A DNA stretch of 32,631 nucleotides, taken from Bacillota bacterium (GTDB taxonomy: Bacteria > Bacillota > UBA4882 > UBA10575). The stretch covers positions 1 through 32,631 of the forward strand of contig JAAYHY010000031.1 of assembly GCA_012735135.1 (NCBI GenBank), in the 5' to 3' direction. A program made the position numbers and the translations under genes. The notes beneath the pieces were generated by a model that ran no database searches, had not been told where the DNA came from, and worked only from the letters and a program-made list of their open reading frames with translations. This document shows positions 1-32,631 of this stretch, piece after piece (positions within the stretch are counted from its first letter, which is position 1; each line of letters begins with the position of its first letter).

Positions 1-176
1 CGGGTAACTTGGCTCTGCTATGATATAAACCTAACATTTGGGAAGAGCAAACTTGGAATCGATGGGAAAGTTAATAAAAAAAATAGGTTGCAGCAGGAAT
101 AATTGAGTGAAAAGGGAAGATTAAATAATTACATTAAAAAATTAAGAATTATTTAATTTTCGAGGGAGGAGTTACC

Positions 177-914
177 TTGAAAAAAGTACTGACTTTCATA
201 GGTTTATTATGCATATTTTTTCTGAGTGGTTGTGTTGAGTATAGGGAAAGCCTGGTTTTCAACCCGGACTGGTCGGGGAATTTAACTTTTAGTATTGGCA
301 TTAACGAACAGTTTGATGATTTCCAAGAAGAAGACATCAAACAGAGACTTGATCAAGTTAACGGTCTAGAGGTGTTGGCGAGTAAAACCTATTATCAAGG
401 TAACATGAGATGGGTGGAGTTCGATGTTGAGTTTAATAACTTGGAAGCGTTGACCGGTATGGATGAGGCCTTTAACGAGGTGGGCTTTATTGGGAAAATT
501 ACAATTGAAGAAGATGATAAAGGGAATATATTGTACACTAGGAAATTAGAGAAAGAAGCAAGTGCCGATACCCAGGATGAGATGGTAGATAATATATTGT
601 CGCAATTTTATTGGACGTATCGAACAAAGTTTCCTGAGCAAGTGATCAGTGCCAACGCGGGTGAGAACAACATTGATCGAGAGACAAATACTATAGAATG
701 GAAGATTAATCTGGCTGCGCTGATCTCTAATCCTCAGATTATGAGTGCGACAATTAAACAACCTCAAACCGCAAAGATTGTCTGGCCTCTAATAATTTTG
801 GGTATTGTCGCTTTGCTGGTTTTAGTATTGGGTCTATATCTATACGTTTTGAAGGGCAGAAAAAACCGATTACAGTATTTGGTTAAGGAGAATAATCAGG
901 CGAAGCAGATTTAA
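177..914 (+). CDS. Membrane-anchored lipoprotein, LppM-like
   Basis: A 245-residue envelope protein of unknown role. The start is TTG at 177, preceded by a strong GAGGGAGGAG site five bases upstream. Residues 1-19 form a lipoprotein signal peptide ending in the lipobox LSGC, so Cys19 is the likely lipidated residue. After it comes a mostly beta, acidic extracellular region opening with EYRESLVFNPDWSGNL, which recalls the LppM/DUF3153 type of domain. Near residues 200-225 there is one hydrophobic membrane segment, followed by a short basic tail (KGRKNR). A protein tethered at both ends is therefore likely. It stands alone: the next gene is convergent. Function is not recognised and the family link is from memory, so it is weak. 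Confidence 0.7.
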   Translation: MKKVLTFIGLLCIFFLSGCVEYRESLVFNPDWSGNLTFSIGINEQFDDFQEEDIKQRLDQVNGLEVLASKTYYQGNMRWVEFDVEFNNLEALTGMDEAFNEVGFIGKITIEEDDKGNILYTRKLEKEASADTQDEMVDNILSQFYWTYRTKFPEQVISANAGENNIDRETNTIEWKINLAALISNPQIMSATIKQPQTAKIVWPLIILGIVALLVLVLGLYLYVLKGRKNRLQYLVKENNQAKQI

Positions 915-922
915 ATTATTCC

Positions 923-952
923 CCCCTGATTTGCCCGATAGCAAATTAGGGG
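923..952. other. Hairpin in convergent intergenic region
   Basis: The stem CCCCTgATTTG / CAAATtAGGGG has an 8-base loop and lies just 3' of the lipoprotein gene. No T-run follows it, so it is not a classical terminator, though it may protect the 3' end. The rest of the gap to 1120 holds only short G/C runs (for example CCCC-AAAAA-GGGGG near 1059-1072) and no credible gene. Confidence 0.35.
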
Positions 953-1120
953 CTGGGTGAACTTTTGGCTCTATTACCCACATATAATGAACTTTGCATT
1001 GTTGTCAGCTACCATCGACAAAGAAGTATGAGTGACCACGCCAAAGCCCTAGAGTGTCCCCAAAAAGGGGGAGCAAAGCATTTTGGCTTCATGCCCCCCC
1101 TTATTTTCCAGTGTTCGACT

Positions 1121-1876
1121 TTAGCTTTCCATTAACTCCTTTGCTTTCGCCACCATTCCCTCCACAATCACTTCCACCGCTTTCCTCCCCAACTGGATGG
1201 AGGCCGTATTGCGGGGATCTTCACCCAAGATGCCAACCAAAGGTTCCTTATCGCGGTGCAGATAGACACTCATGTCGACACAATCCGGTCGCAGGTACCA
1301 GAGAAAGGAGGTTTCCCATCTCGCCGCATGGTCACCGCCGACCTCCTTGGAAGGGCCGGCGTAATCGAGCTCGGTTCCGGCAAAGGCTTTGGTTCCGGTG
1401 AAGGTTGCGTTGAAGCGTTTAACAGCTTCCAGGGCTAACGGGTGTAAAGGATAGTGTCCGCAAAGCAGACAGACCGCCCGCATTTCCAGGGTGTGCATTT
1501 GCACGAGGAGATGAAAGATTAATTCCTTGTAGAATTGGCCCTGTTCTTCGGAATTCCGGCCAAACCCGGGATAATCCGGGTCAAAACACTCCGCTTTTAA
1601 CCCCATATACCCTTTAATTTTACCGTCCCGGTCATGTTTAACCTCCATGAGATCGGCTGTCCTGGGCTCGCCATACCAAAGGGTAGGAAAAGCGAAACCA
1701 CCGCTCCGTTCAGCCGCCAACTCGCAGAGCTTTTCCGCTTTGAGGGCATCCAGGCCGACGGCCAGATGTTCGCTATGCCATTCCAACACACCGAGACCGA
1801 TGAAGGCGGCAGGGAACTGGGCGCGCCGTTCCATGATTTCATAGGGCAACATTTCATGGTATCTGACTTTTTTCAT
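1121..1876 (-). CDS. Creatininase-family amidohydrolase-like protein
   Basis: A 251-residue cytoplasmic protein of the creatininase superfamily (creatinine amidohydrolase / mycofactocin MftE / formamide hydrolase FAPy type), metal-dependent C-N hydrolases. Family hallmarks are visible: GVLEWHSEHLAVGLD near residue 30 (family pattern G-x-x-E-x-H-x-x-H-x-x-x-x-x-D), GHYP in the middle, and HAARWETS, matching the family HAGExETS motif. I start it at ATG 1876 because AGAGGGGAAG lies just upstream; the reading frame stays open further 5' without a better site. It is downstream of the ABC export operon but separated by about 90 bases with TATACT/TATATA-like sequence, so it probably has its own promoter. 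Substrate unknown: neither creatine genes nor mycofactocin genes are nearby. Confidence 0.8.
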   Translation of the reverse strand: MKKVRYHEMLPYEIMERRAQFPAAFIGLGVLEWHSEHLAVGLDALKAEKLCELAAERSGGFAFPTLWYGEPRTADLMEVKHDRDGKIKGYMGLKAECFDPDYPGFGRNSEEQGQFYKELIFHLLVQMHTLEMRAVCLLCGHYPLHPLALEAVKRFNATFTGTKAFAGTELDYAGPSKEVGGDHAARWETSFLWYLRPDCVDMSVYLHRDKEPLVGILGEDPRNTASIQLGRKAVEVIVEGMVAKAKELMES

Positions 1877-1969
1877 TTCGCTTCCCCTCTTTATATAGTA
1901 TAGTTTTCCGATTAACCGCTTCGAAAATCCCGTCCGCGGAGGCAACGGGGGTGGGCGAGACTGTTTTAC

Positions 1970-3202
1970 CTATTTTTCTTCTGCCATTAGGCCGGTACTA
2001 TCTCCCCGGTGAGGACTATCCTCTCCGGGGACCGCCGGGGCTTTTGAATCCGTTTCGTCAATATAGATCTTCACATCCACGTTGAAGTTGGGTAAGAGGA
2101 AATCGTTTCGATCATCAATACTGATTTCCACTGGAATGACCGTTTCTCCGTTCTCCTTAATCGCCACTGCAGAGCGGCGGATTACTTTACCCCGGTAGGT
2201 CCGGTCATAATCGGCAACGGGAGTTATTACAACCCCGGCGCCAATCTGCAGATCCTTAATAAATTCCTCCGCGATATTGGCTTCTACGATCAAACTGTCC
2301 AGGTCGATGATGCTCAGGACCTTCTTTTCAGGGGTGAGGAGATCGCCTTCTGTATAGCCGAGTTCGACGACGATCCCGTTTTTGACGTTGGAGATGATTT
2401 GATTGTTACGAATAAAGTTTTGGTCCAGTTTTTTCCGGAGCATCGCTAATTTATTCTCCAAAAGAGTGATTTTTTCCTTTTGCATATTGAGCGCGGTCAG
2501 TTCTGCGCCGGGAAGATCTTTATTTATTTGTTTTAAAGCCAGTTCCGCTTTGAGTTTCTCGATCTCATCAACTTTTTTCTGGCGTTGAGACTGGAGGGAA
2601 CGGTTCAAGTCGGCAACGGTCTTTTCCAACGCCGCCACTTCTTGCTGGGAAACGCCATTGATCTTCGCCAACTCCCTTTTGGTTTCCAGATCCTGCTGGG
2701 CTTTGGCCAGATCAGCCTGGAGTTGGTTGAGCTCATAATCGGTGTTGGTCAGCAATGCCGTTTCTTTTTTGGTAATCTCGGCGGCCAATTGGGTTAATTC
2801 CGTCTCGGTCTTTTTTAGATCCTTTTCAGCCTTTTTTAGGTCAAACTTGGCCACCAGTAGTTCGTACTCGACATCCCGGATCTGGTTGCGGTATTCATCC
2901 ACGTCGAGGGCGAGTAATGGTTCACCCAAAGTCACTTTTTGGCCTTCCTTAACATAAAGCTCACGGACGCGGGCCGAAAAGTCAATATTGATATTGATCA
3001 CGTTGGTGGCTTTGACGACGCCAAAGGCTTCGATGCTCGCTCTTTCCTGCGGGGTTTCTGTTGGGGCATCGGCCTCTGCGGCGGTGGGTTGGTTTACCGC
3101 ATTAGCCGGTTGGGAAGAGGTATTCCATTTTCCGCGGAGAAGGAGGAGTCCCGCCACCCCAACTACCACCAAAACGAGAAGGATAATCCAGATTTTCCTC
3201 AT
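1970..3202 (-). CDS. HlyD/MacA-type periplasmic adaptor (membrane fusion protein)
   Basis: A 410-residue adaptor that should link the inner-membrane ABC pump to the cell exterior or an outer-membrane channel. Residues 1-25 contain one membrane anchor (IWIILLVLVVVGVAGLLLL). A lipoyl/barrel-sandwich half follows near 60-110 (VKEGQKVTLGEPLLALDVDEY), then a long Lys/Glu/Gln-rich coiled-coil hairpin at about 110-265, then the second lipoyl half (GIVVELGYTEGDLLTPEKKVLSI) and a beta-barrel domain with PVEISIDDRNDFLLPNFNVDVKIY. ATG at 3202 overlaps the ATPase stop as ATGA, so the two genes are translationally coupled. MacA is the nearest well-known relative by architecture; no TolC-like partner is in the window. 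Confidence 0.88.
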   Translation of the reverse strand: MRKIWIILLVLVVVGVAGLLLLRGKWNTSSQPANAVNQPTAAEADAPTETPQERASIEAFGVVKATNVININIDFSARVRELYVKEGQKVTLGEPLLALDVDEYRNQIRDVEYELLVAKFDLKKAEKDLKKTETELTQLAAEITKKETALLTNTDYELNQLQADLAKAQQDLETKRELAKINGVSQQEVAALEKTVADLNRSLQSQRQKKVDEIEKLKAELALKQINKDLPGAELTALNMQKEKITLLENKLAMLRKKLDQNFIRNNQIISNVKNGIVVELGYTEGDLLTPEKKVLSIIDLDSLIVEANIAEEFIKDLQIGAGVVITPVADYDRTYRGKVIRRSAVAIKENGETVIPVEISIDDRNDFLLPNFNVDVKIYIDETDSKAPAVPGEDSPHRGDSTGLMAEEK

Positions 3203-3876
3203 TGTTCCCACACCTTTCCGTCCCGAAGATTAATGATTCTTTGGCTATACGCGGCGGCCTCCCTCGAATGAGTGACTTGGACGATGGTTTTACCCTGCTC
3301 TTGATTGATTTTTTGCAGGAGTTCCATGATTCCCGTTCCGGTTTTCGTATCCAAGTTACCGGTGGGTTCATCCGCCAGAATAATATCGGGTTCATTGATT
3401 AAAGCCCGGGCGATGGCTACCCGTTGTTGCTGACCACCCGATAATTCGCGGGGTGTATGCCGTCGCCGGTCGGCCAGGCCGACGGTTTCGAGAATGGCCT
3501 CTAATTTCCGGCGGTAACTTTTCAGGCGTTTTCCATCAAGCAGGACCGGAAGCATGATATTGTCTTCCACATTTAAATTGGGGATGAGGTTATAGAATTG
3601 GAAAACAAAGCCCAGGGTGCGCCGGCGGAGGATACTGATCTCCTTATCCTTCATCACTGCGATATTTCTCCCTTTGATCCAAACCTGACCGGTAGTGGGT
3701 TTATCCAATCCTCCCATCAGGTAGAGCAAAGTACTTTTTCCGGATCCGGAAGGGCCCATGATTGAGACAAATTCCCCCGCGTTGATGGTGAGGTCAATTC
3801 CTTTGAGGACTTCAACCTCTATCTCGCCCATTTTGAAGGTTTTATAAAGCTGAATGGTTTCAATGATGGGTGACAA
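3199..3876 (-). CDS. ABC transporter ATPase, MacB/LolD type
   Basis: A 225-residue nucleotide-binding subunit that powers the neighbouring FtsX-type permease. Walker [10 protein letters not shown] (about 42-50), Q-loop in [13 protein letters not shown], signature [15 protein letters not shown] (about 144-158), Walker [13 protein letters not shown] and the switch His in VTHSREAA are all intact. The [15 protein letters not shown] segment is typical of the LolD/MacB/YknY subfamily. Start is TTG 3876 with AGCAGGTGA four bases upstream. It lies 14 bases after the permease gene and overlaps the adaptor gene by 4 bases, making a three-gene operon read from 6365 to 1970. The substrate could be a peptide, lipoprotein or antibiotic; nothing here decides. 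Confidence 0.93.
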
Positions 3877-3890
3877 GGCATCACCTGCTT

Positions 3891-6365
3891 TTATTCGTAT
3901 TTAATGGCAGACACAATATCCAATTTGGAAGATTTCAGGGCCGGACTGGTCGAAGCCGTTACCGTGATTAAAATACCGGCTAGAATGGAGGATAGATAAA
4001 GAGAAAGGGATTGGTGGATGGGGAATTTGCCCGCGACGGCCTTTAGAATCATGGGCGAAATCGAAATCAATAAATAACCGCATAAAGCGCCGACAATCCC
4101 TCCAATCAGGCCTCCGGTGAGGGCTTCGATTAAGAACATCTTAAGGGCTTGGTTTTTACTCATCCCAACGGAACGTAAGACCGCCAGCGCCCGTTGGCGT
4201 TCGAGAAAACTAATAATGAGATTATTAAAAACACCGAAGATGCCAATGACCAAAGCCAACAAGGAAAAACCCCGCATCACCCGGAAAAAGCTGGCGTTAT
4301 TTTCCCGGTCGGATGCTTCAAAGTCGGCAATGGTATTAATGGAGGGGTATCTTCGTTCCAACCTTTTTTTCAGGGTAGCGCTGACCAAGTCCGGATCCAG
4401 ATTTGTTTTGATAAAAAGATCATCGTAGTATTGCTTGCCCATATCCATTTTCATATATTTTTCAGCGATCAAGGCAAAATTACCGTTCCACATCAGGGAA
4501 TCATAAAAACCAATGATTTGGTAAGTTCGTTCTCCCCGGCTCATTTTTAATGTCAGCAAGTCGCCCTTCTGGACCTGCAGTCTTTCCCGCAGGGTGTTGG
4601 TGAGCAGAATCTTGCGTCCCGTATCCAGCTCCGCGAGGAGTTCCGGATCAATGTCGAGTTCCCAGAAATCAAGGTGTTTATATTTATTTACCCCATGGAT
4701 CAGGTTAATCCGGTCTTTCCGGTTGGTGATTTCGAGATAATTGGCACTGTAGATTCCATAAACAGCTTCCACACCCTCGATTTTACGGAGGATCGCCTCC
4801 AGGTTACGATCGGCTTGCCAAACCCAACCCCAAATCTGGAAATTGCAATTGCGGTAAAAATTAGTTACTTCCGTTGCCACACTGAAACTAATGGTGTTGA
4901 TCATCAAGAGGCTGGAGATGCCGATGGCGAGGAGGGAAATATTATTGAGAATTCCCTTATTTCCCCGTAAGTTTTTGGCCGCCAGGATCCCTTCATTGCC
5001 AAAAAGATAACGGTAAACCCGGGCAAAGACGGTCAGAAAAAGGTTGGTCAACCCCGGGATTAAGAGGATACAACCGATAATACTTGCGAAGATCAGGAGC
5101 ATCCCAACGGGCAGGAGAAGTGGAAATGGAATATAAGGCGGAAGGAAGACGGCGCCGGCGATCAGGATTAGACCAAGCACGGTTTTCCATCTCTTCCGGC
5201 GGGTAGGTTTACTGATGGTATTGAAGATGATCTCCTTGACCGGTATCTTGGCAATCTTCAGGATCGGCAGTAACGAACTGACCAAGGAGATGAGAACAGC
5301 CAAAAGAAAGGCCTGTCCTAGCTGTGCCGGGGTGTACCGGAGTGTTATGGTAGCCCCTGGGAAAGAGGCAATCTGTAAAGTAATCAAATAAAGGAGGATG
5401 AAGCCAAGGCCGCAACCGAGCAAACCGCCGATCGCACCGTAGGTAATACTTTCGGCGATCAGCACAAAGCTGGTCATCTTGCGGGTTGCCCCGATGCTGC
5501 GAAAAGTTCCGATCATCGGCAGTCGCTCTCTGGTGATGACCTTAAAGGAAGTATTAATAATATAAACCGCCATAAACAGGACAACAGTCCCCATCAGCTG
5601 AAAGGTGGTGGTTAAGGTCCGGGTATACTCCTTAAGTTCCTGGATCGTAATGGTCTCGGCTACTTGGTAGCGGGGGTAAGCAGCCCTCAGTTTTTCCATA
5701 AGTTCACCTTTACGGGCGGGGTCCTTTAATTTCAGATAAAGGATGGCCACTCGGCCCCGGGCATTTAAAATGGTGGCCAGCGTATCAAGGGGCACCACTA
5801 CGTTGATGTTTTGTCCGTCATCTTGAAAGGGGCCGACCGGCTCGGCCAAGGCGGCGATATAAAACTTGCGCTTGGCGCCGAGGAGATCGAGCTCCAGATA
5901 ATCCCCAAGCTTGAAACCGTAATCTGCCGCCGTTTTTTTACTGATGATCAGTTTTTTTCCGCGAAAAGGCAAAAGCTTATCTTCACCGGTGAGAAAGAAG
6001 GGATTCAGCTTTTCCAGTTCGGGCAGGGTAAAACCATTGACGCTGAGACGCAAAGTTTCCCCATGGTGGGAAAGCGTAGCTGAGGTTTCAATGGAACCGA
6101 CGATATACTCCAGTTCATCGCCGAATTGTTCTGCTCTGTTCCGGTAGAAGAAGGAAGACGGGGATTCCCGGGTTGGGTAAATCAACAGGTCAGCAGTGCC
6201 GTAGTATACCCTAAATCTTTCGAGAAACATGTCGGCTGCCGTATCGGAAAGGGCTTCCGTGGCAAAGTATAAGGCGGAGGAGAGCATTACGGAGGCCAGG
6301 ATCAATAAAGTTCTTAACTTCTTTTCCCAAACGTTTTTTAAAATAAACTTGATAATAATTCTCAA
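3891..6365 (-). CDS. FtsX-family ABC permease with two FtsX domains
   Basis: An 824-residue inner-membrane permease. The N-terminus has a first membrane helix (TLLILASVMLSSALYFATEAL) and then a large extracytoplasmic domain. An FtsX domain with three or four helices near 255-375 follows (signature FRSIGATRKMTSFVLIAESITYGAIGG). The pattern repeats: about 395-450 membrane helices, a helix near 485, a second extracytoplasmic domain, and a final FtsX domain at about 690-820 (LRSVGMSKNQALKMFLIEALTGGLIGG). This duplicated form is larger than E. coli MacB (about 650 residues with its ATPase fused) and resembles the stand-alone DUF214-type permeases. TTG start at 6365 has GGAAGG six bases upstream. 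First gene of the export operon. Confidence 0.9.
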   Translation of the reverse strand: MRIIIKFILKNVWEKKLRTLLILASVMLSSALYFATEALSDTAADMFLERFRVYYGTADLLIYPTRESPSSFFYRNRAEQFGDELEYIVGSIETSATLSHHGETLRLSVNGFTLPELEKLNPFFLTGEDKLLPFRGKKLIISKKTAADYGFKLGDYLELDLLGAKRKFYIAALAEPVGPFQDDGQNINVVVPLDTLATILNARGRVAILYLKLKDPARKGELMEKLRAAYPRYQVAETITIQELKEYTRTLTTTFQLMGTVVLFMAVYIINTSFKVITRERLPMIGTFRSIGATRKMTSFVLIAESITYGAIGGLLGCGLGFILLYLITLQIASFPGATITLRYTPAQLGQAFLLAVLISLVSSLLPILKIAKIPVKEIIFNTISKPTRRKRWKTVLGLILIAGAVFLPPYIPFPLLLPVGMLLIFASIIGCILLIPGLTNLFLTVFARVYRYLFGNEGILAAKNLRGNKGILNNISLLAIGISSLLMINTISFSVATEVTNFYRNCNFQIWGWVWQADRNLEAILRKIEGVEAVYGIYSANYLEITNRKDRINLIHGVNKYKHLDFWELDIDPELLAELDTGRKILLTNTLRERLQVQKGDLLTLKMSRGERTYQIIGFYDSLMWNGNFALIAEKYMKMDMGKQYYDDLFIKTNLDPDLVSATLKKRLERRYPSINTIADFEASDRENNASFFRVMRGFSLLALVIGIFGVFNNLIISFLERQRALAVLRSVGMSKNQALKMFLIEALTGGLIGGIVGALCGYLLISISPMILKAVAGKFPIHQSLSLYLSSILAGILITVTASTSPALKSSKLDIVSAIKYE

Positions 6366-6601
6366 AGCGGACCTTCCATTCTTCCTCCGGTGCGCGGTGG
6401 AAAATGCGCCCTAAAGGGATCAATTCTGAATCTTAAAATGACCATCTGCTTCATTATACAGAAATTATTTCCAAGAAAAAAGGGAAAAAGAATGATTTCC
6501 GGTTAAAATTTGGTATATTTCCTGCGTCACCAGGGTCCTGTTCATTACAGGCAAATGGTAATTTTATGTAAACCCTTGATATCAATTTAGTTACATTTAT
6601 A

Positions 6602-6630
6602 TTGACAAAAGGAGGGCGAATGTATATAAT
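6602..6630 (+). promoter_or_regulatory. Consensus sigma-A promoter of the glucan locus plus arm
   Basis: TTGACA at 6602-6607, 17-base spacer, TATAAT at 6625-6630: both hexamers are perfect. Transcription should begin near 6637, inside the operator that follows. This is the strongest promoter seen upstream of the porin gene, and its position implies tight repression by the LacI-type protein encoded at 19991-20992. Confidence 0.9.
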
Positions 6631-6632
6631 AA

Positions 6633-6648
6633 ACTTAACCGGTTAAGT
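6633..6648. promoter_or_regulatory. LacI-family operator O1 (16-bp palindrome)
   Basis: ACTTAACCGGTTAAGT is a perfect palindrome with the central CG typical of LacI/GalR-family sites. It starts 2 bases after the -10 box and covers the expected start site. The 12-bp core recurs at 7698, 19964 and 21009, each beside genes of this locus, which identifies it as the operator of the local LacI protein (inference). Confidence 0.88.
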
Positions 6649-6699
6649 ATTAAAGATAACTCGCCGGATTTTTAAAATAGCCGTAACCCTAGAGGGGTG

Positions 6700-6783
6700 A
6701 TGGTCACCGCTGAGTTCATGGGCCGGTGGAAACCAAAGATTAAAGCTTACGGTAGAAAAAGTATTAAGAAAGGTGTGGTCTGA
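6700..6783 (+). CDS. Possible 27-residue leader peptide
   Basis: A short ORF opens at ATG 6700 behind AGAGGGG and stops at TGA 6781-6783, sharing one base with the porin ATG (TGATG). The product is basic (RWKPKIKAYGRKSIKK) and has no recognised family. The porin gene also has its own site (AAAGGTG, seven bases from its ATG), so coupling is possible but not required. A short inverted repeat GGTGA-TGG-TCACC at 6696-6708 covers the leader start. It may be chance. Confidence 0.3.
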   Translation: MVTAEFMGRWKPKIKAYGRKSIKKGVV

Positions 6784-7667
6784 TGAAAAGATGTTTAGCG
6801 GTGTTAGGCTCTGTATTTCTCCTTTTTGCAGTGGCTTCCTCCAGTATCGCGGCCACTGTCATTGGGGGTGAGGTAGACTTCGGCTATGATATACAAAGGT
6901 CGATTACTTATGGTTATGCCAAACTGATCGCCGAAAACCGGATCAATGATGGTTTGACTGCCCATATTTCCTTTGATTTTGATACCATTGAGAAACAGGG
7001 CATGTGTGATCAAGCTTGGGCCGAGTTATACAACAGGTATACTACAATCCGGGTTGGCTATTGGCATTTCGATGTCAAGGGCGATGTCCGCGTGATTAGT
7101 CCGGTTACGATTATTGGACAGACGGCGACGGCGAGAGCGGAAATTCAACACAATTGTCAAGCCAGAATTGATCTTCCAATAAGTGAAAGTATCAACCTGA
7201 TGGGGTTTTTAACCCAACAACCCGCAGAAGAAGAACTACTATATGCCGGTGGCATATCTTATGAAGGGGATATTTGGGGAGCAGAGGCGATTTACATCAA
7301 ATATGACTCTTCGGTTTGGGCCGATCCGGCGGTAGTTCTTAATGCGTACTTAATTCCCTTTGATTCGACCAAAGTTTATTTGCATTACGGATTAAGCCGG
7401 GACTGTTATGGCGCTCAACCAAATGCTCCTACCAAAGAGCGAAAAGCCGCAATTATTGGCGTGAACTACGATTCCTTTGACTTACCTGTTTACATCCGGG
7501 GTGAAATTGACTTATATAAAGGTCTTTATGATGACGGAAATACCCCGTGGGGGCTGGTGGTAGGGTATAAGTTCAGAAATGGGGCCAGACTGCAGTATGA
7601 CCGGTATGTCCATGCCTACGGGGAAGACCATAATACAAATATTGTTAAGTTAATCGTCACCTTCTAA
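6783..7667 (+). CDS. Porin-like outer-membrane beta-barrel protein
   Basis: A 294-residue secreted protein. Residues 1-23 are a classical signal peptide (MKRCLAVLGSVFLLFAVASSSIAA). The rest alternates short amphipathic strands (for example GGEVDFGYDI, TTIRVGYWHFDVKG, PVYIRGEIDLYK, WGLVVGYKFRNGARLQYDRY) with polar turns and has no lipobox or membrane helix. It ends IVKLIVTF, with a C-terminal Phe as in many outer-membrane barrels recognised by BamA. I infer a 12- to 16-strand diffusion channel for oligosaccharides, placed first in the glucan operon. Three cysteines are unusual for a porin. No specific family is recognised; a secreted beta-rich surface protein is the alternative. Confidence 0.65.
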   Translation: MKRCLAVLGSVFLLFAVASSSIAATVIGGEVDFGYDIQRSITYGYAKLIAENRINDGLTAHISFDFDTIEKQGMCDQAWAELYNRYTTIRVGYWHFDVKGDVRVISPVTIIGQTATARAEIQHNCQARIDLPISESINLMGFLTQQPAEEELLYAGGISYEGDIWGAEAIYIKYDSSVWADPAVVLNAYLIPFDSTKVYLHYGLSRDCYGAQPNAPTKERKAAIIGVNYDSFDLPVYIRGEIDLYKGLYDDGNTPWGLVVGYKFRNGARLQYDRYVHAYGEDHNTNIVKLIVTF

Positions 7668-7697
7668 AGGACACAGGGGCTTTTTTTGGATGGAAAA

Positions 7698-7709
7698 TTA
7701 ACCGGTTAA
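7698..7709. promoter_or_regulatory. LacI-family operator O2
   Basis: TTAACCGGTTAA, the exact core of O1, lies 30 bases after the porin stop and about 46 bases before the next start codon. A weak promoter is possible around it (TTGGAT 7686-7691, TATATT 7711-7716, 19-base spacer). It may give the downstream genes their own regulated start, act as a roadblock, or form a loop with O1 about 1060 bases away. Confidence 0.85.
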
Positions 7710-7755
7710 GTATATTGGTTTTACTTCTCAACTATATTATTATGGGGTGACCGAA

Positions 7756-8346
7756 ATGAAGCGGGCCTTGCTAATGGGAATCCTGTTTTTATGCCTGATG
7801 CTCCTCTGCTTCCTTGGCCAAGGGGTTGCGAAGGCACAGGTGTGGCCGGCCAATGAAATATACCTTTGGCGGATGGAAGATAAAAGAGAGTTGAGATCTT
7901 TTGATTCGGACCGTTCCGGAGCCCGGTTTGTTCTTGATGATGAATATGTTACTGAAGGTAATTATTCATGCAAAGTTATCCCCGGAGGTGGAGAAGAGAC
8001 AAAGTTAGCGGTGAAGATCACCGGTTTAATTGAGAAGTGGAATGGCAAGAACAGTTTATTCCTTGATCTATATTTGCCGGAAGATCACCCGTTGAATGGC
8101 TGTTTTCTCGGGTTGGCCCAGGCTTTGCCCGAATGGGAATGGATTGATGGGTGCATGGCGGCAACCTCGGTGATCCCGGGTGAATGGAACCGCGTCATCT
8201 TCAAACTCACTGATAAGATGAAGTTTCTTCATCCACGAAAGCAATATATAATCTACCTTTGTTTTTGGCATGATGATGGCGGGGAAAAAATCCCTTTACA
8301 TAAAGAAAACCCCTTCTATATTGATGGCATTGGGTTAATCGAATAA
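7756..8346 (+). CDS. Secreted single-module glycan-binding-like protein
   Basis: A 196-residue exported protein. I choose ATG 7756 because GGGGTGA lies five bases upstream; the GTG at 7747 is part of that site. A signal peptide runs to about residue 29 (FLGQGVAKA-Q). The mature protein is one beta-sandwich-like module with landmarks shared with three other copies in this locus: YLWRMED at the start, GNYSCKVIPGGGEETKL, a WNGKNSLFLDLYLPE strand, WEWIDG, PGEWNRVIFKLT, and a closing FYIDGIGLI. The pattern resembles galactose-binding-fold carbohydrate modules, so glucan capture is inferred from fold and context. No known family is claimed. Confidence 0.72.
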   Translation: MKRALLMGILFLCLMLLCFLGQGVAKAQVWPANEIYLWRMEDKRELRSFDSDRSGARFVLDDEYVTEGNYSCKVIPGGGEETKLAVKITGLIEKWNGKNSLFLDLYLPEDHPLNGCFLGLAQALPEWEWIDGCMAATSVIPGEWNRVIFKLTDKMKFLHPRKQYIIYLCFWHDDGGEKIPLHKENPFYIDGIGLIE

Positions 8347-8370
8347 ATGCTGGAGAGAGGTGGAAAGAGG

Positions 8371-9000
8371 GTGACTAGAAAGCGGATTTGGATATGGCTC
8401 TTCCTCCCGTTAGTTTTCTTGCTGACCTCCTGTGAGCGTTCTTCGCGCAATAACGGCTCCGCCCATGTGACTTTTTTATGGAATATGGATAATGAATTGG
8501 TGTTTACCCGGGTCAATTGTGGAGTCACTAAGGTGACGGAACCGGTTTATCAATGCGCCTATTCATGGAGACTTACTCCTTCAGGATCTTCAGACCCGAA
8601 TTATCCTGAAGTGAAACTGGAGACGACCTTTGATCCGATTAATAATCCCGGCCTTTTTGAGAAATGGATTTGGGCAAACCGGGTATTCATTGATGTCTAT
8701 GTTCCGGAGGGAAGTAATTTTAATAATTGTTTTGTCTATGTATGGGATGACAAAGCTTATTTTGAAACCGGAAATGGCTGGGTTGACGGCGTGTTTCAAC
8801 AAAAGGTGATGGGTCCTGGCTGGAACCGGGTGGTTCTTCCCCTCACTTTTAAGATTAAGGATTTGGATCCCTCACGGCCCAGAACTTATAAAATCGGTTT
8901 TGGCTTTCGCCACATGGCCGAAGGCCAAGAAAAGTATAGAGAAAACGGCTATCCTTTAAATCAAGTTCCAATTTATATCGGTGGGATTGGCGTGTTTTAG
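8371..9000 (+). CDS. Lipoprotein with one glycan-binding-like module
   Basis: A 209-residue lipoprotein. I prefer GTG 8371, which has GAGGTGG upstream; ATG 8347, directly after the previous stop, would add eight residues before the signal sequence. The lipobox is FLLTSC, giving an anchored mature protein. One module follows with the same landmarks as the neighbours: FLWNMDN, YSWRLTPSG, a WANRVFIDVYVPEGSNFNN strand, GWVDG, GPGWNRVVLPLT, DLDPSRPRTYKIGFGFRH and IYIGGIGVF. It has diverged most of the four copies. It is nearly fused to the preceding gene, so the two are probably co-translated as a pair of surface glycan-binding proteins. Confidence 0.72.
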   Translation: MTRKRIWIWLFLPLVFLLTSCERSSRNNGSAHVTFLWNMDNELVFTRVNCGVTKVTEPVYQCAYSWRLTPSGSSDPNYPEVKLETTFDPINNPGLFEKWIWANRVFIDVYVPEGSNFNNCFVYVWDDKAYFETGNGWVDGVFQQKVMGPGWNRVVLPLTFKIKDLDPSRPRTYKIGFGFRHMAEGQEKYRENGYPLNQVPIYIGGIGVF

Positions 9001-9010
9001 CCGCCCGTGT

Positions 9011-9102
9011 CGGTTACCTCCCGTGCGCATGAAGGGTTGAAGATGAACTGATTGACAACATTCCTCGGTGGATGGCCGGTTACCTTTTAGGCGCATAAAG
9101 GG
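9011..9102 (+). repeat. Imperfect 26-bp direct repeat
   Basis: Two 26-base units at 9011-9036 and 9077-9102 both begin CGGTTACC and contain GCGCAT and AAGGG; 20 of 26 positions agree. Their starts are 66 bases apart, about six helical turns. They occupy the gap between the module lipoprotein and the first glucanase gene. TTGACA at 9052-9057 lies between them but has no matching -10. Confidence 0.4.
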
Positions 9103-9160
9103 ACATATGCATGGGCGATGAGTAACCAGTGTGATACCTCAAACAGAGGGGGATTGGATT

Positions 9161-11215
9161 ATGCGGAAAAAGACGAGGTTCTTGTTGTTTGTATTTTTGC
9201 TCTTCTTTGGTTTGCTCTGTGTTATGGCGCAAGCGCAGGACAGGATTGAGGTGGAGACCGGCCGGCCTGAGTTTATCGAAAAAATGCTCGAGAAGACTTC
9301 AGAAGAGAGTAGAGAAGAAGTGGCTTCCCTTCTGAAGCTGGATGACGATGAACTTTTGGAGGCGATCTCCCGCCGGACTTTTCAGTATTTTTGGCAAGAG
9401 GCCAATCCACGGAACGGGTTGATTAAGGATCGTAGCACTGTAGACTCGCCCAGTAGCATTGCCGCGGTGGGTTTCGGGTTAAGCGCAATTCCCGTGGCGG
9501 TTGAGCGGGGCTGGATTTCTTATGACGAAGGTTATCAACGGGCCTTGACCACCCTAAAGACTTTTGCCAAGGGTAAAGTGGAAGGGCGGAAGGGGTTTTA
9601 TTATCATTTTGTCGACATGCATTATGGAAAAAGGGTTTGGAACTGCGAACTGTCCTCGATTGACACAGCAATCCTGATTGCCGGAGGGATCGTCTGCGGT
9701 GAATACTTCAAAGGAACCAGCGTCGAAAAGTATGCCAATCAACTCTATGAAAAGGCGGATTGGCAATGGATGACCAATGGTGAGGAGACATTAACCATGG
9801 GGTGGGACCCCCTCCATGGTTTTCTTCGGGCCCGTTGGAACGGTTTTAACGAGGGGATTCTCGCCACTTTACTGGCGATCGGTTGACCCACCCATCCGCT
9901 CTCTCCGGAAGCATGGCACAAGATCTACCGGCCGGTGAAAGGCGGAACGTATATCAATTTACAAGACGAAGTCCTCTTTGTTTATCAATATCCCTTGATC
10001 TGGTTTGACCTCCGGGAAAAGGAAGACCGGTATGCCAATTATTGGCAGAACGCGATCGCCGCCATTAATTATAACCGGCTTTTTACTAGGTTTAACCGTA
10101 GTTACCTGACTTACCGGGGTAATATCTGGGGGCTAAGCGCCGGGGACGGCCCCACCGGCTATAAGGCCTATGGCGCTTTTCACGATAAACATGACGGCAC
10201 GATTGTGCCGTATGCCTCCATTGCTTCGTTGCCTTTTACGCCGGCGGAATCGATGGCGGCAATCCGGGAGATGCTGGCGAAATTTGGTCCATTGGTCTGG
10301 GGGAAATACGGTTTTGTCAGTGGCTTTAATGTAGACCGTAAATGGTTCTCCAAGCAACATATCGGCATCGACCAGGGCGCCATTTTACTGATGATTGAAA
10401 ATTACCGGACCGGTATGATCTGGGAGTATTTCATGCGCCACCCCAGGGTGCAAAAGGCTCTGGAACTTGCGGGTTTCAAAGAAAGTAACTCCGAATACGC
10501 GGTCACTCCCGCCTATGCGGAAGAGTATGAGGCCCTCATGCTCCTCCCCTCCCAGAAAACAGCTGAAGCCTTCCGCAGGCAAAAGGCGGTTTTGATCGAT
10601 GGGGATCTCACGGAATGGCAGGGTGTGCCCAGCTATTTGGTGGATGAAGACATGAATGTCCCCGATGGAAATATTACAAAAGTTGATAAAAACAAGATGA
10701 ATCTCCGCAGTGAGTTTTATCTTCAATGGGACGACGAGTACCTCTATTTAGCCGCCGATGTGACGGATGATGTAATCGTCAACAACCTCTCTCCAGCGGA
10801 ACGGGGCGCCTTTTACCGTACCGATTCGGTGGAGTTTTATATCGATCCCGGCCGGAGCGGAGGCGGGGCCGGTCTTTTCAAATTAAGTGTCCTTCCCTTT
10901 GATACTTTAGGCAACGTCCATGCGGCGCGGCACGAGGACGCCCGTCCCGGGCCGATCGAGGTCATGGCGCCGGGGACACGGGTGGCTTCCCGGCGGACTG
11001 TTAAAGGCTATAGTGTGGAAGTGGCCATTCCCTTTACGGAATTGGGGATTAGTCCCCAGGAAGGGCTGGTTCTGGGGTTCTGCCATACGGTGCATAATTG
11101 TAACGACCGGTCGGCTCCGCGCGGCGCTTATGTCCGGGAGAACATGATCGCCTGGAACCATCTGCCTATGGTGTGGGAAAATCCGGATTTGTGGGGAGAC
11201 TTGATTCTCAAGTAG
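9161..11215 (+). pseudogene. Secreted GH144-like glucanase with CBM9, split by in-frame TGA
   Basis: Start ATG 9161 follows AGAGGGGGA. A signal peptide ends near AQAQ. A PF10091 (GH144-like, endo-beta-1,2-glucanase) domain runs from LLEAISRRTFQYFWQEANP to FMRHPRVQKALELAGF, with WGLSAGDGPTGYKAYG and FNVDRKWF...IGIDQGAILLMIENYRTG matching the family. A CBM9-like domain follows (KAVLIDGDLTEWQG, DEYLYLAADVTDD, RTDSVEFYIDP, GYSVEVAIPFTELG). TGA at 9884-9886 interrupts the frame inside G-[stop]-PTHP, where the paralogue at 12798 reads GSPTHP (TCA). Everything after it stays open in the same frame to 11215, so there is no other decay. Possible causes are a recent nonsense mutation, a base error, or readthrough; a GTG at 9935 could only restart a fragment. 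Confidence 0.85.
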
Positions 11216-11413
11216 TTACAGTAAAAACAATCATTCACATGAACGAAGAGGATCGAGCGACGGAGTAAAGGGCAAAAGGAAAAGCCTGTTCTTTGACGGG
11301 TGTTGCAATTCTAACCTTAAGGGGGTGAGCTGGTAAAGGAAACGGTAAGGGGATAAAGACAAGGGTATTCATGGGGATGGATCTCCAAAGTAAAAAAAAA
11401 CGAGGTGAATGTG

Positions 11414-12589
11414 GTGAAAAGAACGATTTATCTCGCTTTGGTTTTGTGCCTGGTGGTAGCGCTGATGGCTGGTTGTGGCAAGAAGAAAGAAAAAACTGGT
11501 CCAACCGGTCCGGTAATCCCACAGGTTGGAACGGTCCTCTGGAATTTTGAAACCGATGAGGAAGTAGCAAAGTTTGATAATGACAATACGGGAGCAGAGC
11601 TTGAACTTGATACCAAGACTGTTGCGGAAGGAAAAGCCGCTCTAAAAGTGACGCCCAATGGCGAGGCGGAGGAAACCAAGATCGCCGCCGTTCTAGATCA
11701 GGCTAAAGTTGGCGCTTGGAATGCCAGCAAAAACCTTGTGCTTAAACTCTATATGGACCAGGGTATGAATCCGGCCATCAACATTGTCTTTCTTGGAATC
11801 GCCGATGTAACTGGTGGTAATTGGAGCTGGGTGGATGGCACTTTCTTGAACATTGCCGGAGCGAAAACTGGTCAATGGAATACATGTGTCTTTGATCTGA
11901 CCGCAAAGCCTACGATGCTGGACTTGGATCCAAAACGCGACTACAAATTCTATTTTAGTTTCTATAATGAGGATGGAGAAAAAACACCGCTGGCCAGCAG
12001 TAGCAGTTTTTATGTGGACTATATTTATATTGATGGCCAAGGTTCCAGCGAAGATCCGGGCGAAGATCCCGGTGAAGATCCGGAACCGGCCCTCCTCTGG
12101 GGTTTCGAGTCGGAAAATGAAGCAACTGAGTTTGCGGAGGAGGGAGGAACCGGTGCGGTTCCTACCTATACCACGGAACAAGCCTTTGCGGGGACCGGCG
12201 CGCTGAAAGTAACTCCAAGCGGCACGGCAGAAGAAACAAAGATCAAAGTGCGGTTACCGGTAACCAAAAATGAAAACTGGAAGAACAGCTCAAACCTTGT
12301 CCTTAACCTCTATATGGCAGAAGGAATGGCTCCGGCCGTCAATAAGATTTTTGTGGGGATGGCGGATGTGACTAATGATGGCTGGGAATGGGTAGAGGGC
12401 ACGACCTCTTCCTTAACCGAGGTAAAGCTGGGAGAATGGAACGAATGTAAGCTTCTCTTGCCCCATAAAATGATAAATATAGATCCAACGAAACAATATG
12501 AGTTATACTTCAGCTTCTTCAATGAGGTAGACGGGGCAAAAACACCGCTTGCGGATGCCTTTTATATCGATGAAATCTCAGTGGAGTAA
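11414..12589 (+). CDS. Lipoprotein with two tandem glycan-binding-like modules
   Basis: A 391-residue lipoprotein. GTG 11414 is chosen because GAGGTG lies six bases upstream and it gives a clean signal peptide (MKRTIYLALVLCLVVALMAGC, cut before Cys21). A Lys-rich linker leads to module 1 (VLWNFETDEEVAKF ... FYVDYIYIDG) and, after an acidic EDPGEDPGEDPEP linker, module 2 (LLWGFESENEATEF ... FYIDEISVE). The modules share ALKVTPxGxAEETKI, NLVLxLYM, GxADVT, WxWV(D/E)GT, GxWNxC, and DPxxxYxxYFSFxNE. They match the single modules at 7756 and 8371. A glucan-holding role like SusE/SusF is inferred. The gene ends at a strong terminator. Confidence 0.78.
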   Translation: MKRTIYLALVLCLVVALMAGCGKKKEKTGPTGPVIPQVGTVLWNFETDEEVAKFDNDNTGAELELDTKTVAEGKAALKVTPNGEAEETKIAAVLDQAKVGAWNASKNLVLKLYMDQGMNPAINIVFLGIADVTGGNWSWVDGTFLNIAGAKTGQWNTCVFDLTAKPTMLDLDPKRDYKFYFSFYNEDGEKTPLASSSSFYVDYIYIDGQGSSEDPGEDPGEDPEPALLWGFESENEATEFAEEGGTGAVPTYTTEQAFAGTGALKVTPSGTAEETKIKVRLPVTKNENWKNSSNLVLNLYMAEGMAPAVNKIFVGMADVTNDGWEWVEGTTSSLTEVKLGEWNECKLLLPHKMINIDPTKQYELYFSFFNEVDGAKTPLADAFYIDEISVE

Positions 12590-12632
12590 GCAAGCCTCCT
12601 TTTAGCCAAAAGGATCGACAATTAACTACCGA

Positions 12633-12665
12633 GTGTGGCAGCCAGCTGCCACACTTCTCTCTTTT
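12633..12665 (+). terminator. Rho-independent terminator of the plus-arm operon
   Basis: A ten-base perfect stem GTGTGGCAGC / GCTGCCACAC with a tiny loop is followed by TTCTCTCTTTTT. It lies 44 bases after the two-module lipoprotein stop and splits the second glucanase gene from the upstream operon. Confidence 0.85.
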
Positions 12666-12694
12666 TATTCACTATGGTTTTCTGCGTAAAGCTT

Positions 12695-12723
12695 TTTGCG
12701 TTGTCTGCTATAACGGCTAATAT
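12695..12723 (+). promoter_or_regulatory. Probable promoter of the second glucanase
   Basis: TTTGCG at 12695-12700, 17-base spacer, TAATAT at 12718-12723. It lies between the terminator and the glucanase start and carries no copy of the TTAACCGGTTAA operator, so this gene may be expressed without LacI control as a scouting enzyme (inference). Confidence 0.45.
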
Positions 12724-12797
12724 AACAAGATAAATTGGTAGATTTCCGGATTGAGAAGGCAACACAGAAAGCCAGGATTATATTGGGGGAGGAACAA

Positions 12798-14072
12798 ATG
12801 AAAAGGTATTTATCGAAAATACTCAATGTCTTTCTTATTATCTTACTCCTTGTCGTACTGGTTGGTTGCGGAAAGAAAACGCCTCCCCAGGCGCCGGATC
12901 TTTTGACGGATGTTTCGAGGCGGACTTTTAATTATTTTTGGGAATTTGCCCACCCGGAAACCGGTTTGGTGCTGGACAAATACATCGACCAATCGGTAGC
13001 CAGTATTGCGGCGACCGGGTTTGGCCTGGCGGCGTTACCAATCGGGGTGGAAAAGGGTTGGATCACCCGGGTCCAAGGAAAGGAACGGGCCCTTAAGACA
13101 TTAGACTCCTTCGAATCCGGACTGGTGGAGGGGAAAAACGGTTTTTTTATGCATTGGGTAAATTGGAGAACCGGAAAAGGGGTGTGGGACCGGGAGGTTT
13201 CATCCATTGATACCGCTTTGTTCATCGCGGGCGCAATTGTTGCCGGCGAGTATTTTGGCGGTGATATTAAAGAACGGGCTGAGAAATTATACAAAGCAAT
13301 CGATTGGCAATGGATGACCGACGATGGCGTCACTTTAAGAATGGGCTGGAAAGAAAAAGAGGGTTTCACCAACGACCGGTGGGGAGACCGGTTTGACGAG
13401 GGGTTATTGGCCACCCTTCTGGCCATGGGTTCACCGACACACCCAATCTCTCCGGCGGCTTGGGACGCGATTGACCGTTCAGTGGTGCAGACCAACCCAC
13501 ACACCGGTGAGACCCATATCGCGTTGGAAGCTGAGACTCTCTTTGTCTACCAGTTCCCCTTAATCTTTTTTGATCTCCGGAATACGGCCGACCGTCATGG
13601 AATTGATTATTTTGAAAATGCCGTAAAGGCAACGAAGTATAACCGGGATTATACGATGAAGACCCACGCTGACAAGTATGGCGTCTACGGGGAGGTCTGG
13701 GGTTTAAGCGCCGAGGATAAACCCTATGGCGGTTATCATGCCTATGGCGCCCGGGATGGTAACAACGACGGCACTATTGCGCCGTATGCTTCGATCTCGG
13801 CTTTGCCTTTTCTCCCGGAAGAGGCGATGGCGGCAGTTAAGGCGATGGTCAACAACTTCCCGCAAGTCTACGGAAAGTATGGTTTTCATGCCGGATTTAA
13901 TCTCATTGTTAAGGGGGGGCCATGGTATTCCGGTAATTACATCGGGATTGACCAAGGCGCCATTTTGCTCTCGATTGCCAACTACCAATCGGAAATGGTG
14001 TGGAAATACTTTATGCAAAACCCTTATGTCCTAGAAGCGGTAAGGCTGGCCGGCTTTGACCGGTATCAATAG
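12798..14072 (+). CDS. GH144-like endo-beta-1,2-glucanase lipoprotein
   Basis: A 424-residue surface-anchored enzyme. Start ATG 12798 has GGGGGAGG just upstream; the frame is open further 5' but without a better site. The lipobox is VLVGC, followed by a Pro-rich linker. A single PF10091 domain fills the rest: DVSRRTFNYFWEFAHPETGL, GLAALPIGVEKGW, DREVSSIDTALFIAGA, WGDRFDEGLLATLLAMGSPTHPISPAAW, YGEVWGLSAEDKPYGGYHAYGARDGNNDGTIAPYAS, YGKYGFHAGFN and YIGIDQGAILLSIANYQ. The known GH144 activity is endo-cleavage of linear beta-1,2-glucan to sophoro-oligosaccharides; the related domain of cyclic glucan synthase is a transferase, so activity is inferred. It is intact, unlike the CBM9-bearing paralogue, and lacks that CBM. 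Confidence 0.85.
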   Translation: MKRYLSKILNVFLIILLLVVLVGCGKKTPPQAPDLLTDVSRRTFNYFWEFAHPETGLVLDKYIDQSVASIAATGFGLAALPIGVEKGWITRVQGKERALKTLDSFESGLVEGKNGFFMHWVNWRTGKGVWDREVSSIDTALFIAGAIVAGEYFGGDIKERAEKLYKAIDWQWMTDDGVTLRMGWKEKEGFTNDRWGDRFDEGLLATLLAMGSPTHPISPAAWDAIDRSVVQTNPHTGETHIALEAETLFVYQFPLIFFDLRNTADRHGIDYFENAVKATKYNRDYTMKTHADKYGVYGEVWGLSAEDKPYGGYHAYGARDGNNDGTIAPYASISALPFLPEEAMAAVKAMVNNFPQVYGKYGFHAGFNLIVKGGPWYSGNYIGIDQGAILLSIANYQSEMVWKYFMQNPYVLEAVRLAGFDRYQ

Positions 14073-14166
14073 GAAGGCTATGCCATCGTATACAGTGTAA
14101 AAGATAAATGCGTTAGCGGTGTGAAGAGTAAGAGGATAATCAATAAACATAAAAACAACTTAAGAA

Positions 14167-14200
14167 AAAACAGCGGTTTCCCCTTTGGGACCGCTGTTTT
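14167..14200. terminator. Bidirectional terminator between convergent arms
   Basis: The stem AAAACAGCGGT / ACCGCTGTTTT, with a further CCC/GGG pairing in the loop, has an A-run on one side and a T-run on the other. It can end the glucanase transcript rightwards and the permease operon leftwards. Confidence 0.85.
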
Positions 14201-14247
14201 GCGTTTCACTCTCTTTTGGTTGGTTGTTGTTTTGTTTTCTATGGCTT

Positions 14248-14393
14248 CTAACTCTCTTGGGTGGCTGGATTTTTGCCAAGTAGGACCACCAACTGCTCCT
14301 GGCCTCCCGTGAGGGTTAATGTATAATCGTGGTTCTGGCCCGGTGCTTGACCGGCGACGGATGGCCATCAAAAGGAAAAGGAATTTTGCCCAA
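14248..14393 (-). pseudogene. Degraded C-terminal coding remnant
   Basis: Directly after the permease stop the minus strand still reads like protein: first LGKIPFPFDGHPSP in the permease frame, then, after a frame change, VAGQAPGQNHDYTLTLTGGQ followed by EQLVVLLGKNPATQES and a TAG at 14248-14250. The second piece has a beta-strand pattern and is followed by the shared terminator, as a real gene end would be. I read it as the tail of a lost sixth gene of the operon. The family is not recognised and chance cannot be excluded. Confidence 0.35.
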
Positions 14394-15269
14394 TCAGCTT
14401 TTTATCCCCGTTGTTGAAATCCCGTGGACGATGAATTTTTGTCCGGCTAAGAAGATCAAGAAGAGTGGGATTAAAACCAGAACCGCTCCGGCCATCACGA
14501 CGCCAAAAGTTGTGCTGGCCTGGTTTTGCCCGAAAAGGGTGTAAAGAGCGACTTGTAAAGTATACATACTGCTGTCGGTGGCGATAATTGCCGGCCAGAG
14601 AAAGTCGCGCCACATCCCGGTGAAGTTGAGGATACCAAGGGTGGCTAAAGCAGGTTTAAGTAAAGGGATGATGATCCTAAAGAAGATGAGCCCTTCGTTG
14701 GCTCCGTCAATCCGGGCGACCTCACATAGTTCATCGGGGATGCTCAGCATATGTTGGCGGAGGAAAAAGATATTAAAGACATTGGCCAGCGGCGGGATGA
14801 TGAGCGCGCGATAGGTATTGAGCCAACCTAAAAAGTTGATGGAAAGATAGTTCGGGATTAACGTTACCTGTGAAGGAATCATCATCGTGGCGAGAAAAAG
14901 CATAAATAAAAGGTTCCGACCGGGAAAATGTAATTTCGAAAAAGCGTAGGCCGCCATCGCTGGGATGAGAAGCGCGCCAATGGTGTAAGAAACGGTGACG
15001 ATTAAGGTGTTTTGAAAGGCTTTGGCAAAATCGATCTCTTGTTTGAAGAGGTTAATGTAGTTCTCGAAGGAGATGTGTTTTGGGATTAAGCGCGGCGGTA
15101 GCTCGAAGATGGCCTCTTGGCTCTTGAAAGAAGTTGATATCATCCAAAACAAGGGAAGTATTGTTGAGAGGAGGCCAATGATTAAAAGCAGATAGACACC
15201 GATCTTAAGCAGAAGGGCTTTCGGCGGCACCCTTTTTCTACGGTTATAGTTAAGAGGCTCCTTTTCCAT
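14394..15269 (-). CDS. Sugar ABC transporter permease, MalG type
   Basis: A 291-residue inner-membrane permease of the carbohydrate-uptake-1 class. Six hydrophobic segments are visible, beginning with LLLKIGVYLLLIIGLLSTIL. The cytoplasmic EAA loop is clear: EVARIDGANEGLIFFRIIIP, which contacts the ATPase. I start at ATG 15269 because GGGAGGG lies six bases upstream; the TTG at 15284 is inside that site. It follows the MalF-type gene by 18 bases and is the last intact gene of the minus arm. With its partner it should import oligosaccharides handed over by the binding protein. No ATPase gene is in the operon, so a shared MsmX-type ATPase elsewhere is likely. Confidence 0.92.
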   Translation of the reverse strand: MEKEPLNYNRRKRVPPKALLLKIGVYLLLIIGLLSTILPLFWMISTSFKSQEAIFELPPRLIPKHISFENYINLFKQEIDFAKAFQNTLIVTVSYTIGALLIPAMAAYAFSKLHFPGRNLLFMLFLATMMIPSQVTLIPNYLSINFLGWLNTYRALIIPPLANVFNIFFLRQHMLSIPDELCEVARIDGANEGLIFFRIIIPLLKPALATLGILNFTGMWRDFLWPAIIATDSSMYTLQVALYTLFGQNQASTTFGVVMAGAVLVLIPLFLIFLAGQKFIVHGISTTGIKS

Positions 15270-15287
15270 AATCAACCCTCCCAAAAG

Positions 15288-16166
15288 TTAGTATTTTTGC
15301 TCACCGAGTTTAATCTGAAACAGGGTGACAATGAAGATAAAGGCGAAGAGGATATATGAAGAGGCTGCCGCGTAACCCATTTTGAAGTAACGGAAACCAT
15401 TCTCGTAGATGAACAACACAATTGTTTTCGTCGCATCCATTGGTCCTCCCCCATTGGTGAGGGTTAATGGTTCAGTAAACAATTGAAAACCACCGATCAT
15501 CGAAGTTATGCTAATGAATAAGGTGGTTGGCGCCAGGAGAGGAATGGTGACATACCAAATTTTCTGCCATCTGTTCGCGCCGTCAATCTCCGCGGCTTCG
15601 TACAGTTGTTGGGGGATATTTTGGAGTCCGGCCAGGTACAGCATGGCATAATAGCCCAGACTCCGCCAGACCACCAGCCCGACAATGGCTAGCATGGCGA
15701 ATCTTACGTCCGTGAGCCAGCCGGGGCCTTTGATCCCAAACCAGCTTAAAATATGGTTTAGAATCCCGTAGTCTTTGCTGACCACCCAATACCAGACCGT
15801 CGAGATGGCGATTCCGTCACTGATATAGGGCATAAAAAAGCCCATCCGGAAAAAATTACGCAGTTTGATCAGGGGTAAATTTAAAAGTAAAGCCAGCGCC
15901 AAGGAGAGGACCAGCACCAGGGGTACCATCAAAACGACAAAATATAAGGTATTCACAATACATTTTAAAAAAAGTTCATCATGGAGCAGATGCCGGTAGT
16001 TTGCCAAACCGATTAATTTGGCGTTTCCCCAGTTGACTAAGGAACGGACATTAAAATCGGTTAAGCTAATATATAAGGAAAAGAAAACCGGGAAAACGAC
16101 AAAGCAGAAAATAATGATCAGCGAAGGTAACAGAAACAAGAGCGGAGTTAGGTATTTTTTTCTCAC
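15288..16166 (-). CDS. Sugar ABC transporter permease, MalF type
   Basis: A 292-residue inner-membrane permease, partner of the MalG-type protein. It opens with a basic start and a hydrophobic helix (LTPLLFLLPSLIIIFCFVVFPVFFSLYISL), has about six helices, and carries the EAA loop YEAAEIDGANRWQKIWYVTIP. GTG 16166 is preceded by AAAGGGGGAA. Unlike E. coli MalF it lacks the extra N-terminal helices and large periplasmic loop, as is normal for Gram-positive-type oligosaccharide importers. A strong hairpin lies in the 105-base gap between it and the upstream binding-protein gene. Confidence 0.92.
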   Translation of the reverse strand: MRKKYLTPLLFLLPSLIIIFCFVVFPVFFSLYISLTDFNVRSLVNWGNAKLIGLANYRHLLHDELFLKCIVNTLYFVVLMVPLVLVLSLALALLLNLPLIKLRNFFRMGFFMPYISDGIAISTVWYWVVSKDYGILNHILSWFGIKGPGWLTDVRFAMLAIVGLVVWRSLGYYAMLYLAGLQNIPQQLYEAAEIDGANRWQKIWYVTIPLLAPTTLFISITSMIGGFQLFTEPLTLTNGGGPMDATKTIVLFIYENGFRYFKMGYAAASSYILFAFIFIVTLFQIKLGEQKY

Positions 16167-16203
16167 CTGTGTTCCCCCTTTAAAAAAACTGGACAGGAGA
16201 CGG

Positions 16204-16237
16204 ATTGCTGGGCGAAGCAGGTTCTTCGCCCAGCAAT
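16204..16237. promoter_or_regulatory. Intra-operon 14-bp perfect hairpin
   Basis: ATTGCTGGGCGAAG pairs perfectly with CTTCGCCCAGCAAT across a six-base loop. It sits between the binding-protein gene and the first permease gene. On the transcribed (minus) strand no T-run follows directly (a run of seven T comes about 15 bases later), so partial termination or 3'-end protection is more likely than full stop. Such hairpins raise binding-protein mRNA over permease mRNA, as at malE-malF. Confidence 0.7.
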
Positions 16238-16271
16238 ATAGGCTAGGATCTTGGTGAATTTGGAGTGGCCT

Positions 16272-17492
16272 TTAGTAATCAGCCATGATCTTTTCCAAGT
16301 CTTTCGCCAGTAATTGACAGGCTTCCAGTGGTGTTCTAACCCCATAACAAGCCTCTTGGATTCTGGTATTAAGGCGGCCTTCGATCTCCGGCCATTGCGG
16401 CACGACCGGCGGCGCCACCCCTTCCTTGAGTTGTTCAAAAACGATCTTCATGAGCGGGTCTTGCTCGGCGGCCATGGCCATGGCTTCTATATTGGCGGGA
16501 ATGGAGCCGGCTGCTTCTCGCCACTGGTTTTGGATCTCCGGCCGACTCAGAAATTCAATTAGTTTCCAGGCGGCCTCTTTCTGACGGGCTCTTTTGAAGA
16601 TGACTAGACCACAGCCGCCCATGAAAGAGGCGCGGCTTTTCTTCATCGGCATCAAGGCAATCGACCATTTACCATCCAAATGCGGGGTTTCGGTACGTAA
16701 AAGGTTCCCTTCCCAAAAGCCGCCGATGAAAATGGGCAACCTTCCATTGGCTAATTCTTGCCTTATGTTCGAGCCTCCAGTATCAAGTAGGGCATATTCA
16801 TTTTTAAAGATATCGACCAGCCAGGCTACGGCCTCTACAAAGGCTTCTTCGGTTACGGCAGGACGGCCTTCTTCATCAAAGATCCGGCCGCCGTTGGCCC
16901 AGATAAAATTCATGGTGACCTGCCAGTTACCGGCAGCCATGTTTACCGCATGTTGATTGGGTCCTCTTGCCCGCAGCTTCCGGCAACAGTCAATAAACTC
17001 ATCCCATGTATCCGGAAACTCTTTATAACCAACTTCCTCCAGAATATCGGTGCGGTAAAAGAAAAATCTCGTATCGGCATACCAAGGGATACCATAGGGT
17101 TTACCGTCTACAATGTAAAGGTCGCGGCAAGCCGGAAAGAAGTCATCCAATTTTAAGCTATTTGATTTTGCCAAATAGGGAGAGAGGTCTTCCAGCGCTC
17201 CTGCTGTTGTAAATTGGGCCATATAAGTTGAACCCATCTGGGTAAGGTCGGGGACGGTGCCGCCAGCCACTGCGGTTAAAAGCCGGTCGTTCGCGGCTGA
17301 CCACGGAATTACTTGGAGCTTAACTTTGATCCCTGGATTTTCCGCTTCAAATTGGGGCAACAGTTTACCAATATTCTGGCCTTCGACCCCCATCGCCCAT
17401 AGGGAGATAGTTTGTACGTTGGCTGCTTTTAAAGGGAAGACTGCTGTCATGATGAGGATCAGAACAAAAAACAACCGTACCGATCTTCTCAT
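16272..17492 (-). CDS. Periplasmic sugar-binding protein of ABC importer
   Basis: A 406-residue family-1 extracellular solute-binding protein. Residues 1-24 are a signal peptide (RLFFVLILIMTAVFPLKAA) with an Ala-X-Ala-like cleavage site and no lipobox cysteine, so the mature protein should be soluble. Bacillota with one membrane normally lipidate these proteins, so this points to a periplasm. The body fits the fold: ISLWAMGVEG, LLPQFEAENPGIKVKLQVIPW, DLTQMGSTYMAQF, GKPYGIPWYADTRFFFYRTDIL and GGCGLVIFKRARQKEAAWKLIEFL. It starts 78 bases after the GH94 gene. By context the ligand is a beta-1,2-gluco-oligosaccharide, similar in logic to the Listeria sophoro-oligosaccharide importer; unproven. 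Confidence 0.9.
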   Translation of the reverse strand: MRRSVRLFFVLILIMTAVFPLKAANVQTISLWAMGVEGQNIGKLLPQFEAENPGIKVKLQVIPWSAANDRLLTAVAGGTVPDLTQMGSTYMAQFTTAGALEDLSPYLAKSNSLKLDDFFPACRDLYIVDGKPYGIPWYADTRFFFYRTDILEEVGYKEFPDTWDEFIDCCRKLRARGPNQHAVNMAAGNWQVTMNFIWANGGRIFDEEGRPAVTEEAFVEAVAWLVDIFKNEYALLDTGGSNIRQELANGRLPIFIGGFWEGNLLRTETPHLDGKWSIALMPMKKSRASFMGGCGLVIFKRARQKEAAWKLIEFLSRPEIQNQWREAAGSIPANIEAMAMAAEQDPLMKIVFEQLKEGVAPPVVPQWPEIEGRLNTRIQEACYGVRTPLEACQLLAKDLEKIMADY

Positions 17493-17570
17493 TATTTACC
17501 CCTCCATTATGTTTTTATAAGGCGCATTCGGATTTGAATCCGGGTTAAGCCAAAGAAATACCAAGGATAT

Positions 17571-19940
17571 TTAGAAAATCACGTCCACGTAATGAAGCCG
17601 GCCGTCAAAATTGGGGAAAATCTTATTACTGTTAAGTTTCACCCCGTCCAGAATCAACCCCTTTTCTTCGCCGGTGGCGGCCCGCCGGAAAGCAAACTGG
17701 TAGACGGCGCCCCGGTAGGGCCGGGTGACCCTGAACTCTGTCCATTCGTCAGGAACCTGCGGGTTGATTAAGAGGCCGTCCCAATCGGGGATAATTCCGC
17801 AGATCCCTTCCATGGCGACCAGAAACGACCAAGTGGAAGAGCCCGTGTACCAGGTGAACCCCCCACGTCCGAAATGGGGGGAATCGGGTCCGTCGACATT
17901 ACCGGGGGTCACATAGGGTTCCGCTTTATATAAATCAGGATTAAGGCCCCGGTAAGGCGGTAAAATGTTTTTATAGGCCGCATAGGCCTGCTTTTTCTTC
18001 CCTAATTTGCAGGCGGCGAGTATCCCCCAGGTGGCGGCATGGGTGTAAACACCGCCGTTTTCCCGTAATCCCGGTGCGTACCTGCTTAAATAACCGATGT
18101 TTGTCTGAGATGTCTTGTAGGCGGGGTAAAAAAGGATCGGCCCATACTCACGGAAGAGATACGTCTCCATGGCGTGGAAGAGCTTCTCCGCCCGGTCAGG
18201 AGGGGCTATATCATTAAGGATGGCCCAGGATTGGGGGTTAAGAAAGATTTTCCCTTCCGGGGAATTTTTACTCCCGAGGATGACGCCGTTATCACAAACG
18301 GCGCGAATATACCAATCGCCATCCCAGCCATATGTATTGATTAGTGTCTTCAGACGTTCCGCGGCACGTAGATACTGCTCTTTGCGTTCAGGGTCATTAC
18401 TCTTCTCCGCCACAACCGTAAATTCTTTTAGGATTCCGCATAAGAATTGGGCCAACCAGATGCTTTCCCCTTTTCCTTCCGCGCCCACCGCATTCATGCC
18501 GTCGTTCCAATCCCCGTCGCCAATGAGGGGAAGCCCCCGCGGACTTAGATGCGCCAGGCTGTAGTCGATGGCTTGGCAACAGTGTTCATAGATACTGGCC
18601 GGCGTCCCGTCTTTGTAAGGGACTTGTTCTTGCAGAAAGCCATAATTACCAGTCTCTTTTAAATACCTGATCACCACAAAGGGCAACCAAAGCAGATTAT
18701 CGGAGATCTTGTTCTCCATGGCGATTTCTGAAAGCGGATGCCACCAGTGGTTCACCCTTCCCTCTGGAAATTGATGGGCGGCATGCAATTTGATCTGTTG
18801 TTCGGTTCTGGCCGGGTCGATGTATAAAAAGATCTGGCTGGCCTGAAGCTGGTCCCGGAAGCCATAGGCGCCACCCGCTTGGTAATAGCCGGTTCTTCCC
18901 CAGATATGGCCGGAGAGGGTCTGGTACTTTAACCAAAGATTATTCATCAAGTTAAATCCCGGATCGGGAGTTTGAACCGTGGTGGTTGTTAAGAGCTGTC
19001 GCCAATATTCTTTCGTGGCGGCGAACCCTTCCTCCACCGCCGAGGCGGATTGATATTTCTTGATCAGCTCGTCGGCCTGTTTCTCGTCTTCTTGCCCTAC
19101 GGCGCCCAGCAGATAGATAAGCTCCACTTTTTGACCGGGCGGGATCACGACCTTGTTATGAAGGCTGCTGATGGGATCAGTCCATTTGCCGGACGTGCCG
19201 CTAACAGCACCCTTAATTACGGCGGCCGGTTTTTCGCTGCTTCCGTATAAACCCAAGAACTTTTCTTTATCGCCTTCAAAGCCGGTGACCGGGAGGTTGA
19301 CACTGTGAAAAGCAAGGTATTCCCAATCCCTGTTCCAATGCTGCCCTTTGGCATTCGGGATCTCCCATAAGCGTTTTCGCGCGAAGATGGTATTGCGGTC
19401 CTCATCAAATTGGGTCTCTACAAAGAGACGATGAAACTCACGGGCGTGGTCGGGAAGGCCTAAACACCATTCAAGGTAGGTGAAGAGGGATAGATGTTTC
19501 TCCTGCCTACTCTGATTTTGCAGTTGGACTCTCCAGATTTCGAGGGGCTCTCCGGGAGGGACAAAGATCGTAAGGGTGCTTTCGATCTGTTGATAAACTG
19601 AGTTAAATTGAGAATAACCAATCCCATGTTTTACTTGGTAAAAATCGGGTTGGTAGCAGACCGGTTTCCACGTGAGCGACCAGAATTGACCGGTGTCTTC
19701 GTCGCGAAGATATAAGTATTTACCGGAATTATCTTTGATCAGGTCCTGTTCCCATCGGGTAATCCGGTTGTGGGAAGCGTGGGTCTTCCAACTGTAGCCG
19801 CCACCTGTTTGCGAAAGGATGACCCCATAATCACCCGGGCAGATGATATTCACCCATGGGCGGGGGGTATCCGGTCTGGTAATAATATACTCGTCACCAG
19901 CATCATTAAAATATCCATATTTACTTTGAAACTGGGCCAA
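17571..19940 (-). CDS. GH94 beta-glucan oligosaccharide phosphorylase
   Basis: A cytoplasmic protein of about 789 residues, the usual length of cellobiose/chitobiose-type GH94 enzymes, which split beta-glucosides with phosphate to give glucose 1-phosphate. The N-terminal FQSKYGYFNDAGDEYIITRPDTPRPW is family-typical, and the catalytic Asp lies in GLPLIGDGDWNDGMNAVG. GAYGFRDQLQAS, HWWHPLS and ISDNLLWLPFVV resemble, from memory, the GH94 domain of cyclic beta-1,2-glucan synthase and sophoro-oligosaccharide phosphorylases more than cellobiose phosphorylase, but it lacks the extra length of the ~1100-residue 1,2-beta-oligoglucan phosphorylase. I choose TTG 19940 because GAGGTG lies six bases upstream; GTG 19949 is inside that site. 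The TTAACCGGTTAA operator sits upstream. Linkage specificity is inferred from neighbouring GH144-like genes. Confidence 0.9.
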   Translation of the reverse strand: MAQFQSKYGYFNDAGDEYIITRPDTPRPWVNIICPGDYGVILSQTGGGYSWKTHASHNRITRWEQDLIKDNSGKYLYLRDEDTGQFWSLTWKPVCYQPDFYQVKHGIGYSQFNSVYQQIESTLTIFVPPGEPLEIWRVQLQNQSRQEKHLSLFTYLEWCLGLPDHAREFHRLFVETQFDEDRNTIFARKRLWEIPNAKGQHWNRDWEYLAFHSVNLPVTGFEGDKEKFLGLYGSSEKPAAVIKGAVSGTSGKWTDPISSLHNKVVIPPGQKVELIYLLGAVGQEDEKQADELIKKYQSASAVEEGFAATKEYWRQLLTTTTVQTPDPGFNLMNNLWLKYQTLSGHIWGRTGYYQAGGAYGFRDQLQASQIFLYIDPARTEQQIKLHAAHQFPEGRVNHWWHPLSEIAMENKISDNLLWLPFVVIRYLKETGNYGFLQEQVPYKDGTPASIYEHCCQAIDYSLAHLSPRGLPLIGDGDWNDGMNAVGAEGKGESIWLAQFLCGILKEFTVVAEKSNDPERKEQYLRAAERLKTLINTYGWDGDWYIRAVCDNGVILGSKNSPEGKIFLNPQSWAILNDIAPPDRAEKLFHAMETYLFREYGPILFYPAYKTSQTNIGYLSRYAPGLRENGGVYTHAATWGILAACKLGKKKQAYAAYKNILPPYRGLNPDLYKAEPYVTPGNVDGPDSPHFGRGGFTWYTGSSTWSFLVAMEGICGIIPDWDGLLINPQVPDEWTEFRVTRPYRGAVYQFAFRRAATGEEKGLILDGVKLNSNKIFPNFDGRLHYVDVIF

Positions 19941-19963
19941 TCCTCGCACCTCTTTCTATAAAA

Positions 19964-19975
19964 TTAACCGGTTAA
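19964..19975. promoter_or_regulatory. LacI-family operator O3
   Basis: TTAACCGGTTAA lies 16 bases after the lacI stop and 24 bases before the GH94 start. No strong promoter is seen with it (TATAGA lies just downstream on the minus strand, without a good -35). It may control a weak local promoter or stop read-through from lacI. Confidence 0.85.
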
Positions 19976-19990
19976 GTTCGCGGTAAAAAA

Positions 19991-20992
19991 TTAAATGGCC
20001 TGACAAGAGGAACGCTCAACCAAACTGGTTTTTAAAACAACTTTCCGTTGGGAAGGTTTTTCATTGTAGATAAGCTGAAAAATCATTTCGGTGGCACGTT
20101 TTCCCATTTCTTCGATGGGTTGCTTGATCGTGGTTAGCGCCGGTTCAACGAGTGAAGAAGCCTCGATATCATCGCAGCCAATGATCGAAAGTTCTTGCGG
20201 CACCTTAAGACCTGCTGCGCGTGCTGCTGAGAGAACACCGATGGCCATTTGGTCATTGGCCGCGAAAACCGCAGTAGGATTTGGTTGGATCTGTTGTAAG
20301 GTGAAAAATGCTTGATAACCCCCTTCACGTTTAAAGTTTCCCTGGCAAAACAGGTCTTCCGTATATGAGAGCCCATAATCATTAAGGGCTTGACGGTAAC
20401 CGCGAAAGCGGAGTAAACTATCGTTTGAGCTTTGCGGCCCGCCAACAAAGGCAATCCGTTTATGACCAAGTTTGATCAGATACTCGGTAGCCTTGTAACC
20501 GGCTTCAAAGTTATCCACATTTACCGAATAGATGGATTTGTCATCGAAGGTGGAGTCGATCAGGACAAAGGGAATCTTCCGTTTTTTGAGGTTAATAATA
20601 TAATCCAAATCTAAAAAATAAGTCATCAGAATGATACCATCCACCCGGCCATTGGTAAACAGGTCCACCATTTCCTGTTCTTTCTCGGGAATGGCATGGG
20701 TCGTACAGAGGTTGAGGGTAAAATTGTACAAATTAGCGGTTTTCTCCACTCCCCGGACGACTTGGACGTAAAAATGGTCACTAATATCCGGGATTATTAA
20801 CCCTAACATTTCGGTGGATTTTCCGGCTAAGCCACGGGCAACCGCATTGGGATGGTAATTCATCTCCTTCATAATTTTAAGGATTTTCTGCCGCGTTTCT
20901 TCGCTGACTCCCGGTTTATTATTGATAACATAAGAGACAGTTGCCTTTGTCACATTGGCGGCTTTGGCAATATCACTAATGGTTACTGGCAA
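19991..20992 (-). CDS. LacI-family transcriptional regulator of the glucan locus
   Basis: A 333-residue repressor. The N-terminal helix-turn-helix is textbook: VTISDIAKAANVTKATVSYVINN, then the hinge region YHPNAVARGLAGKST. The ligand domain resembles periplasmic sugar-binding proteins (LGLIIPDISDHFYVQVVRGVEKTA, GHKRIAFVGGPQSSNDSLLRFRGYRQAL, PTAVFAANDQMAIGVL, LSIIGCDDIEASSLVEPALTTIKQP). TTG start at 20992 has GAGGGTGA four bases upstream. Its own promoter carries the same operator as the structural genes, so it should repress itself. The inducer is probably a gluco-oligosaccharide from the pathway (inference). Confidence 0.93.
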   Translation of the reverse strand: MPVTISDIAKAANVTKATVSYVINNKPGVSEETRQKILKIMKEMNYHPNAVARGLAGKSTEMLGLIIPDISDHFYVQVVRGVEKTANLYNFTLNLCTTHAIPEKEQEMVDLFTNGRVDGIILMTYFLDLDYIINLKKRKIPFVLIDSTFDDKSIYSVNVDNFEAGYKATEYLIKLGHKRIAFVGGPQSSNDSLLRFRGYRQALNDYGLSYTEDLFCQGNFKREGGYQAFFTLQQIQPNPTAVFAANDQMAIGVLSAARAAGLKVPQELSIIGCDDIEASSLVEPALTTIKQPIEEMGKRATEMIFQLIYNEKPSQRKVVLKTSLVERSSCQAI

Positions 20993-21008
20993 ATAATCAC
21001 CCTCTAAC

Positions 21009-21020
21009 TTAACCGGTTAA
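21009..21020. promoter_or_regulatory. LacI-family operator O4 (autoregulation)
   Basis: TTAACCGGTTAA sits four bases downstream of the -10 box of the lacI promoter on the minus strand, over the predicted start site. This is the same geometry as O1 at the porin promoter. Confidence 0.88.
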
Positions 21021-21024
21021 TTTA

Positions 21025-21053
21025 ATTATATACACTAGTAAAGACTTTGTCAA
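21025..21053 (-). promoter_or_regulatory. Consensus promoter of lacI
   Basis: On the minus strand, TTGACA at 21053-21048, 17-base spacer, TATAAT at 21030-21025. Both hexamers are perfect, matching the porin promoter exactly in hexamers and spacing. Transcripts should start near 21018, inside operator O4. Confidence 0.9.
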
Positions 21054-21367
21054 TTTCTTATCGTAAGCCTTATTCTATGCCCGTCTCCGCCCGATCGATT
21101 CGGGCTATTATGTCCCCCGGGAGAGAGGGGAGAATGACCCCTGACCCCAATTGCCCCCTGGTTCGACAGGAAAAAACTGGGCGAGTAAAACTAAGATGTG
21201 GCTCATCAAAAGGCCCCGTAAGACCAGGGTTATTTTTGCGGTCCAGAAATAAGGGTTTTAGGGATATTTTCATAGAAGGGTGGCATAAGAATATTACATC
21301 CGGTGTCTAAATTTGTTCTAGGTTTAGCCCGATGACTTTACCATAAAAGCCGGGAGAAGAAAATTGC
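21054..21367. other. Gene-free stretch before tRNA-His
   Basis: No credible gene is seen on either strand: the open frames here have no good ribosome site and no family pattern. CTGACCCCAATTG at 21141-21153 resembles, from memory, the GGGGTCAGG-type motifs near REP-associated transposase remnants, but no transposase is present, so this is only a hint. Confidence 0.4.
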
Positions 21368-21396
21368 TTGACGAATCGCCCCCGATATGTTATTAT
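21368..21396 (+). promoter_or_regulatory. tRNA-His promoter
   Basis: TTGACG at 21368-21373, 17-base spacer, TATTAT at 21391-21396, ending 14 bases before the tRNA. Near-consensus and correctly placed. Confidence 0.75.
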
Positions 21397-21410
21397 ACTT
21401 TTTGCGAATG

Positions 21411-21487
21411 GTGGGCGTAGCTCAGTTGGTTAGAGCGCCAGGTTGTGGCCCTGGAGGTCGAGGGTTCGAATCCCTCCGTTCACCCCA
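21411..21487 (+). tRNA. tRNA-His (anticodon GTG)
   Basis: A full cloverleaf can be drawn: acceptor GTGGGCG with CGTTCAC, D arm GCTC-AGTTGGTTA-GAGC, anticodon stem CCAGG/CCTGG around loop TTGTGGC with anticodon GTG, T arm GAGGG-TTCGAAT-CCCTC. C73 and an encoded CCA end the gene. The G at 21410 can supply the extra G-1 typical of tRNA-His, formed by RNase P cleavage. It is flanked by its own promoter and terminator. Confidence 0.97.
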
Positions 21488-21494
21488 ACATGAT

Positions 21495-21520
21495 AAAAGA
21501 GGGCGATTTGCCCTTTTTTA
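21495..21520 (+). terminator. Terminator after tRNA-His
   Basis: GGGC-GATTT-GCCC, extended by A-T and G-T pairs from the flanking AAAAGA, is followed by TTTTTTATTTT. It lies 7 bases after the CCA end. Confidence 0.85.
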
Positions 21521-21580
21521 TTTTAGCTTTTTGGAGAAAATACCCGGTGTAGGCATGAAGTCCATAAAGTGGGTGAAAAC

Positions 21581-21868
21581 GTGAACTGGAAAGTGTTCTT
21601 TCTGGCCCTATCTACAATCTTCATTGCCGAACTGGGCGACAAGACGCAATTGGCCGTTTTTTCCTTGGTATCGGAGTCCCGGGCTCCCTGGGAGGTTTTT
21701 TTGGGCGCTTCCTTGGGGTTGGCGTTGGTAACTTTGGTTGGCGTGCTCTTTGGAGGGGTACTGTCCAAATACATACCTCCTTTATATATGCGCTTGGGCG
21801 CTTCGTTTCTCTTTATTGGGATCGGGTTATATTCTTTGTGGAAAGTCTGGTTGGAGCTGGGGAAATAA
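21581..21868 (+). CDS. GDT1/TMEM165 (UPF0016) family cation transporter, single-domain
   Basis: A 95-residue membrane protein with three hydrophobic segments. It carries the family signature ELGDKTQ in the first helix (FIAELGDKTQLAVFSL), the cation-binding motif of UPF0016 proteins, which export Mn2+ (or move Ca2+) in exchange for protons. This is a half-size, one-motif form; such forms must dimerise or pair with a second copy to build the two-motif site, and no second copy is nearby. GTG 21581 is preferred because GGGTGA lies four bases upstream; GTG 21569 would add four residues. The next gene follows in the same direction after 32 bases. Confidence 0.85.
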   Translation: MNWKVFFLALSTIFIAELGDKTQLAVFSLVSESRAPWEVFLGASLGLALVTLVGVLFGGVLSKYIPPLYMRLGASFLFIGIGLYSLWKVWLELGK

Positions 21869-21900
21869 ACCGCTGCGACCGACGGAGGGGAGGGGATGAA

Positions 21901-22278
21901 ATGACCAAAGGGGACCGCTGGCTATTGTTGATCATGATCACCGTAGGTCTTTCCTTATTGGCCTGGCGGACCTGGAGTTTTCCTTCTTCCCACCGGCAGG
22001 TGCGGGTTTTTCGGGACGGGGATCTGATCTTGAGTTTTGTTTTACAAGAGAAGATGACCCGGACCGATCAAGTGGAAGTGGACGGCGGGGTAGCCACGTT
22101 GGAGGTCAAAGATGGCGCGGTCCGCTTGGCGCCGGAGAGCGCCCATTCCTGTCCCCGGCGGGTCTGTGTGCGTACCGGATGGATCAAACAACCGGGGGAA
22201 TCGATTATCTGTGCCCCCAATAAATTGGTCATCCGGATCGAAAGCATGGAGGCGGAGATCGATGCCATCAGCCGATAA
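21901..22278 (+). CDS. NusG domain II-containing protein
   Basis: A 125-residue membrane-anchored protein: an N-terminal helix (WLLLIMITVGLSLLAW) and then a small beta domain of the NusG_II type (PF07009). The hallmark is CPRRVCVRTGWIKQPGESIICAPNKLVIRI, with three cysteines placed as in the family, in which a CPxxxCxxxGxI...PGxxIxCxPN pattern recurs. ATG 21901 follows a GGAGGGGAGGGG site. The family often lies near heptaprenyl-diphosphate-synthase or Gx-transporter genes; here it overlaps a methyltransferase gene instead. Role unknown. Confidence 0.85.
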   Translation: MTKGDRWLLLIMITVGLSLLAWRTWSFPSSHRQVRVFRDGDLILSFVLQEKMTRTDQVEVDGGVATLEVKDGAVRLAPESAHSCPRRVCVRTGWIKQPGESIICAPNKLVIRIESMEAEIDAISR

Positions 22279-23059
22279 TGACGATCACGGCGATTTAACC
22301 CAGGCTTATCAGGACTTTGCTTTGGTTTATGATGAAATGATGCGGGAACTGGATTATCCGGCCTGGGTTGATTATGTGCTTGATCTGTACCATCACCATC
22401 AATCCGGTCTGGAGAAAGCCGCTGGCCGTACTTTGTTGGATTTAGCCTGTGGGACCGGGAGCTTTATGGCGTTAATGCTGGAGAAAGGTTGGCGGGTAAC
22501 GGGGGTTGATCAATCCCCTTCGATGTTGGCGATTGCCGAAGACAAACTTGGAAAGACCAAGGGCGAATACCGGCTTTTCGCCCAAGACCTCCGGGAACTT
22601 AACCTTGATGAGCAGTTCCCGTTAATCACCTGCCTTTGTGACAGTTTAAATTACCTGCTGCTCGTGGAGGATCTGCAACAGGTGTTCATCCGGATTTACC
22701 GCCATCTCCTGCCGGGCGGTGTCTGTATCGCCGACTTTAACACCGCCTATAAGTACCGGGAAGTTTTGGCCGAGAACACCTTTTGCGCCGTTTATGAGAA
22801 TTCGGCTTATATCTGGAATAATCACTTGGAGCCGGCCGCCCGTCTTTGCCGGATGGAGATTGATTTTTTCCGCCGGGAAAAGGGCGAACTTTTCCGGCAT
22901 TTTCAAGAAATCCACTGGCTACGCTGGTATGAGCCGGCCGAGATCGAAGACCTGGCCCGGAAAACCGGTTTTTCACGGGTAAATTGTTATTCCGCTTTTA
23001 CCCGGAAACCTTGCCGTCCGGAGGACGAGCGGATCTTTTTTGTTTTTTCCCGGGAATGA
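22262..23059 (+). CDS. SAM-dependent class I methyltransferase
   Basis: A 265-residue cytoplasmic methyltransferase. Motif I is LLDLACGTGSFMALMLEKGW, the ribose-binding acid falls in VTGVDQSPSMLAIAEDK, and motif IV lies around FPLITCLCDSLNYLL, followed by LLPGGVCIADFNT. The layout resembles the YqeM-like family of Bacillota. ATG 22262 overlaps the NusG-II gene by 17 bases and has GGAGGCGGAG upstream within that gene; the longer open frame to 22112 is a shadow. The overlap suggests co-translation. The substrate is unknown. Confidence 0.87.
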   Translation: MPSADNDDHGDLTQAYQDFALVYDEMMRELDYPAWVDYVLDLYHHHQSGLEKAAGRTLLDLACGTGSFMALMLEKGWRVTGVDQSPSMLAIAEDKLGKTKGEYRLFAQDLRELNLDEQFPLITCLCDSLNYLLLVEDLQQVFIRIYRHLLPGGVCIADFNTAYKYREVLAENTFCAVYENSAYIWNNHLEPAARLCRMEIDFFRREKGELFRHFQEIHWLRWYEPAEIEDLARKTGFSRVNCYSAFTRKPCRPEDERIFFVFSRE

Positions 23060-23117
23060 AAAAACGCACACCTTTGCTTCCCGCCACATATACTAGAACA
23101 TGGGGAGGGAGGCTGGG

Positions 23118-23387
23118 TTGCTGGCCAAAACATCGGAGTTAAGGGAACGGGAAGTCATCAATATTTTGGACGGGAAGAAACTCGGTTTTACCAGTGATTT
23201 AGAGATTGATCCGGCCACCGGAAAGATTATTGCCTTAATCTTGCCTGCTCCCGGCCGCTTACGCTGGTTATTGGGTAAAACCGATGAGCTTGTCATTCCC
23301 TGGCGGCAGATTAAAAAGATTGGCCTTGATGTGATCCTCGTTGAAATGCCCGAACAAGTAGAAGCCAATTCCTATATTGATTTATAA
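23118..23387 (+). CDS. YlmC/YmxH-family PRC-barrel protein
   Basis: An 89-residue PRC-barrel protein: KTSELREREVINILDGKKLG, then DLEIDPATGKIIALILPAPGR and IPWRQIKKIGLDVILVE. This is the pattern of the YlmC/YmxH group in spore formers, small proteins thought to act in sporulation. TTG 23118 is chosen because GGAGGGAGG lies five bases upstream; ATG 23100 precedes that site. CATATACT at about 23086-23093 resembles a sporulation-sigma (SigE-like) -10 box, but no matching -35 is clear. A terminator follows directly. Confidence 0.83.
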   Translation: MLAKTSELREREVINILDGKKLGFTSDLEIDPATGKIIALILPAPGRLRWLLGKTDELVIPWRQIKKIGLDVILVEMPEQVEANSYIDL

Positions 23388-23419
23388 TCTCCCGGCGCAA
23401 GCGGGAGATTTAATTTTTA
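23386..23419 (+). terminator. Terminator after the YmxH-like gene
   Basis: AATCTCCCG / CGGGAGATT, nine paired bases with a seven-base loop, followed by TAATTTTTAT. It overlaps the stop codon of the gene. Confidence 0.85.
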
Positions 23420-23502
23420 TCGCCGAAAGCAGGGGACAAGCCCCTTCTTGTCCAATTATGGATGGAAAATGTGCCCGCTGACGAAAAAGAAGGGCGCGAA
23501 GG

Positions 23503-24189
23503 ATGGAGGGAAAAAGGTTGCCTAATGAAATTGGGGATTTTCATACACACACCTTTCTAAGTGACGGCGTGTTGTCGCCCAGTGAATTGATCCGCCGGGC
23601 ATCAGTGAACGGGTACCGCCTGATCGGCTTGACCGACCATGTCGGCGCCGCCACGATGGAAAGGGTAATTAAAGAGTTACAAGCGGAAAGGAATCTGGTG
23701 GAAAAATACTGGAAGATCAATGTGCTGGTGGGGGTAGAATTAACCCACGTGCCGGCGGGGGCTATCCCGTTTTTGGCCAAACAAGCCAAAGGGCTGGGGG
23801 CGGATTTGGTGGTAGTGCACGGCGAAACCATTGTTGAACCGGTGGAGCCCGGGACGAACCGGGCGGCGGTGAGTTGCCGGGAAGTCGATATTCTGGCCCA
23901 TCCCGGTTTAATCACCCGGGAAGAAGTGGAGATGGCGGCAGAAAACCAAGTTTTTCTCGAACTTTCCGCCCGGCGGGGACATTCCTTCGCCAACGGGCAC
24001 GTCGTTTCCTTGGCCCGTCAAACGGGGGCTAATTTAGTGCTTAATTCCGATGGCCACCACCCCGAGGATTTACTGACCCGGGGATTTGCGTATCAGGTTG
24101 CCCAGGGAGCGGGTTTAAGCGCAGCGGAAGTTGAAGAAGTGCTGGTCGAGGCCCCACGGAAGCTCCTCCGGAAGCTTGGGAAAGGCTAA
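23503..24189 (+). CDS. PHP-domain phosphoesterase (histidinol-phosphatase-like)
   Basis: A 228-residue metal-dependent phosphoesterase of the PHP family. The metal ligands appear in order: DFHTHTFLSDG (residues 12-22), LTDH, VGVELTH, VVHGE, DILAHPG and NSDGHHPEDL. It is shorter than full HisK-type histidinol phosphatases (about 260 residues) and has no His-biosynthesis neighbours, so the substrate is open; small nucleotides or sugar phosphates are alternatives. ATG 23503 has AGAAGGG eight bases upstream; TTG 23518 with GGAGGG is a fair alternative and would still keep the first metal motif. It converges with the SatD-like gene, overlapping by 4 bases. Confidence 0.85.
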   Translation: MEGKRLPNEIGDFHTHTFLSDGVLSPSELIRRASVNGYRLIGLTDHVGAATMERVIKELQAERNLVEKYWKINVLVGVELTHVPAGAIPFLAKQAKGLGADLVVVHGETIVEPVEPGTNRAAVSCREVDILAHPGLITREEVEMAAENQVFLELSARRGHSFANGHVVSLARQTGANLVLNSDGHHPEDLLTRGFAYQVAQGAGLSAAEVEEVLVEAPRKLLRKLGKG

Positions 24190-24884
24190 TCCCCCTTTGC
24201 AGCCCCCTTCTTTTTCGGCTCTTTGTTTAGATCCCAAGGCAAAAGCATCTTCCAGCGGGCCTGGGTCAGGAGTTCCGCGATAGTCGCACAAATTTCTAGG
24301 TAACGGTCCCAGCGGGCATGCTTTAACCGTTGACTGATGGCGGCCTGGGTTACACCTAAGAGTTCAGCCATCTCTACTTGGGTCCGGCCATGCCGGACCA
24401 GTTTAATCGCTTCCCGGTGGGCTTTACTCCAGTCATTGCGGAGGTCGCTTTCGACGGCAAATAGCGTATTGACCGTTCGGGTGAGGAAGGGGGAGGGGAG
24501 ACGGACGGCGACATCACTATTACTGTCGACGATCTCTTTGAGTGCCCGGTTCACTCTCGTCCACGCCGGTCCGGTATCTTCGTAAGTCTCCGGTTCTGGT
24601 TTGCCGCTGATACTGCCGACCCCTAAAGCATAATCAAACCGGAGCGGCTCCATCTCCAGGGCGGTCAGTTGAATCAGCTGCAAGATTCTAGGCGCTTCTT
24701 GCACCTTAAGGATTCCTTTAATCTCGGTCGCATCAGCGATGAATTTGCCGACGAGAAAAGGTTGGAAATAATTATTAAGTAGATCGGCGGTTTCCTGTAA
24801 AACTGCTGTTCCAGTCTTTTCCGGGGAAAGTGAGCATTTCTTTTTTAATCTCAGCTTAACGGCGGCGTAAAGAGTAGGGGGCAT
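24186..24884 (-). CDS. SatD-like protein with C-terminal helix-turn-helix
   Basis: A 232-residue cytoplasmic protein. The first two-thirds resemble the SatD family: VLQETADLLNNYF...GKFIADATEIKGILK, then LRFDYALGVGSISG and an acidic GPAWTRVNRAL segment. The C-terminus has a clear sigma-like or Xre-like helix-turn-helix, GRTQVEMAELLGVTQAAISQRLKHARW. ATG 24884 follows a perfect AAGGAGG site. SatD proteins are linked to acid or stress response in streptococci, usually next to SatE; no SatE-like membrane protein is here. A DNA-binding regulator role is inferred from the HTH. Confidence 0.72.
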   Translation of the reverse strand: MPPTLYAAVKLRLKKKCSLSPEKTGTAVLQETADLLNNYFQPFLVGKFIADATEIKGILKVQEAPRILQLIQLTALEMEPLRFDYALGVGSISGKPEPETYEDTGPAWTRVNRALKEIVDSNSDVAVRLPSPFLTRTVNTLFAVESDLRNDWSKAHREAIKLVRHGRTQVEMAELLGVTQAAISQRLKHARWDRYLEICATIAELLTQARWKMLLPWDLNKEPKKKGAAKGD

Positions 24885-25134
24885 CCGAACCCCTCCTTTT
24901 TTACAATCATAACTTCATTCTATAATTCGTAATCTTCAAGGAAATTCCTCTTATTCCCCCTTATTATAAGAGCCGGTGTTAATAAAATTTTAAGCGGAAA
25001 CAAAGATAAAACACCAGTTTACGCCGGAGCTCGCGCGAAAAATCCATATTGTACCGGAAGAATCGGAAAAGGCAGGGGAAAAGGTTTTCTTCGCGAATAA
25101 TGCAATGATTCTAAAGAACAGAAGGTAAGGAGAG

Positions 25135-25884
25135 ATGAAAATGGGGCGCCAGAAAAAGTTTTTACTTTTATGGGGCCTGATTTTTGGGGTGGCCTTAGCC
25201 TTTAGTTTAAGGGGATACGCCGGTTTTTTTGACGAATTGGAATTAAGTCTGGAAAAACAGATCGGCCGGAGCGGTTACGAAAGTATTATTGCCGAGTATC
25301 AAGTGGTTAGGCTTTCGCCGGAGGAAGAGGAGCGTTTACAGAATATCTTTGACCGTCTGGTCGCGGCCTGCGGGCGGAAGAACGAACTGGAATTCAGCCT
25401 GACAGTGGTGGAAGACAAGACCGTCAACGCCTTCGCTTTGCCGGCCGGCTACATTTTTGTCCACACCGGACTTTTGGCCTACGTAGAAAGCGACGGGGAA
25501 CTGGCGGGCGTCTTAGCCCATGAAATTGCCCATGTGGACCGGAAACATAGTATGAGCGCGATCAAACGTCAGCTGGGAATGGCTCTTTTGTTTCAATTAT
25601 TCTTCAGCGACGCCAGTGAAGAGATCACGAAAATCGGGAATCTGGCGCTTAATCTGACCCAGTTGGGGTACGGCCGGGAGGCCGAGTATGAAGCCGACCG
25701 TTACGGCGTTTACTTTATGGAGAAGGCCGGTTACTCCCGGAACGAGATCCTGAATTTCTGGCGCCGCTTGGTAGCACAAACCGGGGGCGGGGAAGACCCG
25801 GTTATCCTCCAGTTATTCTCGACCCACCCGCCAACGTCGGAGCGGATTAAGAAAATCGAGGCCCTGCCGACCCCCGCTCTGTGA
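25135..25884 (+). CDS. M48-family zinc metalloprotease (exported)
   Basis: A 249-residue envelope protease. Residues 1-29 form a signal peptide or anchor (FLLLWGLIFGVALAFSLRGYAG). The zinc site HEIAHVDRKHS (HExxH) and the third ligand Glu in AEYEADRYGVYFMEKAGY are present, as is the upstream GYIFVHTGLL strand typical of BepA/LoiP-like M48 proteins. It ends soon after STHPPTSERIKKIE, so it lacks the TPR tail of BepA. Such proteases process or clear outer-membrane and envelope proteins, again fitting a cell with an outer membrane. ATG 25135 has AAGGAGAG upstream. The 250 bases before it hold no gene. Confidence 0.9.
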   Translation: MKMGRQKKFLLLWGLIFGVALAFSLRGYAGFFDELELSLEKQIGRSGYESIIAEYQVVRLSPEEEERLQNIFDRLVAACGRKNELEFSLTVVEDKTVNAFALPAGYIFVHTGLLAYVESDGELAGVLAHEIAHVDRKHSMSAIKRQLGMALLFQLFFSDASEEITKIGNLALNLTQLGYGREAEYEADRYGVYFMEKAGYSRNEILNFWRRLVAQTGGGEDPVILQLFSTHPPTSERIKKIEALPTPAL

Positions 25885-25907
25885 TTTGGATTGGCCAACA
25901 AGAACCC

Positions 25908-27443
25908 TTATTCCCACTCGATGGTTGCTGGCGGCTTCGAAGTGATGTCATAAACGACCCGGTTGACGTGGGGAACTTCATTAACGATCCGGTTGGCGAT
26001 GCCGGCCAGTACTTCCGGGGGGAACCGGAACCAGTCGGCGGTCATCCCGTCATGGCTGGTCACCGCGCGCAGGGCGACGGTGTAAGCATAGGACCGTTGG
26101 TCTCCCATCACCCCAACCGAACGGATATCGGGCAAAACGGCAAAGGCTTGCCAAATATCCCGGTAGAGGCCGGCTTTTTTGATCTCTTCCACGAGGATGG
26201 CATCGGCTTCACGAAGCAAGTCCAGTTTTTCCCGGGTCACTTCACCCAAGACCCGAATGGCCAGACCCGGACCGGGGAAGGGATGACGCCAGACTAACTC
26301 CTCGGGAAGCTGCAGTTCTTGACCAACCCGGCGTACTTCATCTTTGAACAAATGTTTCAGCGGTTCAATTAGTTTAAACTTTAGATCTTTGGGAAGGCCA
26401 CCAACGTTATGGTGGGATTTGATCACGGCGGCGGTCTCGGTCCCGCTTTCAATCACGTCGGTATAGAGGGTGCCTTGAACCAGGTAATCGATCTTTCCTA
26501 ACCGGGCAGCCTCCCGTTGAAAAACCCGGATGAACTCATGCCCGATAATTTTCCGCTTTTCCTCCGGGTCCACGACGCCGGCCAGTTTGCTCAAGAACTC
26601 GTCGGCCGCATCCACCTGGATCACTTTTATGTTGAAAAGACGGGTGAAGGTATCCATAACTTGCTTGGCTTCACCCTTACGTAAGAGGCCGTGGTCGACA
26701 AAGAGACAGGTTAGCCGGTCGCCGATGGCCCGGTGGACCAAGACCGCGGCTACCGAACTGTCAACGCCGCCGGAAAGCCCGCATACCACTTGCTCATCGG
26801 GACCAACCATTTCCCGGATCTGCCGGACGGTGTCTTCGATGAAGGAGCCCATCGTCCAGTTTCCGGTGAGGCCGGCGATTTTAAAGAGGAAATTTTTAAG
26901 AAGATCCGTGCCGCGCGGAGTATGGATCACTTCCGGATGGAACTGGACGGCATAAAAACGTCTTTCCGGGTTACCCATGGCCGCCACCGGGGTATTAGCG
27001 GTGGTGGCCAGGACCGTAAACCCGGGGGGCACCGCTTCCACCAAGTCGCTATGGCTCATCCAGACGGTTATTTCCTGCTCCAAACCGGCAAACAAGTCAT
27101 TTTCCTCTTGAACGGCGAGGGTGGTTTCGCCGTATTCATGGCGTTCCGCCGCCCGGACGACACCACCCAAATCTTTGGCCATCAATTGCATACCGTAGCA
27201 GATCCCGAGGATTGGCAGTCCCAGCTGGTAGAGACGGTGGTCCGCGCCGGGCGCACCGGGAGCAGAGACACTTTTCGCTCCCCCGGAAAAGATTAAAGCC
27301 CGGGGATTGAGGGCTTGAATCTGTTCTACAGTGGCGCGATAGGGTAATATCTCACAATCGACTTGCAGTTCCCGAACCCGCCGGGCGATCAGTTGGGTGT
27401 ATTGCCCGCCAAAGTCAAGAATAACTACTGTTTCGTGCGTCAA
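25908..27443 (-). CDS. guaA: GMP synthase (glutamine-hydrolysing)
   Basis: A 511-residue enzyme converting XMP, ATP and glutamine to GMP in the last step of guanine-nucleotide synthesis. The N-terminal class I amidotransferase has [20 protein letters not shown], the nucleophile Cys in [11 protein letters not shown], and the His/Glu pair in FHPEV. The ATP-pyrophosphatase part has the P-loop [17 protein letters not shown] and a C-terminal dimerisation domain ending in the invariant [11 protein letters not shown]. Full length. I prefer TTG 27443: GAGGGG lies seven bases upstream and the GTG at 27458 falls inside that site. Own promoter upstream; no purine riboswitch is recognised in the leader. 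Confidence 0.97.
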
Positions 27444-27472
27444 TCTTCTTCCCCTCACTTACTTTCAGCCTT

Positions 27473-27501
27473 ATCTTAAAATCTAATTTATTCCATAACA
27501 A
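27473..27501 (-). promoter_or_regulatory. guaA promoter
   Basis: On the minus strand TTGTTA (27501-27496), 17-base spacer, TAAGAT (27478-27473). The expected start leaves a leader of about 25 bases, too short for a riboswitch. Confidence 0.65.
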
Positions 27502-27603
27502 AAAGGAGATTCCTGCGCCCGGTCCACAGATTACTTTTAGTTTATCCGTTTTTTAACTTTTTTTAGCCAAAAGCTTATGGTCTCCGGCACTAAGTAACAA
27601 ATC

Positions 27604-27632
27604 TTGACATATGCCCATAACAATGTTAGTAT
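27604..27632 (+). promoter_or_regulatory. Orphan promoter upstream of candidate small RNA
   Basis: TTGACA at 27604-27609, 17-base spacer, TAGTAT at 27627-27632. It faces right, away from guaA, and no protein gene follows on this strand for more than 2 kb; only a terminator hairpin does. Confidence 0.65.
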
Positions 27633-27638
27633 CCGACA

Positions 27639-27757
27639 AAGTTAGGTGGACAAAGGCTATTAAAAGGCTATTATCAGGTAAAAGCATAGTAATCGATTGC
27701 TACCCATACCCAATTACCCATTAAAAGCAGGACAGTTTCATGAGCGGTCCTGCTTTT
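27639..27757 (+). ncRNA. Candidate ~120-nt small RNA
   Basis: Defined by the orphan promoter at 27604-27632 and the hairpin at 27723-27757. The predicted RNA has a tandem AAGGCTATTA repeat, a near-palindrome TAGTAATCGATTGCTA able to fold, and then an unpaired C-rich stretch with three ACCCA units just before the terminator stem. C-rich single-stranded motifs of this type in Gram-positive small RNAs pair with G-rich ribosome sites. It matches no RNA family I know. The hairpin may simply end the DUF4363 transcript from the other strand. Confidence 0.4.
27723..27757. terminator. Bidirectional terminator
   Basis: AAAAGCAGGAC / GTCCTGCTTTT, 11 perfect pairs with a 13-base loop and T-runs of four in both directions. 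It can serve the candidate small RNA (plus) and the DUF4363 gene (minus). Confidence 0.8.
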
Positions 27758-27832
27758 CTGTATGTGGGGAAACCATATTGATCTATTTCCAAGCGGACGA
27801 GGCCGACGGACAAAAGCGGTGTCCAGCCGGCT

Positions 27833-28198
27833 TTATTTACCCAAGTCCTCCCAGGTTTCTTCCAGTTCTTTTAATTCGGCCAAAGCCCCGCCTCTATCTT
27901 CAGCTGCGATATATCCTTGCAGCCGGGCCAGACTATGGCGGAAATTATTGATCTCGTCCCGTTCTTCACTGAATTGGAGGCGGCGGACCACTTTCCGCCA
28001 GGCTACTTCCAAGCGCTTTGCATTTTCGCCGGCTACGGGCCACTGATCTTGGGAGATCAGCATCGCTATGCGTTCAAAATAGGGTGGAACCGGATCAGCT
28101 AACCCGTAAGTTTTCAAAACCGTCCCGCTATTCATCAGGACCACAAAAAGGGCCAATGCTAAAGCGGGAATTACTTTGGCCAGGAGAAAGCGGCTCAT
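27833..28198 (-). CDS. DUF4363 family membrane-anchored protein
   Basis: A 121-residue protein with one N-terminal hydrophobic segment (FLLAKVIPALALALFVVLM) and a helical outer part (WPVAGENAKRLEVAWRKVVRRLQFSEERDEINNFRHSLARLQGYIAAED), matching the DUF4363 family of spore-forming Bacillota. These genes often lie beside DUF421 genes, as here; the order is DUF421, then DUF4363 after 134 bases, same strand. ATG 28198 is preceded by AAAGGGGATG. Function unknown. Confidence 0.8.
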   Translation of the reverse strand: MSRFLLAKVIPALALALFVVLMNSGTVLKTYGLADPVPPYFERIAMLISQDQWPVAGENAKRLEVAWRKVVRRLQFSEERDEINNFRHSLARLQGYIAAEDRGGALAELKELEETWEDLGK

Positions 28199-28332
28199 CT
28201 TTCATCCCCTTTTTTCTTTGGTCTCTTTGCGTTGTTCTCCTTTTCAACGATTCTGCCACCATCTATGGCTCTGCCGATAATCTTCTTACGGTCGGGGTGA
28301 GCCTCCCAATTAAGGTAACCACCCGCTTAGCT

Positions 28333-29061
28333 CTATTTAATGCTTTGGAAATCGCTCAGGTCTGTTACCTTTGGTAAGCGGTCTTGGTAGCGGTTGACGT
28401 AAAGCTCGCCTTCGGTGTTGAGCAGGGCGAGAAATACTTCGCGGTGGTTTTGGATCCCTTGCGCGCTTAGTTGTTTTTCCAGCCAGGTCCGGTCCAGGTT
28501 AACCCGTTCCAGGTTGGCATCGATAATACGCCCGTCGTAGATGAGTTCGGTGCTCAGTCCTTTATATTTTGTCGGAATATTTAAATCGTCAGGGGTGACC
28601 GGGGCATACTGGCTCTTACGCAAAACCGAAATACTCCCGTTGGTTTCTAAAATTGCGAATTCCACCGTCTTTAAGTCAAATATATTCTGGTGGCGCAGCT
28701 GCATCAGGAGTTCATCGAGGGTATAACGCATCTTCCGTAAATTTCTCTCCATAATCTGACCGTTCATGATCAGGATGACCGGTTCACCGTTAATATATTT
28801 GGCAACGGCGCGGGAACGCAAGGTGATCCACTGGAGAAACCAAACGGCCGCCGTCCACGTCGCCAGTCCTACCCAATGGGGCCACGCCCGGCTGGATAAG
28901 TCGGTGGTGAGGGAGGCGGCGATGGAGCCGATGGTAATCCCGAGAATATAGTCGAAAAAGGTTAATTCGCTGACCTGTTGTTTCCCCAGGATGCGGGCGA
29001 AAATCAGGAGGGTAAAAAAGGAAATGAGGCCCCGGACAAATACGACTGCCGCTTCGTTCAC
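28333..29061 (-). CDS. DUF421 (YetF-like) membrane protein
   Basis: A 242-residue protein of the YetF/YcaP family. Three N-terminal helices (FVRGLISFFTLLIFARILGKQQV, FFDYILGITIGSIAAS, WVGLATWTAAVWFLQWITL) precede the two-part cytoplasmic domain: INGEPVILIMNGQIMERNLRKMRYTLDELLMQLR, then VEFAILETNGSISVLRKSQ, a known pattern of the family. GTG 29061 with a GGTGAG site. YetF-like proteins in spore formers have been linked to germination or membrane functions. It is complete, unlike the copy immediately upstream. Confidence 0.85.
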   Translation of the reverse strand: MNEAAVVFVRGLISFFTLLIFARILGKQQVSELTFFDYILGITIGSIAASLTTDLSSRAWPHWVGLATWTAAVWFLQWITLRSRAVAKYINGEPVILIMNGQIMERNLRKMRYTLDELLMQLRHQNIFDLKTVEFAILETNGSISVLRKSQYAPVTPDDLNIPTKYKGLSTELIYDGRIIDANLERVNLDRTWLEKQLSAQGIQNHREVFLALLNTEGELYVNRYQDRLPKVTDLSDFQSIK

Positions 29062-29075
29062 GCGCTCACCACTTT

Positions 29076-29636
29076 TCAGAAAATATTAGGCACCATTATT
29101 TTTTCCTTTTGCTTGTGATCGATGTATAATTCACCGGTTGATTTTAGTTCAGCCAGGAAAATTGTTTCCGGATTCGGCGCGCCCGCTTTCTTGATTTCCT
29201 GGTATAACCAGTCGGTGCTTAGCTTGGCGTATTTTAAATTGTTATATTGAATCTCGCCGTCAATAATTAACGGGAGAGCCAGTCCTTCATACTCCGTATT
29301 GATTTGGAGATCTTTTGGTTGGACCGGGCGGTTTTGGGATTTGGGCAGCACCGAAAGGTTACCGTTGGGTTCTAAGATGGCATACTCCACAGCGGACAGA
29401 TTGGCGTACCCTTGGAGGCGGAGCAAGGAGAGGAGAAAAGGGAGGTTTATCCGGTTTTTCCTCAGCTCTTCCCGGCGGATCTTACCATTGGCAATGAGGA
29501 TACTGGGTTTTGCATCCACATTGTAAAACCCTTTACGCAAGGAGAGCCAACCGATAAAAACGGCCATTAAGGCAATAAGCAGCGAACCGACAAATGCTTT
29601 GGAGCTGATTTTATAGACCAGCGGTTCAGCAGCGAC
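29076..29636 (-). pseudogene. 5'-truncated DUF421 gene
   Basis: A second DUF421 copy. The frame is open from 29636 and starts in the middle of the membrane domain (EPLVYKISSKAFVGSLLIALMAVFIGWLSLR), then continues with a full cytoplasmic domain (DAKPSILIANGKIRREELRKN, VEYAILEPNGNLSVLPKSQ) to a normal stop. The first one or two helices, about 45 residues, are missing. The only ATG, at 29567, has no ribosome site. A TGA blocks the frame at 29637-29639. The sequence upstream is unrelated, so an insertion or deletion removed the 5' end. It ends 14 bases before the intact copy. Confidence 0.7.
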
Positions 29637-29696
29637 TCAACGCTGCCGGCCACTGCTCAAGCCGGGCGTCGGCGCTAATCTCGGCAAAAAGACCCG

Positions 29697-29745
29697 CCAA
29701 CTTGCCCGCGTTAAAGCGAAAAGACAGATTCCACGGGCAAGTTGG
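29697..29745. terminator. 12-bp inverted repeat, possible Dps-gene terminator
   Basis: CCAACTTGCCCG and CGGGCAAGTTGG pair perfectly across a 25-base loop. On the minus strand the stem is followed by CGGGTCTTTTT, so it may end the ferritin-like gene transcript. The loop is long for a terminator, and the repeat lies in the foreign-looking segment that truncates the DUF421 copy. Confidence 0.4.
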
Positions 29746-29818
29746 TGCGGCCGCTATGTTTTCCGGAGCAGTTAGCTCCTAAGGGGGCTTGCTTTCGGGC
29801 TTACCTTTATTACCTTAG

Positions 29819-30562
29819 TTATTGCAGTTTGCTACCGGGATCCATCGGTCGATCTCCGGCAATATTCCCCTCCCCGCTAAGGAGATGTTCCATTCCACGG
29901 ACAAGGGTATCATCTTCGAGCACACTGTAGAGATGGTAACCTAGGTCTTCCCGGTCCACCAGTACTTCCTCGAGGACTTGCACGGTCCCAAAGTCATGGA
30001 GTTCATGGGCGCGGGCAATGGTCTGCCTCATCATTTGCTGGAGTTTTAATTCATGTTCCAGGTCATTACGGAGGAAATCCCGGAGGGAATAACGGCCTTC
30101 CGCTTCATGTTTGATGTAGGAGAGATCATGCTGCGTAACCGGGTGAGCCGTGGGGACTACGCCCAACCGGGCTACCCTTTCGCCGATCATATCAATATGC
30201 TTTTGGGTCTGTTCGATGTGCTCTTCCAGGAGGTGGTGGATACTGATGAACCCCTCAGCGCCTTCGCTCATCCAGTGGTGTTTATTATACTGGTGCAAGG
30301 CAACATTGAGGGCGCATTGGTGGTCATCAAGCATTAAGCCGATCTCCAGGCGGACTTCATAAGGAAGGGAGATCCCGGCGCCAATTTGCTTGGCGGTCCT
30401 GGGTGGTTGACGTAAGATCATGGTATGATCGGTGTGATGGCCGGGCATTTTGGGGTCAAAACCCGATTTGGTCAGGTTGAACGTTCCTTGAAAGTTGGTC
30501 ATATTCGTCATTACTTTGTTGATTTCCATGGTTGATTGGGTCATTGGTTGTACATTGTCCAT
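29819..30562 (-). CDS. Dps-like ferritin-family protein with N-terminal extension
   Basis: A 247-residue protein. Residues from about 70 fit the Dps/ferritin-like four-helix pattern: LEIGLMLDDHQCALNVALHQYNKHHWMSEG (the family's N-H-W motif), then HHLLEEHIEQTQKHIDMIGERVARLGVVPTAHP, and a last helix DFGTVQVLEEVLVDREDLGYHLYSVLED. Acidic and His residues needed for an iron site are present (H, D/E in the first two helices). The first 70 residues, polar with Met and Gln, are an unusual extension. Dps proteins store iron and protect DNA. ATG 30562 has a perfect AAAAGGAG site. Single gene; no PerR box is clear. Confidence 0.75.
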   Translation of the reverse strand: MDNVQPMTQSTMEINKVMTNMTNFQGTFNLTKSGFDPKMPGHHTDHTMILRQPPRTAKQIGAGISLPYEVRLEIGLMLDDHQCALNVALHQYNKHHWMSEGAEGFISIHHLLEEHIEQTQKHIDMIGERVARLGVVPTAHPVTQHDLSYIKHEAEGRYSLRDFLRNDLEHELKLQQMMRQTIARAHELHDFGTVQVLEEVLVDREDLGYHLYSVLEDDTLVRGMEHLLSGEGNIAGDRPMDPGSKLQ

Positions 30563-30728
30563 TTACACAACTCCTTTTAATTTGACTTCAAGGGTAGTTT
30601 TTGATGATGAACAAATAATATGCACCATGCTGGTAGGGTGGGGTGGTCGACAAGTTTGTTCGTGGAAGCAAGTTGTATGAATTAAAACCGGACGCGAGAA
30701 TGTTTGGGTTATTTCAGCCGATTCATAG

Positions 30729-30758
30729 TTGGTGTTCTAGCCCCAGGACAAGTATAAT
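30729..30758 (+). promoter_or_regulatory. Probable promoter of the AraC-family gene
   Basis: TTGGTG at 30729-30734, 18-base spacer, TATAAT at 30753-30758. It leaves a leader of about 120 bases. The rest of the 325-base gap between the divergent Dps-like and AraC genes shows nothing else clear. Confidence 0.5.
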
Positions 30759-30887
30759 TATGGTAAATAAGAAGGGCTGTCCGAATTATAAAAATCTAAT
30801 GGGTACTTGCAATAGATGGCACAAAAAATCGGGCATGGCGCTGAAATGAAGATTATAATGAAAGCAAGCCGGGGAGGAGTAAATGGG

Positions 30888-31727
30888 ATGAATGGATGGA
30901 TCGAGGGTATTCAAAATGCCATCGCGTATATTGAGGAGAATCTCACTGGGGAACTGAAGATCGAAGAGATTGCTGAAAAAGCATATGTTTCGGCCTTTCA
31001 CTTCCAGCGAATCTTCAGTGTACTATGTGGTTTCACCGTCGGCGAGTATATCAGAAACCGCAGGCTTAGCATGGCAGCGCAAGAACTCTCCAAAGCGGAT
31101 GCCAGGATCGTTGATGTTGCCATCAAGTATGGTTATGATTCTCCGGACAGTTTTACCCGGGCATTCACCAAATTTCATGGCATTTCTCCCTCGGCGGCGA
31201 AAACCAAAGGGGTAAACCTCAAATCGTTTGCACCGGTCAGAATCAAATTAATATTGGAGGGTGGACAAATGCTCGAGTACAAGGTTGTGGAAAAGGCACA
31301 GTTTACGGTGATGGGTAAAGCGAGGACCTTCGACACGGATACTGCTTATCGTGAGATCCCCAAGTTTTGGGAGGAACACCTGCAGAGTGAAGAAAAGAAC
31401 ATCGTTTCCGGTATGTACGGGGTCTGCATCGACAATGACGGGAAAAAATTTGAGTACCTGATCGCGGACAACTACTTACCATGGAACGAGGTTCCTGACG
31501 GCTATGAAACCCGGGTGATTCCCGCCGGAACATGGGCGGTCTTCCCGTGCCGGGGCGCCTTGCCCAAAGCATTGCAGGATGTTAACACCAGAATTTGGAG
31601 CGAATGGCTGCCAAGTTGCAAGGAATACAAGCTTGCGAGGAACTATACTATTGAACTCTACGCCCCGCCGGCAGAGAACCCGGACGATAACTACAGTGAA
31701 ATCTGGATCCCTGTGGAGAGAGTTTGA
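30888..31727 (+). CDS. AraC-family regulator with GyrI-like effector domain
   Basis: A 279-residue regulator. The N-terminus is the AraC DNA-binding domain with two helix-turn-helix units: IEEIAEKAYVSAFHFQRIFSVLCGFTVGEYIRNRRL and IVDVAIKYGYDSPDSFTRAFTKFHGISPSAAK. From about 127 it carries a GyrI-like ligand domain (MLEYKVVEKAQFTVMGKAR ... YSEIWIPV), as in Rob/SoxS-relatives and BmrR-like sensors of small hydrophobic molecules. ATG 30888 follows GGGGAGGAG; ATG 30816 opens the same frame earlier but without a site. It stands alone, with its own terminator. Confidence 0.9.
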   Translation: MNGWIEGIQNAIAYIEENLTGELKIEEIAEKAYVSAFHFQRIFSVLCGFTVGEYIRNRRLSMAAQELSKADARIVDVAIKYGYDSPDSFTRAFTKFHGISPSAAKTKGVNLKSFAPVRIKLILEGGQMLEYKVVEKAQFTVMGKARTFDTDTAYREIPKFWEEHLQSEEKNIVSGMYGVCIDNDGKKFEYLIADNYLPWNEVPDGYETRVIPAGTWAVFPCRGALPKALQDVNTRIWSEWLPSCKEYKLARNYTIELYAPPAENPDDNYSEIWIPVERV

Positions 31728-31771
31728 AATGAGTTTGCTTTGTAAATAGCCATCTTTGCCTTGTCGATCTG

Positions 31772-31815
31772 GGATTGCCGGCCGGACTCCGGCCGGCAAT
31801 CCTTAAAATTTTTTT
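31772..31815 (+). terminator. Terminator after the AraC-family gene
   Basis: A 13-base perfect stem GGATTGCCGGCCG / CGGCCGGCAATCC with a five-base loop, followed by TTAAAATTTTTTT. Confidence 0.92.
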
Positions 31816-31950
31816 GATTAAGGAATACTTCCCAGCTTAACACTATTTTTTTGATGAGTATGGATTTGAAACTCGCTTTTAAGCGGGTTTCATTTGTTTT
31901 GAAAGTTATGCGGGTTTGAGGAAAGATAGAAAAAATATAAAGGCAAGCAC

Positions 31951-31979
31951 TTGCATTAATAAATAACATATGTTATATA
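31951..31979 (+). promoter_or_regulatory. Promoter of the TetR-like gene
   Basis: TTGCAT at 31951-31956, 17-base spacer, TATATA at 31974-31979. The spacer holds a 14-bp palindrome, so a bound TetR protein would block polymerase. Confidence 0.6.
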
Positions 31980-32004
31980 ATATAAATCATGTAACATACG
32001 TTAT
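31963..32004. promoter_or_regulatory. Tandem TetR-type operators
   Basis: ATAACATATGTTAT (31963-31976) is a perfect palindrome, and GTAACATACGTTAT (31991-32004) is a near copy 28 bases downstream. They flank the -10 box and predicted start. Such paired palindromes ahead of a TetR gene are typical of autorepression. Confidence 0.75.
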
Positions 32005-32019
32005 AAGGATGGTGATGAT

Positions 32020-32364
32020 ATGGGACCCAAGGTTAAATTCACCAAGGAACAGATTATCGATACAGCTTTTAAAATAGCTCAGACAGAGGGAATCGACAGT
32101 ATAACTATGAGAAAAATCGCAGAAAAAATGGGTAGTTCAGTTGCACCTACTTATAAAGAACGGAAATACGGTATTTTGGTCCAGTGGTTCTCGGAAGAAC
32201 TGGGTTTTGCGGTTAAGACGCAAACCAAGGATGCGAAAGGGAAGGTCACTTCGACCGTTGAGTACCAAAATATTGTCGAAGGCAAGCAGCCGGATGAGCT
32301 GTTTGAGATCCCCAGCGGGTACACGAAGTTTTCAATCATCCCGAAACTACCCTTTTCTTTTTAG
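32020..32364 (+). pseudogene. TetR N-terminus fused to an unrelated C-terminus
   Basis: A 114-residue chimera. Residues 1-48 are a normal TetR DNA-binding domain (FTKEQIIDTAFKIAQTEGID, then SITMRKIAEKMGSSVAPTYK). At about residue 49 the expected continuation is lost. The rest (YGILVQWFSEELGFAVKTQT, then VEYQNIVEGKQPDELFEIPSGYTKF) reads like the end of a DUF4412-type secreted protein (from memory). An internal deletion joining two genes in frame would explain it. The TetR ligand and dimer domain is absent, so it should not work as a normal repressor, though a short DNA-binding product may still be made. ATG 32020 with a GGATGGTGAT site; terminator downstream. Confidence 0.7.
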
Positions 32365-32402
32365 AGTGGAGCGCTTTTTCTCAGAGAATACATAAAACGT
32401 GG

Positions 32403-32428
32403 AAAGGAACCGTTTGGGTTCCTTTTAT
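32403..32428 (+). terminator. Terminator after the TetR chimera
   Basis: AAAGGAACC / GGTTCCTTT, nine pairs with a five-base loop, followed by TTAT. Confidence 0.8.
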
Positions 32429-32510
32429 GACTCACGTCAACTCGTCGGCAAGATTGCTGATGCAGCTTTATTCCAATAGCCCGAGGGTATATTGCCAAAA
32501 AAGTTATCTC

Positions 32511-32541
32511 GCGTAATCGCCCATGCCGATTACGCTTTTTT
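32511..32541 (+). terminator. Second terminator near the window end
   Basis: GCGTAATCG / CGATTACGC, nine perfect pairs with a seven-base loop, followed by TTTTTT. No gene is recognised between 32429 and this hairpin, so its transcript is unclear. The final 90 bases show nothing. Confidence 0.75.
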
Positions 32542-32631
32542 GTCTGGTTTTTGTTTAGTCATGATGTTTAAAATAAAAAAGTGGAGAGATTAACGGAACT
32601 GTAGAAGGTTTGATTATGAACCAGCGGGCAG

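What the first reader, a model, noticed from the sequence alone, without database searches (positions are those of the whole stretch)
6602..21053. A LacI-controlled beta-1,2-glucan utilisation locus built like a SusCDEF system with different parts
One regulon, defined by four identical operator cores, joins a porin-like barrel, three proteins with four copies of an unassigned module, two GH144-like glucanases (PF10091), a GH94 phosphorylase, a periplasmic binding protein, two permeases and a LacI repressor. GH144 enzymes cut beta-1,2-glucan and GH94 enzymes phosphorolyse gluco-oligosaccharides (established). Joining them with an outer-membrane pore and lipid-anchored capture proteins in a Bacillota-like genome suggests a polysaccharide utilisation system that is not Bacteroidetes-type Sus (inference).
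Basis: partly seen in the sequence, partly recalled or inferred. Interest (0 to 1): 0.82.

Follow-up and report, generated by a model that had tools for sequence, protein, structure and literature searches.

The report
Regulated beta-1,2-glucan uptake and degradation locus
A two-membraned relative of the Gram-positive bacteria carries one repressor-controlled gene set that very probably captures, imports and breaks down the rare sugar polymer beta-1,2-glucan; the enzymes are of known kinds, but the outer-membrane pore and the sugar-binding module that go with them appear to be undescribed.

Summary
The locus is real and well read. The operator core TTAACCGGTTAA occurs four times in the 2.56-Mb genome, all here; two copies lie 4 nt after perfect sigma-70 promoters (TTGACA-17-TATAAT) that open the two converging arms. 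Same-genus, same-family and more distant Bacillota relatives keep this promoter-operator layout. The substrate call, beta-1,2-glucan, is strongly supported. Both PF10091 proteins are GH144 and keep the SGL-clan residues. The binding protein's best solved match is Listeria Lin1841, which binds sophoro-oligosaccharides. [quoted passage not shown] Orthologous loci add a GH35 related to a beta-1,2-glucosyltransferase; the window keeps only a deletion scar of it. The 'unassigned module' is a confidently modelled CBM-like beta-sandwich, no Pfam family, fused to GH144 in five other genomes. The host group is LPS-diderm. The SusCDEF analogy is functional only: no SusC or SusD, and the best relative has no TonB receptor. 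The barrel is an orphan family (three genomes), supported only by sequence pattern. In this genome GH144a carries an in-frame TGA and GH35 is deleted, so this copy may be partly decayed or carry an assembly error. Verdict: a new variant of known beta-1,2-glucan clusters (Listeria, Ignavibacterium) with new uptake parts.

The parts
6602..6630 (+). sigma-70 promoter TTGACA-N17-TATAAT of the + arm
   Evidence: 12/12 consensus; same promoter and 4-nt spacing to the operator in G006 and G012
6634..6647 (.). operator 1 CTTAACCGGTTAAG, core 4 nt after the -10
6783..7667 (+). orphan outer-membrane-type beta-barrel, 294 aa, signal peptide, C-terminal Phe
   Evidence: no Pfam (above cut-off), NCBIfam or PDB match; alternation z 5.1; found only in G000, G006, G012; dN/dS 0.06; AF2 model failed
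7697..7710 (.). operator 2, between barrel and first module gene; no strong promoter of its own
   Evidence: same place in G006 and G012
7747..8346 (+). secreted single-module CBM-like protein (module 1)
   Evidence: AF2 pLDDT 91.8; Foldseek to CBM folds
8347..9000 (+). single-module CBM-like lipoprotein (module 2), lipobox LTSC
9131..11215 (+). GH144 endo-beta-1,2-glucanase with C-terminal CBM9-like domain (GH144a); reading frame broken by TGA at 9884-9886
   Evidence: PF10091 6.6e-62; CBM9_1 5e-20; stop is Ser in G006 and G012; dN/dS 0.054 after the stop
11405..12589 (+). two-module CBM-like lipoprotein (modules 3 and 4), lipobox MAGC
12735..14072 (+). GH144 endo-beta-1,2-glucanase, lipoprotein (lipobox LVGC; GH144b)
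   Evidence: PF10091 2.9e-58; XcSGL 8xul 3.5e-66 with SGL-clan residues kept
14281..14358 (-). scar of a deleted GH35 gene (26 C-terminal codons)
   Evidence: 58% identity to G006 GH35 C-terminus; gap region 75% identical over 238 bp to G006, E 4e-39; 0 of 500 shuffles as good; no GH35 relative left in the genome
14394..15284 (-). ABC sugar permease G-type
   Evidence: 80-92% identical in G012 and G006
15288..16166 (-). ABC sugar permease F-type
   Evidence: 86-95% identical in G012 and G006
16272..17492 (-). periplasmic sophoro-oligosaccharide-binding protein (Lin1841-like), no lipobox
   Evidence: PDB 5ysb Lin1841, E 5e-82, ahead of 3uor at 3e-64
17571..19949 (-). GH94 phosphorylase of the cyclic-glucan-synthase type
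   Evidence: 554 bits to NdvB/CGS versus 439 to cellobiose phosphorylase; groups with CGS C-terminus 100/100
19963..19976 (.). operator 3, 14 bp before GH94
19991..20992 (-). LacI-family repressor, probably autoregulated
   Evidence: PF00356 and PF13377; 90% identical in G006, 66% in G174
21008..21021 (.). operator 4, core 4 nt after the -10 of the lacI promoter
21025..21053 (-). sigma-70 promoter TTGACA-N17-TATAAT of the - arm
   Evidence: 12/12 consensus

Best explanation
This is a LacI-repressed beta-1,2-glucan catabolic regulon of an LPS-diderm Bacillota. Shown by sequence: one operator shared by two converging arms; two GH144 genes; a GH94 of the cyclic-glucan-synthase type; a Lin1841-like binding protein with two permeases; CBM-like modules linked to GH144; a small barrel tied to the locus. 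Inferred: extracellular linear or cyclic beta-1,2-glucan is held by the secreted and lipid-anchored modules and cut by GH144; fragments pass the outer membrane through the dedicated small barrel, without TonB. The periplasmic binding protein hands sophoro-oligosaccharides to the permeases, powered by a MalK-type ATPase encoded elsewhere. In the cytoplasm GH94 phosphorolyses them to glucose-1-phosphate. A sophoro-oligosaccharide or its product releases LacI from operators that sit just behind the two promoters. In relatives a GH35 beta-1,2-glucosyltransferase acts on the sophorose left over; here that gene is lost. The confidence given is for substrate and regulon; the outer-membrane uptake route alone deserves about 0.5.
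For: Operators only here genome-wide; in G006 all 4 and in G174 both exact sites lie in the locus; -10-to-operator distance of 4 nt and 12/12 promoters in four genomes. GH144: XcSGL 3.5e-66 and CpSGL matches. Lin1841 5e-82. GH94 with CGS domain. GH35 in the same operon position of relatives matches IaSGT 7vkw at 4e-173. Same parts list in Ignavibacterium album (PMC8861115) and in part in Listeria (PMC3960220). Module fold and fusions. Omp85, LpxC, LpxA, TamB. Purifying selection on all genes compared.
Against: No enzyme here was assayed. GH144a has a stop codon and GH35 is deleted, so this copy may be impaired. The barrel has no structure model and no homologue of known function. Surface location of the lipoproteins and binding by the modules are untested. 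No ATPase or sophorose-cleaving enzyme is in the locus.
Confidence: 0.86

Rival explanations
1. A true Sus-like system: the barrel and module proteins are divergent SusC/SusD/SusE relatives powered by TonB.
For: Functional resemblance: pore, lipoproteins and secreted endo-enzyme in one regulon.
Against: Barrel is 294 aa with no plug or TonB-receptor match; modules fold as CBM beta-sandwiches, not SusD-type helices; G006, with all the gene types of the locus, has no TonB receptor.
Confidence: 0.03
2. The cluster degrades another beta-glucan (cello-, laminari- or mixed-linkage oligosaccharides).
For: GH94 and CBM-like folds occur for other glucans; no assay was made here.
Against: GH144, Lin1841-type binding protein, CGS-type GH94 and IaSGT-type GH35 point to the same linkage independently.
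Confidence: 0.05
3. The locus recycles the cell's own cyclic beta-1,2-glucan rather than feeding on glucan from outside.
For: Nine genomes of the same genus, family or order have CGS-type proteins of about 2500-2870 aa or a fragment of one; one was matched over nearly its full length to solved CGS, 1892 bits.
Against: G000 and G006 carry the locus but no CGS; in the genus the two do not occur together (2 locus genomes, 5 CGS genomes, 1 neither). G012 has both.
Confidence: 0.05
4. In this particular genome the locus is decaying and no longer works, although it is functional in relatives (compatible with the best explanation for the family).
For: In-frame TGA in GH144a, deleted GH35, the extra module protein of G006/G012 absent.
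Against: dN/dS 0.05-0.20 for all genes compared, 0.054 even after the stop; GH144b intact; promoters and operators intact. The TGA may be a draft-assembly error.
Confidence: 0.15

Closest known systems
Ignavibacterium album SGL gene cluster (IALB_1177-1187; PMC8861115)
   Same: Two GH144, a GH94 like the CGS C-terminal domain, a Lin1841-like binding protein with ABC transporter, a GH35 beta-1,2-glucosyltransferase (present in G006 and G012, a more distant GH35 in G174; scar in the window)
   Different: That paper invokes a TonB-dependent transporter; here an orphan small barrel and CBM-like proteins stand in its place, under LacI control with four operators
Listeria innocua lin1838-lin1843 (PMC3960220, PMC12369401)
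   Same: LacI regulator, GH94 1,2-beta-oligoglucan phosphorylase, binding protein Lin1841 with ABC permeases; no CGS in the genome
   Different: No outer-membrane pore; no GH144 reported in the cluster; has a GH3 beta-glucosidase
Bacteroidota Sus-type polysaccharide utilisation loci
   Same: Functional plan: capture, surface or periplasmic endo-hydrolysis, outer-membrane passage, co-regulation
   Different: No SusC, SusD or TonB dependence; periplasmic binding protein and ABC importer instead; LacI repressor
CBM27/CBM22/CBM11-type beta-sandwich modules
   Same: Predicted fold of the module (Foldseek E 6e-7 to 1e-4, TM 0.5-0.6)
   Different: No sequence match above cut-off for window modules in Pfam or convincing match in PDB; found so far only in GH144-type loci of Bacillota

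Membership tests
GH144 endo-beta-1,2-glucanase | PF10091 catalytic domain with best match to GH144 rather than GH189 or the other SGL-clan families | tested here: met
   GH144b: XcSGL 227 bits, CpSGL 151, GH189 TiCGS 38, H744_1c0222 (8xuk) 42; GH144a orthologue: the seven best solved matches include XcSGL and CpSGL, no GH189
GH144 endo-beta-1,2-glucanase | SGL-clan residues E239, F286, Y367 of XcSGL (PMC12102758) | tested here: met
   Aligned to Glu, Phe, Tyr in GH144b and the GH144a orthologue; the E239Q mutant was crystallised, so the Q in chain 8xul fixes the numbering
GH144 endo-beta-1,2-glucanase | Hydrolysis of beta-1,2-glucan | not testable with these tools
   needs an assay
GH94 1,2-beta-oligoglucan phosphorylase (CGS type) | Closest to CGS C-terminal GH94, apart from cellobiose-type GH94 | tested here: met
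   554 vs 439 bits; tree support 100/100
Lin1841-type sophoro-oligosaccharide-binding protein | Best match among solved binding proteins, colinear | tested here: met
   5ysb E 4.8e-82 over residues 25-372
Bacteroidota Sus system | SusC TonB-dependent receptor | tested here: not met
   none in the locus; no TonB receptor match in G006
Bacteroidota Sus system | SusD-like lipoprotein | tested here: not met
   module is a beta-sandwich with no SusD match
Outer-membrane porin | Amphipathic strands, signal peptide, C-terminal aromatic | tested here: met
   alternation z 5.1 against shuffles, C-terminal Phe
Outer-membrane porin | Barrel fold | tested here: inconclusive
   AF2 pLDDT 31 from two sequences
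Carbohydrate-binding module | Beta-sandwich CBM fold attached to a carbohydrate-active enzyme | tested here: met
Carbohydrate-binding module | Demonstrated carbohydrate binding | not testable with these tools
   needs a binding assay
LacI regulon | LacI protein with matching palindromic operators conserved across genomes | tested here: met
Diderm (LPS) Bacillota | Omp85/BamA, LpxC, LpxA, TamB | tested here: met
   Omp85 in G000 itself; LpxC and LpxA in G012, TamB in G003

The most novel reading that the evidence does not exclude
The locus defines a TonB-independent outer-membrane uptake system for beta-1,2-glucan, with a dedicated new porin family and a carbohydrate-binding-module family specific for beta-1,2-glucan, and it separates consumers from producers of cyclic beta-1,2-glucan inside one bacterial genus.
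Probability: 0.35. Interest if true: 0.68.

Novelty: new variant of a known kind. Interest (0 to 1): 0.5.

Why it matters
Beta-1,2-glucans are mostly known as signals and osmoprotectants of Proteobacteria, and how they cross an outer membrane as food is not established: the Ignavibacterium authors could only suggest a TonB receptor. Here a compact regulon offers a named pore candidate, a module family to test for beta-1,2-glucan binding, and a defined operator. [quoted passage not shown]

Tried and rejected
(1) TGA as a sense codon: rejected; only GH144a has an internal TGA in a conserved gene of the locus, and the neighbouring genes are open. (2) PF10091 as the GH189 transferase of CGS: rejected by scores. 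(3) Barrel structure: AF2 with two sequences failed; no homologue in PDB, and among 348 genomes of the phylum only G000 and G006. (4) Further operator sites: five exact cores outside the locus in G012 and G003; most lie inside unrelated genes and I treat them as chance. (5) A module-barrel fusion in G246 (927 aa) would tie module to pore, but the barrel part lacks its signal and first strand and the contig is a 6.6-kb draft piece; possible misassembly, not used as evidence. (6) The 589-aa porin-like protein next to modules in G292 shows no BLAST match to the window barrel and no operator was found in front of it. (8) Two papers (on CpSGL and Lin1841) were not held.

Full report
What is in the sequence. 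The window is a contig of a 2.56-Mb draft genome. Between 6602 and 21053 lie two converging arms. The + arm holds a 294-aa barrel-like protein, two single-module proteins, a GH144 with a C-terminal CBM9-like domain, a two-module lipoprotein and a second GH144. The - arm, read from 21053, holds lacI, GH94, a binding protein and two permeases.

The regulon. The exact core TTAACCGGTTAA occurs at 6635, 7698, 19964 and 21009 and nowhere else in the genome. Each arm opens with a perfect TTGACA-17-TATAAT promoter, and in both the operator core begins 4 nt after the -10. The same promoter and the same 4-nt spacing recur in G006 (same genus, both arms), in G012 (same family, the arm present) and, with an 18-nt spacer, in G174 (another family). 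In G006 all four exact sites of the genome and in G174 both lie in this locus. G292 has two near-identical sites in front of its module gene. That the LacI protein encoded here binds these sites is an inference from this co-conservation.

The substrate. Four independent parts point to beta-1,2-glucan. (a) Both PF10091 proteins match the GH144 endo-beta-1,2-glucanases XcSGL and CpSGL; for GH144b the match is far better than to GH189 or to H744_1c0222. Both keep the three residues that mark the SGL clan (PMC12102758). (b) The binding protein's best solved match is Lin1841 of Listeria, which binds sophoro-oligosaccharides (PMC12369401). [quoted passage not shown] (d) In G006 and G012 a GH35 gene sits between GH144b and the permease gene; the G006 protein matches the beta-1,2-glucosyltransferase IaSGT at 4e-173. 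Ignavibacterium album has a similar parts list (PMC8861115).

The module. Alignment of the four copies and their relatives gave an AF2 model with mean pLDDT 91.8. Its Foldseek matches in the PDB are dominated by carbohydrate-binding beta-sandwiches (CBM27, 22, 11, 30). No Pfam family passes its cut-off for the window proteins and no PDB sequence is convincing. In 348 genomes of the phylum it occurs strongly in eight, besides G012. In five of these it is fused in front of GH144, in most with CBM9 behind (G174, G274, G284, G292 by Pfam; G336 by tblastn and module profile). It is absent from the 44 GH144 loci of other groups that were fetched. It is therefore best read as a binding module that belongs to beta-1,2-glucan degradation; binding itself is untested.

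The pore and the envelope. The group is diderm: Omp85 is present in all five genomes tested, including this one, LpxC and LpxA lie on a G012 contig, TamB on a G003 contig. The binding protein has no lipobox, as fits a periplasm. The barrel shows strand-like alternation (z 5.1) and ends in Phe; it is 80-93% identical in G012 and G006, and no other genome of 348 has it. G006 has no TonB receptor match and this genome has one, on another contig, so uptake by TonB is unlikely. Whether the lipoproteins face outward cannot be told.

Decay in this copy. GH144a carries TGA at 9884 where G006 and G012 have serine (TCG, TCT), yet codons after the stop show no relaxed constraint (dN/dS 0.054): a very recent nonsense change or an assembly error. 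The GH35 gene is gone from the whole genome, leaving a 26-codon scar at 14281-14358 inside a stretch 75% identical to G006 over 238 bp.

Producers and consumers. Genomes of the same genus, family and order encode CGS-type proteins of about 2500-2870 aa or parts of one; one was matched over nearly its full length to solved CGS. In the genus, five genomes have CGS, two (this one and G006) have the locus, one has neither; G012 of the same family has both. The numbers are small.

Verdict. The enzymes, transporter type and LacI control are known kinds, and related clusters are published. New, as far as these tools show, are the diderm Bacillota setting, the orphan barrel, the undescribed module family and the defined operator. 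The Sus comparison holds for function, not for membership.

Noticed in passing
9884-9886: In-frame TGA in GH144a where both relatives have serine; constraint continues downstream, so a recent nonsense change or an assembly error.
   Followed up: partly
14281-14358: Scar of a deleted GH35 beta-1,2-glucosyltransferase-type gene that is intact in G006 and G012.
   Followed up: yes
[quoted passage not shown] locus-bearing genomes of the genus lack it.
   Followed up: partly
L116:1071-3854: In G246 two modules are fused in frame to a large barrel related to a 589-aa porin-like protein of G292; either a natural module-pore fusion or a misassembly.
   Followed up: partly
L070:6675-8285: G006 has an extra three-module protein (536 aa) between the binding protein and GH94 that the window lacks.
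   Followed up: partly
1970-6365: HlyD-type fusion protein, ABC ATPase and 824-aa FtsX-like permease form an export operon next to the locus, conserved in G006.
   Followed up: no
G000:C131 (L135:2125-4548 and 13742-16162): Two further GH94 genes, the first between a sugar-binding protein and a LacI gene; a separate phosphorylase system of unknown sugar.
   Followed up: no

What the first reader, a model, noticed from the sequence alone, without database searches (positions are those of the whole stretch)
7756..12589. Four-copy family of unassigned glycan-binding-like modules
Proteins at 7756, 8371 and 11414 carry one, one and two copies of a ~165-residue module. Shared landmarks are a leading (L/Y)LW.(F/M)(E/D/N), an ETK or EVK strand, a W-x-W-(V/I)-(D/E)-G turn, G-x-W-N-x-(V/C), and a final FYID/IYIG strand. 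All are exported, two by lipobox, and the tandem one has an EDPGEDPGEDPEP linker. I recognise no named family. They lie between glucanase genes, so a SusE/F-like role is likely (inference).
Basis: partly seen in the sequence, partly recalled or inferred. Interest (0 to 1): 0.7.

Follow-up and report, generated by a model that had tools for sequence, protein, structure and literature searches.

The report
Unnamed sugar-binding modules for β-1,2-glucan
Four repeated protein modules, unnamed in the family databases searched here, sit among genes for eating β-1,2-glucan and look like an unregistered carbohydrate-binding family, which in other bacteria is fused directly to the enzyme that cuts this sugar polymer.

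Summary
Three exported proteins (7756-8346, 8371-9000, 11414-12589) carry four homologous ~165-residue modules. The modules hit no Pfam or NCBIfam family and no PDB sequence. AlphaFold gives a confident β-sandwich (pLDDT 96.8) whose best structural matches are carbohydrate-binding modules (CBM22, CBM44, CBM27, CBM11, CBM28).

The family occurs in Bacillota, Thermotogota, Chloroflexota and Bacteroidota. Of 19 named loci, 12 have one to three copies fused N-terminally to a GH144 β-1,2-glucanase and 4 have a GH144 on the same contig. In a Bacteroidota locus a single-module lipoprotein directly follows SusC and SusD, the SusE/F position.

The window locus has the known β-1,2-glucan tool set: two GH144, a GH94, a Lin1841-like solute-binding protein, permeases and a LacI regulator. 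The palindrome TTAACCGGTTAA occurs four times in the genome, all here, and puts modules and enzymes in one likely regulon.

Best reading: a CBM family, unnamed in the libraries held, that captures β-1,2-glucan at the cell surface. Binding is untested. 'SusE/F-like' holds as a role, not as family membership. No dbCAN/CAZy library was available, so CAZy novelty is not fully tested.

The parts
7756..8346 (+). P1: exported single-module protein (signal peptide, no lipobox)
   Evidence: ORF and signal sequence; dN/dS 0.10-0.16
7861..8343 (+). Module M1 (all-beta sandwich; W-x-W-I-D-G at residues 92-97 of the module)
   Evidence: AlphaFold pLDDT 96.8
8371..9000 (+). P2: single-module lipoprotein (lipobox LTSC)
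   Evidence: dN/dS 0.17-0.21
8467..8997 (+). Module M2, divergent: lacks first Trp of W-x-W and the FYID Asp
11414..12589 (+). P3: two-module lipoprotein (lipobox MAGC) with EDPGEDPGEDPEP linker
   Evidence: dN/dS 0.25 against G006
11525..12037 (+). Module M3
12089..12586 (+). Module M4
12631..12656 (+). Terminator-like hairpin (11 pairs, T-rich tail) after P3
   Evidence: pattern scan only
6602..6630 (+). Perfect sigma-70 consensus promoter (TTGACA-17-TATAAT), 12 of 12
6635..6646 (+). Palindrome TTAACCGGTTAA, probable LacI operator just downstream of the -10
   Evidence: one of only 4 exact copies in the genome
7698..7709 (+). Probable LacI operator before P1
   Evidence: conserved in L022 and L024
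19964..19975 (-). Probable LacI operator before the GH94 gene
   Evidence: conserved in L023, and before GH94 in L066 and L052
21009..21020 (-). Probable LacI operator before lacI, directly after a 12-of-12 promoter (21053-21025, minus strand)
6783..7667 (+). Putative small outer-membrane barrel (signal peptide, C-terminal Phe); unassigned
   Evidence: no Pfam hit; conserved in G006 and G014; fold not obtained
9161..11215 (+). GH144 number 1 plus CBM9-like domain, interrupted by in-frame TGA at 9884-9886
   Evidence: PF10091 3e-51, PF06452 5e-20; intact orthologues 94% and 80% identical
12735..14072 (+). GH144 number 2 (lipoprotein)
   Evidence: PF10091 3e-58; endo-β-1,2-glucanase 5gzh E 4.6e-43
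14394..16166 (-). Two ABC sugar permeases
   Evidence: PF00528
16272..17492 (-). Solute-binding protein, closest PDB match Lin1841 (5ysb)
   Evidence: E 4.8e-82
17571..19949 (-). GH94 phosphorylase, closest to the GH94 domain of cyclic β-1,2-glucan synthase
   Evidence: 8rf9 E 4.9e-165; PF17167
19991..20992 (-). LacI-family regulator
   Evidence: PF00356, PF13377

Best explanation
The modules are a carbohydrate-binding module family of the jelly-roll superfamily, unnamed in the libraries searched, dedicated to β-1,2-glucan. In this diderm Bacillota cell the three exported proteins, two of them lipid-anchored, hold β-1,2-glucan (or its cyclic form) at the cell surface or in the periplasm and feed it to the GH144 endo-β-1,2-glucanases of the same regulon. 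The oligosaccharides are then taken up by the Lin1841-like ABC system and phosphorolysed by the GH94 enzyme. Binding probably uses the conserved aromatic W-x-W hairpin and the other invariant Trp and Tyr residues. Shown here: homology, predicted fold, fusion to GH144, shared operator, export signals. Inferred: ligand, binding face, location of the lipoproteins, and benefit to hydrolysis.
For: Predicted β-sandwich with pLDDT 96.8; best Foldseek and VIA matches are CBM44 (2c26), CBM22, CBM27, CBM11 and CBM28, VIA Z up to 13.4. Of 19 named loci, 12 carry the module in one polypeptide with GH144 and 4 have GH144 on the same contig; the other 3 are broken contigs or an odd join. In 398 phylum genomes, 8 of 9 module genomes have a stand-alone GH144 against 14 overall, Fisher p 1.8e-12, not corrected for relatedness. 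GH144, GH94, the solute-binding protein and, in G006, GH35 each match a β-1,2-glucan protein as best PDB hit or among the strongest, the set described for the IaSGT cluster (PMC8861115). One operator, 4 exact copies in the genome, all in this locus, covers modules and enzymes, and two of the copies lie next to perfect promoters. Bacteroidota relative: LacI, GH144, SusC, SusD, module lipoprotein, GH3. Omp85 in the genome implies an outer membrane.
Against: No binding data exist. Sequence identity to solved CBMs is only about 8-18% and the jelly-roll also serves non-glycan roles (a complex I assembly factor and meprin also appear). M2 and the first module of the G006 three-module protein have lost part or all of W-x-W, so not every copy need bind. 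Co-occurrence counts are not independent of phylogeny.
Confidence: 0.72

Rival explanations
1. The modules are jelly-roll glycan binders, but for something other than the β-1,2-glucan backbone: for example a branch, a chain end or the cell's own envelope, so that they anchor the enzymes to the cell instead of capturing substrate.
For: Predicted fold matches binders of xylan, mannan, β-1,3 and β-1,4 glucans, so the fold does not fix the ligand. P2, P3 and GH144 number 2 are already lipid-anchored (sequence).
Against: GH144 association across four phyla with different envelopes points to the substrate shared by these loci, not to the cell wall.
Confidence: 0.15
2. The modules are protein-interaction or structural spacer domains that assemble the GH144 enzymes and an outer-membrane channel into a complex, with no sugar contact.
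For: Split and fused arrangements (P1, P2 and GH144-CBM9 here; module-module-GH144-CBM9 in L052) suggest a physical complex. One locus joins two modules to a barrel-like protein (L067).
Against: The L067 join looks like a deletion: the barrel part is homologous to a separate gene in L075 and lacks its own start. Conserved aromatic W-x-W and the CBM fold argue for sugar contact.
Confidence: 0.1
3. C-type-lectin-like domains: FFLGMAD...WxWVDG resembles the lectin WIGL...WxWxDG motif.
For: Nearly all weak PDB sequence hits are C-type lectins, best E 0.03.
Against: Not significant, mostly limited to about 30 residues, and the predicted fold is a β-sandwich with strong CBM matches.
Confidence: 0.01

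Closest known systems
CBM22 / CBM44 / CBM27 / CBM11 / CBM4 (jelly-roll CBMs)
   Same: Predicted fold, length, N-terminal placement beside a glycoside hydrolase, repeated copies
   Different: No sequence-level membership: no CBM family hit in 35 members at E 0.1; the enzyme partner is GH144, not xylanase, mannanase or cellulase
SusE/SusF outer-membrane lipoproteins of Bacteroidota
   Same: Accessory exported lipoproteins with one or more glycan-binding-like modules; in L076/L077 encoded straight after SusC and SusD
   Different: No sequence relation; in the window there is no SusC or SusD and uptake is by an ABC transporter
N-terminal region of the exo-type GH144 BDI_3064 (PDB 5z06)
   Same: Jelly-roll domain at the N-terminus of a GH144, VIA Z 10.7, rmsd 3.3, 147 residues aligned
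   Different: Profile comparison finds no homology (probability 0.7%; only two sequences on that side). Both kinds stand side by side in L078 and L079
IaSGT gene cluster of Ignavibacterium album (PMC8861115)
   Same: GH144 pair, GH94 of the cyclic-glucan-synthase type, Lin1841-like binding protein, and GH35 as in G006
   Different: The paper's main text mentions no CBM or SusE for that cluster; the outer-membrane step is there assigned to a TonB transporter
CBM92
   Same: A CBM that can bind sophorose (PMC11039641)
   Different: β-trefoil fold and preference for β-1,6-glucan; unrelated

Membership tests
Carbohydrate-binding module (CAZy sense) | Discrete non-catalytic domain in the same polypeptide as a carbohydrate-active enzyme | tested here: met
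   One to three copies N-terminal to GH144 in 12 of 19 named loci. In the window itself they are stand-alone proteins
Carbohydrate-binding module (CAZy sense) | Demonstrated carbohydrate binding | not testable with these tools
   Needs binding assays
Carbohydrate-binding module (CAZy sense) | Fold of a known CBM superfamily | tested here: met
   AlphaFold pLDDT 96.8; Foldseek E 5e-7 to 2c26, VIA Z 13.4 (rmsd 3.0-3.3, 142-147 aligned) to CBM22 and CBM44; predicted, not solved
Existing CBM families held in Pfam | Significant match to the family profile | tested here: not met
   No CBM family at E 0.1 in any of 35 members; one member of an earlier set touched PF21253 Mann_GBD_bact at E 0.006
CAZy families absent from Pfam | Match to a CAZy/dbCAN family profile | not testable with these tools
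   No dbCAN library on hand
SusE/SusF | Sequence family match | tested here: not met
   No Pfam or NCBIfam hit
SusE/SusF | Lipoprotein gene directly after susC and susD | tested here: inconclusive
   Met in L076/L077; not met in the window, which has no SusC/SusD
C-type lectin domain | Significant sequence match | tested here: not met
   Best E 0.03 over about 26 positions
BDI_3064 N-terminal domain family | Profile-level homology | tested here: inconclusive
   hhalign probability 0.7% with a two-sequence profile; fold similar, Z 10.7

The most novel reading that the evidence does not exclude
This is the first CBM family dedicated to β-1,2-glucan. It is used in four phyla both as an appendage of GH144 and as free surface lipoproteins, including the SusE/F slot of a Bacteroidota β-1,2-glucan locus and a SusE/F-like role in a diderm Bacillota without SusC/SusD.
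Probability: 0.55. Interest if true: 0.6.

Novelty: new member of a known kind. Interest (0 to 1): 0.5.

Why it matters
Enzymes for β-1,2-glucan have been found in several new families since 2014, but in the papers held I found no binding module described for this polymer. A module family tied to GH144 in four phyla would supply one, explain how cells without SusC/SusD may hold the polymer at the surface, and give a probe for linear or cyclic β-1,2-glucan, a glycan that matters in symbiosis and infection.

Tried and rejected
Pfam, NCBIfam and PHROG scans of the modules gave only weak, unrelated names (CD47 V-set, OvoA, Ig_J). The CD47 V-set hit (E 0.06-0.3 for modules, 1e-5 for the G006 three-module protein with no stretch passing on its own) was set aside as unsupported. 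C-type lectin resemblance was rejected as above. No relatives in viral contigs (pattern based) or plasmids. That scan needs the FFLGMAD-type stretch, so divergent M1- or M2-like relatives are undercounted. Folding the putative barrel at 6783 alone failed (pLDDT 35), so its porin nature stays a guess. The L067 module-barrel fusion was first read as a Rosetta-stone link, then discounted because the join removes the end of module 2 and the start of the barrel. No paper found on a GH144-linked CBM.

Full report
What is there. Three exported proteins carry four homologous modules: P1 (7756-8346) has M1, P2 (8371-9000) has M2, and P3 (11414-12589) has M3 and M4 joined by an EDPGEDPGEDPEP linker. Pairwise scores lie 11-62 SD above shuffles. 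P2 and P3 have lipoboxes (LTSC, MAGC) and P1 a cleavable signal. Orthologues in two related genomes give dN/dS of 0.10-0.25 for the three genes, so they are real genes under purifying selection. The own genome holds no further copy.

Family and distribution. No module hits a Pfam, NCBIfam or PHROG family or a PDB sequence at a meaningful level. Within the order only 3 of 17 genomes have it. In a 398-genome phylum sample 9 genomes have strong matches and one (G089) a weak one. A named scan gave 19 loci in Bacillota (including Limnochordales), Thermotogota, Anaerolineae (Chloroflexota) and Bacteroidales/Balneolaceae.

Architecture tells the partner. In 12 of the 19 loci one to three modules precede a GH144 catalytic domain in one polypeptide, often followed by a CBM9-like domain; 4 more have a GH144 on the same contig; the last 3 are L067, L068 and L075, broken contigs or an odd join. 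In the phylum sample 8 of 9 module genomes have a stand-alone GH144, against 14 of 398 overall (Fisher p 1.8e-12, uncorrected for relatedness). The exception, G246, has only the short L067 contig. The window's first GH144 catalytic domain is, outside its own family of genomes, most like the fused ones (66% identical to L052). The operon P1-P2-GH144-CBM9 therefore looks like a split version of the fused module-module-GH144-CBM9 protein; the direction of that change was not tested.

Fold. AlphaFold on M1 with 35 rows gives pLDDT 96.8, pTM 0.90, mostly beta. Foldseek ranks CBM44 (2c26, E 5e-7), CBM22, CBM28, CBM11, CBM4 and CBM30 near the top. VIA gives Z 13.4 for CBM22 and CBM44, 12.2 for CBM27 and 12.1 for a laminarin-binding CBM (8qx6). 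Identity is about 8-18%, so this is fold-level kinship. Conserved positions across 35 sequences include P41, G43, G107, W109 and Y129 (invariant) and W60, K48, W94 and G97 (near-invariant). The W-x-W hairpin (92-94) is the likeliest sugar contact, and E6 with the FYID Asp may form the structural calcium site usual in this superfamily; both are inference from general knowledge of these folds. M2 has lost the first Trp and the Asp and sits on a branch of 2.66 changes per column, so it may have changed function.

Substrate. The neighbours define the pathway. GH144 number 2 matches endo-β-1,2-glucanase 5gzh (E 4.6e-43). GH94 is closest to the phosphorylase domain of cyclic β-1,2-glucan synthase (E 4.9e-165). 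The solute-binding protein is closest to Lin1841 (E 4.8e-82), a β-1,2-oligoglucan binder (PMC12369401). The GH35 of the sister locus matches the β-1,2-glucosyltransferase IaSGT (E 4.3e-173). The same set was described for Ignavibacterium album (PMC8861115).

Regulation. TTAACCGGTTAA occurs exactly four times in the 2.56 Mb genome, all in this locus: before the barrel-like gene, before P1, before GH94 and before lacI. Copies stand at the matching places in G006 and G014, and before GH94 in L066 and L052; L069, L070 and L072 have related AACCGGTT sites. Two sites lie a few bases after the only two 12-of-12 sigma-70 consensus promoters found in the scan of 6400-21200. This is the layout of LacI repression, and it puts modules and enzymes in one likely regulon; whether P3 and GH144 number 2 are read from the same transcript was not shown.

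Mechanism and SusE/F. The genome has Omp85 proteins, so an outer membrane is likely. The proposed course is: surface or periplasmic modules hold the polymer, GH144 cuts it, the ABC system imports oligosaccharides, GH94 phosphorolyses them. In L076/L077 (Bacteroidota) LacI, GH144, SusC, SusD, a single-module lipoprotein and GH3 form a locus, the module protein being in the SusE/F slot.

Limits. Nothing here shows binding. The fold is predicted. CAZy/dbCAN could not be searched, so an existing CBM number cannot be excluded. The literature library is partial.

Noticed in passing
window 9884-9886: In-frame TGA interrupts GH144 number 1 (9161-11215); the rest of the frame is intact and under purifying selection, and intact orthologues exist in G006 and G014. 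Recent nonsense mutation or assembly error; other explanations untested.
   Followed up: partly
window 14072-14394 and 17492-17571, compared with L023: The window lacks two genes that the sister locus has: a GH35 β-1,2-glucosyltransferase-like enzyme (not found elsewhere in the genome) and a three-module protein between the solute-binding protein and GH94.
   Followed up: partly
window 6602-6646 and 21009-21053: Two 12-of-12 sigma-70 promoters, each followed within a few bases by the same palindrome, which is found only four times in the genome.
   Followed up: yes
G004, G005, G008, G016: Relatives in the same genus, family and order without the modules carry ~2800-residue frames with the Glycoamylase domain, probably cyclic β-1,2-glucan synthases, while the module genomes degrade the polymer: possible producers and consumers in one lineage.
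   Followed up: no
L067:2791-5574: Two modules joined in frame to a barrel-like region whose homologue is a separate gene in L075:3408-5177; looks like a deletion join or misassembly.
   Followed up: partly
L076 and L077: Near-identical loci in two bins named Bacteroidales and Balneolaceae; one name or bin may be wrong.
   Followed up: no
L078:6479-8596 and L079:3523-5658: Both Anaerolineae loci pair a module-GH144 with a BDI_3064-like exo-GH144 that has its own N-terminal jelly-roll domain.
   Followed up: partly
window 28333-29567: Two neighbouring genes with DUF421/YetF domains.
   Followed up: no

Follow-up and report, generated by a model that had tools for sequence, protein, structure and literature searches.

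Here, we describe a 114-aa open reading frame (ORF) close to the end of a draft-genome contig, in which the 5' part of a TetR-family repressor gene is joined in frame to the end of a DUF4412 gene, and which is most likely to be a contig-end joint or else a tetR pseudogene, and not a new kind of regulator. The window (the whole stretch of 32,631 nucleotides that was analysed) is contig C148 of draft genome G000 (161 contigs, 2.56 Mb, completeness 99.29, contamination 2.86) and runs to the contig end, base 32631; its features are collected in Table 1. Both halves of the ORF belong to known families, and neither qualifies as a whole protein. Pfam places TetR_N (PF00440) at ORF residues 12-41 over profile positions 1-30 of 47, with 19.4 bits against a cut-off of 24 bits, whereas the intact TetR of the congener G006 scores 29.9 bits over 46 of 47 positions; the 114-aa product thus holds an incomplete N-terminal helix-turn-helix (HTH), and where the C-terminal helical ligand-binding/dimerisation domain of a TetR repressor would stand it carries a DUF4412 tail. 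This tail (PF14371, ORF residues 56-101, 23.2 bits) exceeds its curated cut-off of 21.6 bits, covers profile positions 146-191 of 191, and is without the first two thirds of the domain and the signal-peptide-like hydrophobic N-terminus of intact copies. An earlier note on this DNA had proposed that the N-terminal part of a TetR protein is joined in frame to the end of a DUF4412-like protein, and both Pfam and DNA comparison bear this out. An in-frame reading across such a joint is a 1-in-3 chance expectation.

Table 1. Features of the window at and upstream of the contig end (positions are those of the window)
Feature	Position	Strand	Description
AraC-type HTH + GyrI-like/Cass2 effector-binding regulator	30816..31727	+	303-aa ORF, intact here
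Rho-independent terminator-like hairpin after AraC-type gene	31771..31803	+	15-pair stem, T-rich tail
Operator-like palindrome 1	31964..31977	.	TAACATATGTTATA; common in TetR family
Operator-like palindrome 2	31992..32005	.	TAACATACGTTATA; two departures from consensus
Chimeric ORF	32020-32364	+	114 aa
tetR 5' part	32020..32147	+	Codons 1-42 plus two bases of codon 43; DNA match to G006:C30
Joint	32147..32148	.	No microhomology at cut; seen in G000 alone among 29 genomes of the class
DUF4412 3' third + stop codon	32148..32364	+	Secreted, LolA-like family; in frame with tetR piece
Terminator-like hairpin of DUF4412 locus	32511..32535	+	Carried along by right arm

DNA searches of 61 genomes (the window's own and 60 relatives) gave matches in 11, and these place the joint to the base. 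Homology to the G006 tetR ends at 32147, and in most relatives homology to DUF4412 genes begins at 32148: at exactly that base in both copies on G000:C41 and in G006, G007, G003, G013 and G011, and no more than 16 bp from it in G008 and G014. The earlier note was right to see a chimera joint, which lies slightly to the left of the interval it gave (32150-32180). Placed side by side, the parental sequences differ immediately left and right of the cut, codon 43 is a hybrid (CC + T), and the longest word common to both parents within 60 bp of the joint is 7 nt, with no shared k-mer of the kind expected of a de Bruijn misjoin. A k-mer misjoin near the joint is therefore excluded as far as the parents are known, and an artefact would need chimeric molecules. 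Of the 29 genomes of the class, that of the window is alone in having the joint sequence, 3 mismatches being allowed; among the 60 other genomes and the 19 named loci no match crosses it, and viral contigs contain no exact match to it, so that it is confined to one assembly, as an assembly chimera would be. Throughout those 60 genomes and 19 loci, TetR-side matches end and DUF4412-side matches begin within a few residues of the joint; the one exception, a 58%-identical TetR match in L060 that reaches residue 60, comes from a locus that itself encodes an intact TetR. The contig continues for 484 bp past the joint, and the earlier note was right to warn of an assembly joint. The last 80 bp of C148 show no overlap with the remaining contigs (the next best match in the own genome is 25 bp long, E 0.33), so C148 does not stop at a repeat that a second binned contig shares; a coverage gap would leave such an end.

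The left arm is a true tetR locus of this genus, which in its intact form has twin operators, tetR and then a gene for a CPBP/Rce1-like membrane protease. Up to 32147 its DNA is 98% identical to the intact 190-aa tetR of G006 (G006:C30:26076-26645), with 0 amino-acid differences over 42 codons, and window positions 28000-32147 are collinear with G006:C30, broken by stretches absent from G006. There, the CPBP/Rce1-like protease gene (PF02517) comes next after tetR, then genes for a methyltransferase and an MFS transporter. The window shares with this known TetR (PF00440) the first 42 residues and twin operators in the same place, but lacks everything from residue 43, and no protease gene follows. 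All 16 TetR-family loci fetched encode proteins of about 190 aa (15 of them were also aligned, one under its G006 copy), and 10 have a protease gene directly downstream of tetR. The arrangement of tetR, CPBP/Rce1-like protease gene and twin ATAACATATGTTAT-like operators recurs in many uncultured Firmicutes metagenome-assembled genomes (MAGs; L047-L062), and a literature search found no study of a TetR/CPBP-Rce1-like protease gene pair with twin operators. Across the joint, the intact family members read SS(V/I)APIY(V/L/F)NFK in 16 of 16 cases, and the window reads SSVAPTYKERK. The reading which the earlier note had set against a fusion, an ordinary TetR C-terminus, here in divergent form, found no support and is thus rejected as extremely improbable: every intact member continues differently, and the segment in question both passes the DUF4412 cut-off and is 97% identical over 71 residues to a DUF4412 protein of the same genome.

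Upstream of the ORF, the paired palindromic operators described in the earlier note are indeed retained. Both are 14-nt near-palindromes, spaced 28 bp apart, and their presence upstream of the gene is as expected for a TetR repressor. In 11 of 17 TetR-family loci, the window included, the 100 bp before the start contain at least two such sites, against 0.02 loci expected from shuffles; across L047-L062 the spacing is mostly 28 bp where two sites were found. From this position and conservation, the sites are read as putative TetR autoregulatory operators. One ATAACATNNGTTAT elsewhere in the genome, on C129 inside a 762-aa ORF on the other strand, was considered as an orphan operator and set aside, as it is not a clear regulon site.

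The right arm is a recently functional DUF4412 gene end whose closest relatives are not in its own genome alone. Positions 32148-32364 are 85-90% identical in DNA to the DUF4412 genes of G000:C41, G007, G006, G013, G003 and G008. Over 216 nt, identity is 0.894 to the second C41 copy and 0.843 to the first, 0.903 to G007, 0.903 to G013 and 0.894 to G006; these pairwise values are kept from the rows other than G014 of an alignment in which the G014 row was cut out of register, and a tree of DUF4412 tails built from it was dropped, support also being low. Compared with the second C41 copy, 2 of 71 residues differ (97% identity) and 23 of 213 nucleotides differ, 20 of these 23 in synonymous codons, so the arm was evolving under purifying selection, within a working DUF4412 gene, until very recently. 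Since both arms look functional up to the joint, any fusion would be very young. The DUF4412 locus also continues beyond the stop codon: positions 32511-32580 match DNA downstream of DUF4412 in G013 (83%) and 32511-32541 match that in G007 (94%), whereas the DNA downstream of the own C41 copies is different and gives short, weak matches only. The window piece thus resembles the intact second C41 gene over its last 71 residues, has its terminator in common with the G013 and G007 loci, and differs from the C41 genes in lacking the signal-peptide-like N-terminus and first two thirds; by these comparisons it is not a fresh copy of either C41 gene. G003, G006, G007, G008 and G013 have one DUF4412 match each, and G000 already has two on C41. 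The two C41 genes (5396-5983 and 10089-10679; L008) encode proteins 78% identical to each other and lie 4 kb apart, with a transporter gene and a gene for a 656-aa iron-sulphur-type protein between them; in G003 and G007 the single DUF4412 match adjoins a transporter. No paper in the library searched contains the name 'DUF4412'.

The earlier note offered a fusion by deletion or an assembly joint, and this choice of readings stands in outline; a deletion between neighbouring genes finds no support in any relative. Intact orthologues of the two halves, which the note had suggested looking for side by side in relatives, do not occur together: within the fetched flanks, DUF4412 is present in 0 of 16 TetR loci (L047-L062) and TetR in 0 of 11 DUF4412 loci, counts in which three of the 11 DUF4412 loci, and L047 among the TetR loci, look, by their length, like contigs also present among the G-numbered genomes. 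With protease, methyltransferase and MFS transporter as the syntenic neighbours in G006, a simple deletion was rejected.

The surroundings nevertheless do rearrange, as G006 itself has deletions beside tetR. The AraC-type regulator upstream matches Pfam HTH_18 and GyrI-like well above cut-off in the window, where its true start is probably further inside the ORF. In the G006 copy (L063:7340-7897, G006:C30) the HTH domain is wholly lost by an in-frame deletion and a second deletion affects the 3' end, so that a GyrI-like protein of 185 aa remains; the ends of the two deletions share about 3 and 10 bp, and the gene before it is apparently also deleted in part. Downstream, the ~3.2 kb that follow in G006 (tetR 3' end, protease, methyltransferase) have no DNA match in G000. 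The next syntenic gene, the MFS transporter, is found on G000 contig C111, where a repeat comes first and homology sets in at base 104. C145 opens with the same 126 bp as C111 (L080:1-126), and the last 76 of these form the start of C122. At least three G000 contigs begin with this repeat, five G003 contigs have close copies of it at or near their starts, and its copies (L080, L104, L105, L106-L110) all end at the same base (GATCATAGAGGGAG) with different genes behind. It is possibly the end of a mobile element, or else a mobile promoter; six loci scanned gave no Rfam family and one G003 copy gave no plasmid match, and an Rfam scan of window positions 30000-32631 found nothing. A multicopy element beside a synteny break suggests a real rearrangement.

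A functional fusion, i.e. a short ligand-blind DNA-binding peptide made under its own twin operators, is very unlikely, even with an ORF that is open and in frame and a start region and operators that are retained. The AlphaFold2 model of the intact G006 TetR (mean pLDDT 86.3, 16 sequences) has its third helix at residues 42-47 and six longer helices after it. In TetR proteins the third helix is the recognition helix. As the joint falls in codon 43, its six residues are reduced to two and none of the dimerisation and ligand helices remains, which makes a working DNA-binding peptide unlikely by the model. The TetR origin given in the earlier note holds, but its 'DNA-binding half' is an overstatement, the recognition helix itself being cut, and its 'ligand-blind DNA-binding peptide' finds no support, given this cut, the loss of the dimerisation helices and the low confidence of the chimera model. 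That model has a mean pLDDT of 42.1 from a shallow alignment (A3) without information for the N-terminal half, which is not meaningfully aligned, so that low values at residues 1-42 are weak evidence; in another alignment, A1, the DUF4412 tails were matched to the TetR half, and A1 did not enter the fold. No conserved homologue of the fusion was found in the 60 other genomes, the 19 named loci or the 29 genomes of the class. Without a hydrophobic N-terminus, the DUF4412 part would be predicted to stay in the cytosol, and we infer that the 114-aa product, if made, would be non-functional. There is similarly little chance that the joint is real and that a just-created TetR-DUF4412 product weakly interacts with the twin operators or titrates another regulator.

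Between the two remaining origins, we lean towards a joint made in assembly or co-assembly; that tetR was destroyed by a real, recent rearrangement is somewhat less than evenly likely, and these weights are judgements and not computed values. The sequence comparisons show the joint, the nature of its two arms and the parts that are missing; the artefact and the loss of function are inferred. As an artefact, two unrelated gene ends would have been brought together close to where a contig of a metagenome-type assembly stops. The right arm, a DUF4412 gene end followed by the terminator of its locus, would probably stem from a relative in the co-assembly, and the joint would most likely have arisen in the library or during assembly (from a chimeric read or read pair where coverage is low) and not in the organism. 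We favour this origin because other species match the right arm as closely as the own second C41 copy does, because the joint lies near a contig end that overlaps no other contig and occurs in one genome of the class, and because relatives have a single DUF4412 match where G000 already has two. In chimeric contigs and misassemblies of MAGs, one locus likewise changes to another at an exact point close to the end of a contig, in one assembly only; the window differs from them in having no shared k-mer at its joint. A real event would, quite plausibly if with less than even probability, have been an illegitimate (blunt) recombination, perhaps linked to the multicopy element beside the MFS gene, in which the tetR 3' end, protease and methyltransferase were replaced by DNA with a third DUF4412 gene end, leaving tetR as a pseudogene and its operators orphaned. 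The 3.2 kb that separate tetR from the MFS gene in G006 and go unmatched in a 99.3%-complete assembly, the own breakpoint of C111 at the repeat, the blunt parents, which argue against a simple k-mer misjoin, and the deletions of the congener G006 in the same region all speak for such an event. The closeness of the contig end and a right arm that is not closest to its own copies speak against it, as do the absence of anything comparable in any relative and of visible decay in either arm; moreover, the missing 3.2 kb may sit in short or unbinned contigs (the shortest of 20 contigs examined was 2009 bp).

An assembly or co-assembly joint thus remains the favoured origin, and where a draft contig shows two domains fused in frame near its end, congeners should be compared before any function is put forward. 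If the joint does exist in the chromosome, tetR would be dead, its product should neither bind the operators nor sense ligand, and any operator-controlled gene would be derepressed. It would then be an ordinary case of a repressor lost by illegitimate recombination, with its operators orphaned.
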